Origin: Mesostigma viride
Taxonomy: Eukaryota > Streptophyta > Mesostigmatophyceae > Mesostigmatales > Mesostigmataceae
Direction: 5' to 3'
Length of the DNA stretch: 64,000 bases
Assembly: GCA_009746045.1 (NCBI GenBank)
Contig: RPFO01000167.1
Location: 2,823,648-2,887,647 of the forward strand
Both the position numbers and the translations under genes were made by a program. Positions 1 through 64,000 of this stretch are shown here, piece by piece. The notes under the pieces are model-generated. The model had not been told where the DNA came from. It did not search any database and saw only the letters and a program-made list of their open reading frames with translations. Positions within the stretch are counted from its first letter, which is position 1, and the number at the start of each line of letters is the position of its first letter.

Positions 1-991
1 CTCACCCTCAGTGCAGCCCTGCCTACCCTTCCCATTGATCTTGAACCGCTTGCACTTCATCTCCATCTCTCGTACCGCCACTCTGTTCTCCTTGATCACC
101 TCAATCAGATGCTCCATGACCACCTGCTCCACAGCACGCACATCCTTATCCCACGTGTCGTGCCCACGTGGGAACCTAATGCCAAGCACGACGGAGAGAC
201 GCACAAGCTGTTGGCGGGACAAGCCAAAGAGCACACCTGCACACGCCAGCAGGCTGCTACAAGCATTGCGCCTCACACCCAGCCTCAAATCTGAGTTGGG
301 CTGAAGAAGGGGAAAAGGCTGCCACCACGGCTCATTCTCATCACCCGCAGTCCCGCACCCTTTCCCCTCCCATCCGGGGCCGTGCTCAGCCTGGGCTTGC
401 AAAAGGGATTGGTGCACCACAGCACAACATCCGAGCAGCTGCCCGCATCGCGCTTTGGCTTCTCCAGCATGCCCAGCTTGAGAGTGAACCCTAAACAGCA
501 TGGGCACGGGAGGGCGGCAGCCATGGCCTCCAGCCCACAAGAATCCACAATAAGCCGGGGCATATCAAAAGGCAAGCCCTTGTCCTCGACAACGGGAGGC
601 AGCACGACAGCATCTCTGACTTGTTTACCATGCGGCAGCACTTTCTTGGGCGACGGCCGGTAGTGTTGTGGAGGATTCCTCGCTCGCTCCGCACCGGGCA
701 GCACTCCCTCGTCCTCGACAGATGGAGCACCACCCGAATCGCCACCAGCTGTCGCCGTCAGCCCTTAATTCCACCACCGCGCTAGCAACCCATTCTACCC
801 GAGTCTGCTCATCCGCGGACTTGTAAACGAGGCCGCCCACCACGACGTTTGGCCTCATTTGTAGTCCCCGGCGGCCTGCCTCGACCCCTGCGCTCCTCAG
901 CAGGCGCATGCAGCTCCACCCCGGATTCGTGTGCTGCGCGTTCTTTCTCCCTACGCTCACGTTGAGCTAGCGCGCGTCTATTTCTGGCCAT
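1..991 (-). CDS. Transposase of the TTAA element, spliced, partial at left edge
   Basis: Reading leftwards, a possible start at 991 gives a basic segment with two AT-hook-like motifs (RGRGRPPG and RGGRPRL, about 905-815). A block around 560-385 follows, with CPCC and a later CxxxxxC (DVVLWCTNPFC), preceded by RLIVDSCGLEAMAAAL. This resembles the N-terminal zinc-binding region of Mutator-like/Kolobok transposases. An acceptor near 300 (cttcttcag) opens a frame continuing to base 1 (NSDLRLGVRRNACSSLLACA, then WDKDVRAVEQVVMEHLIEV). The frame changes between blocks, so introns or frameshifts separate them. The catalytic core lies beyond the edge. An extra open frame at 1034-1405 (minus, 123 codons) just inside the terminus could be its 5' exon. 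Confidence 0.5.
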
Positions 992-1501
992 GATATTGCG
1001 CTAATGCTCTGACGTGCTGGCCGGGGTCAAAATCTACTTGCGAGCCCTAGACGGTTTGAAGCCGGTGTATTCCCCCCCGGCGTCGGGCCAGCGCTCATGA
1101 ATGATCGTCTCTACCTCTTCGGGCAACTTTTTCGCTCCGCCCTTCTCGTCAAACCATTTCATTTCTTTGGCAAAATGCCGGTATGCGGCGTGCCTGAATG
1201 CTTTGTTAGAGGCGTCCACCGTTTGCGGGGGGCGGTGATCCTCTGCAGCTGGGCGATTAATAAGCCATTTCCTACCCAGAATTGGGATTAGCGGGACGTG
1301 CAACAATTTATTTTTACGCATCCACACGTACAGCTTCAATTGACAATCAACTTCCAGCTCTACGTCCGCGCAACTGTCGATCCGCCATTTCCACCCCGCA
1401 CACACTTTCCATTTCGCATTGCGAATTTCTGTGGTCCGGAGTCACTTTCGGTACCGGCGGGAATTTTTTGGCGCGAAATAATTCCGGTCCGTCCGGACCC
1501 C
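1..1501 (-). mobile_element. TTAA-flanked DNA transposon, terminal part (Kolobok/Mutator-like), cut by left window edge
   Basis: The right end at 1501 reads inward as GGGGTCCGGACGG and is followed by TTAA (1502-1505). About 20 bases inside lies an imperfect palindrome around GGCGCG (about 1461-1484). The same end structure occurs at 26246, 33452 and 49667, so this is a family. Inside, on the minus strand, lie pieces of a transposase. The family is inferred from TTAA flanks and the N-terminal zinc-binding block of the transposase. Kolobok elements use TTAA targets, but the superfamily is not proven. The left end is outside the window. Confidence 0.65.
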
Positions 1502-1916
1502 TTAATGTGGCTTGATGAAAAGAAACCTAGCTATAGTGCAACCTTGGGATGTCAAAGAGACAACCAGCGCAATAGTGTGCCTGCACACACGTTAGTTCAG
1601 GCAAATCTTAATGCTTTTACGTACCAGGTCAAGCTGTTAATTGTGGCATGACGATTGCATGCATGGCCTTCAAACGTAAAGATATGCTGGGCACCCAGTG
1701 GCTCTTCCCACCTGCACAGGGCAGGTGGGCCAATAATATGACGTTGGGGTTGGCCGGCACAACTGGAATACAACACTCTGAGAAAGCAGTAGCCGCTACG
1801 ACTCAGACTGTATCGATCGATATTTAAGACAACGGGACAATACCTGCCCGGGTCCAGCACGATCACCACACGTGCGCAATGAACGTAGGTCGCTACTAGC
1901 GGAGCGGCTTGCGATA

Positions 1917-1973
1917 ATGTTGTAATCGATAATGTTGTAATCGATGATGTTGTAATCGATAATGTTGTAATTG
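1917..1973. repeat. 15-bp tandem repeat, about 4 copies
   Basis: Copies of a unit close to GATAATGTTGTAATC, placed immediately downstream of the stop codon of the minus-strand Gln-rich gene. They contain ATCGAT steps. No function is evident. Confidence 0.85.
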
Positions 1974-2072
1974 TCAGCAAAAGGGGGCCTTCTTGTCCAG
2001 CTTGCAGACGGCTCTTTTCAGCGCTGCGTTCTCCTCCTTGAGCGACTGTAGCTGGTCGTTGACCCGCATCAT
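1974..2072 (-). CDS. Gln-rich gene, terminal exon (coiled coil, stop)
   Basis: Acceptor ctgctgcag, then 32 codons and TGA. It encodes MMRVNDQLQSLKEENAALKR followed by a Lys-rich end (KLDKKAPFC), with heptad-spaced Leu. Confidence 0.72.
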   Translation of the reverse strand: MMRVNDQLQSLKEENAALKRAVCKLDKKAPFC

Positions 2073-5000
2073 CTGCAGCAGTGACGGCGGCAGCACCCGC
2101 ACGGCGGGAGTCAATAGCATGGAACAGAATGAGAATATTCTTTTTGCCTGTGCTGGTTGTCTCATTGATATATCTCGCTGATCGATCTTTAATCATGTGC
2201 AAAGGTGCCATCGCATGGGAGGCGTCAGCACAGAAACACCACAAAAGCTTTATATATATTTACAGAAACGTCGATGCCAAAGAGTCCAGTAATTCACATG
2301 AACACGTGACTGCGTCTGAACGAGTCTAGACACCAAACAAGAACATCAGGGACAAGTAAGCAATAGTAGCCTTGCCATGCCAGGTGGGGAAAGAGTTTGG
2401 CCCTGGAAAACATCTTCCTCTATATGTGTGTGCATGGGCATGCCAGGGTGATCAAAGGTGAGTGGAGCGCCAGAAATGTTATACACAGGAAACTACTCAC
2501 ATAGGTGCGTGTCGTTTGGGCGGGCTGCACTGGCCGGGTGGCCAGAGAGCACAATTCTTATTTATAATTTAATATGATACTACGGTAGTACAAGAATTAC
2601 GTTAAGATACAGCCAGTGAAACAAATAAGTCTTCTACACGTGCAATTAAGGCAAAGTGGCCGCAGTGTGGGGTGCCAACCAAGGCGTGCTTGGAACAGAA
2701 TAAAGGCCATACATAAGGCATGGAACTGACTCAACTGAGTTGGATTATATTAATGCATGTGTGGAAAAGAATTAATTTAGATAATGCATGTGTGGGAAGG
2801 ACTTAAGTTATGTATAGCCTACCTCAGGGATGGATAAGCGGGTGACGGTTCATTATCTGAGATATGGTTAGCTCATGATTATGGTTGGTCTCAACATTAC
2901 GGTTAGATCATCATAAACATCATTACGCTTCATGATGAATCAATGCCTTGTTGGCTCATTATTAAGGGCACGTTCTGACAGACAAAGTCCGGGTTTCGTA
3001 AAAGCTGTATTGTCATGCGAAAACATTGGATGATTTATCCAACTAAGCGCTCACAAATGCAGAGCACGTGACGTGCTGTCCTTGTAACAACTGCAAAAGC
3101 AACAACTGCTCTGAGATCTAACAGACCCCGCAACTTCCAGCTCTCGGCCATCTTCTAGACACCCACACAAGGAGAGCGCATCATCAGGGACTAGGCAGCC
3201 AAAAGCCACGATGATAGGATACGGTGTGGATTGGGATGATAGGATACTGTGTACATTACTATGACTCTATAGTAGTATATTACTATGACTCTATACATTA
3301 CTATGACTCTATAGATTACTATGACTCTACACATTACTATGACTCTATGTATTACTATGAAGTCCTCTATATTTTACTTATGTACAGACTAGTACTCCTA
3401 CTATACACATATGATGGACACATAAAGCAGGCATGCGCCATGACGAGAAGAAACTATATAGAATGTACTACAGTAGTCAGGAGGCAGTATAAAATCTTAC
3501 TACGCCTCACCGTGCGCATGACCACCTGCACATCTTCCAGCAGCTTCCCAACCTGCTCGCTGGATGCTGGCGCCTGGGGTACGGAATGGCCAAGGAGATG
3601 ATGGAAGGCGCGTTCACAGATTCGGTAGGAGACATAATAGGTCAACTACGCATGGCTAATGGCATAGTAAAAAAAATAGTATAGTAAAGCCATAGGCATA
3701 CTTCAAGTCCTAGTTTAACATAAATCGCTGCAGCCTCTCATTCCAGAGTTGATCAGTCTGCGCACGGGCTGCCTAGGTGGTCACAGTGCGCACCTGCTGA
3801 TGCGGTGCATGGGGCTGCGCATGGGCACTCGTTCAAGTGCACGGGCACTCGCTTCATGGGGCTTGTCGTGTGCCCAGGTACATGGGCTCATCCCCACCTG
3901 GCCACCACTGGTGATACTTTAGGGGCACTCGATCCACAGATAGAGTAGTAGGAATCTAAACATACGCGTGGCAGGACACAGGTCAACCTGCAAAATGCTG
4001 GCCAACGCGTCAATCTGAGAAATGCTGGCCAACGCGCCTTCCTCCGTACAATGATTGCCAGCAGCGTCACGTCAACACAGCGCCATGCTGGCAGGTGCGT
4101 CCTGACTATACAAAGACGCCGCTCTTTAATCATCAAGGGAAAATCAGAGTAATTAAAGTGAGCCATGTGCACTGAAAAATGAGGTACGAATCGCCAGCCC
4201 GCGCGGCTGCGCTAGGCAGCGGCGGCCACTGCCCTCCCCAAATATGGCGATGTAATAGAGAGGCAAAGTTTCCCTCTTTGCCCTTACCCTTAAAGGGGTC
4301 TCTACAAACGTGACCGATTGTGAGGCATAATATAGATTGCAACGACTGGTTTGCTCTAAAACGGGAGGAGAGGAGGTAGAGCTGCGTGGGGTGGGCGGGC
4401 GGGCGGGCGGGCGGGTGGGTGTTTAGATGGTCTAAGCCACACGAAGGGGTCATGGTAGAGGAGTTGGGCATTGTTTTTATACTGCTAGTTCCTTAAGAAA
4501 CAGAGGCTGCAAGATGTCCCTACCGTCGCTAGCGCCGGTGGCTTGGTGGCCGCCTGCGTGGCGTGGGCATCGCCGCCAGGTGCTGCCGGTGTTCTACCGG
4601 CATCTGGCACACGCCCGGCTCCACCTGGCGACGCCACGGGGAGCTGCGAGGCTGCCCTTGCACAAGGATGGTAAGGGGCAGGGTGGAGGCACAAAGGCGA
4701 TGGTAAGGGAGAAGGTCGAGTCACGCGGACAGAAAGGATCCCAGAGTCCATTGGTCAGGTACCACAAAAGAGGCATCCTTTAGTCGGGATCGAAGCACAT
4801 TGGTGGGACCAGGGGGCTGCCTTGCAAAGACATAGTAGCATGCATATACTGTTGCATACAGATACTCCCAACGGAGTTATGATCCTAATTAATTAATTAA
4901 TTAATTAATTAATTAATAGCATTGCGGTCTTGCCCCGATGCAATGAGGGTCGGCGTGATGATGGGACAGCATATTCGTGCGCGTGTCAAGTTGCCAAATG

Positions 5001-6067
5001 GGCGCTCTTAGTTTGAACGCCTGCGTGTGCTTGCTTGGAGGCCCGTCATGAGCCAGTACCGTTCTCAAGTCTGCGGAGAGACGACGGCTAACTACAGAAA
5101 ACTACAGAAAAGACACAAGGTAAGTCTACCCCCCCAAAATGTATTTGGAAAAAAAAAAAAAAACGTGAAAGTCTTCCCTAAGATAATCCATTTGAAAAGA
5201 AACCAGCGCAAGTCTGCCCTAAGAAATATCGATCGAAGGGGCCATTGGAAGCTTGAATGCTCACAACAAAGAAAGCGAGTCTCCCCTAAGCAAGAAAGGG
5301 CGAATTGAAGGACCCCTGGAAAGGGTCCGAAAGCTTGAATGCTCGCATGGGTGCGGGATCTGGCCTCTACCCTACTTTCTGGCTTGCAAGAAAGCATGAG
5401 CTTGTTGGGCTAACACCACCCTTTTTGTTGCCTTCACACTACCACCATAACACCACCATAACACCACCATGACACCGCCATTTTTGTGTGGTACCATGAT
5501 GGCCTACCGAGTGCAGAGCTGCATGCTACAAGCTTTTGATGGCTTCTGCTACGCGTGTTAGTAGACACCGGGTCTGCTTTTGTGTGTGCCCGTGTCAGCA
5601 CGTGCTGCTAAGCGTCTGAGCTCATGCCACCAGGTGTGTACAAGTTACACCGCCGCCACCACGTGTAATGCCACCAAATGTCACCAAATGCACATGAGTG
5701 AGTGTAATGCCACCAAATGTCACCAGAAGATAATCCAAGGAGATCCCCCCCCTCAAGAGCCCTCGCCCCCCTGCAACTCACCACTGGTCGCGGAAGCCCC
5801 CACCCCGGCACTTCCCCCCTCTGCGCCACCCCCTGGCGTGTTGACGGCCCCGACCCCTGGCACAGCTGCCACGCCGGGCCCCGTCGCGCCGCGCCCGTTC
5901 ACCGCGAGCGGGAGCGGCAGGGTCCCTGGGGCCACGGCCCCCAGGCCCCCCTGGGCCGTCGGCTGCCCCCGGGCCTGCATGAGCTGCTGCTGCTGCTGCT
6001 GGACCACCTGGTTCACGTGCACTTGCACGTTCGCGGGGAGCTTTGCGATGAGCTCCTGGGCCTTGTC
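1974..6067 (-). CDS. Gln-rich protein with C-terminal coiled coil; last four exons
   Basis: Four minus-strand exons, 6067-5782, 4651-4524, 3573-3511 and 2072-1974, have GT...AG borders and compatible phases (1, 0, 0). They give 191 residues ending at a TGA (1976-1974). The first exon carries DKAQELIAKLPANVQVHVNQ, a run of seven Gln, then a low-complexity Gly/Ala/Pro stretch. The third and fourth form a leucine-heptad helix (QLQSLKEENAALKRAVCKLD). This looks like the tail of a nuclear or scaffolding protein, but I do not recognise the family. The 5' exons are not identified. The intron before 6067 carries three copies of the exon head (see findings). The translated exons splice in one frame without internal stops, which is why I trust the model. 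Confidence 0.7.
2073..3510. other. Intron of the Gln-rich gene; no gene seen
   Basis: AT-richer sequence with no convincing coding block. It ends with the 17-18 bp repeat at 3255-3360. The 2330-3220 part shows nothing recognisable. Confidence 0.5.
3255..3362. repeat. Tandem repeat of ATTACTATGACTCTATA-type units
   Basis: About seven degenerate copies of a 14-18 bp unit containing TACTATGACTCTA, inside the last intron of the Gln-rich gene. They leave an open frame rich in YYDS that is not a gene. Confidence 0.8.
3511..3573 (-). CDS. Gln-rich gene, penultimate exon
   Basis: 63 bases, phase 0 on both sides. Acceptor gtaccccag, donor gtgagg. Encodes APASSEQVGKLLEDVQVVMR plus T and begins the coiled-coil helix. 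Confidence 0.68.
4524..4651 (-). CDS. Gln-rich gene, linker exon
   Basis: 128 bases. Acceptor gtgcaagggcag, donor gtaggg. Starting with two bases, it completes the split codon left by the previous exon and encodes an Ala/Pro/Gly-rich linker (SQLPVASPGGAGRVPDAG...PPALAT). Other acceptors nearby would put it out of phase. Confidence 0.6.
4860..4917 (+). repeat. Retroelement 3' end with (ATTA)n tail
   Basis: The signature ACTCCCAACGGAGTTATGAT is followed by about eight TTAA units. The same sequence ends the ORF1-only retrotransposon copies at 34300 and 35308, so this is a severely 5'-truncated copy in an intron. Confidence 0.7.
5782..6067 (-). CDS. Gln-rich gene, first visible exon
   Basis: 286 bases. 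Acceptor ccacgacag, donor gtgagttg. Encodes DKAQELIAKLPANVQVHVNQ, a poly-Gln run, then Gly/Ala/Pro-rich sequence ending ASATSG. The upstream intron repeats this exon's first ~25 bases with their acceptor at 6150-6180, 6272-6300 and 6393-6430. Confidence 0.68.
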
Positions 6068-6537
6068 CTGTCGTGGAGGGGTTGGTTCAGGGCATATGAA
6101 TTTAGAAACCATTGTTAAGGGGGGAGGGGCGACAGGGGACAGAGCACCTCAGATGAGCTCCTGGGCCTTGTCCTGTGGATGGGTGGATCATTTGTGGGTG
6201 GCAGTGATGGTGGTAGCGATGGTGCCAGTAAGGTACAAGCGGTGTAGAGGCAGCACTGTACGAGATCTTCCAAACCAGATCTTGGGCCTTCTCGTGTGGG
6301 GTTGTGGTGGTTGGTGTCGATGGGCCGAAAATCTATCTGTACTAGAATTTCAAAACACTGTTTAGGGGGTAAGGGCAACAGGGCCCAAAGCACCTCTTAT
6401 GAGCTCTTGGGACGTTTCGCTTGTGGAGAGTGGTGGGTGGCAACGACAAGGGCAGTGCAACTTAGGGAAGAGACGTGCGTGATTGTACAAAGCATCTCAA
6501 AAGAGCTTCGTAGTACCGACGTCAGTGTTCTTCTCTT

Positions 6538-6675
6538 ATTGGCAATTCCTCTAATCAGTATTTCCTCTAATTAGCAGTTCCTTTAATAAGCTATTCGTCT
6601 AATCGGCGATTCCTTTTATCAGCAGTTCCTCTAATCAGCGATTCCTCTTATCAGTGATTCCTCTCATCAGCGATT
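6538..6675. repeat. 16-bp tandem repeat (TTCCTCTAATCAGCGA type)
   Basis: About eight to nine degenerate copies between TTCCTCTAATCAG blocks. No coding potential. Confidence 0.85.
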
Positions 6676-6978
6676 TCTGGTGGACTCGGATGAGGCGCGC
6701 TCATTGGGCCGGGTGCGAGCAACACCACTCGTTTATAGATTGAAGCATGCCATGTATCATTGACGGGGATGTGTGTGTGAGGGGGGGGGGGGGAGGAATT
6801 ACGCGGTGAGATCTTGAGGGAATGTCTCTGTCTGTGCATGAATACATATACCAGTTACCCACACAAACTAGCCTGCCACCAGTTTGCCTATGGCACACGC
6901 ACCAAGGCCTATGGCCTCTCCCCCCATGAGATCAGGAGCAACGGATGGTGCACTGGTGACGAAAGTGATAGTGATACT

Positions 6979-7172
6979 AAGAATCGCAACATTGTTAAGG
7001 ATAGCCACGTTGTTGAGGAGAGCCTCGATAACTAAAGAATAGCAACATTGTTAAGGATAGCGACGTTGTTGAGGAGAGCCTCGATAACTAAAGAATAGCA
7101 ACATTGTTAAGGATAGCGACGTTGTTGAGGATAGCCTCGATACTAAAGAATAGCAACATTGTTAAGGATAGA
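6979..7172. repeat. 55-bp tandem repeat, about 3.5 copies
   Basis: Units start near 6979, 7034, 7090 and 7145, each with AGCAACATTGTTAAGGATAG and GTTGTTGAGGA blocks. The last copy is truncated. From here to 8840 I see no gene apart from low-confidence open frames. Confidence 0.88.
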
Positions 7173-8842
7173 GATGCTGTGGGGGAGAGGAACATCCAGT
7201 GGCCCGGCCAACGCTGGATGAACGTCGAAGTGGTGTGCAGTTTGCAGCGCAACGGTGCGTGCCTGTGTGCGAGCGGCCACAAGGAACAAGGTTACTTCCT
7301 GCGGGATACCTCCTGCGGATCGGATCGAAAAAGAGCCAGCCAGCATTCCTAGAGTAACAAGCGTTCCTGCCGATCAAGTTACAAAAAAAGCTGGCCTTCC
7401 ACCGGGTGGGCGCACCCTGGTGCCAGTGCCCTAGGGTGCCGCTGCTCGCGAGTCGTACCAGAGCCTTGAATGCTGCAGTGAGACTACCAACCAACTGATG
7501 TAACCTGGTGACCGAAAATTTGATACTGTGAACACATGGTTTATGAACGGCATCGCCTGAAGCGCCTCTCTATGAATAGACACAATAGACACATGAGGCA
7601 ATGACATTTAAAAGATACCGTACATCCAGCTGATAAAATGTTATTTGGGGGGCTTGATGAGCTATGCTCATTGTATCTGTGACGAACTGCTGAACTGAGA
7701 ATGCAACACCTTTAGCAAAGATAGTTTTGTGAAAAAAAAAAAATTTGTTAGCATGCTGGCCAGCACCCGTACCCTAGTCAGCCCAGAGCAAGGCTGACTG
7801 GGAAAGGTGGCTGCCCTAAAAGGCGGGCTTCCATTTCAGGGAAGCAGGTTGTTTCTTTTGCCTCCCACCCACCCTGGCAACAGGGGGTAGAGCAAGGGCA
7901 CAGCTGCTGTGGGCTGGCCCAGCAATTTCACAGTGTGCTCACGCCAGCATACAGATGGCCGTGTGGTCATATGGTAGACAAGTCTTCTATTTTTTCAAGT
8001 ACAGGGCTAGCGCACACGATGTGATTGACTTAATGTTTTGTGGCCATGCATGCAAAGCAAAGGAAGGCCAGAAACGGACCTTGCCTGAATCGACCAAGCA
8101 GGCGAGGGCGCCTTGCCAAACTGCTGAATATTTGAGCGTCAGAACAGACCAGAGTACAGCAGACCAGAACACTCAGGCCTTGCACACAGGCTTTCCGGAG
8201 CCTCTTCCTCATCGACAGCCCCTTCGTGGCCTCCCACACAAAAGCCCATGAGACTCGTTTGCTTATCTCTTTGGAGGATGTCTTCTATAGAAAGGGCCCA
8301 AATAGAAAGGGCCTTTGGGCAGGGGCTCCTCGGCGTAGAGAAAGCTCACTCTTCCCGATGAACAACAGCCAATGATACTCTTGATGTACCTTCTGCCCAA
8401 GATAACCTAGCATTGATGGTCGGGAGATGCTGTATACAAGGCCTAGAGGCATTCACACTGACACCTGGCCCTAGTCCCTGGCACCCACCTGGGCCCACTG
8501 TAGCAGTTGCTCCCCCACCCCGGGGCGCAGCATCAGGCCTACATGTGCGCGCAATCGGCGGGAAAGGGGTGACAAGCACCGGGATGAAAAGCGTATGCAT
8601 TTCAGCGGATGGGCATGAACCAGTTGGCATATCAGCTCAGCACCATACATGACTATGAAACAGAAAAACACATACATGTGCATGTTCTGAGTGCAGTAAG
8701 TGTGTTTGTGTGCTTGTGTGCTTGTTTGTTTGTGTAATTGTACGCTTGTGCATCTGTGCATATGTGCGTTTGTGTGCTTGTGTGCTTGTGTGCTTGTGTG
8801 CTTGTGTGCTTGTGTGCTTGTGTGTTTGTGCTTGTGTGCTTG

Positions 8843-9240
8843 TGTGTTTGTGTTTGTGGGTTTGTGGGTTTGTGGGTTTGTGGGTTTGTGGGTTTGTGGG
8901 TTTGTGGGTTTATGGGTTTGTGGGTTTGTGGGTTTGTGGGTTTGTGGGTTTGTGGGTTTGTGGGTTTGTGGGTTTGTGGGTTTGTGGGTTTGTGGGTTTG
9001 TGGGTTTGTGGGTTTGTGGGTTTGTGGGTTTGTGGGTTTGTGGGTTTGTGGGTTTGTGGGTTTGTGGGTTTCTGGGTTTGTGGGTTTGTGGGTTTGTGGG
9101 TTTGTGGGTTTGTGGGTTTGTGGGTTTGTGGGTTTGTGGGTTTGTGTGTTTGTGTTTGTGGGTTTGTGTGTTTGCGTGCTTGTGGGTTTGTGGGTTTGTG
9201 GTTTTGTGGGTTTGTGGGTTTGTGGGTTTGTGTGTTTGTG
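8843..9240. repeat. Octamer array (GTGGGTTT)n, about 48 copies
   Basis: Nearly pure TTTGTGGG octamers preceded (8700-8840) by a related GTGTGCTT array and followed by GTGTGCAA repeats. It is stop-free in several frames on both strands, which creates spurious 190-270 codon frames. Confidence 0.95.
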
Positions 9241-9664
9241 TGCAAGTGTGCAAGTGTGCAAGTGTGCAAGTGTGCAAGTGTGGATGTGTGTGTGCTTTGG
9301 GCGAGGAAGGACATGGGCACCCTAAAGCTAATTACTTTAGGTTTGCATCATTCGCAAAAGTACATATACCAAGCCCTTTGGGCATGAACGGACAGTGGAG
9401 TTGAAACCTGAAAATGCAAAAGTCACAGACAAAAACCGAAACAAGGCGCTGGGTAGTATCCGAAAGCAAAGGAAGGAATAAACCAATAGGCTCACGTTGT
9501 CGAGCCCACAGACCAGCAACCAGCGCTGCCTCACATACAGCATCAAAGCATACAGCATTAAACGTCAGGCTGCCAATCGACACTACTCCATGGCAGCGCA
9601 CACACAATGACCAGCATGTGCCCCACGAATGGCAGCCCATAAGAAGTGACCAACATTGACCCAC

Positions 9665-9720
9665 CTGCTCCAAACCCGTAGCCGATGCCTATGCCGCAGC
9701 CGACACCAGCATCCAGGTTC
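9665..9720 (-). CDS. Glycine-rich (GxG) protein, exon B
   Basis: 56 bases. Acceptor gggtgtcag, donor gtgggtca. Encodes NLDAGVGCGIGIGYGFGAG. Alternating Gly with hydrophobic or Cys residues recalls small Gly-rich proteins of plants with repeated GVGCGxGxGxGFG segments. A second copy of its acceptor and head (gtgtcaggaacttggatg) lies at about 9795-9818. Confidence 0.45.
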
Positions 9721-10799
9721 CTGACACCCAGCTTTTTTATCTGGCAGGGTGTTGCGGTACCAGAAACAAATCCGCAAAAAGCGGCTGACTCAGCCCACGC
9801 ATCCAAGTTCCTGACACCTATCTTTTATATGCGACAATCAAGGGCAATTCATGCTTGATGCAGGGTGTGAGAAAGCAGTAGTGGCAGGTATTCCCCCATC
9901 AAGGGGCTGACCCAGCCCGAACATCTGCCAGCATCAGCTGTTAATGCACGTTACTTAATACTGCCTGAACAACTTTTCTCGATGCATTCACACGGTTTCA
10001 CTCCACTAGCCAAAGATGCAGTGAGACCCCCAAAAATCAGGCACATTTGCAGGGGGATATGGGGAGGGTGGAAGGTTGCCAACGACAGGCTAACCAGCAA
10101 CCAACGACGGCCGCCAAATAACAGAAAAGAACAGGCATCCTGTGCTGGTCAACGAGTCGGGATGATGCTGGTCAAGAGATAAATCGCGTTAATGCTGCAC
10201 TTTATCACCCGGCAGGCCAAACTGGACACATGCTGAGGAGGTGGAAGCTGCCCTCTTCTGCCCGAGATCTCGCGTTCGAATCCTAGTAGCTTTCCCTAAC
10301 CTATTTGTGGCCGATGTAAGGCTATACTCCCAATCCTCCTTTACACACCTCTCCACGTAGTAGTCAGTCAGCTACGCAACCTCTTCGAGATGTGCTCCGA
10401 AGGACTGTGGCGTGCTATCAGCTGTGTGTGATACTAGCATTTCTTCTCTACTGTGCGCGATAACATCCTACTTCTGTGCCAATCATGTTTTAGGAATTAA
10501 TTTACACGTAGACTGCGCAACGCGTTTAGGCATACCATGGCGCGCGCTCGGTAGCCCGCACCCCCCATGTGGGACCCCACAGGCCCCAGGCTGGCCATGA
10601 CAGTGCCCATCCCAGGTATCGCGTCTGCGCGAACAGCAAGTGTAGTATTCACAACCGTTTCCAGTGATTACCGCGAATACCAGGCGGAAAGGAATGCAAT
10701 GGGAGGCGCATGGAACAGAGGTCACCCTGGAAATGTGCGACAATGAGAGTGTCAGATGGTAGCGTAAGAAGGGCAGCTGGTGGAGACCAGTGAGGGCCA

Positions 10800-11038
10800 G
10801 TGGAATTGAGGCAAAACAACTGGGCGATGGGGACCCGTGGAGGAGAGGCAAAACAAGGCAGAGGGGGGCAGTGGAGTAGAGGCCAAACAAGGCAATCAGG
10901 ACCCGTGGAATAGAGGCCAAACAACTAGGCGATGGGGACCCGTGGAGTACAGGCCAAACCAGGCAGTGGGGAGTAGTGGAATAGAGGCCACACAAGGCAG
11001 TGAGGACCAATGGAATAGAGGCCAGACAAGGCAATCAG
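10800..11038. repeat. 34-37 bp tandem repeat, about 7 copies
   Basis: Units contain TAGAGGCCAAACAA and GGACCCGTGGAA. Open frames across it on the minus strand are repeat artefacts. Confidence 0.85.
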
Positions 11039-11918
11039 GCCATGAAGGCCTCAGATAGTGGCAATGGGAGGGGCATTGGTGGAACGTTGAAGGAGGCCAT
11101 AGAGGTTGCGTGGGATTGATGTTAAACACAGGACCAGGAGGGTGTCACATGCCAGCATCAGCAGGGTCAGGCGTATGGGCCGCACGCCAGTGAGTATCAA
11201 ATGAGGCAACCAGTGAGTATACATGTAAGAAGGCAGTTTAACGAATCCATGGATTAATGTCATTAGTCAGACACCTGCGTGGGCATGGAGCTAACCCCCC
11301 ACACACAAGACATCCCTGTGTCAGCTCTTGTCCACTTCCTCACAACTCCACTGTGTGAAGTCACTCAGTGTTGTACAGGGAAGTTGTAGGTGATTGCCCC
11401 AACAAGTTACAGTGTGAAGCAAGAGAGGCACCATCGCTGGAGCAAAGGGGGGTAGCAGCACGATACGCGGTAGCCTTTAGAAGCATGGACAGTGAGAAGC
11501 AAGTGTGGCAAAGCATCTGGAGCCAAGGGAGTGGTAGAAAGAGGAGTGCAAGGGACTGGTCATTCTAAGCACTTAGGGGGTGGTTGCTTGCCAGAACATT
11601 GGCCACATTGCAAATTTTGCTCATGCTCAAGACGCCCCTGCACAGCCTTGACAGCCATCCCACAGCCTTGACAGCCATCCCGACTAGAAGCATTCACAGG
11701 CGCCGCGGACAGATAATCAGCAATCCAAGGTGATGTATACGGGATCTGGGTTGGTGCATGGGGGATTGGGTGCGTGCGTGGGCGGATGCGTGTGGGGGGG
11801 GAAAGGGGGTAGGGCGGGTGTTGAGGGTGGAGGAGGGAAAGGAAGGGAAGCGCGGGAAGGTGAAGGACGTCATTCTCTGCGTAGCTGCAATGCGCACTGC
11901 GATTTTCGCAACGCTTAC

Positions 11919-11982
11919 TCAGATTCAGTGGAGCGCCGAAGCCAACCCCCAAGCCGCATCCAACGCCGAACCCTGCGCCAAC
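11919..11982 (-). CDS. Glycine-rich (GxG) protein, exon A
   Basis: 64 bases. Acceptor gctttggcag, donor gtaagcg. Encodes VGAGFGVGCGLGVGFGAPLN plus L. The pattern GVGCGxGVGFG...PLN followed by a second GVGCGxGxGxGFG (exon B, 2.2 kb downstream) matches the order seen in plant Gly-rich membrane proteins. The phases of A and B do not match directly, so an unseen exon between them, or another border, is needed. Confidence 0.45.
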
Positions 11983-12196
11983 CTGCCAAAGCCTGAACGC
12001 TACAGGGGAATTTTTCTTCATTGTCGGCAAGGTATAACCGCTGCTCGATGCCAGGCGAACTACTTCGTTACTGTGCGTTGGAGGACCGCGACGTTCGTCC
12101 ATTTGCGAATATTGCGGAAGAGGAGGCATAACTAAAAGTGCAGCTTTGTCCCTTTATCCACCATGTTAAGCATATCAACTTGCTGCAGCAAAAACA

Positions 12197-13477
12197 TCAG
12201 ATATGATCAGTAGCGGTGTTCAAATATATCTGCCAGCAAAGTGTTGAGGAAAGTCGGGCTCGGTCAATTTGTCTACCAACTAGTTCGGCGAATCTTAGAA
12301 TGCCCTTAGCATAAACTTCGCCGTGTTCACACAAAAGCTTGAACTTCTTATGCGCGTTGCTGGCTGCGTGTCTAACAATCCATTTCACGAACACATCACG
12401 TAATTCATTACTGATGAAAATGGTACATGATTTTTTTTGTTATGGCGGATTTATGAGAACGAGTTGGCGTCAGGCCTCAGTCCTCACGTGCCTAACAACC
12501 GGTGGAAGGGCTGTCCAAGATGCTGCCGCCTGTCAGCCCAGAAATACCCCCGAAGATGTCACCATTAATTCTGTCAACTCAAACTTATAGAGTCCAAGAT
12601 TGGTTTATACTTAAGTCGAGTGATACGGTACATCACTTGGAAGCCGAATGGCGAATAATGGTGTCCAACTTCTACTGTAGCGGTTGCAGCAGGCAGCACC
12701 GCAGCAGGGTCGTCGTGGGAAAAAACGAAACACTCAAAAAAGAAGAAACGTCAAGAAAACGTTGCGAATTAGGTATGTAATAACTGGAGACAAGACTCAG
12801 AGATAATCAACGAAAAAGGCAGTCGGCATGGCGTTCTGCAAAATTCCATCCTGGCACTGTGTCCGATTTTTGCGTAGAAATTTGAGTCATTTGGTTAGTG
12901 GTAAATAAGCAACGCCATCTCCTGAGTGCCAAACACGATGTGAAGCTGGTTTGAATTTTGTAAATGTGTTTTTGTTGAAGCTGTGGCCTATCTACAGAAC
13001 ACCTCATGACCCGCCTGACCTTGTCCTTACCATAGCAGCTTCTCCGTAAACAATGTTGCGAGGTGACAGTTTGTCTGGCGATGTTTGGGCAATGCGGGGT
13101 CCAGGCTGTTATGTTGGCTAGTTGTGCGATATTGTAAATGCATGCATTCACCATGACAGCTCCTGTTCGTCCACGTTAGGAATGGGGTGGTAACCTAACG
13201 TCGAAATGCTTTCCGCTCGGGAAGATGGGCAGCTTACTGCGACTCTTGCTGACACTGTCGACACTCGCGTGCATCCAACGTTGCAAAGGTTTGTCCCTGT
13301 AATCGACATGCAATCTGCCAAGCCTACATCCACGCAAGTTGTCTTTATCCCTGCACGTTCGTTTCTGTAAAGACAAGTACTGTATTTGAAAATAATGTCA
13401 TTATACGGACGCAGCATGACACGCCTTTCACAATCCTTGCCTCCTGCATACCCAGCATCTCCTAGAAAATCAAACAA
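12197..13477 (-). pseudogene. Decayed DDE transposase-like fragment (PIF/Harbinger-like?)
   Basis: At 13477-13380 the minus frame reads FDFLGDAGYAGGKDCERRVM then LRPYND. This resembles the LGDxGY...LLxPY block of PIF/Harbinger (DDE_Tnp_4) transposases. Nearby frames at 13154 (VNACIYNIAQLANI) and 12394 are out of phase with it. No complete catalytic triad or terminal repeats were found, so the assignment is weak. Confidence 0.3.
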
Positions 13478-14017
13478 TCAATGCGCTCCAACTAGGATAA
13501 GCCGCATACCATGTGGCTTGAGTGCATGGCCCTGCACTGGGAAGTAGCTAGGGGCAGTGGGAATTCGCTTGGGGCTTTGATAGCAGCAGCTCTTATTGTT
13601 GAGCTGACGTCTGTGCTTCACCTTTAGCTGCCAGCCTAGAAATAGTTCAAATTGTGGGGGGGGGAACGTACCACACTTACATAGGCCCATGGAAAACTTG
13701 TGCCCCAATGGACGCATTTACTTTGAGATTGACATGATGCTGTTGCCTATCCAATAACCCCATGCGTTGCGCATGCGCCCGAAATGCCCGTGCAAGCAAG
13801 TTGCCCAGGTTTGCTTGGCAATCATAAAATTCTTTTGATTTTAATACTGCTGTAGAGAGCTGACAAACCTTTTTTATTTCCCCTTCCGAGGCTTGCATTG
13901 ATCTTATCGCTAACAACCCCTTCTGTTTTTCCTAATGTTCCCTTCCAAGGCTTACATTCATTTGAAGGAGCGTCCATGGCCGTGCCTGGCCCCCAACACA
14001 TGCTCTGTGTGCGCCAG

Positions 14018-14182
14018 GATCAAACGGGACAGACGTGGAGGTCCAGTGGTGGGATGCGCCCGCGCGGCGCTGGCACACTGTGCCCTGCCACGCTGACACC
14101 GAGGCGGTGATGGGGCAGGAGGGCTTGTCGCGCCGCATGGTGCCGGATGCCGGTGGAGGCTGCGGCTGGTTTGATGTACCAG
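14018..14182 (+). CDS. CPW-WPC gene, exon a
   Basis: Acceptor gtgtgcgccag, donor gtaggt, phase 1 to 1. Encodes SNGTDVEVQWWDAPARRWHT then a Cys-containing stretch ending CGWFDVPG. The frame stays open upstream to about 13975, so an alternative acceptor there is possible. Confidence 0.7.
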
Positions 14183-17100
14183 GTAGGTTGGCTTGACAGT
14201 TGACATGCCAGGCAGGCTGGGCCTTAACTTGATGTTGCTGTTGAGTTCTTACATCTGTGGTATACGGCTAACTCGCACATGAGATTCGACATAACCAGAA
14301 AGGTTGGCTTGATAGTTGACGCACCAGGCAGGCTGGACTTTTTTAACTCGATGTTGATGTTATGAGTTTAATAATGCAGTTTGAGGTGCTTGTGATGAAT
14401 GTGTTGATGAGGCAACCCCGATGCATGTCGCAGGTGAGCGCATGCTGCAAGGGATGCACGTCACAGCTGAATGCATGTGCTGCTCAGCTGCTAGGGAATG
14501 CATGGTACCCCGAAACCATGAGTGAAATGAAAAATTAGTAGATCCTGTGGTGGCCTCGAAAGGAAATTTTTATTTGGTGAACAGGCGTGCCCGCCACGGA
14601 CAACCCCGGCCTCATGCTTCGCACCTTTGTCGTGAGCAGGCAACAGGAACGAGGTCTAAACGAGGTCTGAACGAGGTCTAAACGAGGTCTAAATGAGGTC
14701 TACATGAGGTCTACATGAGGTCTAAATGAGGTCTATATGAGGGCTAATCGAGGTCTGAACGAGGTCTGAACGAGGTCTAAATGAGGTCTAAACCAGATGT
14801 AAACGAGGTCTAAACGAGAGATCAAACCCTAGCCCCTAATTCAACCCTTAATGTCTGTGGAATCCTTTGTGGCTTGGAAAAATGCCACCTTCCTTTGCGG
14901 AACAGGTGTGGCCACCACCACCACCCCCGGCCGCATGTTCCGCACGTTTGTTACCAGCGGGCGCCGCCTGGACGTGCGCGCCAGGGACTTGTCTGCCTCG
15001 CATGCGACCAAGTACACCCTCATCGTCAAGTCAGGCGTGCCCCCGTCAACGCGGCACGGGTCAAAGGACCACGATCTGCGGCTGGAGGACGTAAACCCGG
15101 CGTTTGTGCAGGTAGGCCGTGTGAGCACCCACCTTCTGGACCTACCTAAAGTAGTAAGCTGGTGTAGTTTCATATTATGTATCTGAACCCTATCCTTATG
15201 CTGTATAGCCACTTGGGAGCACCCACCCTCTTAACCTACCTATATGCTGGTATGATTTTATCTTATGTATGTACTTCTCTCACCCTTATGCTGTATAGCC
15301 AACTTGGGAGCGGCATCTTTTTTATTCTACCCAAAGCATGGTACAGTCGAAGCCCGAAAGACTAAGTTTTGTTGGGGCAAACCACCACGAATTGCGGCTC
15401 GAGGGTCTACACCCCGCGTGTGTGTGCAGGTGAGCTGTTTCCTGTGAGCAACGGAAAGGCAGTGAAGCCATCGCATGGCTGGGAGTACTGAACATGCTTG
15501 AGGTACTAAATAGACATGTTTGTGGCTGGGAACACTAATGCACCTGAGGTACCAAATATACATGGTTATGGCTGGGAACACTAATGCACCTGAGGTAACA
15601 AACAAATAGACATGTCTGTCATATCCTGCTAGCCTAGCGCGTCCTGATTGTTCAAGTGGGTCCTTCTAGGGGGCTGCCTTGCGAAGCCGTAGGGCTTGTC
15701 CTGATAGGTCTATTCCTTTGTACCGCCTGCAATGTAGTGCGTGGGTTTGCGAACCGATAGCCCGGTGCTTCTCTTTCCGTCACTACTTTCAACGTCTACT
15801 TAGGGCTTTAACTAAGTTTTTCCACTGGGCTCTAATAACTTTCCGTTGGGCTTTAACTGCTTTCAACGGGGCTGTAACCAACCTTTTGGCTAGTGCTCTC
15901 CGCTGTGTTTCCTATGCTTGGGTGGATATTGGTGGATGTTCAGAAAACGGGGTGCTCCTCCTTCTGGCTCTACTTCCACATCTCCGCAAGCAAAGCCAAG
16001 TCCGGGGGCAAAGTCGCGCTGGCGCTAGAACAGTTCAGTAAGTGCTCGCGTAGCCTTTCTCAGTTGCGTAAGTGCCCGCGTACGTGGATGGCCCGGTCAT
16101 GCTTGCTTGCATGCTTGTCGTACTCTTCAGGCCTAGATCCTTTCTCAGTCGAGCAAGTGCTCGCGTGAGTGGCCCATTTTTATTCACCTCTCCCTTGCTC
16201 TATCTTTCTTAACCCGATGGCTAATACCTGCCATATTGGCTCAATTCTAGCATGGGGGTGCCCTTTTCTCCGCTCAAAAGTTCACACGTGGGTAGCCCGT
16301 ATATGTGCCACGGTGCCTGCCGCGTGCCACGGTGCCTACATAAACTAAGAGTAATAACTAATCATTAATAATAATTTGGTGTCGCCAGCCTGCCTCTGCC
16401 TCAGTGCAGTCGTCAAGGCATGCTTGCATTGTCGCTCCAGCAAATGCCAATGCCTGCTAATTATAATTCTGGCATTTTGCCACTTGCGGAGCTGTTTGGT
16501 GAGCGCTCGCACTGCTGGTTTCCGAAAGCCCGTGCCTGCCACGGTGCCTGCGTTTTGCATCAGGTGGCTTACTGGTCCATTCGACGGGTGACTGAGAGAG
16601 CCTCTTTTCTAATGCCCATGCCTGCATGACCTCTGGGTAGTTACAATTCTGGTGCCTATTATATGCTGATAATTCTGGCGTCCATTGGTCCACTTGTCAC
16701 CCACCCACCCATCCACCCACCCATCCACCCATCCACCCACCCACCCACCCACCCACCCACCCGCCCGCCCGCCCGCCCGCCCGCCCGCCCGCCCGCCCGC
16801 CCACCCACCCACCCACCCACCCACCCACCCACCCACCCACCCACCCACCAACCCACCCGCCCACCCGCCCACCTGCCCGCCCACTCACCCGCACGCCCGC
16901 AGCATGCGCCGTGCGTGATTATTCCGCCCGCTGCCCCGTCGGGTGGGAGCCCCTGGGTGACCATGGCTGGTGCCGTGCGCCAGAGGAGTACGCAGGGCCG
17001 TGCTCCCCCATGCTCATGGGACGGGACCGTCGGCTGCACTTTGCGGGCGAGGCCATGGACGTGTGGGAGGTGCGGTGCCAGGCACCCTGGCCCTGCAAGA

Positions 17101-20100
17101 CCGGTGGGTGTCTTCTAAGCCTAGTTGCGGCTTCTTCAAGGTCTCCCATCTCATTACTAATTTCTTTATTAACGCGTAGATTGCGTCACGTGAGCATGAA
17201 TATTCGATGAATGGAAATGGAGTCTATCTAGGATGGATGGATGTCTATCTATATATGGAGATGGATGTCTATCTATATATGGAGATGTATGTCTATCTAG
17301 TTTCTAGTTGTCTCCCATTCTGGCCCTGCAAGACCTGTGCGTGGCTGATCCTTGGCTGGCTCTGCAGGACATGCTCGTGCCGGAGGTCTGTTATACACTC
17401 AACTGTTACTGTTGTACTCCTATTGTTTTCGTTAATGTTGTGTTCCAAGGCTCCTTAGCAAGGTTACAGCAAGGTCACAGTAAGGTCACAGCAAGGTTAG
17501 GGCAAAGTTGCATGGTCGGTGGATGTGCGGGAGGTGTGGGTTGCCAGCATCCCTGGCCCTGCGGGACGGGTGGGTGCTTGATGTCCATCATGGTCTTTTC
17601 TCTCCCACGCAAGCGCAGAAGCCGTGGACGTGGACTTGCCCGCGTTATCTGTCCCCCCTGTCTCCCTAGTATTTTCCCATTGACTTTTATACTCTTTCCC
17701 ACACTTTCACCCCCATCAATTTCCCAAACTGACACTCTTTCCACACCCTCGCCCCCATCATTTTCCCTGCCTCTTGTGCGCGCAGAGATCCAGGCGGTCC
17801 CCTGCCCGCTCGTCCTCGCTGTCATGCTCCAAGAGAGCAGCGAGTGGAAGCACGTGCTGTGCAAGGCGGGCCAGCACTGCGCGTCCTTCTCGGTGCCCCC
17901 TACCAGGGGGTCCGACCGCGACCAGCCGTTTCGGCTCATGTCCGCGATCGTACGTTTCCCATGGATAGGGCCACTTGCTCGGGTCACCTCGTCTTGTATT
18001 GTACATGGCATGCCTGGTATAAAACTCCACCTCATGTCCGTGATCGTACGTTCTGCGGGCTAGGTTTTCTTGCTCGGAGCAATGTACCGGGTGCCTGGTA
18101 CAGCGCTTCCGCCGCATGTCCTTAATTGCACGTGTTAGGGATGCTGCGGCGGGGGTCATGCTACTGACAAGAAGAGCTGCTATAGGCCTGGTGCAGCTCT
18201 CCGCCTCATCACGCCTGCAATATTATTTGTTAGGGATGGGGTATCTTGCTTGGGTCGCTACTTTTTTTACTGTGCATCAGATGCCTGGTTTGTGGGATAG
18301 GGGTGCTAGTTTTCGTGATGCCTTGTTATGTTTAAAAGTGTGAACTATACCAAGTTTGCTGGGCTGCTGTTACTTGGTCGTAGGTCCAGTTATTCTGGGG
18401 AATCACACCTATGCAATGTTGGCACCTGTAACTGGTAACGCCGGCATGATTCCTCGCATTCCGGGCGCTTGTATATAACCCAATGAGCACAGGCTGTATT
18501 TTCGTGAAGTAAAATTCTGTATTAAAATGGTAAAGTAATCAGAGCGGTCTGATAGTAGAGAAGTACCCCAGGAGAGGCAAGGGAGTGAGGAGTCCTACAT
18601 GAAGCATAGGGACACTACAAGGGCTGTCGGCCAGGGGTGGAGGGATGGATAGCGGGCGCAAGGGGGGGATGGATAGCGGGCGCAAGGGGGGATGGATAGC
18701 GGGCGCAAGGGGGATGGATAGCGGGCGCAAGGGGGGATGGATAGCGGGCGCAAGGGGGATGGATAGCGGGCGCAAGGGGGATGGATAGCGGGCGCAAGGG
18801 GGATGAATAGCGGGCGCAAGGGGGGTGGATAGCGGGCGCAAGGGGGATGGATAGCGGGCGCAAGGGGGGTGGATAGCGGGCGCAAGGGGGGGATGGATAG
18901 CGGGCGCAAGGGGGGGATGGATAGCGGGCGCAAGGGGGATGGATAGCGGGCGCAAGGGGATGGATAGCGGGCGCAAGGGGGATGGATAGCGGGCGCAAGG
19001 GGGTGGATAGCGGGCGCAAGGGGGTGGATAGCGGGCGCAAGGGGGGATGGATAGCGGGCGCAAGGGGGATGGATAGCGGGCGCAAGGGGGGGATGGATAG
19101 CGGGCGCAAGGGGGATGGATAGCGGGCGCAAGGGGATGGATAGCGGGCGCAAGGGGGATGGATAGCGGGCGCAAGGGGGTGGATAGCGGGCGCAAGGGGG
19201 ATGGATAGCGGGCGCAAGGGGGGTGGATAGCGGGCGCAAGGGGGATGGATAGCGGGCGCAAGGGGGGATGGATAGCGGGCGCAAGGGGGATGGATAGCGG
19301 GCGCAAGGGGGGATGGATAGGGGCGCAAGGGGGGATGGATAGCGGGCGCAAGGGGGTAGATAGCGGGCGCAAGGGGGATGGATAGCGGGCGCAAGGGGGA
19401 TGGATAGCGGGCGCAAGGGGGGGATGGATAGCGGGCGCAAGGGGGGATGGATAGCGGGCGCAAGGGGGGATGGATAGCGGGCGCAAGGGGGGTGGATAGC
19501 GGGCGCAAGGGGGGTGGATAGCGGGCGCAAGGGGGGATGGATAGCGGGCGCAAGGGGGGATGGATAGCGGGCGCAAGGGGGATGGATAGCGGGCGCAAGG
19601 GGGTGGATAGCGGGCGCAAGGGGGGGATGGATAGCGGGCGCAAGGGGGATGGATAGCGGGCGCAAGGGGGATGGATAGCGGGCGCAAGGGGGATGGATAG
19701 CGGGCGCAAGGGGGATGGATAGCGGGCGCAAGGGGGGGTGGATAGCGGGCGCAAGGGGGATGGATCGTGGGCGCAAGGGGGGGATGGATAGCGGGCGCAA
19801 GGGGGGTAGATAGCGGGCGCAAGGGGGATGGATAGCGGGCGCAAGGGGGATGGATAGCGGGCGCAAGGGGGATGGATAGCGGGCGCAAGGGGGATGGATA
19901 GCGGGCGCAAGGGGGGGATGGATAGCGGGCGCAAGGGGGGTGGATAGCGGGCGCAAGGGGGGTAGATAGCGGGCGCGAGGGGGGTGGATAGCGGGCGCAA
20001 GGGGGATGGATAGCGGGCGCAAGGGGGATGGATAGCGGGCGCAAGGGGGATGGATAGCGGGCGCAAGGGGGGTGGATAGCGGGCGCAAGGGGGGTAGATA

Positions 20101-23100
20101 GCGGGCGCAAGGGGGGTAGATAGCGGGCGCAAGGGGGGTAGATAGCGGGCGCAAGGGGGATGGATAGCGGGCGCAAGGGGGATGGATAGCGGGCGCAAGG
20201 GGGTGATGGATAGCGGGCGCAAGGGGGGTAGATAGCGTGCGCAAGGGGGATGGATAGCGGGCGCAAGGGGGGGATGGATAGCGGGCGCAAGGGGGATGGA
20301 TAGCGGGCGCAAGGGGGGTGGATAGCGGGCGCAAGGGGGGGTAGATAGCGGGCGCAAGGGGGGTAGATAGCGGGCGCAAGGGGGGTAGATAGCGGGCGCA
20401 AGGGGATGGATAGCGGGCGCAAGGGGTGATGGATAGCGGGCGCAAGGGGGGATGGATAGCGGGCGCAAGGGGGATGGATAGCGGGCGCAAGGGGGATGGA
20501 TAGCGGGCGCAAGGGGGATGGATAGCGGGCGCAAGGGGGATGGATAGCGGGCGCAAGGGGGATGGATAGCGGGCGCAAGGGGGATGGATAGCGGGCGCAA
20601 GGGGGGATGGATAGCGGGCGCAAGGGGGGATGGATAGCGGGCGCAAGGGGATGGATAGCGGGCGCAAGGGGGGATGGATAGCGGGCGCAAGGGGGATGGA
20701 TAGCGGGCGCAAGGGGGGATGGATAGCGGGCGCAAGGGGATGGATAGCGGGCGCAAGGGGGATGGATAGCGGGCGCAAGGGGGGTGGATAGCGGGCGCAA
20801 GGGGGGATGGATAGCGGGCGCAAGGGGATGGATAGCGGGCGCAAGGGGATGAATAGCGGGCGCAAGGGGGATGGATAGCGGGCGCAAGGGGGGTGGATAG
20901 CGGGCGCAAGGGGGGATGGATAGCGGGCGCAAGGGGGGGATGGATAGCGTGCGCAAGGGGATGGATAGCGGGCGCAAGGGGGGATGGATAGCGGGCGCAA
21001 GGGGGATGGATAGCGGGCGCAAGGGGGATGGATAGCGGGCGCAAGGGGGGATGGATAGCGGGCGCAAGGGGGGTAGATAGCGGGCGCAAGGGGGGATGGA
21101 TAGCGGGCGCAAGGGGGATGGATAGCGGGCGCAAGGGGGGGATGGATAGCGGGCGCAAGGGGGATGGATAGCGGGCGCAAGGGGGTGGATAGCGGGCGCA
21201 AGGGGGATGGATAGCGGGCGCAAGGGGGATGGATAGCGGGCGCAAGGGGGGATGGATAGCGGGCGCAAGGGGGATGGATAGCGGGCGCAAGGGGGGATGG
21301 ATAGCGGGCGCAAGGGGGATGGATAGCGGGCGCAAGGGGGATGAATAGCGGGCGCAAGGGGGTGGATAGCGGGCGCAAGGGGGATGGATAGCGGGCGCAA
21401 GGGGGGATGGATAGCGGGCGCAAGGGGGGATGGATAGCGGGCGCAAGGGGATGGATAGCGGGCGCAAGGGGGATGGATAGCGGGCGCAAGGGGGGTGGAT
21501 AGCGGGCGCAAGGGGGATGGATAGCGGGCGCAAGGGGGATGGATAGCGGGCGCAAGGGGGGTGGATAGCGGGCGCAAGGGGATGGATAGCGGGCGCAAGG
21601 GGGGTGGATAGCGGGCGCAAGGGGGGATGGATAGCGTGCGCAAGGGGGGGATGGATAGCGGGCGCAAGGGGGATGGATAGCGGGCGCAAGGGGGGTAGAT
21701 AGCGGGCGCAAGGGGGGTAGATAGCGGGCGCAAGGGGGATGGATAGCGGGCGCAAGGGGGATGGATAGCGGGCGCAAGGGGGGGATGGATAGCGGGCGCA
21801 AGGGGGATGGATAGCGGGCGCAAGGGGGGTGGATAGCGGGCGCAAGGGGGGGTAGATAGCGGGCGCAAGGGGGGGTAGATAGCGGGCGCAAGGGGGATGG
21901 ATAGCGGGCGCAAGGCTACCAGGAACGTGGGCAGATAGGAGCAGATTTCTAGGCAAGATAGAATTTGACAGAGTCATGATGCTGAATGTTTGACAGCCTT
22001 CCTCTCTGACGTGCCAGTGGGTGGGTTATCTGGGGGCCTTTGTTTGCCGGCTGGGTTTGGAAGCCTGTGGATCTGCTGAGAGAGACTGAGCAGGTCTAAT
22101 GGTTGAGGGTTGTATGGGCTGGCTAAATGGGTCATTCCACCAAGTAGCTCTCCCCCTGGCTAGTCTTATGTAATAAGCCTGCCAATTCTTTTTTATTTGA
22201 CAAGCCAGTTGGCTCAGATGCTGGCTTGCCCGGGTTGGGTCAGACGTAGGCTAAGTCAGAAACTCAGGGGGGGGAACCAATGATAGATACCCAGGAGTGG
22301 AAACGGACGCCAAAACCGACGTCCATGGTGGAACCCTGGCCAGTTTGCGTTAGCGTGCATATTGTACCCAAGTATCGACCAATCACCCGATTCAACGCTC
22401 GGTTCTTATGCAAAATTGGACGCATCTGGTATGGTTCAGTTCTTAAATGGTCCAGCTCCAGAGTCCAGGGCTCCAGTGAGTCCAGGCCCACTCATCAGGC
22501 TGCGACGTCGCAATCACGTCAGGAACTCGAGGCCGCGAAATGGTGTCGCGACGTGTCGGAAACATCGGAGGGTGCCGTCGGACCCAACCTGGCTCGCCAC
22601 CCATGCCCCGTCTATGCTCAGGCTGCCAGGGCCATCCCTGCCATGGTAGCACGATTGCTTGGGCCTCCTTGCATCGCCTTAGTCATAGCCTAGTCCCCCC
22701 GTTTGCCCTCCCCTTTCCCCCCCCCCTTTCTCATGCCCCTTCTCAATTCCCCCATCCCCTGCCCCACCCATCCTCACCCTCAGCCTCACCCCCACTCTTT
22801 TCCTCAGCCTCAGCCTTGCCTTCCTAACCTCTGCCTCTTCCCGCTCCTCTCCCGCTCCTGCCCCTCTCCTTCCCTTTTTCGATCCGTTTCCCCCTTCCTG
22901 CAGGTACCCCCCCTCACCACCTTCCTGGTCACAATCGAAGATACCTACGAGTCCATGGCGTTGCTGCGAGGTGGGGGGGGGGCGTCGGTCCCCCTTGTGG
23001 TCGCGCAACGAAGCGACGTTGATGATGACAATATGGGGGGGGGGGCGCCCCTGCTGGTGTTTTCTGAGAAGGAATGGGACGACATCCAGACAGGTGCGCC

Positions 23101-24228
23101 AGGGGTGGTGGTCACTGTAGCTCCTCCGCGTCTGTGCACCATAGCGTTATCTGGAGCAGAACGGGACATTATTCAGACTGCCGTACCAGGGAGGATGGCC
23201 ATGTTGTACTTGATCCTCGTCTGTCCATTATGGTGGTTTCTAAAAATGAGTGGGAGGCTATCCGATTGCTGCCCCCATGCAGGGTTCACGGTCACTGTTC
23301 CGTGTCTGTGCACTACAGTGTTCTCCGAAAAGGAATCCGGCAACATTCAGACCGGTACCCTCATGCATCCCTTACGTTACCTTGTACTTGTTTGATATCA
23401 TCGAGTTACATGGGAGGCAGACTGCCTTGCGGGCTGCTCTGCATGCTTCTACCCCATGGCGTGGCCATTTGGCAGGGCCTTTATGTGCCACCACCCACAT
23501 TGTTTGCATCGGTGTTGTACATTGTATCTGAAACATATAGACCACGTGCAGCTGAAAGGACTTGAATGACTTGAATGTACTGGAAGTCGCCTCTGATTCG
23601 TGATTGGATGGAAGTGAGCCTGGTGCTGTCATCCCACCCATCATGAGACAATTCATCGGAGGGCACAGGACCAAAACATTTGTGGATGTAATGCTGGCCT
23701 CTGGCTGCTCGCACTATCAAGAACTGATTATGCCTATTCTTCTAAACCACTGAACGCAGATTCATAGCTTCGTCCCAGTCCTTTTATGGCACCATGCCAT
23801 GACCCGCTCTTGCTGTTGGGTCGTCGCACGCCTCTTTGGCTCTGTTAGGTCCTCCGCGCTTCCCTTTGATTTAATGATGTGATGCCTCTACATTCTGCTT
23901 TGGTTGGTTGCTTTAGTATCGCCGCACACAATTTTTCTTTCATTCGTCTCATGCCACCATGCACTGTGGTCATTTGCTCTAATGCCGCCACGCACTACTT
24001 TGGCTATTTCCTCTAATAATGCTGCCGCTTGTGCACTTCATCGCCCCAACATGTCCCCCATGTGTTGCCCCCTGCGTTGCCCGATTGCGCGATGTCCCCC
24101 TCCAGGCCGGCGCGTGGACCTGGCGCTGCGCAACGCCGACTGCGAGCGAAAGCGGCGCTTCTACGTGTGCGTGTTCAACAGCCAGCCGGCCGAGATCAAC
24201 TTTGTGATTACCATGGAGGAGCACAGGG
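14018..24228 (+). CDS. CPW-WPC domain secreted/surface-type protein, seven exons visible, partial at both ends
   Basis: Seven exons, 14018-14182, 14906-15111, 15944-16037, 16903-17103, 17786-17949, 22904-23093 and 24106-24228, have GT...AG borders and mutually consistent phases (1, 0, 1, 1, 0, 1, then open). They give about 381 residues without a stop. Exon 4 encodes one CPW-WPC domain. The other exons (for example FRTFVTSGRRLDVRARDLSA, SSFWLYFHISASKAKSGG, RRFYVCVFNSQPAEINFVIT) look like beta-rich extracellular modules that I cannot assign. The family is best known from cysteine-rich surface proteins of Plasmodium and relatives. No signal peptide or terminus is visible because both ends are unresolved. 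Almost every intron carries echoes of the exon edges. Confidence 0.8.
14650..14818. repeat. 11-bp tandem repeat (GAGGTCTAAAC), about 15 copies
   Basis: Degenerate 11-bp units lying between the echo of exon b's head (14575-14640) and exon b itself. Confidence 0.9.
14906..15111 (+). CDS. CPW-WPC gene, exon b
   Basis: Acceptor tttgcggaacag, donor gtaggc, phase 1 to 0. Encodes VATTTTPGRMFRTFVTSGRR, then ATKYTLIVKSGVPPSTRHGS, ending NPAFVQ. It reads like a beta-strand extracellular module. A head echo lies at 14575-14640 and a tail echo at 15378-15432. Confidence 0.8.
15944..16037 (+). CDS. CPW-WPC gene, exon c
   Basis: Acceptor ggatgttcag, donor gtaagt, phase 0 to 1. Encodes KTGCSSFWLYFHISASKAKS then GGKVALALEQF. 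Donor echoes follow at about 16058-16080 and 16140-16168. Confidence 0.75.
16683..16900. repeat. (CCCA)n/(CCCG)n microsatellite
   Basis: Tetranucleotide tract in the intron just before the CPW-WPC exon. It serves as its pyrimidine-rich acceptor approach. It is stop-free on both strands, giving spurious frames. Confidence 0.95.
16903..17103 (+). CDS. CPW-WPC gene, exon d (CPW-WPC domain)
   Basis: Acceptor cgcccgcag, donor gtgggt, phase 1 to 1. The exon encodes the whole domain: CAVRDYSARCPVGWEPLG, then CRAPEEYAGPC, then DVWEVRCQAPWPCK. It has the diagnostic CP.GW near the start, APxxYxGPC in the middle and WPC at the end, with cysteines in the expected order. This matches the CPW-WPC family (about 60 residues). 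Two tail echoes follow in the intron (about 17319-17345 and 17538-17580). Confidence 0.85.
17225..17297. repeat. 24-bp tandem repeat, about 3 copies
   Basis: Copies of a unit containing GGATGTCTATCTATATATGG between the CPW-WPC exon and its first echo. Confidence 0.8.
17786..17949 (+). CDS. CPW-WPC gene, exon e
   Basis: Acceptor cttgtgcgcgcag, donor gtacgt, phase 1 to 0. Encodes EIQAVPCPLVLAVMLQESSE, WKHVLCKAGQHCASFSVPPT and an end reading FRLMSAI. Three tail echoes of the LMSAI/donor edge follow (18028-18055, 18110-18140, 18203-18230). Confidence 0.78.
18645..21915. repeat. Giant G-rich minisatellite, about 150 units of 19-24 bp
   Basis: Unit GGATAGCGGGCGCAAGGGG with a variable G run (4-7 G) and an occasional A-for-G change (TAGATAGCGGG). 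It lies in the intron between exons e and f. The unit has no stop on the minus strand in any frame, so three overlapping frames of about 1,100 codons exist. They encode only LAPAIHPPCARYPSPLRPLS-type peptide and are not genes. On the plus (sense) strand each unit offers two or three G-runs. Confidence 0.97.
21916..22903. other. Intron remainder before exon f; no gene supported
   Basis: Open frames at 22264-22693 on both strands have no recognisable domain. The 22680-22900 part is a long C/T-rich tract leading to the acceptor at 22903. Confidence 0.5.
22904..23093 (+). CDS. CPW-WPC gene, exon f
   Basis: Acceptor cccccttcctgcag, donor gtgcgcc, phase 0 to 1. Encodes VPPLTTFLVTIEDTYESMAL, a Gly-rich stretch and VFSEKEWDDIQT. 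Three echoes of the SEKEWDDIQT/donor edge follow (about 23133-23190, 23231-23280, 23305-23360). Two runs of eight to ten G inside the exon are unusual and could be length-variable. Confidence 0.72.
24106..24228 (+). CDS. CPW-WPC gene, exon g
   Basis: Acceptor gtccccctccag, donor gtgcgtg, phase 1 to 1. Encodes RRVDLALRNADCERKRRFYV then CVFNSQPAEINFVITMEEHR. The frame remains open, so at least one more exon exists. A (GTGTCT)n tract follows the donor. Confidence 0.75.
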
Positions 24229-25320
24229 GTGCGTGCTGTCACTGCTCTGTGTGTCTGTGTCTGTGTTTGTGTCTGTGTCTGTCTCTTTGTCTGTGTCTGT
24301 GTATCACTTGCCTCTGCCTGTGATGATGCAATGATAAGCATTACCAACTGAGATCACCACGCTGGAGAGCACAATGGTGTATGCTTCTTGTTTATGCGAT
24401 CATGAGGGAATGCACGTTTGCGCAGTGTTACAGGTGGCAGTTGCCGGTTTGCTATTTGGGTCTTGAAACACATTATTTAATTGATCGGGATCTGAGGCGC
24501 CACCTGTTTTATTAATTGTTGCCATGTGGGGCAGGGCCCTGTGCGATTAAGAGATACTAGGCTCCTTCCATCCGGGGCCGCAATGCTGGATAGACCTACT
24601 AGGGCTCCGCGCACACTGACCAGTGAAGCGCGTTTTTTTTTTTTTTTTTTTTTTTTTTTCTGGGTGCCAGCGCTCACTTCAATGCTGCGTTGCAAGGTCT
24701 TTCAGTGCGCCATGCCGCTGACCTCCTTGGTATAAGGTACTTTTAAAGTAACTAACTACTTGCGTGCCGCATGTTGAAGGTGCTGTAGTGCATAAGGCCG
24801 GTAAAAAGTAGGTTAGTGATAGACTGAATGGTTGGGCCACTGAAATCCTCAATAAAGGAGTTACTTTGTTGTTTGTGCCATAAGCACGCGCCGGTAACCA
24901 CTTAGCCAGCTGATCCCTGGCTTACACTGCTTTTATCACCAATGCGCCTTTGCCTGGTTTGCCTGTACTGCACTCCCGCCGACGTGGACAACAGTGAAGA
25001 CTGCAGGGTTGGGGGACAAGTGCACCGGCCAGCCCTGAAGTGATTGGATGTGCCTGATGATGAAAACGCTTCCAAGGCTTTGAATATCTGCATGCGATTT
25101 CAGGATGTACACTTGCCAGTGCTTCACACGAGCTTTCCTCCATAGTAAAGACTCTTCATCTCCTTGGTGACGGTTCAGGCCGCATCGATACAGCCAGACT
25201 TCATGTTTAGCTGCTTTTGAAAAATATGTAATAAACTTTTTACCAAGTCTAGATAATTCATTTAGTAGGTAGCTGATGTAGATAGATTAGACCGGTAGGA
25301 CTGTTTGCACCCATCCATCC
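24229..25320. other. Downstream of exon g; no exon assigned
   Basis: Contains a (TGTGTC)n tract (24247-24305), a 29-base T run (24631-24659) and AATAAA motifs at about 24851 and 25230. I could not place the terminal exon of the CPW-WPC gene here with matching phase. Confidence 0.45.
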
Positions 25321-25324
25321 ATCG

Positions 25325-25500
25325 GGTTTAATGCTCCGTGACTCCCCAACGGGAGCACGAGTCTAATTCATTCATTCATTCATTCATTCATTCATTCATT
25401 CATTCATTCATTCATTCATTCATTCATTCATTCATTCATTCATTCATTCATTCATTCATTCATTCATTCATTCATTCATTCATTCATTCATTCATTCATT
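25325..25500 (+). repeat. Retroelement 3' end with (ATTC)n tail
   Basis: GCTCCGTGACTCCCCAACGG then GAGCACGAG precedes about 33 ATTC units. The same end with an (AATT)n tail recurs at 48920-48976, showing that one family carries different microsatellite tails. Confidence 0.8.
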
Positions 25501-25551
25501 TACACGTAGACTGCGTCGCGTGAGCATAGGTCCACAGAGGAATGGAAATGG

Positions 25552-26245
25552 GTGTGTGGAATGGATTATGCTAGCTATCTAGTTTCGCGCCCTGCCGAGC
25601 CGATTTTTGACGAATTTGACGCCAGCCAACCCGGCTTATTCGACAAGCTCAACCCCGACAAGATCCTGAGCTACGTGTTCTGGGGATCCACCGCCTCGCT
25701 TATTGAACTGTGCAAGCAGCTCTTCCATCAGGGTCGTCTCATCAATGCTCAGCAGCAGCGTCGCCCATACGAGTACATCTTCACCGCCCCCCGCCCCCGG
25801 CTGCAGATATACGCCCTCTTCTCCCTCCTTGGACGCTCCATCGGGGAGCTCTGGCCCCCCAAGCCCATCACCACCACCTTGACCGAATCCTCCATCCGCG
25901 CCCTCCTTAAGGAAGCTTTCGAGCAGCACGTGACCCCCCTTGCCACAGATGTGGCGGCAATGGGCGGCACGCTGGCTGCTGAGCTCCCCACCATCTCCAC
26001 CGCCACCTCCACCCTCCTCGCCTCCTCCACCGCCACCACAGTCCTCCGACGCCATCACCGCCCAGCTCCGCGACGTACATCGACCAGCGGTGATGGCGTC
26101 TTAAGGACAATGTCATCGCTATCGAGGTCTTGCAGAACACCGCAGGCCTCACCGCCCAGGTGGTGAAGGACATTGCTGCCAAGCCAGCCCCTGCTGGCCT
26201 GGCCGGCGATGCTCCTCCCATCACGACCTGGGCGGACATGCTTAA
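25552..26245 (+). mobile_element. 5' half of an ORF1-type retrotransposon gene, interrupted at TTAA
   Basis: The frame from about 25552 (YLVSRPAEPIFDEFDASQPG...) shifts once near 26120 and ends TTWADML at the TTAA (26242-26245) where a DNA transposon starts. The missing 3' half lies inverted at 31176-30647 and begins with the codons that follow (LKQHTTSTTSAVAAQLQ). The family is an ORF1-like RNA-binding protein of non-LTR elements, inferred from the 3' half. Confidence 0.6.
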
Positions 26246-28529
26246 GGGGACGGGACATGCCCGAATTTTTTGGCGCCAAAAAATTCGCGCCGGAACCGAA
26301 GGTCATAAATTTCACGTGCACGGTGCGCGCACCCCTTGCGGAAGTGGCCATGGCGACTGCGTTCAGGCGAAACTACCACACCAGGGCAGGCGAAATGCAA
26401 AATTTTTACTCGAATCTAAAAGACGATGCGTTTATGATGTTAGTTTGTGGCGGAAATCAGCTGGTTGACAATATCGCTGTTGTTTTTTTATGCCATCGGC
26501 ATGGGGGGTAATCTGAATTTTTTGGTCGCGCGGAATGAAATAGAATTCATGATAGCGGCTGTAAAATCGCGGTTTTAAGGGTTGTTCTGACCGTGAAGCA
26601 GGCGTTAATATCGGTTGCATCGAATTCTAAACCGATCTGGTGCTTTTTGCCAGATTTTCGGCCATTATCGGTAAGTAATTGTTCAGACCTGCGCAGTGCG
26701 TGTCTGACCTGTCCATGGAAGAACGGCTGTTGTTGCGCGCCTGGGTGAGGGATTTACGAGGGCGAGGTACAGATTTGTCGCGAATGTTATCTGCTATCAG
26801 TGCTTTTTTCTATGAGCTCATCGTTCGAGGTTTTTTGCGTTCTTTTTGGGCAGTTTCCGCCAGCTAGCTCGCCGTCGCTTGCCGTTGTGTTGTCGAATAC
26901 CTGGCAGCTTTAGATTGTTTTCGTTGATGCCGTGGTCAGGGCCGCTTCAGTCGCAGCCTATAGTTCTTTGGGAAGGTATAAGGCATTTCATAAAACGCGT
27001 TCCGGCAAGGATGTTGTGCGTATGGACGCTTCTTGTTGTTTAAGAGTGACGCACCCTCTCTTCGCAGGCCACAGCGGCATCACAGCGCTCATGCGCTGAA
27101 GGGCCGCCAGTGGTTTCTTTGCATTTTATCGTGCAGGGATGGAAGTGTTTTAGTGATGATGATGTTGGAGATATTGCATTTGTGTGACTGCATGTAGATA
27201 GCTGGCACCAATGGTTGTTTGAGCTTTCCTTTGTTATGATGATGTGACAAGACTACAATGTGCTGAGCCAACCATGGTTGACATGCATGACTGCATGCAA
27301 GCTATATATACCATGTTCCTGCTTGGTTCCTCGCCCTCCATAGTCCCAGTTTGTCATCCATGCCGGGGATACAGTTTAGGAGGTGTTGTTGAGTTGATTA
27401 GCTTGGTTGGCATCAACCTTACACTCTAACCTGGGAGAAACATAGGAAATGCTGCTTAGGCGTATTAGGGCTACCATCGTCAAGGCTATGAACATATTTA
27501 CAAGGCTGGCCATGCTGGAGGGATGATGAAGACATATGAGGTGCGTGGCCACCCCTTTGTACATTGTAAACATACTCAGCATGGTTTTGGTGCATGTTGG
27601 ATGGCATATGAAGTGGCACTGTGGGGTTACTGACTTACTGAGTGGTCCTTAGCGCCTTGTCAGGTGGTCATATAGGAAACCCATCAACTTGAGTAGTTCT
27701 TGTCACAATGACCCCCACGTTGAGCATGCGTTGCCGTCAGCGTGCAAGAGTTAATTATGTGTGCTTTGGTCAGTTTGCAGATGTCTTTGATGAAGAAGGA
27801 GGTGCTAGTGTGGCTGAATGGTTACTATAATTTCCTTGTAGTGTCTACATGGGTGGCCGTCTTGGAATGGTTGTAACTTGGGCAGTTCTTGTCGGAACGT
27901 CGTCAAACCTGGAACATAGGAGGTACCATATGTGCAGAGGATGGTAGTGTGTGGTTTGGCCAGTTTTCACGTGGCTTAGATGTATAAAGGGGTGTTAGTG
28001 TGGTTAAATACTAGCTAAAACCTCCATCAGCGTCATCACAGGTGGCAATCTGGGAATATCCATCAAATAGGGCTGCGCTTGTCAGAATGACCTGAAAATT
28101 TGGGGCTGCATGTCCCCCCCTCTCTAGTATTTGAAAATATAAGATATGGCATGATTCTATGTGTTTATGATTTGTTTTATTTTTTTTGGTGAAAAAAAGT
28201 ACCCTTTTTGCGAGAAAATCCATCAATGTGTCTAAACATCATTATTTTGTGCTCAAAATTAGGCAGGCTTTCTCAAAAGTGGGGGAACTATATGGAAATA
28301 TATGATTTGGTCCAAATATGTTTGCCCATTGTCCTAGGGAAAATATGCCAAAAGTAGCGTCTTTTCTATTTTTAGCGCGTAACCGGCATCTGGTGGGGGC
28401 TAGTACCCCCCCCAAGTGGTTGGAAAAATTTTTTTAAATCATATTTATGGTTCCCAATCATAATTGGATTTTTAGCACATGCATAGGTATGGTTTCCAGA
28501 AAAGTGCTCTTTAGGCATATCCCCTCCCC
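26246..28529 (+). mobile_element. TTAA element, left copy (non-autonomous, 2.28 kb)
   Basis: Ends GGGGACGGGACATGCC (left) and the reverse complement of GGGGAGGGGACATGCC (right), each flanked by TTAA (26242-26245, 28530-28533). A perfect 24-bp palindrome centred on TTTTTTGGCGCCAAAAAA lies near the left end. It is nearly identical, in inverted orientation, to 31177-33452. The only conserved frame is about 62-82 codons (26679-26867; MFRPAQCVSDLSMEERLLLR), with no transposase. Confidence 0.8.
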
Positions 28530-28756
28530 TTAATTATGCTCACGTGACACAACAGTCACGTGTCTATATTATTGGGGTTAATGGGTCGCCATTGCTGGGA
28601 CGTTGGTTGTGATCTAATCTAACGTGCCGGTATGATAGGGTTAATTAAGCTTTATTGCATCCATTCTCAAAAGCCTCTTGCTCGTTGACCACTTTCAGTT
28701 CCGCCACAGAAGTAGTTAAGGACTATATATTAATGCATACATGTCTAAGTTGTGTC

Positions 28757-28935
28757 CGCAATTAATTAATTAATTAATTAAAATCATAGCTCCGTTGGGA
28801 GCATATGTAACACATCAAGCCCTGAGAAAGGGGCATCTATGGGGTTGTAATACAATTAATCATGCAGGGCTACAACCTGCAGGTGGAGGATGTACAACTA
28901 TCACCTGCTCTGTGTCTGCAAGGGTTGTGGTAACC
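28757..28935 (-). repeat. Retroelement 3' end, (AATT)n tail
   Basis: Reverse-complement copy of the ACTCCCAACGGAG-type terminus with a short AATT tail. The adjoining sequence matches 34130-34265 on the plus strand. Confidence 0.7.
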
Positions 28936-29411
28936 AAACCACGCGTGCTGTGGAATCATCATCTCAACATTTATCTGGCCTACGTGAAGCATTCATTCTC
29001 AAGAAAGCAACATTGGTAAAAAGACCTTTCATATTTTGGGATCATGGATGATTTAGATGATCGTTTTTGGTCGTTTCACCGGCCATGAGGATTTGTACGC
29101 TGATTTACCTTATGTTTCCCACATTCTTATATACACGCAGTCACGTGTATATTAATTAATTAATAAAATAATTAATTTTTTCCCACACTCTTAGGCACAG
29201 GCGCCTGGGTCTAGCCGGGCACCTGGCACGCACAGATCAGGTCGCTACATCAGATAGACTGGCCGGCACCAAAACCGTGCAGCCTGGGCGTTTTGTCCTT
29301 ACGTGGCATGCCCCTGGCCGGGCAGGCCGGCGCGCGGCAAGACGCGTCGCCCCTGGACTTTCTGTCATAGGCTACTGTCTAGGCATGTACATGTGCTACC
29401 CGCGATAAAAA

Positions 29412-29705
29412 TTAAATTAAATTATAACATGACTCCGTTGGGAGTTCATGTAGCACATATTCCTTGCTGGATGGGTGGAGGTGGTGGGCGAAGCCGCGTA
29501 ATCGAACTACTTGCTAACTCTAAGCTATCTAGTCTATAAAAAAATCCTAACTACTCCTACACTACTCAGCGAAACGCCCCTTCTGCTTGGTGGGGGGGGG
29601 CTTGCCCACAGGGGCTGGCGTGTGAGCCTGGACAATAGTTCTGCCACCTCTTCTTGCATCAGTTCTGCATAGCAGTCCAAAGAAGAGAGAGGGAGTGAAT
29701 GTGTT
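29412..29705 (-). repeat. Truncated copy of retroelement family B (Lys/Arg-rich C-terminus)
   Basis: Reading minus: RWQ...GKPPPP-type coding end, stop, about 110 bases of UTR, then CTCCCAACGGAGTCATG and an AATTT tail. Same family as the cluster at 45.2-46.3 kb. Confidence 0.6.
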
Positions 29706-30114
29706 CAAACTGAGCTGGGACCACTATAGGACCGTCGGCCAGCAACATCTGGATGTAGTTCATGGCAGGTTTACCCAGCTTTCTAGGAATGTCCTTGGGG
29801 CCAGGCCAGGTCGGGATGTGCCGCCCTGGTTGGCCAAGCCGCTGGGGGCCGGCCAGACCGGCCAAGGGCGGTATCTACCTTCAATTGGTGCAAGCAACTA
29901 CCGGCCCGCGATGGCCCTGGGGAGCCCCGGCCTGGTTTGTCTGTATAAGACAACTAAATATTCCTGGACGCATGGCGATCCAACCGGTCGTGGGTGACAC
30001 GTATAGATAGGTGGCAGACGGTCAATGAAGGACACCACCCCCATGTATGTGGGGGAACCGCGCGTGACCCAGTATGGCATTAATAGTGATTCGGGCTGTG
30101 GCGCCTGCAAACCT

Positions 30115-31176
30115 GTAACTAGAAACTAGATTGAATTGAATCAATGGAATTGAATTGAATTGTAACATAACTCCGTTGGGAGTATATGTAGCACATAGCC
30201 CTTGAGAGGGGGCATATGGCCTATCATACATCCTAAGCTACTTCCTGCAAGGGTGGGGATGTAAAGGACCCCTGCTCTAGGTGCACCAGGGCACCTGCAC
30301 CCTCATGGTCTATCACGCTATGCCCGGGTAAGGGGGGGAGCATGCCTGTGAGGGGGAATTCCCCATCACAGGCATGACAACACCTTGAAATGGCCAACAC
30401 CTTGAAAAGATCTTAAGATCATCATGGCGAGACAAAACTAGAGCGTGGCATCTCAGCAGAGAGCAACTCTCTGCATGGGCACAGCATAACTAAATAAAGC
30501 TAGGCATCATCTGGAGTGTGGCTCATCGTAGGCACACAGGTACATGATTAAATAAAGCGCGTGGCTTAGCTGGGATAGTGCCTCTAGGAGGCGTACATGT
30601 ACATGGCCACGGTCTATCTATTCTACACTACTACTGCTGTATTCCCCTAAGCTGGGGCGTCTGGAGTCGCTGGGGTCGCGGGGGTCGCCTGCCAGGGCTT
30701 GTGGCCGACGTAGATGGCCGCCCCCTTCCAGTACACCGGCTGTCCCGCCTTGGTCTGCCGGAGCTGGAGGTAGGTCGGCCATAGCTCCCGTCGCCGTTGT
30801 TGCTGCGCCAGGGTCAAGTCGTCATCAAGGGTGAAGAGAGTCTTCTCGAGCCGCTTGCGGCGTCTGAGAAAAGAAATCTTGTCCGCCGGGGTCTTAAAGG
30901 TGAGAAGGAGCGGGGGCGGCCCTGCCTTACCCCGCGCGCGGGGAAGGCGGTGGGCGACCAGCTCGATCTCACCAGTAAGGCCCATGCGATCAAGGATTTC
31001 TCTCTCAAAAGCACGCGCAAGCTTCTCGGAATTCTCACCTTCCTCCATCTTGAGATTCTTGACAATGACGTTGAGGCTGCGCTTGGCGAGCTCGGCCGGC
31101 TCCTCGCGGAGGTCAAGCGTCTGCCGCTGGAGCTGGGCTGCGACGGCGGAGGTGGTGGAGGTGGTGTGCTGCTTAA
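30115..31176 (-). mobile_element. 3' half of ORF1-only retrotransposon (ORF1 end, 3' UTR, AATTC tail)
   Basis: The minus frame 31176-30647 encodes a C-terminal ORF1-type RNA-binding protein: RSLNVIVKNLKMEEGENSEK, then LARAFEREILDRMGL, VAHRLPRARGKAGPPPLLLT and TLFTLDDDLTLAQQQRRREL. The residue pattern matches L1-type ORF1 proteins. After the stop come about 470 bases of UTR, the ACTCCCAACGGAGTTATG terminus and an AATTC tail at 30165-30115. No reverse transcriptase follows, so this resembles half-LINE (ORF1-only) elements. A second copy with the same layout is at 34571-35342. Confidence 0.7.
30338..30375. other. Perfect-stem hairpin in retroelement 3' UTR
   Basis: CATGCCTGTGAGGGG pairs with CCCC..TCACAGGCATG around a central GAATTC. 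It could fold in RNA. Confidence 0.7.
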
Positions 31177-33452
31177 GGGGAGGGGACATGCCTAAAGGGC
31201 ACTTTTCTGGAAACCATACCTATGCATGTGCAAAAAATCCAATGATGATTGGGGACCATAAATATGATTAAAAAAAAATTTTCCAGCCACTTGGGGGGGG
31301 TACTAGCCCCCACCATACACCGGTAACGCGCTAAAAATAGAAAAAGACGCTATTTTAGTCACATTTTCCCTAGGACAATGGGCAAACATATTGGGACCAA
31401 ATCATATATTCCCGCATAGTTCCCCCACTTTTGAGAAATTCTACCTAATTGGGACCAAGAAATAAGAATGTTTACTCACGTTGATGGATTTCCCGCAAAA
31501 CAGGTACTTTTTTAATCAAAAAAAAAAAATCAAATCATAAACACATCATATCGTGCTCCACCATATATTCCCAAATATTACAGGTGGGGGGACATGCAGC
31601 CCCAAATTTTCAGGTCATTCTGACGAGCGCAGCTCTAGTTGATGGATTTCCTAGGTAGCCACCTGTGACGAAGCTAAGGGAGGTTTCTTAGTGTATCTTA
31701 CACCATAAACACCCCTTTATCCATCCAAACCATGCAAAAACTGGCCAAACCACATGCTGCCAACCTCTGCACATACGGTACCTCCTATGTTCAAGGTTTG
31801 ACGCCATTCTGACAAGAACTGCCCAAGTTACAACCATTCCAAGACGGCCACCCATGTGGACTCTACAAGGAAATTAGAGTAACCATTCAGCCACACTAGC
31901 ACCTCCTTCTTCATCAAGGACATCTGCAAACTGACCAAAGCACACATAATTAACTCTTGCACGCTGACGGCAACGCATGCTCAACGTGGGGGTCATTGTG
32001 ACAAGAACTACTCAAGTTGATGGGTTTCCTATATGACCACCTGACAAGGCGCTAAGGACCACTCAGTAAGTTAGTAACCCCACAGTGCCACTTCGTATGC
32101 CATCCAACATGCACCAAAACCATGCTGAGTATGTTTACAATGTACGAAGGGGTGGCCACGCTCCTCATATGTCTTCATCATCCCTCCAGCATGGCCAGCC
32201 TTGTAAATATGTTCATAGCCTTGACGATGGTAGCCCTAATATGCCTAAGCAGCATTTCCTATGTTTCTCCTAGGTTAGAGTGTAAGGTTGATGAAAACCA
32301 AGCTAATCAACTCAACAACACCTCCTAAACTGTCCTCCCCGGCATGGATGACAAACTGGGACTATGGAGGGCAAGGAACCAAGTAGGAACATGGTATATA
32401 TAGCTTGCATGCAGTCATGCATGTCAACCATGGTTGGCTCAGCACATTGTAGTCTTGTCACATCATCATAACAAAGGAAAGCTCAAACAACCATTGGTGA
32501 CAGCTATCTACATGCAGTCACACATATGCAATATCTCCAACATCATCATCACTAAAACACTTCCATCCCTGCACGATAAAATTCAAAGAAACCATTGGCG
32601 GCCCTTCAGCGCATGAGCGCTGTGATGCCGCTGAGAAGAGAGGGTGCGTCACTCTCACACAACAAGAAGCGTCCATACGCACAACATCCTTGCCGGAACA
32701 CGTTTTATGAAATGCCTTATACCTTCCCGAAGAGCTATAGGCTGCGACTGAAGCGGCCCTGATCACGACATCAACGAAAACAATCTAAAGCTGCAAGGTA
32801 TTCGACAACACAACGGCAAGCGACGGCGAGATAGCTGGCGGAAACGGCCCAAAAAGAACGCAAAAAACCTCGAACGATGAGCTCATAGAAGAAAGCACTG
32901 ATAGCAGATAACATTCGCGACAAACCTGTACCTCGCTCTCGTAAATCCCTCGCCCAGGCGCGCAACAACCGCCGTTCTTCCATGGACAGGTCAGACACGC
33001 ACTGCGCAGGTCTGAACAATTACTTACCGATTATGGCCGAAAATCTGGCAAAAAGCACCAGCTCGGTTTAGAATTCGATGCAAAGGGTATTAACGCCTGC
33101 TTCACGGTCAAAACAACCCTAAAAACCGCGATTTTACTGCCGCTATCATGAATTCTATTATATTCCGCGCGACCAAAAAATTCAGATTAACCCCCATGCC
33201 GATGGCATTAAAAAACAACAGCGATATTGTAAACCAGCTGATTTCCGCCACAAACTAACATCATAAACTCATCGTCTTTTAGATTTGAGTAAAATTTTTG
33301 CATTTCGCCTGCCCTAGTGTGGTAGTTTCGCCTGAACGCAGTCGCCATGGCCACTTCTGCAATGGGTGCGCGCACCGTGCACGTGAAATTTATGACCTTC
33401 GGTACCGGCGCGAATTTTTTGGCGCCAAAAAATTCGGGCATGTCCCGTCCCC
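31177..33452 (-). mobile_element. TTAA element, right copy (inverted, 2.28 kb)
   Basis: Inverted near-copy of 26246-28529, bounded by TTAA at 31173-31176 and 33453-33456. Conserved minus frame 33019-32771 (MFRPAQCVSDLSMEERRLLR). The 24-bp palindrome is at about 33411-33434. Confidence 0.8.
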
Positions 33453-33511
33453 TTAAGGGATCTAGACCGCATGGGTCGCGACAAAGTCGGCCCGGGTGCG
33501 GCGATAACACA

Positions 33512-33790
33512 TCAGCCACGGTGCGAGTGAGGGCGCGAGTGACAGGCGCGCTGCCGCCAATGGGTTAATACGATCGAGGACCACGTGCGGGCAGACCACG
33601 GGGCGGTCTGACCTTCGAGGTCGAGGCAGTCGTCACGGCGCTGGCAGCACTCGTGGAAAAACTCCGCTGTCTTGGGGCCCATGGCCCCGAACTCCTCAAG
33701 GACAAAGGGGTTGACCCGGTGGGGCCCCACATTGCCGTAGGAGGCAAACTTGTCGCGCTCAGCCACAGCGGCAGCAGCGCCGGCCGGCAT
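33512..33790 (-). pseudogene. Retroelement polyprotein fragment (C-terminal-like)
   Basis: The minus frame encodes RDKFASYGNVGPHRVNPFVL then EEFGAMGPKTAEFFHECCQRR. It resembles the C-terminal segment found after reverse transcriptase in several retroelement lineages. No start, and truncated on both sides. The assignment is tentative. Confidence 0.35.
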
Positions 33791-33859
33791 CGATCATGAG
33801 GACATATATAACGCCAAGGCTGGGCGGGCTTGGTGCCGTCTAGTCTATTAGCTGATGTG

Positions 33860-34300
33860 TCTACCTGATCTCAGTGTGCGGGCCAGGTGCGCGCCCGGCT
33901 AGGCCCAGGCACCTGTGCATATAAGAATGTGGGAAACATAATAGCTAGTCAGCATTTAGCCATGCTATGCCTAAGCAGGGAGCTACTCTCTGCTGAGATG
34001 CCTTGTGTTTACCAGCTATCTATAGCCTAGCCACATACCTTCAACCCCATGTGTCATGCAGGCCTTCTAGGCCCTCTCCTCAAGCCGCCTTGTGTGCTTG
34101 TGCTTGTTTAGGAGGCATGAACCATCATGGCGGTGCAGGTGCACCTTGTGCACCCAGAGCAGGTGATAGTTGTACATCCTACACCTGCAGGTTGTCGCCT
34201 TGATTGTATTACAAACCCTTAGATGCCCCTTTCTCAGGGCTATGTGTTACATATGCTCCCCACGGAGCTATGATTTTAATTAATTAATTAATTAATAAGT
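33860..34300 (+). repeat. Retroelement 3' UTR and (AATT)n tail
   Basis: Contains the AGCAGGGAGCTACTCTCTGC hairpin region, then CATATGCTCCCCACGGAGCT and AATT units. It matches the minus copy at 28757-28935. Confidence 0.65.
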
Positions 34301-34570
34301 AAGTACTAAGTAAGTACTTGCGTGTTGACCATGCGCAAAGGCATGCCACGGACTAGTACTATGCTAATCTCATTAGAAAAATAATTACACAAAAGTTTAA
34401 ACAAATATCGTCTGCATCATCCCCCAACCGTTAAGCACTAGATGGGAATGTAATCCTCATCCGAGCGTGCTGGTTTGTCGCGCGCCGGTTGATGGAGGAG
34501 GTGCGTCGCCTTTGCCCTGACAGTTTGCCGCTGGTCTTCATTTTTGTTGACTGTAGTCAAGGCGTGTTAC

Positions 34571-35342
34571 TCACTGGTGAGCTGGACATGTCGGCTGTCC
34601 GCCTCCCCCGCGCGCGCCGCGCGGGGGAAGGCTGGCCCGGCACCCGTGCTCGTCACCTTTAAGTACATGGCGGACAAGCTGGCGTTCCTTAAATGCCGCA
34701 ATTAAGAAGCTCTCACCGGAGACTCGCTTCACGCTGGACGACGACTTGACCCTGCATGGCCCAGCAACAGCGGCGACGCGAGCTATGGCCGACCTACCTT
34801 CAGCTCCGGCAGAGCGCAAGGGGGAAGCCGGTATACTGGAGGGGGGCGGTCATCCACGTTGACCACAAGCCCTGGCAGCCCCCTCCTGCCACCTCAGACT
34901 AGGAATATATATACCAGTAGTGTAGATTAGTAAGGCTTAGCTTAGCATGTGGCCCACGCGCATGTGCGCCCATAATGGCCCCCATGGATGTTGCCTTTAG
35001 AATTTAGCCAAGCCACTATGCCTATAATGGGACCCCCATGGATGTTGCATTAAGAATTTAGCCATGCTATGCCATGCAGAGAGATGCTCTCTGTCGAGAA
35101 GCCATGCCCTAGCCCTTGTATAGCCATGATGATCTTCCTCCCCCGTGCCAGGATCCCCTTCGCTGGGTTGAACCTGAGACAGCATGGTGGTGCAGGTGCC
35201 CTTGCGCGGCACCTAGAGCAAGTGTTGCTTACATTCCCACCCTTGCATGAAGTAGCCTAGGATGTATTGAAAGCCATATGCCCCTTCTCAGGGATATGTG
35301 CTACATTAACTCCCAACGGAGTGATTAATTAATTAATTAATT
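34571..35342 (+). mobile_element. ORF1-only retrotransposon, decayed second copy
   Basis: From 34571 the coding remnant LTGELDMSAVRLPRARR continues with frameshifts through TRFTLDDDLTL to a stop at about 34902. About 400 bases of UTR follow, then ACTCCCAACGGAGTGATT and an (ATTA)n tail ending 35342. It has the same architecture as 31176-30115. Confidence 0.65.
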
Positions 35343-35345
35343 ATC

Positions 35346-35530
35346 AACATCACTCCGTTGGGAGTAGATGTAGCACATAGCCCTGAGAAGGGGCATATGG
35401 CTTTTAATACATTCTAGGCTACTTCATGCAAGGGTGGGAATGTAAGCTACCCCTGCTCTAGGTGCACCAAGGCACCTGCACCCTCATGGCCTATCACGCT
35501 ATGCCCGGGTAAGGGGGTGATGTTGAACGG
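35346..35530 (-). repeat. Retroelement 3' end, tail-to-tail with the previous copy
   Basis: Begins CACTCCGTTGGGAGTAGATG. It mirrors 35230-35320, giving a near-palindrome centred on the shared (ATTA)n tail. AATT-rich filler continues to about 35715. Confidence 0.75.
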
Positions 35531-35769
35531 AGTGATGTTGATAATTAGGGTTAATTAATTAATCCGAGCTGTCCTCTACTGTAATGGCAGACGAGGCGGT
35601 AGTGTAGCTAATTAATAGCTAGTTAATTATTAGCTAGTTAATTAATAGCTAGTTAATTAATAGCTAGTTAATTAATTAAAATTAAATTAAATTAAATTTA
35701 AGTTAATTAATAGCTAGGCACATCAGCGTAAAAATCCTCTGACATTACTAATGTGCAAACCATTGAAGG

Positions 35770-36158
35770 GGATGTTCCGTTCTGCTCTCGACCGTCACCT
35801 ACTGGGAAAGTCAAATGGGCTTTCGTCCAGGGCGCAACACCGTCATGGCCATCTTCGTCGCGCGCCGCCTCTTCGAGGAAATCGCTCTCCTGCAACCCGG
35901 TGAGTTTCTTGCCATCCTGATCTTCCTCGACTTCATCAAGGCTTTTGATTCTGTCCTCTGGGACACGAGCTATGGGCTGTCCTTGCTCGCGCTCGCGTCC
36001 CTGGCACTCGCCTGATTACCGTCATCCGCACGCTGTATGAGGGGTCGACCACTTCTTCGGTGCGCACTCAACACGGCTTTAATTCCCCCGCCATGTCCCC
36101 CATGTCCACTGCAGACCGGCGTCTGGCAGTTGCGTCCTGTCGCCCCGCCGCCCACCCA
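35770..36158 (+). pseudogene. Reverse transcriptase fragment (LINE-type)
   Basis: The frame reads QMGFRPGRNTVMAIFVARRL, then LAILIFLDFIKAFDSVLWD, matching the GFRxGR and FxDFxKAFD blocks of non-LTR reverse transcriptases. After one frameshift, VPGTRLITVIRTLYEGSTTS follows. TGVWQLRPVAPP then aligns with the conserved TGVRQGCxLSP block, where the (ACCC)n tract begins. The catalytic YxDD block is missing. Confidence 0.75.
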
Positions 36159-36641
36159 CGTACCCACCCACCCACCCACCCACCCACCCACCCACCCACC
36201 CACCCACCCACCCACCCACCCACCCACCCACCCACCCACCCACCCACCCACCCACCCACCCACCCACCCACCCACCCACCCACCCACCCACCCACCCACC
36301 CACCCACCCACCCACCCACCCACCCACCCACCCACCCACCCACCCACCCACCCACCCACCCACCCACCCACCCACGTACCCACCCACCCACCCACCCACC
36401 CACCCACCCACCCACCCACCCACCCACCCACCCACCCACCCACCCACCCACCCACCCACCCACCCACCCACCCACCCACCCACCCACCCACCCACCCACC
36501 CACCCACCCACCCACCCACCCACCCACCCACCCACCCACCCACCCACCCACCCACCCACCCACCCACCCACCCACCCACCCACCCACCCACCCACCCACC
36601 CACCCACCCACCCACCCACCCACCCACCCACCCACCCACCC
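36155..36641. repeat. (ACCC)n microsatellite, about 120 units
   Basis: Almost perfect tetranucleotide tract with two GTA interruptions (36159, 36375). It is open in several frames on both strands (PPTH/GGWV), producing spurious frames of 190-250 codons. It sits inside the reverse transcriptase remnant. Confidence 0.97.
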
Positions 36642-37254
36642 AAGCTGCTAAGAGGGGCAACACCTTTTGTTCGAGTATGCTGGGCCGGACCCCCAAGGTG
36701 CTACAATAACCAACTTGATCATGATGTGCACTGAGTTTGAAGGTGTGGTATAGGCTGTACGTATAAAGCCTAGCACACAAAAATGTAAAATAAATTATGT
36801 TTCTCTTGGTGGGAAGGAACTCCAATGGACCAAAAACAAGAAATGGATTAATTAATTAATTAATTAATGTACAGACACAAAGATATTGTCTGTTTGTCTA
36901 CTAGTATAACGCAGGAGTCGAACACGCGGACAAGATAACGGCAGGCTCGAACTACCATGGTCCGGATTCTCCCGATTTCTGGCCTGCGCTGGTTGTCTTC
37001 TTGATAACGCAGGAGTCTAGCCAGGAAGCTAGACATGAAAGTTCACCTTATTATTAATGGGATCGTGCTGGAGCTATCATACCGCCTGACGCTGCGCTTG
37101 TCTCGACTGTCCATGGACATCGAGAGGAGATAGCGTGCAACCCGCCTGTCATTAATTAATTAAATAACCCGCCTATCATGCGCATACGCTAATGCCAAAC
37201 ATACACATCATTTTCTCGCCAGCTAGCGGCACGCCGGCATCAACTTGCAGCCAG

Positions 37255-38025
37255 CTACAAGCTCGCTGACATCATCTTGCAGAACGCCACCACGGCCGCG
37301 ACCATGATGGCCAAGTTCACATGACGGGTGGACGCCGCTCCCGAGGAGGGGAAGGGGGGAGACCCCGCCGATGGAGGCGGGGGAGAAGTGACTGGTGGCG
37401 ATGCCGTTGGTGGCGAGGGGACTGGCGGGTAGGCAGGAGGTGGAGAGGATGGTGGCGACGAGGGGGCCGGCGAAGGGCTGGGTGCAGGGGCTGGGACAGG
37501 CACCTGATTGGGGTTGAGCACCACTTGCAGGGGGACACCCCCCTGCTGCTGCGGGTCCACTGTTTCGATCATCTTCTGCAACACGGCTTCGAAGTCCGTT
37601 AGCCACACGTCCTGCCGCTGGATGTACTCTTCCACGATCGGGCGCGTGCTGGCGGGAGGGCATTGGTTCGGGCAGGGGCGATCCATGCCGCCCTCTGCGC
37701 ACCGGAACGTGCAGTTGACCACCCCCGTGGCCACGTCCAGACTGGCGCTGATGTTGCTGAACAGGGAGATGTCGGCATTGAGCATGATGAAGGGCGGGCG
37801 GCCTGGGATGACCCACTGGATGCGGTCTGGCACCCCAGGGAGGTCACTGTTGTTGACGTGGGATTGGAACCAGGGGGGTACGGCCAGCTCGCGGTAGTAG
37901 GCATTTTCTAGGAGGTCGTTGGCTTGCACCCAGGGGCCATCGAATCCCGAGTTGACACGTGACGCCCTCCCCAGGTTGTGCGCACCCATGAGTGCCACCG
38001 TCTCGCGCGCGCTGAGGCCAAACGT
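37255..38025 (-). CDS. Peroxidase exon 3 (proximal His, stalk, GPI signal)
   Basis: Acceptor cgacggcag. Encodes TFGLSARETVALMGAHNLGR through the Pro-rich stalk to a TAG stop. Two diverged copies of the acceptor and head lie upstream in the intron at about 38165-38185 and 38310-38335. Confidence 0.87.
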   Translation of the reverse strand, partial: TFGLSARETVALMGAHNLGRASRVNSGFDGPWVQANDLLENAYYRELAVPPWFQSHVNNSDLPGVPDRIQWVIPGRPPFIMLNADISLFSNISASLDVATGVVNCTFRCAEGGMDRPCPNQCPPASTRPIVEEYIQRQDVWLTDFEAVLQKMIETVDPQQQGGVPLQVVLNPNQVPVPAPAPSPSPAPSSPPSSPPPAYPPVPSPPTASPPVTSPPPPSAGSPPFPSSGAASTRHVNLAIMVAAVVAFCKMMSASL

Positions 38026-40259
38026 CTGCCGTCGAGGAACGGCATAGGGGTGGGGGGGGAAGGGACATGAGAGAGAGTGACGTAAGAGAGAGTGACAACG
38101 GAGAGACTACCCCGACAGGGACCGTGGCCTGCTTGACAGGGGATGTGGGAGACTAGATCAGTGCAACCGAACGTCTGCCGAGGGACGGGAATGGATGAGG
38201 GGAGAATTTCAAGGAGTGGGAAGGGAAGGGGGGGAGATGACGCAAGACGACGCAGCAGATGGTCCATCAGTGCACATGGCTGATGGTCTGAGAGAGATCA
38301 CTCTTGCGGGCGTTGACACCAAAGGCCTGATGAGGAATGGATAGGCCAAGGCAAGAGAAGGCCATGTAATGCCCTTCAGCGGTCCAAGTCCATTTCTAGT
38401 ATACTCCATCGATTCACTGTCAAATCGGCCCGTACGCGGCTCAAGCAGCACCGGACCACGAGCCTCCAAACCATGCAACCAGGCTGCTGCATGCAATGCA
38501 TGCGTGTGCATGTTGTCACGCAGGTACACATGCAACGGTACACAGGAACATTTAATGTAACAGGACAAGCTGGCCGTGCTGGTACTTGGTGGGTGAGGGA
38601 GAGCAAGGCAACCACGATCGGAAAATGTATTTTAAAGCTACCAATAATGAGGTGTTCCTGTGCATCCCTTATTAGGCTTCAATTACTAGGTTAGCCACTA
38701 GAGCTTGTTAGTAGTACAAGTAGAGCGACAGGTCGGCACGCTGCTGTGCACCACGCTGCGTGATGGCTGCCGATCGGGTCATACCTATCATGGCTGCGCG
38801 ATGGGTCCATGCCCCTATGATCCCTTCCTCCACGACCAAGCCAATCGGCTCACGTGCACCAGGGCACAGAAACCTTCACTGTTTTCAGTTAAACCCCTGT
38901 CACGTTCACCCAGGCAACCCTCAACCTATTCGTACAGGCCCCCACCCCACCAACCCCCCACACCCCTACACCCCAACCCCCCACCCCCACCCCAAACCGC
39001 CCCCTCTTCCAGCCCACCTGGCCAAAGAAGCCCAGCACACGCGGCGTGTCCCAATTGGCGCCCGGCATCTCCCTGGGGGGCCCCCCCGTCGCATCCGGCC
39101 CACAGTCCACGCGCCCCCACTTGTCCAATCGGAACGCCAGCAGAGGGCTCGTCCCGTCGTCCACCTGCGCCATGCGCGCCGCCTCCAGCCCCGCGAGTGC
39201 CCAGATGTCGGCGCGGGTGAGGTTTCCGCTGAATGCCGTCACGATCGGGTCCAGCGCCTCAATGGGCGAGCGAAGGCCGTTGTTGTCTGCCACATCCCCC
39301 ATGATTGACAAGAAATGAATTCATCAATCAATCAAATAGTCACACGCTGTCGTTGGGGATTCGCAGAGCACGTTAATACCTTATTAGAGTGCTTGCCATC
39401 CCTCTTTGTGGCACGACGAGAAGGCGGGCAGACACTACCGTCTTCCATCATGCCCAAAGGCAAAGCCGCAGCTGCAGGACCCGCCCAAGAGTTGACAAGA
39501 AACACCCGCACCGCAGAGGACAGAGGAATTGGAGGCCCCACCGGGGTTGACAGAGGACCCATCAGGCAGCGTGCATCCCGCTCAGGTCATGCGAGGTGAG
39601 GTTGGTAATCAATCTGGCATCGATCGTCCGTCCCCCTGCTCCCAGGCGTCGCAGGGACCCTATAGCATCAGAACCGTGTGTGTGCCCAGATGCCAGCACT
39701 TGCTGCAGCACATGAACATGCACACTGTAGTTCCGAACGTAGCATTGGATGGGTGCCCCCAGCTGCCAGACTGCCTGTCAGGGTGTCGTCGTCATCAAGT
39801 TGGTGGAGCTATTTCAAATCAACGCTGTTATCGGCATCAAGAGTTGGAAGAGGTGGCGTAGAAAGAGGCCGGCGAGCCAGCGCGATGTTGCGCCTAATAT
39901 CCGTGGCACTCTGCACGTATAATTTACGCATACGGCACTGTATGTCGCCCTGGGAGCGACATACAGTGTTAACGCACGTGCATCACTCCCCAGCTTTCCC
40001 AGCAGCAGCTCATTACCATGCCACGCAATCACGCACCTGGATTAGCAAGGTCCACGCAGCCATCGCATCCACCCACGCAGTCGTGGAAGGCCAGCCTGAC
40101 CAATCGGGGAATCAGAACCCGGTTCTTTCCCTGTGACAGTAAGGCACCGATGCTCGCCCTCGCGGCTTGGACCGTGGGTTCATCCACCACGGCTTGGCAG
40201 CCGTGCGCTAGAGTGCAAAGGCATGCCGCCACCGCCAAGAACCACAGACCCGCTCTCAT
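37255..40259 (-). CDS. Secreted, probably GPI-anchored plant/fungal-superfamily heme peroxidase, complete
   Basis: Exons 40259-40037, 39286-39018 and 38025-37255 (phases 1 and 0) give 420 residues. Residues 1-20 form a signal peptide (MRAGLWFLAVAACLCTLAHG). The distal heme site is LVRLAFHDC with Arg and catalytic His, followed by GGCDGC. NNGLRSPIEALDP and RADIWALAGLEAA follow. The proximal site is VALMGAHNLGR with the heme-ligand His, then SGFDGPW and MLNADISLF with the proximal Asp. All catalytic residues are present. After about residue 330 comes a Pro/Ser/Thr-rich stalk of about 60 residues and a short hydrophobic C-terminus (HVNLAIMVAAVVAFCKMM) preceded by small residues, typical of a GPI-attachment signal. 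It probably oxidises substrates with hydrogen peroxide at the cell surface or wall. The class (I, II or III) is unresolved. Confidence 0.88.
39018..39286 (-). CDS. Peroxidase exon 2
   Basis: Acceptor gatgtggcag, donor gtgggc. Starts with two bases completing an Asp codon (ANP-D-NNGLRSPIEALDP) and ends GFFGQ. Confidence 0.87.
39287..40036. other. Peroxidase intron 1, with a perfect 13-bp hairpin
   Basis: Contains CACTGTATGTCGC (39936-39948), a 7-base loop, and GCGACATACAGTG (39956-39968). The rest shows no gene. Confidence 0.6.
40037..40259 (-). CDS. Peroxidase exon 1 (signal peptide, distal His)
   Basis: The ATG at 40259 opens a hydrophobic signal peptide and the frame ends CVDLANP at donor gtgcgt. 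No upstream in-frame ATG gives a better start. Confidence 0.87.
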
Positions 40260-42436
40260 GACGCCGATAGCAGGCCCGGATAGAGGACACGCCGCTGCGA
40301 ACCAACGGAGATGGCTATTTTATCTCTTAACGGCGGGCCGTGAAGATGCAGATCTGGGGCAGGTAGTGGATACCACGCTCGTGATACTAGTAATGCGAGA
40401 GGGCGTTTCCATGAGAAAGCGGACAGCAGATGAACGTCCATTGCAGCACAAGGGTGCCTAAAATACGAAGCCTCAAAGGTTGCAAATCTGGCACGCGCTA
40501 CCCTCGTTCGTGAACGTCTCCGCCCGCGTACACGCGCACAATTGCAGGCAATATGATTGCGACAGCGTCGAAGACAGCCTAAAATAAAATTTTTGACGCG
40601 ACTGATGCTTACGAAAGCCGATCCCCGCTGCTACGAACTGCGGGCTTCCCCCCAAGTCAAGTCCATTTCAGGCAAAACTGGTAAGAGTCGCCGATTTACC
40701 TATGAACGCGACGAACATGATGACGGCGCAGCGACACGTGGCACTGAAAGGTGCACTTCTCTGTATCTCCGTCCCGCGGCCTGCAGTTTTTACAATAATA
40801 ATCTTAATTCTGTGATTCGATTATACTAAGTTCTAATACATTCTACTACAATTATACTACTAGTAGGGGTCAAATACAGAGTCTCATGATCTTAAACCTG
40901 AAAATCTTAAACGAGTGTGGGGGGGTGTAGTACTAGTAACCAATGGCCGACGGCCTTTTGGATCCTCATGCAACCGCGCGCGGTGACGATCTTGGCGGGG
41001 AAAATCAAGAATTCAAGGCGGACCGTGTCATGGCGGACCGTCGGCAATTCGGCATGCCTATCTGTCTGATGACTCGTGTATCACTTACGAAATTCGACTT
41101 GCCGGTGTAGCAGTGTTTCCCACTCCGCACAAATCTCGTTTGTAACGCCGTGTCGCCGCTTCTGTCGCTCATCCCCCGGGATTTCGCGTGGGTCGTGCGC
41201 ACTGGTGTCAACACGCCATTCGGCTCATGTTTGTTCGACAAAGCCTGAACTCGAGCCGACGCTCTCGCCATTATCATCGACCTGCGCTTTAGAAAGCCAG
41301 AACTTGTCGCATATCGGAGGACGTTGCAAAACCTGCGGCCGGACGCAGCCATTGGCTTGAAAGGTGCCAGCTTCCGCGTACTGGCCTGGCACGTGCTTCG
41401 AAACCGGGTAAGCTACGTCATGCTTACGCTGTGTGATTTTCTGCGCGTATGGGCTTACCTTTGCCACTCCTACCCAGTAAACTAGAAGTCACCGCCCAGG
41501 CACCCAGACAGCCTAGTGCACATGGCTTTCTCGGCGCTGCCTAGGGGCATTGGTTGCGGCCTAAGCCATTCCTTGCCTAGGAGGCTTTCGGGGGCTCGTG
41601 CCTGGCGTTACGGGCTTGGCAGCAGAATCGCCTTTTCCAGACAGTACCACGTGCAGCTGTCTTCCCCTCGTGTGATCTAGGTCAGGCATTGTTGGGTGAA
41701 CGCTGACCGGTTTGGGACTTAGTTGGGTGGTGACTGTATCAAAGCCTCGTTTCCCTGCTGTGCACCGTGTTGCACCATTCCCATGTCGTGGACAATTGGC
41801 AGTAAATTAACGAGCCACTATGGACTGCCCTCATAATCAAGGCCTTGTCACTTTCCCTCTTGTCCACATGGTCACCTCTACTCGGGATTGCTGCCTCAGC
41901 TTAACCCAACAAAGTTATCATAGTTACCATAGTTACCGTAATTTACATGGACAGGGAGCTTCAAAGTATTTGATAGCAGGATCGTTGCTGTGTCGTTGCG
42001 TCCACGTACTCATCAAATTAAGCTCGAGGGTCGAGGTAGGGCCCGGTTGCAACAGCAGGCCAATGGTTTCCACGTATCCAATCCTGTCGATGCTCCCGTA
42101 TTGTTTTGTCGGTTACATGTCTCTCTTCTTTGCTTCGTCCCTTTGGTTTTCTCGTCGGTTACGCGCCTCTCTTCTTTGCTTCTCTTCTTCCATCACTTGT
42201 TTTCTCTGCCACCTGCTACCTGTTCCACCGCTGGCTGCCCCTGGATGCCAGCTCATCCTCCCCTTGCCGAGCCATCCACCTGGCGATCCGACAACCACAG
42301 GGGCAGCGACACCCGCCCTGTGCACCCAACTTCAGGTGCACTCACAGGGGTCGTGGACCGCCCGACGCCATCCCCAGCTCTCTCATCCTACGTCCGGGCT
42401 GCCACGAGGGGCAGCTCTCACGAAGCCTACTCCAAC
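40260..42436. other. Divergent intergenic region between peroxidase and LRR genes
   Basis: The two genes are transcribed away from each other, so both promoters should lie here. Open frames at 41005-41467 (minus) have no recognisable domain. I see no convincing core promoter motif. Confidence 0.5.
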
Positions 42437-44311
42437 ATGGCAACGCTCCATCCCTCCAAGCGCGTGAAACGGGGCAGGGGGCAGGGAGGGGCTGGCCCTT
42501 CGGCTGCCACCCCAGCCGCCCAGGAAACCGGCCCCTCCCTGCAGGCCCCAACCCCCCATGACAACCCCCCGCTGCTGAAACGCAGGACCTGTGTGGTCCT
42601 GCGTGCGCACGATGTTGACGATGGTGACGACGACGTGCCCGCGGGCGGCGCGTCCCTGAGGGACCTCACCGAGATCTACGGGGAAGACCTTGCGGGTGAC
42701 AGCAGCAAGCCCGGCATCCAGAACGGTCTCGAATGGGTGTTCGACCGGTGCCCTAAGCTGGACACCATCTGCCTGTCGCCCAGAGAGGACCACGAGGAGT
42801 CCTGGCTCGACCGTGACCTCCACTCGCTCGCGTGGCCAACCGCGGGGCTGTACACGCGACTACCCAAGGAGCTATATTTAGAGGGCATCGCCACGCGCTA
42901 CCCTGGGCTCAAGTACCTTAACGTGTCCGGGTGCGCGGACGTGAAGGGTGCCAGTGTGACCGCCCTCGCCAAGTCCTGCCGCGGGCTGGAGGCGCTCGAT
43001 GTCTCAGGGTGCTGCGTGGGGGATGCTGCGCTCAAGAAACTGGCCGAGTGCTGCCCGAAGCTCGCCCGTCTCTCAGCAAACGACTGCAAGTCGGTCACGA
43101 ACGACAGCCTCAAGGCGCTGAGCGAGGGCTGTCGCCGGCTGGCGTATCTGGATGTCGGGCGGTGCGCCCGCCTGACCAACGCTGGCATTACCAAAATCGC
43201 CCGCGGGTGCCCCTTTCTTCGGGTACTCCTCGTCTCCGAAACTGGCATCGCGGATGCGGGCCTGAAGGCGGTCGCAGAGCACTCCCTCCAACTGGAGTGG
43301 CTGGGCGTGAGGCTGTGCAAGGGGGTGACAGATGTCGGCGTGAAGGCGATCGCCGCCGGGTGCCCCCAGCTCAAGCGGCTGGACGTGGGCTATTGCGACC
43401 GCGTGACCGACACCAGCGTTACCGCGCTGGCGGCCGGTTGCCTTGGGCTGCGCCACGTCGTCCTCGCGAGGACAGCTGTCACGGACGCAGGGGTCGGGGC
43501 GCTTGCTGCCAAGTGTCCGCGACTGGAGCACCTGGACGTGAGCGGGCATGGCATCATGTTTAGCGGTTTCGATGGTGGGGTGTCGGACGCCAGTATCCGG
43601 CTCATTGCGGCGAGTTGCCCCGACCTGAGGCACCTGGACGTCTCGCAGTGTCCGAGGGTGACGGATGGCGGTATCGGCGCGGTGGCAAAGAACTGCCCGG
43701 GTTTGGAGTCGCTGACGATTTCCTGCACGGGGACGACGCGCGCGAGCGCACGGGCGATTGCCACGTGTCGCGCGCTCATGTACTTGGACGCGTCGTACTG
43801 CAGCTTTGAGGATGACGACCTGGCGGTGATCGCCAAGGGATGCCCGAAATTGCGCCACCTGGACGTCTCGACGATGCACGCAGTCACCAAGATGTCGGTG
43901 CGGGCGATCAGTCGGCACTGCACAGGGCCTCGCGTGTTTAAAGCTGGCAAGAGTTTCTGCTCGGGCGCTGACCTGGCGAAGCTGTTCGATGAACGGGGGG
44001 ACCAGTTACGGGAGCTGGATTTATCCAAGTGTTGCGTGTCGGATGCCACTGTCGCGCTGGTGGCGGACAAGTGCCACGGGCTCAAGTCGCTCGCGCTCCG
44101 GGACACGGAAGTGTCGGATGCCGGCTTGGGCATGCTCGCCCAGGGGTGCAAGCAGCTGGGGTTCTTGGACGTGTGGGGGTGCTATCGCGTGACCGCGGCC
44201 GGTCTAGCTCAATTCAATCGGTTTAGGTGTGAGATACGGGCGGATCAAGGTGTGCAGGGGGAATCGGACGATGAGGAATGGGTCTTTGCGGATGAGGTGA
44301 TGGGCGAGTAG
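42437..44311 (+). CDS. Intronless leucine-rich repeat (cysteine-containing, AMN1/F-box-type LRR) protein
   Basis: 624 residues. The ATG at 42437 (ccaacATGg) is chosen because the GC-rich coding character starts there. The frame is open further upstream to 41990, which is less gene-like. Residues 1-75 are basic then acidic and low-complexity (SKRVKRGRGQGG may be a nuclear signal). From about residue 155 about 16 repeats of 24-27 residues follow the CC-type pattern C..L..LDVSGC..VTD..L..LA..C (for example CPKLRHLDVS, CRGLEALDVSGC). An acidic tail (ESDDEEWVFADEVMGE) ends it. Such arrays usually bind substrates for SCF-type ubiquitin ligases or act as scaffolds. I see no F-box, so the role stays open. 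Confidence 0.9.
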   Translation: MATLHPSKRVKRGRGQGGAGPSAATPAAQETGPSLQAPTPHDNPPLLKRRTCVVLRAHDVDDGDDDVPAGGASLRDLTEIYGEDLAGDSSKPGIQNGLEWVFDRCPKLDTICLSPREDHEESWLDRDLHSLAWPTAGLYTRLPKELYLEGIATRYPGLKYLNVSGCADVKGASVTALAKSCRGLEALDVSGCCVGDAALKKLAECCPKLARLSANDCKSVTNDSLKALSEGCRRLAYLDVGRCARLTNAGITKIARGCPFLRVLLVSETGIADAGLKAVAEHSLQLEWLGVRLCKGVTDVGVKAIAAGCPQLKRLDVGYCDRVTDTSVTALAAGCLGLRHVVLARTAVTDAGVGALAAKCPRLEHLDVSGHGIMFSGFDGGVSDASIRLIAASCPDLRHLDVSQCPRVTDGGIGAVAKNCPGLESLTISCTGTTRASARAIATCRALMYLDASYCSFEDDDLAVIAKGCPKLRHLDVSTMHAVTKMSVRAISRHCTGPRVFKAGKSFCSGADLAKLFDERGDQLRELDLSKCCVSDATVALVADKCHGLKSLALRDTEVSDAGLGMLAQGCKQLGFLDVWGCYRVTAAGLAQFNRFRCEIRADQGVQGESDDEEWVFADEVMGE

Positions 44312-44929
44312 GCGGGATGTGTGAGTCACGCTGTCGTGGCGACGTTGGCAGCACAGATGTGACTGGGAGAGGTCGTGCCGTACATCGTGGAGCTTTTCTA
44401 TTCAAGTGGACAGCGGAGGCAGCATGTATAAAAAAGAATCGAACAATGAAGGCATATTGTACGCTTGGTTAGTGATAGAAGAGCTCGTCTATATTCTCAC
44501 TTGGGATCTTGTGAACACTGAGGGCAGCACAGCTGGGGGAGAGCGGCGGAGACGGGTTATAAGCAGGTCGTCTTTGCATAATTTCATCGCGTGTAGGTGA
44601 ATACTGAAGGTGCATTTTCTTTCAGCATGGGTACTGGATTTCGTTGTCTCACTTTAAGGGAATGCCGTCACTTATCGGGGCAGCTGGTGAAGGCCCCGTG
44701 GATGATTCAACCCTTCTGTTATCAATGGGACAACTCTTTTTATGGTGCATGTGCAGATCCTTGCATTGTCAGATTTTCATGTGGTTTTCATCAAGAGACA
44801 GTCAAGGCATGCCTAACTTCAAAACCACACATGCTGAAGGGGCGTCTTTGAATGCCTTCGGTGTAGTGATTCACATTAATAAACCTCACGATAACAACTA
44901 TGGAGGAACAGTAGAGGATATTCAAATCA
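44312..44929. other. 3' flank of the LRR gene; nothing recognised
   Basis: Only short open frames (44406-44937) without recognisable domains, up to the first retroelement tail. Confidence 0.5.
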
Positions 44930-45175
44930 TTAATTAAGAACATATACCTCCGTGGCCGGGGAGGATATGTAACACATATCCCTGAGAAGGGGCATATGGT
45001 TTTCAATTAGTACATTCTAGGCGGCAACCTGCGCGCATGCATGTGCACAGGTGGTTGGTGTAAACTGCCACCTACTCGGGGTGCACAACTGAGGTGCGCC
45101 TGCACCACCATGTATTCGATCCAGCAGCTGTGCAAAGTTGCGGATCGACATGGGGTGGAAGATGATCATGGCTAG
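44930..45175 (-). repeat. Retroelement 3' end (family A-like)
   Basis: TTAATTAAGAACATATACCT then a CTCCG..GGGGAGGATATG end and the CCCTGAGAAGGGGCATATGG block shared with 35300-35400. The copy is 5'-truncated. Confidence 0.65.
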
Positions 45176-45184
45176 GCAATCAAA

Positions 45185-45560
45185 TTAAACTAAATTAAAT
45201 TATAACATTAAAATTATAACATGCCTCCGTTGGGAGATCTCATGTAACACATATTTCAGGATGGATGGGTGGAGTGGAGGAAGCCGCGTAATCGAACTAA
45301 CCTAACTCTAAGCTAGCTATTCTAGAAAAGCCTATCTACGCTACTCATCAAAACGACTCCTCCTCTTGGGGGGAGGCGGCTTGCCCACAGGGGCTGGCGT
45401 GTGAGCCTTGTTAATCTTCTGCCACCGCGTCTTGTCCTGCATGGCAGTCCAAAGAAGGGAGAGAGAGGGGATGCGGTGTTCAAACTGGGCTGAGACCACT
45501 AGGTCGGCCAGCAACATATCTGGGTGTAGTTCATGGCATGTTTGGCCCTACCCTTTTAGG
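45185..45560 (-). repeat. Truncated retroelement family B, copy 1
   Basis: AATTT tail, CTCCGTTGGGAGATC end, UTR, then (minus) the end of a coding frame at about 45440-45360 with the same GKPPPP..Lys/Arg end as its sister copies. Confidence 0.6.
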
Positions 45561-45574
45561 AATGAGATTATATG

Positions 45575-45865
45575 AAGAAATTATAACATGACTCCGCAAT
45601 TGGGAGATCATGTAGCACATATTAATTCCCTTGCTGGATGGATGGAGGTGGGCGAATTAAGCCGCGAAACCGAAGTAATCTAACTCTAATTAGCTAATCT
45701 AATCGCGCTAGAAAACCCTAACTATTCTACTCAGCAAAGCGCCCCTCCCTCTTGGGGGGGGGGGCTTGCCCACAGGGGCTGGCGTGTGAGCCTGGACAAT
45801 CGTCTTCCACCTCTTCTTGTTCTGCATAGCAGTCCGAGCAGGAGAGAGGGAGTGAATGCGATGTG
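45575..45865 (-). repeat. Truncated retroelement family B, copy 2
   Basis: Same order of tail, terminus, UTR and coding end (about 45840-45735) as the copies either side. Confidence 0.6.
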
Positions 45866-45989
45866 CATGCATGGTACGAACAGCCGTGCGTGCTTCGGCT
45901 AGCTAGGCAATGGCTTGGGCATATGACGGCGTCTCAGCAGAGAGTTGCTCTCTGCATGGGTATAGCATGGCTGATGACTCATAGCGGAT

Positions 45990-46375
45990 GCAGTAATTAA
46001 ATTAAATTAAATTAAATTATAACATGCCTCCGTTGGGAGATCATGTAGCACATATTCCTTGATGGGGGGTGGAATGGAGAGAGCCGCGTAATCGGACTAT
46101 CCTAACGCTAATCTATCTAGTCTAGAAAAATCCTAACTACCCTACTCATCAAAACGCCTCCTCCTCTTGGGGGGAGGTGGCTTGCCCACAGGGTCGGGCG
46201 TGTGAGCCTTGACAATCTTCTGCCACCGCTCTTGTTCTGCAGTAATGCTGCGCCCCCATGTTTCAGCCGAGAGCCCACAGATAGGCTTGTCCAAACACAC
46301 ATGCACATTTAGAGGCGCCGGTTTGGGAGAATATAAAGGCCTTTCCGGCTGGAGCCTGAGGGTTTTTAGGGGCAT
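45990..46375 (-). mobile_element. Truncated retroelement family B, best copy
   Basis: The minus frame 46375-46142 ends EQERWQKIVKAHTPDPVGKP then PPPKRRRRFDE and a stop. About 60 bases of UTR, the ATCTCCCAACGGAGGCATG terminus and an AATTT tail (46020-45990) follow. The parent protein is unknown; its basic end suggests nucleic-acid binding. Confidence 0.6.
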
Positions 46376-47755
46376 TCCCAGGGTTAACCCACCACAAGGT
46401 TATTCATATCATGTGCACTTGAATTAGCAAAAGACGGGTTAATGACGCACTGACAGCCGGGGCTAGTTAACATACACAAAGTTGATCTGCCAGTTAGATA
46501 CATTTCTGAATGAGTTTATACGAATCAAATACGCGGAAAAGATAACGGCAGGCTCGAGCTACCATGGTCCAGATTCTCCAGATTTCTGGCCTGCGCTGGT
46601 TGTCTCATCATTGATATGCACGCAGGGGCATTGAATTATAAATTTGATAAGCAGTGCTCGATGCGGGCCTATAGCAGTGATATACCCAGCCGCCGCCCTC
46701 CGGCACTTCGCTGGCTGCCAGCAGCCGAGACCCTACTGCCCCGGCCGGCGCCCGCCCCAGTTCACCAGCCCGGCTGCATCCGCTCCGGCCTGCCGTCGTC
46801 CAGGCCAGGCCAGGTCTGCCGCGGCTATATATCTTTGATATAGCCGCAGGGTGGGCGGCAGCGGCAGCGGGGTCGGGCGGGGGTGGTGGTCCCGAGAGCC
46901 CCCGATAGTTTCGTTGTGCCTGGGAGCTGAACCATTGAAAGCTCAAGGCGCGTTCACTAGGGGTGCCTGGGATGTCAGCCCTTTGCGTTTCCCGGCGTCC
47001 GCCGTCCGGTGAGACAGTCGAGAGACCGGCGCCATGCACCGCCTTGAGCTGGTTGGTGGCCGTGTGGCGATTGTTCTCCTACGGCTGCAAGTGTCTCCAC
47101 GTACCCCCTCCACGTGTGCGGCAGTATATATCAGTGAGTTGAGTAAGCCGCGCTCATGGTATATACATGGGTGTACCTGAGGTCCTCCCCGCAGCGGCAG
47201 GCCTCAGTGCAGTACTAAGCGCCAGGCTGCCGGGCGGCGAACACCCGGGCATGGCGCAGGTATAGCGCCAGGCGTGGGGTCGCTAGCTCAGGGAGAAGTT
47301 GAGAGCCAAGATCCACGGATCGCATGAACATTTCGTAGGGTGCATGGCATGAGGTCCAGGCCGAGTTTGGCATCGGAGGTTCATCAACGATCGATCAGGC
47401 CGGTGCATGCATCAAAGGTCGCGCAGCCACGAAGGCAGACCTGATTCAGCGTCGCGGCTCTTCTCCTCCTTGGACCTCTTCTCCCGGCTGCCCGCGGACT
47501 GGGCGTAGGCAGGTCGATCCAAACAGGGCGGGGGCGTGGGCGGCGGCGCTCGGGGGCCTAGCTGAAGACGTAGGCGCAAGCTAGGTTGCCGTGACCATGC
47601 GGTGATCAGATGCGACACTTGGGGTGGTCAGCGTACGGGCATCGATGACTGAGAACGCCATCACTTGCACGCACCAGTATGTAGTCCAAGCAAACACACC
47701 GCCGGCGGGGGAGTACTGAGCCAGCCGCCCTGCGCGCGGGGCCCTAGCAAAGGTC
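46376..47755. other. No gene supported; repeat fragments
   Basis: A segment near 46550-46605 (CAGGCTCGAGCTACCATGGT then CCAGATTTCTGGCCTGCGC) recurs at 36940-37000, 49888-49910 and 54265-54330, so it belongs to an unrecognised dispersed repeat. The rest is GC-rich without a convincing frame. Confidence 0.5.
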
Positions 47756-47756
47756 A

Positions 47757-48110
47757 CTAGCGCATCAGGCGGCTTAAAGCAAGCAGCGTATTGACAGCTG
47801 TCAAGTCACCCTCAGTGAGTAGTTGCTCGAGGAGGGGGGTGTTGGCATTGCTACTATCGGTTAGTAGGCGCGGCACGTACACATGCAGCCCCCGAAGCCC
47901 ACGGACAGGGTCGAATTGGCATCCACAAAGATGGCAACGATGTATCAATTGACCTGGGCTCTATCGCTCTTGAGGTCGAGCAAATGGTTGAAAAATGCTT
48001 CGCGGTCTTCGACAGGGTGCCCAGTGTGTGGGGCATAGCCGACAATGACCGAAAGCAAAATGGGGGTCCGTCCTTCAAGGAAGCGAAAAGTGCTCCGAAA
48101 GATCCAATTA
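47757..48110 (-). pseudogene. LINE endonuclease (APE) domain fragment
   Basis: Minus frame SVIVGYAPHTGHPVEDREAF then FNHLLDLKSDRAQVN, followed in a shifted frame by YIVAIFVDANSTLSVGF. This recalls the region before and at the GDFN block of APE-type endonucleases in non-LTR ORF2. The catalytic residues are degraded. Confidence 0.5.
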
Positions 48111-48123
48111 GAGCAAATTAAGT

Positions 48124-48643
48124 TTGTGGTACACGAGTTGGGCGGCAGCGGTGGAGGAGCACAACAAGCCCCCCCCCCCCCTTGACCCGGCGCATGCGCC
48201 GGGCCGCACAGCAGTTGCAATTGGAGTGCAAGCTACTAGGGGGACACGCGCTGAATGGGGCCCTCAAAGGAGCGGCGGTGTTCTTGAACACCGAGCACGT
48301 ACATCAATACCATATAGGCGGCAGTAGTGGATCGACCAGCTCGTTAATTGGCCCACGGGGGGGCATTCCCCCGGGTCAGGGGGCGGACATTGTAGGTAGT
48401 AGCAATGCGCAGCGAGTGGTGCCGGCGTTGACCCGGCCAGCAAGGGGCGCCGCCGAGGACCCGCGGTATCGGCAGGGGGTTGGGGAGAGGCTGGCGGGGT
48501 GTGTGCAGCATGAGATAAGATATCTAGTACTTTTCAACGCGCATATGGCACCCTCCGAGCGAGCGGCGCGACTTGCTCGCCTGGTCTCGGGGTCAAAGAA
48601 TGCATACCGGGAGTGCCGGGTAGGTGGGAGTGCCGGGTGGTAA
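48124..48643 (+). other. Unrecognised open frame, possibly retroelement-derived
   Basis: A plus frame of about 153 codons (from 48182) with RRMRRAAQQLQLECKLLGGH and later APSERAARLARLVSGSKNAY. It lies back-to-back with the LINE fragment and 300 bases before a retroelement tail, so it is probably mobile-element sequence. Function unknown. Confidence 0.3.
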
Positions 48644-48899
48644 AAGCCAGCAGGCGTTCCTTGTTGCGAAGACCAGCCATAGCCTTAGCCTAGTCCTAGT
48701 ACAGCCATGCTACGCCCTGGCTATGTTCAGATTACTTGCCCACGCTCCTTGCTATGATATGCTCACATGGGTCTTATTGCACCCACAGTTTGCCGGATCG
48801 TTAGCCTGTCCTTTTAGCTAGCCGCGCCCGATTGCAGCTGTGGCATGCCTTTGGCATGAAGGAGACTGGGGGTCTCTGCCCTTTCTCCTGTAGTGCACA

Positions 48900-48976
48900 C
48901 ACAGGGATTAAAAGCACTTCGGTGCTCCGTGACTCCCCAACGGGAGCACGAGTTTAATTAATTAATTAATTAATTG
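48900..48976 (+). repeat. Retroelement 3' end with (AATT)n tail
   Basis: GGTGCTCCGTGACTCCCCAA, CGGGAGCACGAG and then AATT units. Same terminus as 25325-25366. Confidence 0.75.
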
Positions 48977-49209
48977 TTGCGAAGTTGCATGTCAATAAAG
49001 GTCGCGGCTTCGACTCCGTTGCGTCGTCCATGAGATAGGGCTATCCAAGACACGCTCGCTGCATCGGACGACGGGTGTGGGGGTAGCTAACCCCCCGGTA
49101 GCTGCTCGCGGTGTAGGGGGCGAGGAGGGCCTGCTCCCTACCTCGCCGCGTGTCCCAGCCCTCGCCGTGGGGACCTCCCGCGAGGTAACCTCTAGGTGGC
49201 GGACGGTGT

Positions 49210-49667
49210 CAATTGTTACACTGTCCTCTAGGAGGAAGTTGCTGCATGATGAGTTCGATCCTTCTCAACCCTGAAGCGTAGGCCCAACCCCGTCTCCCGG
49301 GGGATGGCCTCCACAATATTGCGGAGGATAATGGTGCGGTTGCGCCACTCTTTGGTGTCCAGGGCGGCAAAGGTCTGCACGTCACATGAGACCGACTGGG
49401 TGGTGGTATTTGCGATGTCCTGAATGGCATTGCTAGCCATATTTGGCTATGATCAAACATCATAATATAATGTCCTTTTCAACCACCAGCATCATTTTTC
49501 CGCCTCTCGCTAGCCTGATTAGGCAAATTTCTATGGAACTCACGCCGCCATAGCCACCTCCGCACGAGGTGTGTGCGTTGTGCAGCACAATTTCACAGTC
49601 AGGGGGTACCGTCGGTGCCGCCGCGAATTTTTCGGCGCGAAAAAATTCGGGTGTGTCCCGTCCCCTT
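49210..49667 (-). mobile_element. End of a further TTAA-family element
   Basis: The terminus at about 49667 (GGGGACGGGACACACCCGAA read inward) has the subterminal palindrome-like GAATTTTTCGGCGCG and a GGTACCG block, as in the elements at 1501, 26246 and 33452. The flank is TTTA, not TTAA. A minus frame at 49440-49228 (MASNAIQDIANTTTQSVSCD) is unrecognised. The other end was not found. Confidence 0.55.
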
Positions 49668-50206
49668 TATTTTTTGTATCACAACACAGGCCGTTTATCA
49701 ATAATCGACTTCAAATTCGTCAATGGAACAAACACCATTATACAAGCCATCCTGCTCCCCACAGCTCACAATGGCCACGTACAGACAGCGCCCTCCTTAG
49801 GTGCCTCCATCACAACACACCCGGGAAGAGCCAGCATTTCTACCTGCAAAATAAAATGGGACCCAGCGCTCTAGACACGCAATCACGTATATAGATTTCT
49901 GGCCTGTGCTGGATGTCTCTTTGACATAAGTTACGCGAGATGCGTGGTGCGCATGGTGTGCATGTCGACCTGCAACATTATCCCTTATTAAACGTCCTAT
50001 AGATATCCTGGTGCGAATTCCACGTAAACAATGCTGGCCTTCCCAGCCACACAGTGCCCACTCCATGCACGCGCGCACGCTCCAAACGGTTACCCAGCAG
50101 GGCGATTGCTGAGCTGCATACATGCGTCCACACAAGGTCAAGCCCGCTGCGTAGATGGCACCCATCCTGGTACCACCAAGGCCAAGCGCCGCCCCCCCTT
50201 GCCCCT

Positions 50207-50378
50207 CTACGGGTAAATCCCGCTGCTGGCGTACGTGGCGGCGATCTTGCGGATGACGATGATGAGCGCAGCCGTGCGGTAGTTGACGCTCATCTCCTTA
50301 GCGCACTTCTGCACGCGCTGGAGCGCCTCCACCATCGTCTCCTCGAGCCCCGAGCGGACATAATCCAGCTCGCGCGCG
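50207..50378 (-). CDS. GDH: GDH last exon
   Basis: Acceptor cacactgcag. The first base completes a Gly codon, then [40 protein letters not shown] and an end YASSGIYP. It matches the C-terminal helices of hexameric dehydrogenases. Confidence 0.92.
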
Positions 50379-53300
50379 CTGCAGTGTGGATCAGGCATAC
50401 GAGAGCAAACCGGGAAACATGCAAGCAAGCAAGCAAGCAAGCGGATGCTTGATGTGCAAGAAAAAAACACAATAAAAAAAACACAAGAATAAAACACCTG
50501 TAGGACGAACAACCCCCTTCATGAGCCGCTCGCGCACTTCCTTGTTGAACAGACTTGCTATATCCATAGTAATGAGGCTCATGATAGTAGCTAGGGAACC
50601 CGTATATTTGGCTCACCCCTTGACAAGCCGCTTGCGCGCCTGTTAAATAGACTTACTATATCAATCTTTTTAAAAAAGCTACCGGCTAGGGAACTTGAAT
50701 ACTTGGCTCACCCCTTGACAAGCCGCTTGCGCACATTCTTGTTGAACAGTCTTGCTATATCAACAATCAATAGTAATGATAATAGCTAGGAAACTTGAAT
50801 ATTTGGCTCACCCCTTGACGAGCCGCTTGCGCACTTCCTTGTCAAACTTGGAGCCAATCTTGTCTTCGATTGCGTCGCACATGAACTGTTTCAGAGACAA
50901 AGGATTAAGTATGTATTTGAGAGGAGGAATGCAGATAGAATAGCGGTAAGAGCGGTGGTATTTGAGAGGAGGAATGCAGATAGAATAGCGGTAAGAGCGG
51001 TGGTATTTGAGAGGAGGAATGCAGATAGAATAGCGGTAAGAGCGGTGGTATTTGAGAGGAGGAATGCAGATAGAATAGCGGTAAGAGCGGTGGTATTTGA
51101 GAGGAGGAATGCAGATAGAATAGCGGTAAGAGCGGTGGTATTTGAGAGGAGGAATGCAGACAGAATAGCGGTAAGAGCGGTGGTATTTGAGAGGAGGAAT
51201 GCAGATAGAATAGCGGTAAGAGCGGTGGTATTTGAGAGGAGGAATGCAGATAGAATAGCGGTAAGAGCGGTGGTATTTGAGAGGAGGAATGCAGACAGAA
51301 TAGCGGTAAGAGCGGTGGTATTTGAGAGGAGGAATGCAGATAGAACAGCGGTAAGAGCGGTGGTATTTGAGAGGAGGAATGCAGATAGAATAGCGGTAAG
51401 AGCGGTGGTAGGAAGCAAACTGTGCTCTTTTCTCAAACATAACTCGCACAGAAACTGTATGAGAGACATGGCGAAAAAATCAATCGATCAATCAATATAA
51501 AAAACCATGGATACTCAGGGGTACATCACGCGGTAGCCCACCGGATTGTTCGGAGGGAGTCTTTTCTCGATTTTTTATTATTGAGTTGCACAGGAGCTGT
51601 GTCCAAAAAATAGTCGGAATGCATAAGTATAGTTTGTAATGGCTTTATGGGTAATCGAAAAAGGAGGAAGCTTTGCACTTTGATCACGTGTCATAGGGAC
51701 TAGGGCTTCGCAAGGCACGACGCATGGCTGCCCATTCATAAAGAACTACATCACAACAGTAATTCCTTATCGTGTGATCGTATCGCGTGGGTACCGATAG
51801 CGGAACTAGGGACTCGCAAAGCTCCCCCGTCTATCCAAGAACTATCCCAAGTCCTGAATGTGGCAAATAATGATAGAAATCCTGGTGGCCATGAGGTACA
51901 CGAACAGAGGCACATCAAGCGGCGACTCGTCGAGTGTCAGAGACGGTGTGCGCAGATAGGTAAGGGACAGAGGTACGGGGAGTAAGGAATTTATTAATAA
52001 ATTATTATACTCACATACAGCAGCATTATTTCATTCATCATTTGATAGATCCAGGGTTTCAAAAAAGGTAAGGTTCTTATTGACTATGCTATCGTAAGGC
52101 ACCGTGCTCTCCTGTTCACCCAAATTGCGATTACTGTTTAATAACAACGTCAGCATATACAAACACTATCACCGCAAATAATAAACCCACAAATAATCAT
52201 AAAACCACAAAAAATTGTACCAACAAAACCAATGGAAAGGTGTTCTCCTTCTTGTGCTCGATCATCGTGCCGTTCATGCGGCCATGCCTATTCAAATAAC
52301 AATAGCTAGCATGTATTGATTCGTGCGGCCATGCCTATTCAAATAACAATAGCTAGTATGTATTGATTCGTGCGGCCATGCCTATTCAAATAACAATAGC
52401 TAGTATGTATTGATTCATGCGGCCATGCCTATTCAAATAACAATAGCTAGTATGTATTGATTCATGCGGCCATGCCTATTCAAATAACAATAGCTAGTAT
52501 GTATTGATTCGTGCGGCCATGCCTACTCAAATAACATTAGCTAGTATGTATTGATTCGTGCGGCCATGCCTATTCAAATAACAATAGCTAGTATGTATTG
52601 ATTCGTGACAAATGGTTCATCTTACGGTCTGGATTCGCTGTTTTGCGGCAAAGGGAGCGGCGGGCGAGCTGGTGGCGCTACTTCATGGCGGCCTTGAGAG
52701 TATGCTCATGGCGGAGACCAATGCGGGCCATCGGACAACCCCTTGGGGGACAAGTAACCGCGTGGAGTACTACTGGGACCTTAGAATCACTGCAGCTTAC
52801 TTTGCTGGTAGTACACCATAGACAATGTGGTACACACGAGAGATTTCTAGCACAAAGTGGTTACGTGTAGTTCACCTAGCGCGGGGCACTTTGGCGCCAC
52901 GCCTGCAGGGCCTGCACTTGCATCCGCACCCATGCACATGCAAGGCAGCTATTATATTGAGGTAGCCATGGCGGCGTAGCCTCTCATTGGTTTTCTCAAC
53001 GGATTCTCCATAGAATTGAGTCGACTAAAAGTTCGGGGACAAAAATACGTTTATCGCGGTCAATACCACAGCATCGTTTGATTTCGGGAGAGCTAGCACA
53101 GGATCCGAAGAGATTGCGGCAGAAGAGATTCCACAAGGCTGTAGAGCAAATGTCGCGAGCGAAACGGCATGGCTTAGCCATGACAAGAACGATGATTCAA
53201 TTGCGCAGGAAATCGCCGGCAGCTTGAGGCCGAATTACAGGGCTCGTGTTCAGGCTACCTCCAAGAGCAAGCTAGATGAATCGGGGCGCTATCTGCTCTT

Positions 53301-56300
53301 GCGTGGACAGGAAATTCCGGAATACGAGAAGTGATGCAGCATTTGGAAAAGGGGTAGCGATATCGATAGACAAACGACTTGCCCAACTATAAAGTAGAAA
53401 GGACATCGGAGAAGATCATCGGGGTGACCGAGGGCGAGATCTATTCATCTGGGGATGAGAAGGGCTCGAGCAGACATCATTGAGCCTGAAACCTTTCCGC
53501 TGCCTCCCGATCCCACCAACTTGGTGGGGTTCAGGGCATCGGCGGCGGCCATTGCCGTGGCAATGCGGCCAAAATTGGCGCGCAGTTTGGGGGCAAGGGG
53601 GGAGGGGTCAGCGGAGGGTCTGGCATGGGTGGTGCAGACTTCAGAGTTTCCGTCCGGGGAGGGGGCCGGCAGAGGTGGTGCCGCCAGTGATTTAAAATGG
53701 CGCGGGTCAGGTGGGAAAGGAGGGGAAGGGGGATCCTGTGCATTGGGGGACTGCCCAGAGGTGAGATCCCTTCCACATGGGGCCCGAAATGATGGCGATA
53801 ATAGAGGCCCTGATGGGGTAAATGCAAGGGGTGATGGGCGGCGGTGGGGGTGTTGACACGGCTGGGACAGGGGGGATGGGTGGCCCCACCCTGGGCACAA
53901 CGGCGCGGGTGACCGTAGGACTCACTCCATACCTCCGGCCAGAACCTGCTACCTGGCGGAGCGTGGGGCAGCTGACCGTGGAGTCGGGAGAATAAAGGCA
54001 GAGCCAACGGTGGGCGGAGGGCACCTGCAGCGCCCCCCGCCTTTGGGTGCAGGGGTTGGAGGCGTGGTGGGGCCCAGCGGAGGCGGAGCTGGGGGACATG
54101 GCCCCAGCGCACCCGCCCCACGCATCAGCGCATCGGACAGAGCAGGAAGTGCCTCTCCTGTGGCCACCGTCGCTGCCGATCATCAGCAGCTCCTCCAGCG
54201 AGGCCGAGGGATCGGACAGCAACATCACCCTTGCGCACGTGCCATTTTTGTGGGGGTAGACCCATGGACAGGCTCGAGCTGCCATGGTCATGGTCCTGAT
54301 TCTCCAGGTTTCTGACCAGTGCCGGCCACGCGCGCCGAAGGGTAGTGCTCACGTACCGAAAGGAGGAGCATTAACTAAGACGCGAGGGGCCGGTGACGCT
54401 CCCAGCTCGTGCGGAGGCTGTCCCGTGGAAGGTGCAGGCGACCAAGTTTGGGGAGCGGACGATTCCCTACAACCTGCAGGAGGGCCAGGGCGGGCGCCAC
54501 GGCAGTGTGCGGGCGTTCCTGGGGGCAGCGAAACCCCTGGGCACCAAGGCCCAGGGACCCCGCAGCTGGACGAGCAAGGAGCCCATCGACATTGCAGTCA
54601 ACGTGTGCTCCCTTGTCGAAGCCGCGGTCAGGGAGCTGGGACGGGAGGTGGTCCTGGACGAGAAGGGGGTAGTGTCCTATCTATCACGAAACAAGACTAC
54701 TATACAACGTGTACGACCTGGCCTGGATGGAGTATGCGAGAAGCATCGTGGAGGCCCTGCTGATGCTAGAGAACGAGTGGGGGCCCGGGGGGTGGAACGG
54801 CGAAGCGGCGTACTTGCTGCCGGTGGTGGAGGGCGGCAGCAAGCGGCCGGCGGTGTACCACAAGTCGATGAAGGAGGCCAAATGGGACCGGGAGGCACGG
54901 GCTGGCGTGGGCGGCCAGGGCAAGTCGCAGCGAGGGGGCGCCGCCAAGAAGCAGTGAGAAGGCGCGCTTTGTATCCCCTGCCGAGGGTGGCTGTCGTGCC
55001 GAGGGCGGCTGCCGAGGGTGAGCGCGCACGCCTATGATCCCGGCGTAGGTTGCCCACACCAGCTCGTGCCTCCCGGTCCCGCTCGTTCTCTGGCAGCAGC
55101 AGGGCCTCCGCGATGCGCCCCGCATACTCCATACAGGCCAAGTCATACACTGCTATTTTGTTTCGTTAGATAGGATTCCCCCTTCTCGTGCTCGCTCATA
55201 ATGCCGTTCATGTGGCCATGCCTATTAAATAACAACTAGTATGTAATGTTTAATAATAAATAGGACGTACCCCCTTCTCGTGCTCGCTCATCTTGCGGTT
55301 CATGCGGCCGAAGCGCACTTGCTGCAGGTTCTTCAGCCACTCAAAGTAGGAGACAGTGACACCACCCTGAAGGGATATCCAGGGGGGGGGGGGAGGGATG
55401 GTAGGGATCAAGATGAGTGGCAAGACATGCAATAATCGTTTCCATTCCATCAGCGATGGCCTTCCAGAATGCCCCACCAACAATGCCCGACCAGCATATT
55501 ATACAAAGACCAAACGCTCTCCGCGTTGACGAGCATGTCATGCAGCCGAACAACTCAATGTGGAACTGGAAAACCAATTATGGCAAGTATATAATATCCA
55601 CTGCTCCTCACCGCGTTGACGAGCATATCGGGCAGCAGAACGATGCCGCGCGACTCGAGCAGTGCCGCCGCGGGTGCCGTCACGGGCCCGTTGGCCGCCT
55701 CAGCGATGATCTTGGCCTGCACATGTACCATGCACGGCGCATGCGATTGTCAGGCAGGGCACATGCACCATAGCACATGCCATTGTCAGGCAGGGCACCT
55801 GCACCATACATATGCCATGGTCAGGTAGGGCACATGCACCGTACATGGCACATTCCATGGTCAGGTAGGGCACATGCACCGTACATGGCACATGCCATTG
55901 TCAGGTAGGGCGCAACCAAGAGAGCCCGGCGATAAAAAACAGGCGATGATCTTGGCCTGCACACGTCTCATACATGGCACAGCCGCACAGGATTCTTAGA
56001 CATGAGGCCAGGACCTTGGCTGCACGCACACGTACAACCAATCGGGGTATACAACTACAGTTGACGTAGTAGGAGTGTGTGTTGAAAGTCGCGCATCCAA
56101 GGGACGGAACGGTGTCAGGAAAAAATGGCGCGCCGCCAAGAGTGCGCCCCCGACAGCGACAACTGATAATCCAATCAATCCACACAACCATTTCCGGTGA
56201 GTGCCGTGCGGAGATGCATGTCCCATCCGGCGGTCGCTCCACTTTGTATCGCACTAAAAAAGAAAAAAGGCAACAGACAGAGGATAAATGGCGGAAGGGA

Positions 56301-59300
56301 AGTGTCCACACTGACGCACACTGAGGGTTGTAAAGGGAATGCTCGTCCGCTCATCTTCCTCATCTTCACGCCCACCCGCACAGACCCATGCTGTGACACT
56401 TTCGCCCACCCACCTTGATGCGACCGCGCACAGGGCCACGCTCGCATGCTAACACTATAGCACGTAAGCACACGAACAAGAGTGCACGTCACCCACCCAC
56501 CTTGATGCGCGGCGCGTTGCCTGAGTGGATCGTGCTCTCCAGCGCGGCAGGGATGAGGATGTCCACGGGGAGCGTCATCACGTCCTCGCCATGCGCCACC
56601 TGGCGCGTGACCGACGACAGGAAACAGCGGGATGCAGCATGTTCTTAGGGAGCGAGGCAGCATGCTCACCATAGCACTGTCATAGTCCAAAGCACTGGTC
56701 GGCACGGTCAAGAATCACGTATGGGAGAGGCAGCATATAGTCCTCATATTTACATAAGTGAGGTGGTCGATGCTAGGCGGCATCCAGCATGGATTACAGC
56801 AGAAATAAAACTTAAAACGGGAACTAGAAAATAGAGTAGAACTTGGAGAAAAAAGTGAGTGGAGGGGTCGGCCCCTCAAAGCGCATTTCAGGCAAAGTTT
56901 CCAAAAGTTTGCCACTATTGCCATAGCGATAGCACTCAGCAGTGCGCAGCAGTAGCAGCCACGCACAGTAGTACCTGATCCCCCGATAGCAGCTGCACAC
57001 CGGTGCATGATGCACTTTGAATAGCAGCTACGCACAGTACTACCTGATCCCCCGATAGCAGCTGCACACCGGTGCATGATGCACTTTGAATAGCAGCTAC
57101 GCACAGTACTACCTGATCCCCCGATAGCAGCTGCACACCGGTGCATGACGCACTTTGAATAGCAGCTACGCACAATAACACCAGATCCCCCGATAGCAGC
57201 TGCACACCGGTTCATGATGCACTTTGAATAGCAGCCACGCACCATAACACCAGATCCCAACCGACACCGAAGGCGCTGCGTTCACCGGCACCAGACCCCA
57301 GCTGATACCAAGTGCGCTCCTACCCACCAATGTCTGTGACCCCAACAATTTGCCATGTGTACCCTCACTGTGACACGTACTACAGCTTCAATAGGGGGCA
57401 GCCTTCCCACGGGTTGGCTGGCGATAGCTTTGTACCACGCATTGGGGACCAAACGTCTTTCGTGCTATCCAGGTAGATGTGCGAGCGCGGTTGACAGCAG
57501 AAGTGATGAGCACGGGCGACAGAAAAACCACAGCAATTTGAATAAATAAATAAATAAATATATAGATTATAATCCACCCACCAGCTTGGTGTTGGGGAAG
57601 CCCAGGATGGCCCCGTTCTGGGCTACACGGATTGTGCTCACGGGCGGCCATCGCACACACTGTGTATACTGTATACATGTGTACTATACTTGTACCGTAT
57701 ACACTTGTACTAAAACGTAAACGCCACATACACCTGCACGACTAGTCGATCGACGCGTGCTGGGCTACATGGATCGGGATACCCTGCGGTGATGGCATAC
57801 GGCCAAATACACCTGCACGACTGGTAGATCGACGCGTGCACCCACCAGGGTGGTGTTGGGGAAGCCCAGGATGGACCCCTTGGCCGCCTTGTACTCGAAC
57901 AGCGCGTTGACGTCGATGCGGTCGGAGCCTGGCGCGGGCACGATGGCGCCGTTGTGCTCGACGATGCCCACCACGCGCGCGCCCTCGTCGTGGAGGAACT
58001 GGGGGCCGGCATCCGTCACAGCGGGCCAGGCGTGAACGGTCACCCACAAGGCAGGCAGGCAGGCAGGCAAGAACAGAGGCATGCTTGAAAGAATCATTAC
58101 ATCAGATCCCCCAAGCAGCCAACCAAGCAGGTCAGACGCTCCGCACGTAAAATGCTCAGCCAACGCGCAGAAAGCCACGTGCAAGGTTCTCCATCATTAC
58201 TTAGCTGCACTGAACCCACAAGCAAAAACGTTTGCCAACATATCTTTTCTGCAACCCACAAGCCCACCAGGCTTTGCGAGTGCCAGCATAAGCTTGCTTT
58301 GCGAGGGCCACGCCTACCTAGGGGTCAGGTCCCATAGTGCACGATCGAACATCTCACGCAGCATCTCACAAGGGACACGTTGGCCAGAAGCGTGCGCCAG
58401 CACACCATAAGCGACACGCGTTCGCCAGCATACCTTGCCCATGATCCACGCCCCTTTCCAGATCTGTCCCTTTGCTCATGACCCATAAACACCACGCGAG
58501 ATCTCTCCAAGTGACACTCATTTGCCAGCATGATGCAGTACAAAGCAACACGTGCGGCAGCATACCTTGGCCGCGCACATGCCAACGACATCGCCTCACC
58601 CAACACGTGCGTGTGCCATCATGATATGCGAGTGCCGAATAGGCACCGTGTGAGTGCCGCACATGCGCCGTATATGCGCCCGCGCATACCTTGGCCGCGT
58701 GCATGCCGACATTGCCGCCTCACCCAACGCGCTAATACTGCTGGCACTCTACTGCCGTATGAGTGCCGTACGAGCGCCAGCGCATACCTTGGCCGCGTAC
58801 ATGCCGACATTGCCAAAGCCCTGCACCACCACGGTCTTGCCCGGGATACCCAGAGGGAGGCTCAGCTTGGCCATGTCTTCCTGGAAAGGGGAGGCAAAAG
58901 GACCAACGGCAATAATAAGAATTCAAACACAGTAGCGTAGCATCTTATAACAGAGGGTAAGAACAAACGGATCAATTCCAACAATAAGCATCGGAACACA
59001 GTAGCAGCATCACATAAGAGAGTCAGAGTGTTCTTATTTCAATTGCAGTTTGGCGAGGTCCCTGCGTGAGTATATGCAACAACAGGGGTGCGACAGCAAA
59101 GACATAAGCGCACAATGAAACAGTCTCTCAGACCATTCCTGAATCGGTTTTCTCTGAATATAGTTTAATTAACGCATGCGGGAAAGATAGGGCCGCTATG
59201 CCTTGGCCTGCATGTGGAAGGCTGTCTGCGACATGGGCTGACTAATTCGATCTGTACAAAGGGTTTCATGTTCGCCTGAATTTTCCTTGGGTGACCCGGT

Positions 59301-62300
59301 TGTTTATAAGGGTCGGTGGCTATTAATTAGTGGTCCGAGAAAATCAACTGTAGGTTTTATACGACTTACTTGCAAAGATTATTTGGTTGCAACAGCTGAG
59401 GTTAGGTGGGGACCTGTAGGGTCGGCTGGTTGCTTAACGAATCTTTGACCGATTTGGGTTCTTTAGTGAGTCGTGATTAGTTATTGTGTAGTGGATTCGG
59501 ACCGGCCCAAGGGGTCGATGGGCGAGTTTTATGTTTGCCAGTCTTGGGAACCTTGTACAACTACCTGTACGGTTAACGCACTAGCCTGGGGGTGCGTGGC
59601 CACGTTGTTTGTAGTGGCGTTTTCAGCACTGTTCAGGCCGGCGTGTGACGCATGCCGGTGTCACTTAATTTAGGATGATGTCAGCTTGTGTGTCGGCGGA
59701 CCATGCCTTAAGCAAGCTAGGCAGGCAGAGATCCGCAATTGTTTCTTTCACAATGGCGGCAATGGCCGCCTGTGCAAAATTGCACATTCAAGCGCGGGTT
59801 GCATCTGCCTTGTAACCGAGCCAGATGGTGGCACAACCGCTAAGTTGTTCGACCAAGCATAGTAGAGTTGGTCGTGCTACGGAAAGAAAATTTAAATTTA
59901 CCCCCATGACGTTTTCCCCGGCTGCGGGTCTTTTTGACATGGGCGAAGGATGGGGCGCTACTTCAGCGGTTTGACCAGCTTCGGTGGAGCTGTTCATAAG
60001 TTTCTAAAACAGTTCTAGTGTCACATCGCAGGCTTGCCACCTTGCGATGGTGCGTAAGACGTGACCCGGACTCTAGAGGTCCGGAACCAGGTTCCTGTCA
60101 GCGACGGCCTGTTTTTTGATAAATTATTTTTTGCGGCGGCAGGTCCGTTGTCCAGCTGCTCCTGCCGAGGAGGGGTAGTTGGGGACAATAGGAGCCGCGC
60201 GAGGGTTGCGCTCCGAAGCTAGAAATTATTCCCTATTGCGAGACTCGAGTTGGGGAGGGCGTCTTAGGGAGGCGAGGCTACGCCAGACCTTTGTCGTTCC
60301 TTTTCGTCTCAGCACCTGCTGCGCGGCTCAGTCTATTATGGTGTCTTTATTTACAAGTATGTATGAATTTACTCTCAGCCCTGCCTTCCAATAGCGTACG
60401 GGGTCAAAACATGGCATTGACTATCGCATGGTGTGAGCTTGATGGTGTATGCTTGTCCACACAGCCAGAATCTTGGCATTGTCTACTGATGCTGGCACAT
60501 TTCCAGGTCTACTGATGAAGGAACGAGGGGGCCTAAGATAGGGGGCAAATAAGATAGGGGCCTTTCTTAAGTATGAAGCAAAGAGGTGGCACTAGAAAGG
60601 GGGCGCAACCATGGTATTGCTCAATTGATCGGTTACATCCCATCGGTGCTCTGGCTCCCTCAATCCTGCCTAAACATGTGAAGCAAAGGGGAGCACCACA
60701 GGAGGCCAGAAGGAGTACAGCGCCAGATATGTTACCTTCAAATGAAGAAGAATGGAGTTACTCAAGCTAGTAAGTCCTTTAGAGAATTCAGTCCACCGAA
60801 GAAGACCGCCACAAAATAAGCACTGAAGGAGGGCACCTCGCTCAAACAGCACTCGAAGCAGGAAGCAGTTACAAAACACCTGAAGGGTGTGGATGATTCA
60901 TTTTTATATGTCTAATGCTCACGGAGACATGCCTCGCTCGTGCAGTACTCTAACGCCCTACGCACATAGGAAGCTCTGGAGCCCTAAGCCAACCGCTAAT
61001 AGATGCGGCCTCGCGCGCGCAGTACTCTAACGCCCTAAGCACATAGGAAGCTCTGGAGCCCTAAGCCAACCGCTAATAGATGCGGCCTTGCGCGCGCAGT
61101 ACTCTAAAGCCTTACACACACAGGGAACTCTCAAGAACAACCGCTAAATGACGCGCACCTCGCTGGCGCAATACTCTCGGAGGATGTAGAAGACGCCCAA
61201 CCCGGTGGCCTCCACACGCCCCTCGATACCTCCCTGCGCGATACCCAACAAAGCCAACGGCGAGCAAACCAAGCAGATGGCGAGCCAACCAAACAAAGCA
61301 GATGGTGAGCCAACCAAACAAAGCCCAACGGTGTGACATTCGTGTGGGGAAGCCATGGACAAGTGACAAAGAAACAAGGTCACCAATGAAACCTCGTCGC
61401 CCCGCCGAGTCTACGACTTCGCAAGGTAAAAGTTGGTGGGAACGAGGCGAAGCCAGTGAAATGAGGGCGGTGCAACAAGTACCCGCCGGTCTTGCGAAGC
61501 CGTGGTGACGAGCAGGCAGCGATCAATGTTTTGTATGGTGACAAGGAACAAGGCAGGGAATGAAGTTAGATATTACTGACAAGCGAAGGCAGGGATCGAA
61601 GAAAAAAACAAGCTAACCATTGCAGATTCCTGACTCTATCACTACAGCAGAAGACAAGAAAGGACTAACCGCTGCTTAGAGACGGCAGGTTCTGACATGT
61701 GGAATAGAGCCAATCACAAAAGCACTATCAGTGGCATGCCAGCAACCGCAAAAAGATAGGAGCAACTTTGCCCAGTCCACATCTAGCTGCCATGGACTCA
61801 TCGGCAGTCCTGCCGCGAGCGGCTAGTCAACAAGGGCAGGTGTAGGGGCGCCATCAGCAGTGGGCCAGCTGTCTAGAATGGGGTCCCAGTCAGTGCCTAG
61901 AATGGGGTCCCACCGCTAGCCAACCTGACAGAGAATCGGGCACTTTGATACGGATGAGAGAGCCAGCACACTGCGTAGCGCGCTGGACTTCACGAGGGTT
62001 CCATCAATATCTGGCGGAGCCCGTTTCATTATTTATGTGGGTGATATAAATGCGAGGTAGTTGGAATATTACAGCCGACAAGAACGTATGGCTGGTGGGA
62101 CTTACAACGGAGTGTCATGTGTGATGGAACTGGAATACTTGGCTGCCATACGCATCAACTGGAACACCTCCACAAGCAGTGTCCTGTGCCAAGGCGGTGG
62201 GGATTCTCCCTGCCTCCTCGACTGGCTTGCCCATCGCGCGCGCGGCACAGCCATTCTAACTGCAATCCTCTTATTGCGGGAAGAGCAATTGTTGGACTTG

Positions 62301-62695
62301 GCCCTACAGCGATCTGGTAGAAGCCAGGCTACACCCATCTCGTCCACCGGCTTGCCCATTTCATGGAAAAAAGCCGCATGGTTGAAAATAACTAGAAGGC
62401 TTTCCTACCTCCTCCAAAGGCTTGCCCGTTTTATAGAAAAGGTGTCAAGGTATCGCGTCTAAATGGTGAGAATGGTTCTTACCACCTCCGCCGGCTTGCC
62501 CGTGACACATGTGCGGACATAAGTGCTAACAAGTGCTGGATATCTAATAGCAGTTGCTGGACCTACTCTTTACAAGTTGCACCCACGGCTTTGCAAGCAA
62601 ACCCCTTTGACCCTAAGACCCACCTCCTCCGCCGGCTTGCCCGTGACGCACGCGGCGCGGTTGATCTCCATCGTGTGGTGCTGCTCGTACGTGTC
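50207..62695 (-). CDS. GDH: Glutamate dehydrogenase (hexameric, animal/protist type), C-terminal nine exons
   Basis: It interconverts glutamate and 2-oxoglutarate plus ammonia with NAD(P). Exons 62695-62624, 61233-61159, 58880-58788, 57998-57846, 56599-56501, 55716-55612, 55366-55271, 50885-50812 and 50378-50207 all have GT...AG borders. All introns are phase 0 except the last (phase 2). Together they give 312 residues with no stop until TAG (50209-50207). In order they show [25 protein letters not shown], the nucleotide-binding [25 protein letters not shown]...[32 protein letters not shown] and a C-terminal helix region with [12 protein letters not shown]. The antenna-like extension between SYFEWLKN and the C-terminus points to the animal/protist class, not the shorter plant enzyme. 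The N-terminal catalytic part, with the active-site Lys, lies beyond the window or was not found in 62.7-64 kb. Introns are packed with exon-edge echoes. Confidence 0.93.
50812..50885 (-). CDS. GDH: GDH exon 8 of those visible
   Basis: 74 bases. Acceptor tctgaaacag, donor gtgagcc. Encodes [20 protein letters not shown] then RLVKG. Three tail echoes follow (50709-50750, 50611-50648, 50508-50560) and one head echo precedes (51442-51470). Confidence 0.9.
50906..51410. repeat. 45-bp minisatellite, about 11 copies
   Basis: Near-identical units (GGTATTTGAGAGGAGGAATG then CAGATAGAATAGCGGTAAGA) lie precisely between exon 8 of GDH and the diverged copy of its head. Because 45 is divisible by three, long frames run through it on both strands. 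They are not genes. Confidence 0.97.
51471..52240. other. GDH intron, no gene seen
   Basis: AT-rich, with no coding block or recognised element. Confidence 0.5.
52243..52608. repeat. 47-bp minisatellite, about 7 copies, grown next to an exon echo
   Basis: Units of 47 bp contain TGCGGCCATGCCTATTCAAA then TAACAATAGCTAG. The first unit is joined to a diverged copy (52243-52288) of the tail of the GDH exon at 55271-55366, whose reverse complement supplies the GCGGCC block. Confidence 0.92.
53030..54957 (+). mobile_element. Foreign plus-strand element inside the largest GDH intron
   Basis: Opposite to the host gene lie open blocks: about 100 codons ending near 53333 ([20 protein letters not shown]...); 53455-53856 ([20 protein letters not shown]); 54390-54690 ([20 protein letters not shown], then [20 protein letters not shown]); and, in another frame, 54709-54957 ([20 protein letters not shown]). 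They look like one decayed retroelement with a gag-like protein, but I recognise no domain. Confidence 0.4.
55062..55170 (-). repeat. Inverted partial copy of the element's YDLA block
   Basis: The minus frame [20 protein letters not shown] matches the plus copy at 54709-54780, then skips to the sequence matching 54887-54912. About 105 bases are thus deleted relative to the plus copy. Confidence 0.7.
55271..55366 (-). CDS. GDH: GDH exon 7 of those visible
   Basis: 96 bases, phase 0. Acceptor atcccttcag, donor gtacgt. Encodes [20 protein letters not shown] then [12 protein letters not shown]. Tail echoes lie at 55175-55222 and 52243-52288. Confidence 0.92.
55612..55716 (-). CDS. GDH: GDH exon 6 of those visible
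   Basis: 105 bases, phase 0. Acceptor catgtgcag, donor gtgagg. Encodes [20 protein letters not shown] then [15 protein letters not shown]. Head echoes at 55941-55968 and 56006-56026; tail echo at 55521-55545. Confidence 0.92.
55725..55915. repeat. About 40-bp tandem repeat, 4-5 copies
   Basis: Units contain GTCAGGTAGGGCACATGCAC then CGTACATGGCAC, between exon 6 and its head echo. Confidence 0.85.
56501..56599 (-). CDS. GDH: GDH exon 5 of those visible
   Basis: 99 bases, phase 0. Acceptor cacgcgccag, donor gtgggt. Encodes [20 protein letters not shown] then [14 protein letters not shown] tail echo (GCATCAAGGTGGGTGG on the minus strand) lies at about 56408-56430. Confidence 0.92.
56935..57262. 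repeat. 69-bp minisatellite, about 4.5 copies
   Basis: CCCCGATAGCAGCTGCACAC recurs at 56981, 57050, 57119 and 57188. The unit is divisible by three, so the minus frame stays open. Confidence 0.95.
57846..57998 (-). CDS. GDH: GDH exon 4 of those visible
   Basis: 153 bases, phase 0. Acceptor ggcccccag, donor gtgggtg. Encodes [20 protein letters not shown] then [20 protein letters not shown] and FPNTTL. A clear tail copy (ILGFPNTKL plus donor) lies at 57574-57622. Confidence 0.92.
58788..58880 (-). CDS. GDH: GDH exon 3 of those visible (nucleotide-binding)
   Basis: 93 bases, phase 0. Acceptor cccctttccag, donor gtatgc. Encodes [20 protein letters not shown] then [11 protein letters not shown], the Rossmann GxGxxG. 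Tail echoes at 58684-58720, 58561-58597 and 58429-58447. Confidence 0.93.
58881..60825. other. GDH intron body, no gene seen
   Basis: Open frames at 59473-60770 are short and unrecognised. An inverted repeat ACCCGGACTCTAGAGGTCCGG-like motif sits at about 60064. Confidence 0.45.
60831..61135. repeat. 75-bp tandem repeat derived from a GDH exon tail
   Basis: Units near 60931, 61009 and 61085 (plus a diverged one at 60831) each contain the reverse complement of the exon tail GAGTATTGCGCCAGCGAG. They continue directly from the true exon ending at 61159. Confidence 0.9.
61159..61233 (-). CDS. GDH: GDH exon 2 of those visible
   Basis: 75 bases, phase 0. Acceptor tatcgcgcag, donor gtgcgc. Encodes [20 protein letters not shown] then YCASE. 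Confidence 0.9.
62624..62695 (-). CDS. GDH: GDH exon 1 of those visible
   Basis: 72 bases, phase 0. Acceptor ggccctcaccag, donor gtgggt. Encodes [20 protein letters not shown] then PAEE, matching the DTY...ACVTGKP stretch of hexameric dehydrogenases. Four tail echoes follow at 62482-62510, 62405-62430, 62333-62358 and 62210-62235. Confidence 0.91.
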
Positions 62696-64000
62696 CTGGT
62701 GAGGGCCGCCAGAAGTATGTTACAAGTTATAGTTCCAAATAAAGGAAAAACGCATCAGTGTGTGAAAAAGCCATGGTGTCGTCCGCTAGACCCCATGCCA
62801 TCCATGCAGAGGTGACGGCCACCAGATATGGTGGAAGCCGATGGTGTGGCCTGCCAGGACACATGTGGTCGAGCCAGTAGATAACCAGGCAGCAATGCAA
62901 AGTGAAACATTGGTGGGAACCCACCATGGAGCTACAAGGTTTTGAAAAGGGATATCGTTTGAATAGGGGTAGCGATGCCTGGCTGTAATGCCTCGTTGCG
63001 AACATTCAACATTGATTTCTAGTCCCACTGGGATGTGCAAGAATAGGGCTGCCTCACTATCGCAACCGTTGATAGAAATACCTTATTTTTTCACCCTTTT
63101 ATGTTTATTATGCTACGAAAATTAGTATGAATAGCTCGTAAATACTCGTACTTCGCTAAGTACGAAAATATCTGTCATGTGTGCAGACAACAAAAAACCA
63201 AATATATCTAAGTAATCAAACACTCCTTGATATCGAAGTATACATTACATGCTACAGCTACACCCGCTTTTGAGGTGGAGGCGGTGCTGCCAATAAGGGG
63301 TCTATTTAGCGCCCATGAAGCTAAACGAAGCGCCATGGGTGCTAGATATTTAAGAGGTCCGTTTAGCACCCATGAAGGTAAACCAGAGTAACGGGTGCTA
63401 ACTACCTAATGCTCAATAATGGACAGAATAATCTAGACAACATGTTGTGGACAACATGTTGTCGATGAAGCGTTCTCCTGCCATGCCGCCATGTGCAGCG
63501 CCGGCTGGGTCCCAGGCAGGTCACCACTTTCCTTGGACCGAAGCTATATATAGACTCTCACGCAAAGAGCCTATCATGCACACTGCAGACCTCGCCAAGA
63601 CTCACACAAATTATTCTGGCTTCTCTAGGCAGCCACCACAGTGCTCCCCCAAAGTTGCACCCATACCCTACTTTTCTCCGCCCTTTTGCGCCCCCAAAGT
63701 TGCACCCATACCCTACTTTTCTCCACCCTTTTGCGCTATACGAATAGGCCAAGGTCGCACCCTCATTGTGACACTGCGAATAGGCCAAGGTCGCACCCTC
63801 ATTGTGACACCGCGAATCGGCCAAGGTCGCACCCTCATTGTGACACCGATCGATGGTTTACCTGTTATTGAATGGGGCTCCCTTCGCCCCCTCAACCTCA
63901 CACCCTGTGATAACTTCTCTGAATCCCGGCCACCAAGAAATGTACAAAATCCCCCATTACTTTCCCAGAGCTAAGCGTTCCTTTCAGGCGTATTGTAGAG
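62696..64000. other. Upstream of visible GDH exons; tandem repeats, no exon found
   Basis: I could not place the preceding GDH exon. Repeats: about 68 bp twice at 63290-63410 (TTTAGC..CCCATGAAG); about 41 bp twice at 63640-63732 (CCCAAAGTTGCACCCATACC); 33 bp three times at 63748-63850 (AATAGGCCAAGGTCGCACCC). Confidence 0.55.

Follow-up and report, generated by a model that had tools for sequence, protein, structure and literature searches.

Tandem duplication is a described route to new introns. In the Rogers model of intron gain, introns are born from the tandem duplication of AGGT-bearing exon pieces, as set out in three sources (PMC2891723, PMC4974935, PMC2812944). In the potato RdRp gene, an acceptor-side tandem duplication across an exon-intron boundary made one new intron (PMC4974935); in Drosophila, novel intron positions have come about through tandem duplication inside exons (PMC2891723); and in a study of internal tandem repeats at human exon-intron boundaries, segmental-duplication genes showed 27 intron modifications, linked to novel introns (PMC2812944).

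The glutamate dehydrogenase (GDH) gene of the green alga Mesostigma viride, located on the minus strand of the stretch of DNA analysed here (the window, 64,000 nucleotides of contig RPFO01000167.1), carries copies of its own exon edges inside its introns. It shares with the potato gene a boundary-crossing tandem duplication that copies real splice signals (PMC4974935), but the Mesostigma copies are mostly of donor sides, often serial and present in several genes, and no new intron was seen. The human repeats are likewise minisatellites at exon-intron boundaries, able to alter splicing there (PMC2812944), whereas the present case concerns an alga, about a quarter of sampled donors, and copies apparently left in the intron. 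Drosophila offers a further likeness, in duplicated coding segments with proto-splice sites (PMC2891723); unlike the new introns of that report, the Mesostigma copies sit in existing introns. The literature searched held no report of serial exon-edge copies across many introns of one genome. Zhuo et al. (2007) reportedly deal with human tandem-array introns that are alternatively spliced and of modern origin, to judge by their title; on that footing the splice-site-bearing tandem arrays are alike, while those of Mesostigma would be decoys in existing introns.

By unit size the arrays are minisatellites, with head-to-tail units of about 10-100 bp: Tandem Repeats Finder (TRF) reports 77-bp, 100-bp and 47-bp arrays within GDH, and a gene of the CCT chaperonin family has ten copies of 48 bp. 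In the CCT array (L032:4083-4569) and at GDH exon 8 the first unit is coding and includes the splice donor.

Copies of exon edges in the GDH gene

A nine-exon model of GDH in the window has an open frame throughout, and its 312 amino acids are 100% identical to P0001 (jgi/Mesvir1/7951 Mv11870-RA.3). All exons are on the minus strand: exon 1 of the model at 62624..62695 (residues 170-193 of P0001), exon 2 at 61159..61233, exon 3 at 58788..58880, exon 4 at 57846..57998, exon 5 at 56501..56599, exon 6 at 55612..55716, exon 7 at 55271..55366, exon 8 at 50812..50885 and the last exon at 50207..50378. Rfam (gathering thresholds) and ARAGORN gave no matches over the window.

An initial annotation, made from the letters of the window, had described echoes of exon edges in the GDH introns, and this observation is confirmed: the exon tail and its donor are duplicated within the exon's own downstream intron at 8/8 GDH donors in the window, seven at p<1e-3 and one at p=0.003. 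The first donor of the gene, outside the window, had no copies in 1.2 kb of readable intron.

The copies, on the minus strand unless stated, agree largely in number with that annotation. Downstream of exon 1, ending at 62624, lie the four that it had counted (62213..62509, at 62509-62481, 62429-62404, 62357-62333 and 62246-62213; p=3e-9). Four had also been claimed for the exon ending at 61159, where copies are present but number three (60932..61098; p=0.003); of these, two span the whole 77-bp unit and the last retains the exon part only, and the donor GT has become GC in 3/3. Three follow the exon ending at 58788, as claimed (58425..58716; p=1e-12), two of them strong (58716-58655 and 58606-58512) and one short, near 58434, with GT retained in 3/3. 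The single copies attributed to donors 57846, 56501 and 55612 were each recovered, at 57575..57617 (spanning -36 to +7, 91% identity; p=1e-12), 56402..56429 (-15 to +12; p=9e-6) and 55517..55551 (-30 to +5; p=1e-9), the last with its GT changed to GA; the intron following the exon ending at 57846 also holds a separate intron-head copy at 57760-57723. Both copies claimed for the exon ending at 55271 exist, one at 55149..55210 (GT lost; p=3e-12) and a long one at 52283-52247, adjoining a 47-bp array (52247..52607) that holds intron-head sequence and the beginning of an exon-7 tail copy; in addition, the end of the exon-7 tail and the head of the intron recur in inverted orientation on the plus strand (54658..54702). 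The exon ending at 50812 is followed by the expected three (50514..50747, at 50747-50653, 50637-50555 and 50550-50514; p=2e-12), in steps of about 100 bp.

Acceptors fared less well. Exon 6 has one echo at either end: two acceptor copies had been claimed upstream of its start at 55716, of which one is strong (55943..55981, read as 55981-55943; p=5e-7) and the second is discerned by eye only, and a 40-bp array related to the acceptor-side intron sequence adjoins the acceptor (55719..55911). The one copy claimed at acceptor 50885 corresponds to a weak signal (p=0.0025), and the remaining 6/8 GDH acceptors had no copies at p<0.01.

Specificity of the copies and the other genes of the window

Aligned to their own downstream introns, the 40-nt tails of exons 1-8 gave scores of 45, 23, 49, 52, 19, 40, 58 and 47, and to the seven other introns each, scores of 12-21; exons 2 and 5, weak on exon bases alone, reached p=0.003 and 9e-6 with donor bases added. 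In GDH and the peroxidase gene of the same window, scores of at least 30 were found for 6/10 tails, 0/10 heads, 0/51 and 0/116 exon interiors, 12% of 610 intron interiors, and neither set of shuffled controls (0/500 and 0/500). At p<1e-3, queries from 32 GDH and CCT donors matched the introns of other genes in 0/192 comparisons, other introns of the same gene in 1/142, and inverted copies in 1/32. These controls include the comparison with shuffled and non-adjacent introns that the initial annotation had proposed. The 0/192 result, obtained with donor-edge queries, also bears on introners or other mobile-element introns, which would place one sequence family in many introns.

For the 15 GDH and CCT donors that reached significance, the best copy is found 33-292 bp downstream of the donor, and the introns measure 245-4385 bp. 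These positions disfavour the Rogers model, under which the echoes would be remnants of intron birth: it too leaves copies of exon within introns, but it predicts an exon-tail copy at the intron 3' end, the intron being bounded by two copies of an AGGT-bearing exon segment, and here the copies come after the donor, most of them no more than 300 bp away, and carry donor bases. We regard it as highly improbable for these introns.

Still less credence is due to an artefact of assembly or haplotype. Tandem repeats are difficult to assemble and a 5-kb run of N lies in one GDH intron region, but most copies are diverged from the exon and they are found on several contigs. For the GDH copies in particular an assembly artefact is unlikely, because they differ from the parent exon by 7-32%. 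The published assembly, if it is the one analysed, was built on 113x PacBio reads (PMC6947507).

Copies are scarcer elsewhere in the window. Donor copies were found at 0/4 donors of the peroxidase gene and gene A, and at 1/6 non-GDH donors overall. The exception is gene B, which had no Pfam matches: three tandem echoes of its exon ending at 23093 lie at 23146..23356 on the plus strand, in steps of 86-88 bp (p=4e-5), and its second donor gave p=0.078 when tested with the donor placed one base off. On the acceptor side, three acceptor and head echoes precede the gene A exon whose start is at 6067 (6152..6438, minus strand; p=3e-9), strong at 6190-6152 and weak at 6315-6277 and 6438-6399, and two weak ones precede the peroxidase exon that begins at 38025 (38167..38345, minus strand; p=0.007). 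Local direct repeats could be detected over 22% of intron bases in GDH, 0% in the peroxidase gene, 7% in gene A and 8% in gene B, so that the proposal that introns here lengthen by local duplication holds to a limited degree.

Donors, acceptors and background beyond the window

A wider sample combined the neighbouring 200 kb, taken without selection, with genes of the CCT chaperonin family on four further contigs (five contigs in total), with exons called by a procedure that recovered 5/8 GDH exons. At p<1e-3, local copies were found for 24/93 donors, 9/91 acceptors, 83/579 noncoding windows (about 14%) and 23/600 exon-interior windows. Donors exceed acceptors (p=0.007) and the noncoding background (p=0.009), and the acceptor rate equals the background rate. 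The excess is about twofold over both, is absent in some subsets, and its cause is unproven: the pooled difference between donors and acceptors has p=0.053 at the looser threshold of p<0.01, and in the 200 kb the donor excess fades with exon-call score, exons scoring at least 60 giving 3/22 donors and 3/20 acceptors at p<1e-3. For Pfam-supported genes of the 200 kb the counts were 8/15 donors and 7/16 acceptors at p<0.01, and 8/15 and 4/16 at p<1e-3; a gene of the EMP70 family had donor copies at 5/7 called exons. The claim that nearly every intron carries copies of its exon edges therefore stands for the donors of GDH but is not supported in the wider sample, where the figure is about a quarter of donors.

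The initial annotation gave no weight to this background. Local duplication may be so common in this genome that exon edges are copied at about the rate of any noncoding DNA, GDH being a chance extreme chosen by the reader, a reading that we consider unlikely but deserving of serious weight. The frequency of local copies in noncoding windows, the 1/6 non-GDH donors, the density of local repeats in GDH introns relative to the other introns measured, the acceptors at background level and the high-scoring exon calls without excess all speak for it. Against it stand the donor excess outside the window, the CCT genes alone (8/26 donors versus 56/385; p=0.045), and the window donors (8/14 versus 25/249; p=5e-5), a set that includes the reader-chosen gene.

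The freshest case sampled, on sequence grounds, is in a CCT gene, where the exon end is unit 1 of the ten-copy, 48-bp minisatellite. The array begins 31 nt before the donor, inside the exon, with 97% matches and GT donors intact, and forms an open reading frame, so that use of a decoy would add 16-aa repeats. Selection might accordingly be supposed to maintain such echoes as decoy donors or alternative exon ends, and the donor is intact in 30/35 echoes outside the window, a figure favoured by the requirement that these echoes reach past the donor. In GDH and gene B, however, GT is retained in 10/21 echoes only, and their final 15 exon bases show a copy-to-copy identity of 0.75. In 8/8 GDH introns an in-frame stop lies ahead of the first decoy; chance often supplies stops over such lengths, and decoy use in GDH would truncate the protein. 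A maintained function is therefore very improbable. Two apparent regularities of the GDH and gene B echoes were abandoned: an exon part limited to 12-39 nt (the EMP70 gene reaches -59), and a depletion of GT (10/21, binomial p=0.11), unsupported by the echoes outside the window.

Origin and meaning of the copies

We consider it very probable, from the arrangement of the repeats, that the echoes began as tandem repeats laid across exon-intron junctions by ordinary local tandem duplication and have since decayed. The initial annotation's proposal of short tandem duplications that included the junction is borne out by copies that are direct, local, placed in their own intron and partly head to tail, and by the start of the CCT array within the exon. 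A junction-crossing segment of tens to about 290 bp, running from the last tens of exon bases into the intron, would be duplicated in tandem, sometimes many times, a step visible in the fresh CCT array and in the full-unit families. The first unit, being coding and bearing the donor in use, would stay as it was, whereas the intronic copies would be free to decay; with the original upstream donor still in use, the copies would persist as unused decoys. The notion of decoy donors left behind is supported by the echoes that kept their GT. Splice sites compete, and copies upstream of acceptors might, more tentatively, be retained more rarely, an additional AG ahead of the acceptor being likelier to be used; this would explain acceptors falling below donors, but not donors exceeding the noncoding background. 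The few copies of exon interiors would be expected if coding-interior copies are removed.

Ordinary duplication leaves the donor excess to be accounted for. In a junction-blind simulation run under nine settings, donors were copied 0.2 to 2 times as often as intron interiors, and 0-38% of echoes had a right edge no further out than +12, so that the excess was not reproduced. A rival explanation makes donor sites themselves hot spots: a transcription- or splicing-linked process, such as R-loop repair or a template switch primed by donor-like microhomology, would carry a copy of the exon end into the intron, the copy stopping at the donor. Besides the excess of donors over acceptors and background, it would explain why homology in several GDH families is lost by position +12. 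Families E1, E4, E5, E6 and E7 are at present not full tandem units, and their significant similarity to the parent ends about +8 to +12 into the intron; the last copies of E2, E8 and B1 likewise have none past that point, even at 91-93% exon-part identity, although GDH and gene B copies were picked by exon similarity and their lower intron-flank identity is biased accordingly. Nearest donor echoes fall 85-106 bp from the real donor in 9/17 cases versus 12/96 and 30/401 other local repeats, a bin picked after looking, with hand-entered offsets, from which no clustering is claimed. The nearest offsets in the EMP70 gene, also worked by hand, scatter (about 77, 80, 101, 113 and 685 bp), so that the step is not general. 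Furthermore, homologous intron flank is included in the units at GDH exons 2, 3 and 8 and in gene B (families E2, E3, E8 and B1), as in the CCT array, and for the 35 echoes outside the window, which were required to span the junction, conservation is hardly lower in the intron part than in the exon part (0.79 versus 0.82). Such a donor-directed process seems improbable beside ordinary tandem duplication.

The copies form rows of look-alike splice sites, which the cell would probably need to ignore. First-pass exon calling in a CCT gene picked an apparent echo donor, a warning that gene prediction in M. viride may pick wrong exon ends. A bolder proposition, which we put forward tentatively and think rather doubtful, is that the 5' splice sites of M. 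viride are preferred seeds or survivors of tandem duplication, with at least a quarter of donors heading rows of decoys. Donors would then exceed acceptors either since the machinery stays with the first donor yet is bound to respond to an acceptor that comes earlier, or since duplication is coupled to splicing or transcription, and the decaying copies would record a genome-wide competition between identical 5' splice sites. Which among several identical donors gets used is a basic question of splicing, and the M. viride genome could be a natural test of that choice, with genes in which two to ten near-identical donors follow one another, each in its own exon-like context; it would bear on first-donor preference, on a separate rule for acceptors, and on how introns may grow by copying of their edges without damage to the gene.

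Exon-edge copies in the glutamate dehydrogenase gene

The glutamate dehydrogenase (GDH) gene lies on the minus strand at 62695-50207, where nine exons separated by GT-AG introns maintain an open frame. The 312 aa that they encode match P0001, a Mesostigma viride protein of 481 aa (jgi/Mesvir1/7951 Mv11870-RA.3), at 100% identity. A 5-kb N run falls within the gene upstream of the window (L009, on G000:C1502; the window itself is G000:C1502:2823648-2887647); P0001 residues 44-168 are mostly without a convincing match in L009.

The initial annotation had claimed that introns carry degenerate copies of the adjacent exon edge, splice site included, at nearly every GDH boundary, and this was confirmed at all eight GDH donors in the window against both shuffled queries and other introns. 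In alignments with all eight introns, the 40-nt tails of exons 1-8 scored 45, 23, 49, 52, 19, 40, 58 and 47 respectively in their own downstream intron, against 12-21 elsewhere. With 12 donor bases added to each tail and dinucleotide-shuffled queries as the null, every donor was significant (seven at p<1e-3, exon 2 at p=0.003) and scored above all 12 other introns tested. The copy numbers first reported were also correct to within one copy wherever they could be scored. At the first GDH exon, outside the window, no exon-tail copy was found in the 1.2 kb readable before the N run. Among acceptors, the copy at 55716 is clear and that at 50885 weak, and six of the eight lack copies at p<0.01. Intron 7 also holds an inverted repeat (54658-55180) in which the end of the exon-7 tail recurs in inverted orientation, the wider extent of the repeat being judged by eye only; a plus-strand ORF opposite this intron (54375-55034) has no Pfam match.

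Local duplication in the window

Local direct duplication is common in the window DNA. A local copy scoring at least 30 was found for 12% of intron-interior 40-mers (n=610) and 14% of intergenic ones (n=1160), and 10-13% of intron-interior windows (n=249) had a copy at p<1e-3; for exon-interior windows the figures were 0/126 at p<1e-3 and 2.4% at p<0.01. Local direct repeats occupy 22% of intron bases in GDH, 8% in gene B, 7% in gene A and 0% in the peroxidase gene (40259-37255; 100% identical to Mesvir1/7949). One published account attributes 66% of the M. viride genome and 30.1% of its intron space to repeats (PMC6947507). Across all window genes, copies occurred at 8/14 donors versus 2/14 acceptors at p<1e-3 (Fisher 0.046), and at 9/14 versus 4/14 at p<0.01 (p=0.13); outside GDH, one donor in six had a copy, in gene B.

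Elsewhere in the window are a 22-bp minisatellite of 147 copies and 3.3 kb (18642-21915), a weak, below cut-off reverse transcriptase fragment (PF00078; 35767-36012) and an apparently intronless long ORF with leucine-rich repeats (41942-44308), which similar ORFs resemble at window-relative -59541 to -57822.

Adjoining genes and chaperonin loci

Because GDH had been picked for showing the pattern, further genes were tested. In the 200 kb beside the window (L010-L029), exons were called by codon bias and splice-site weights, a procedure that was exact for five of eight GDH exons and missed exons 2, 7 and 8. It called 72 exons, and the flanks sufficed for a test at 67 donors and 63 acceptors. 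The counts retain false exons of low-complexity or retroelement-like sequence. At p<1e-3, copies were found at 16/67 donors, 7/63 acceptors, 14% of noncoding windows (n=194) and 4.2% of exon-interior windows (n=523), while calls scoring at least 60 gave 3/22 donors and 3/20 acceptors. Four genes (EMP70, glycosyltransferase 2, nicastrin and UNC-93) are supported by Pfam above cut-off, and together have copies at 8/15 donors and at 7/16 acceptors at p<0.01 (4/16 at p<1e-3). A sulfotransferase-like exon, with Pfam at cut-off, has them at donor and acceptor alike. The EMP70-family gene (G000:C1502:2751845-2760317, in L022-L023, the first called exon lying ~3 kb further upstream), in an unselected stretch, is conspicuous for its copies at 5/7 donors and 4/7 acceptors of its called exons.

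CCT chaperonin genes were located by PF00118, and five multi-exon loci on four contigs were chosen, from about a dozen clusters, before their sequence was inspected. At p<1e-3, copies occurred at 8/26 donors, 2/28 acceptors, 56/385 intron-interior windows and 1/77 exon-interior windows (donors against intron interior, p=0.045). Two CCT loci, G000:C1641:60944-67934 and G000:C887:341605-349664, have equal match scores at three exons and are possibly a duplicated or haplotypic region.

With the 200 kb and CCT sets pooled, donors exceeded acceptors at p<1e-3 (24/93 versus 9/91, p=0.0066) and noncoding windows (83/579, p=0.0087), with exon-interior windows at 23/600; at p<0.01 the comparison was 27/93 versus 15/91 (p=0.053). 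As a calibration, donor queries at p<1e-3 matched other genes' introns in 0/192 trials, the same gene's other introns in 1/142 and inverted sequence in 1/32. The donor bias is modest and missing from some subsets, and 'nearly every intron' describes GDH and, roughly, the EMP70 gene, but not the whole sample, at 24/93 donors.

Origin of the copies

The clearest case is a CCT exon whose end (L032:4113) continues directly into a 48-bp minisatellite of 10.1 copies with 97% matches (L032:4083-4569; G000:C1702 about 1285982-1286468). The exon end is itself unit 1, which spans the final 31 bases of the exon, the GT and the next 15 bases of the intron; each of the nine units that follow bears GTGAGC or GTGCGT, leaving decoy donors intact, and the array is open in frame and would add 16-aa repeats. 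Older arrays, stepping at 72-132 bp and with flanking homology in some copies, are found at GDH exons 2, 3 and 8 and in gene B, and a 47-bp array in GDH intron 7 (52273-52607) contains intron-head sequence and the start of an exon-7 tail copy. The initial proposal of junction-spanning local tandem duplication is largely right.

In the families of GDH exons 1, 4, 5, 6 and 7, present homology to the parent covers the exon part and up to ~12 intron bases, with little more; the first exon-7 copy has a longer gapped match in one alignment, unsupported by a second comparison. The simplest reading is that selection would hold the parent exon and donor, the remaining sequence turning over. A donor-anchored mechanism might also produce such copies. 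The nearest donor echo lies 85-106 bp from the real donor in 9/17 families, commoner than among other local repeats in a bin picked post hoc, and in just 1/5 in the EMP70 gene. A junction-blind neutral simulation gave no consistent donor excess.

We conclude that the exon-edge copies are most probably ordinary local tandem duplication across splice junctions, a process that is frequent in the M. viride genome. Upstream donors would remain in use after such duplications, and additional upstream acceptors would be purged.
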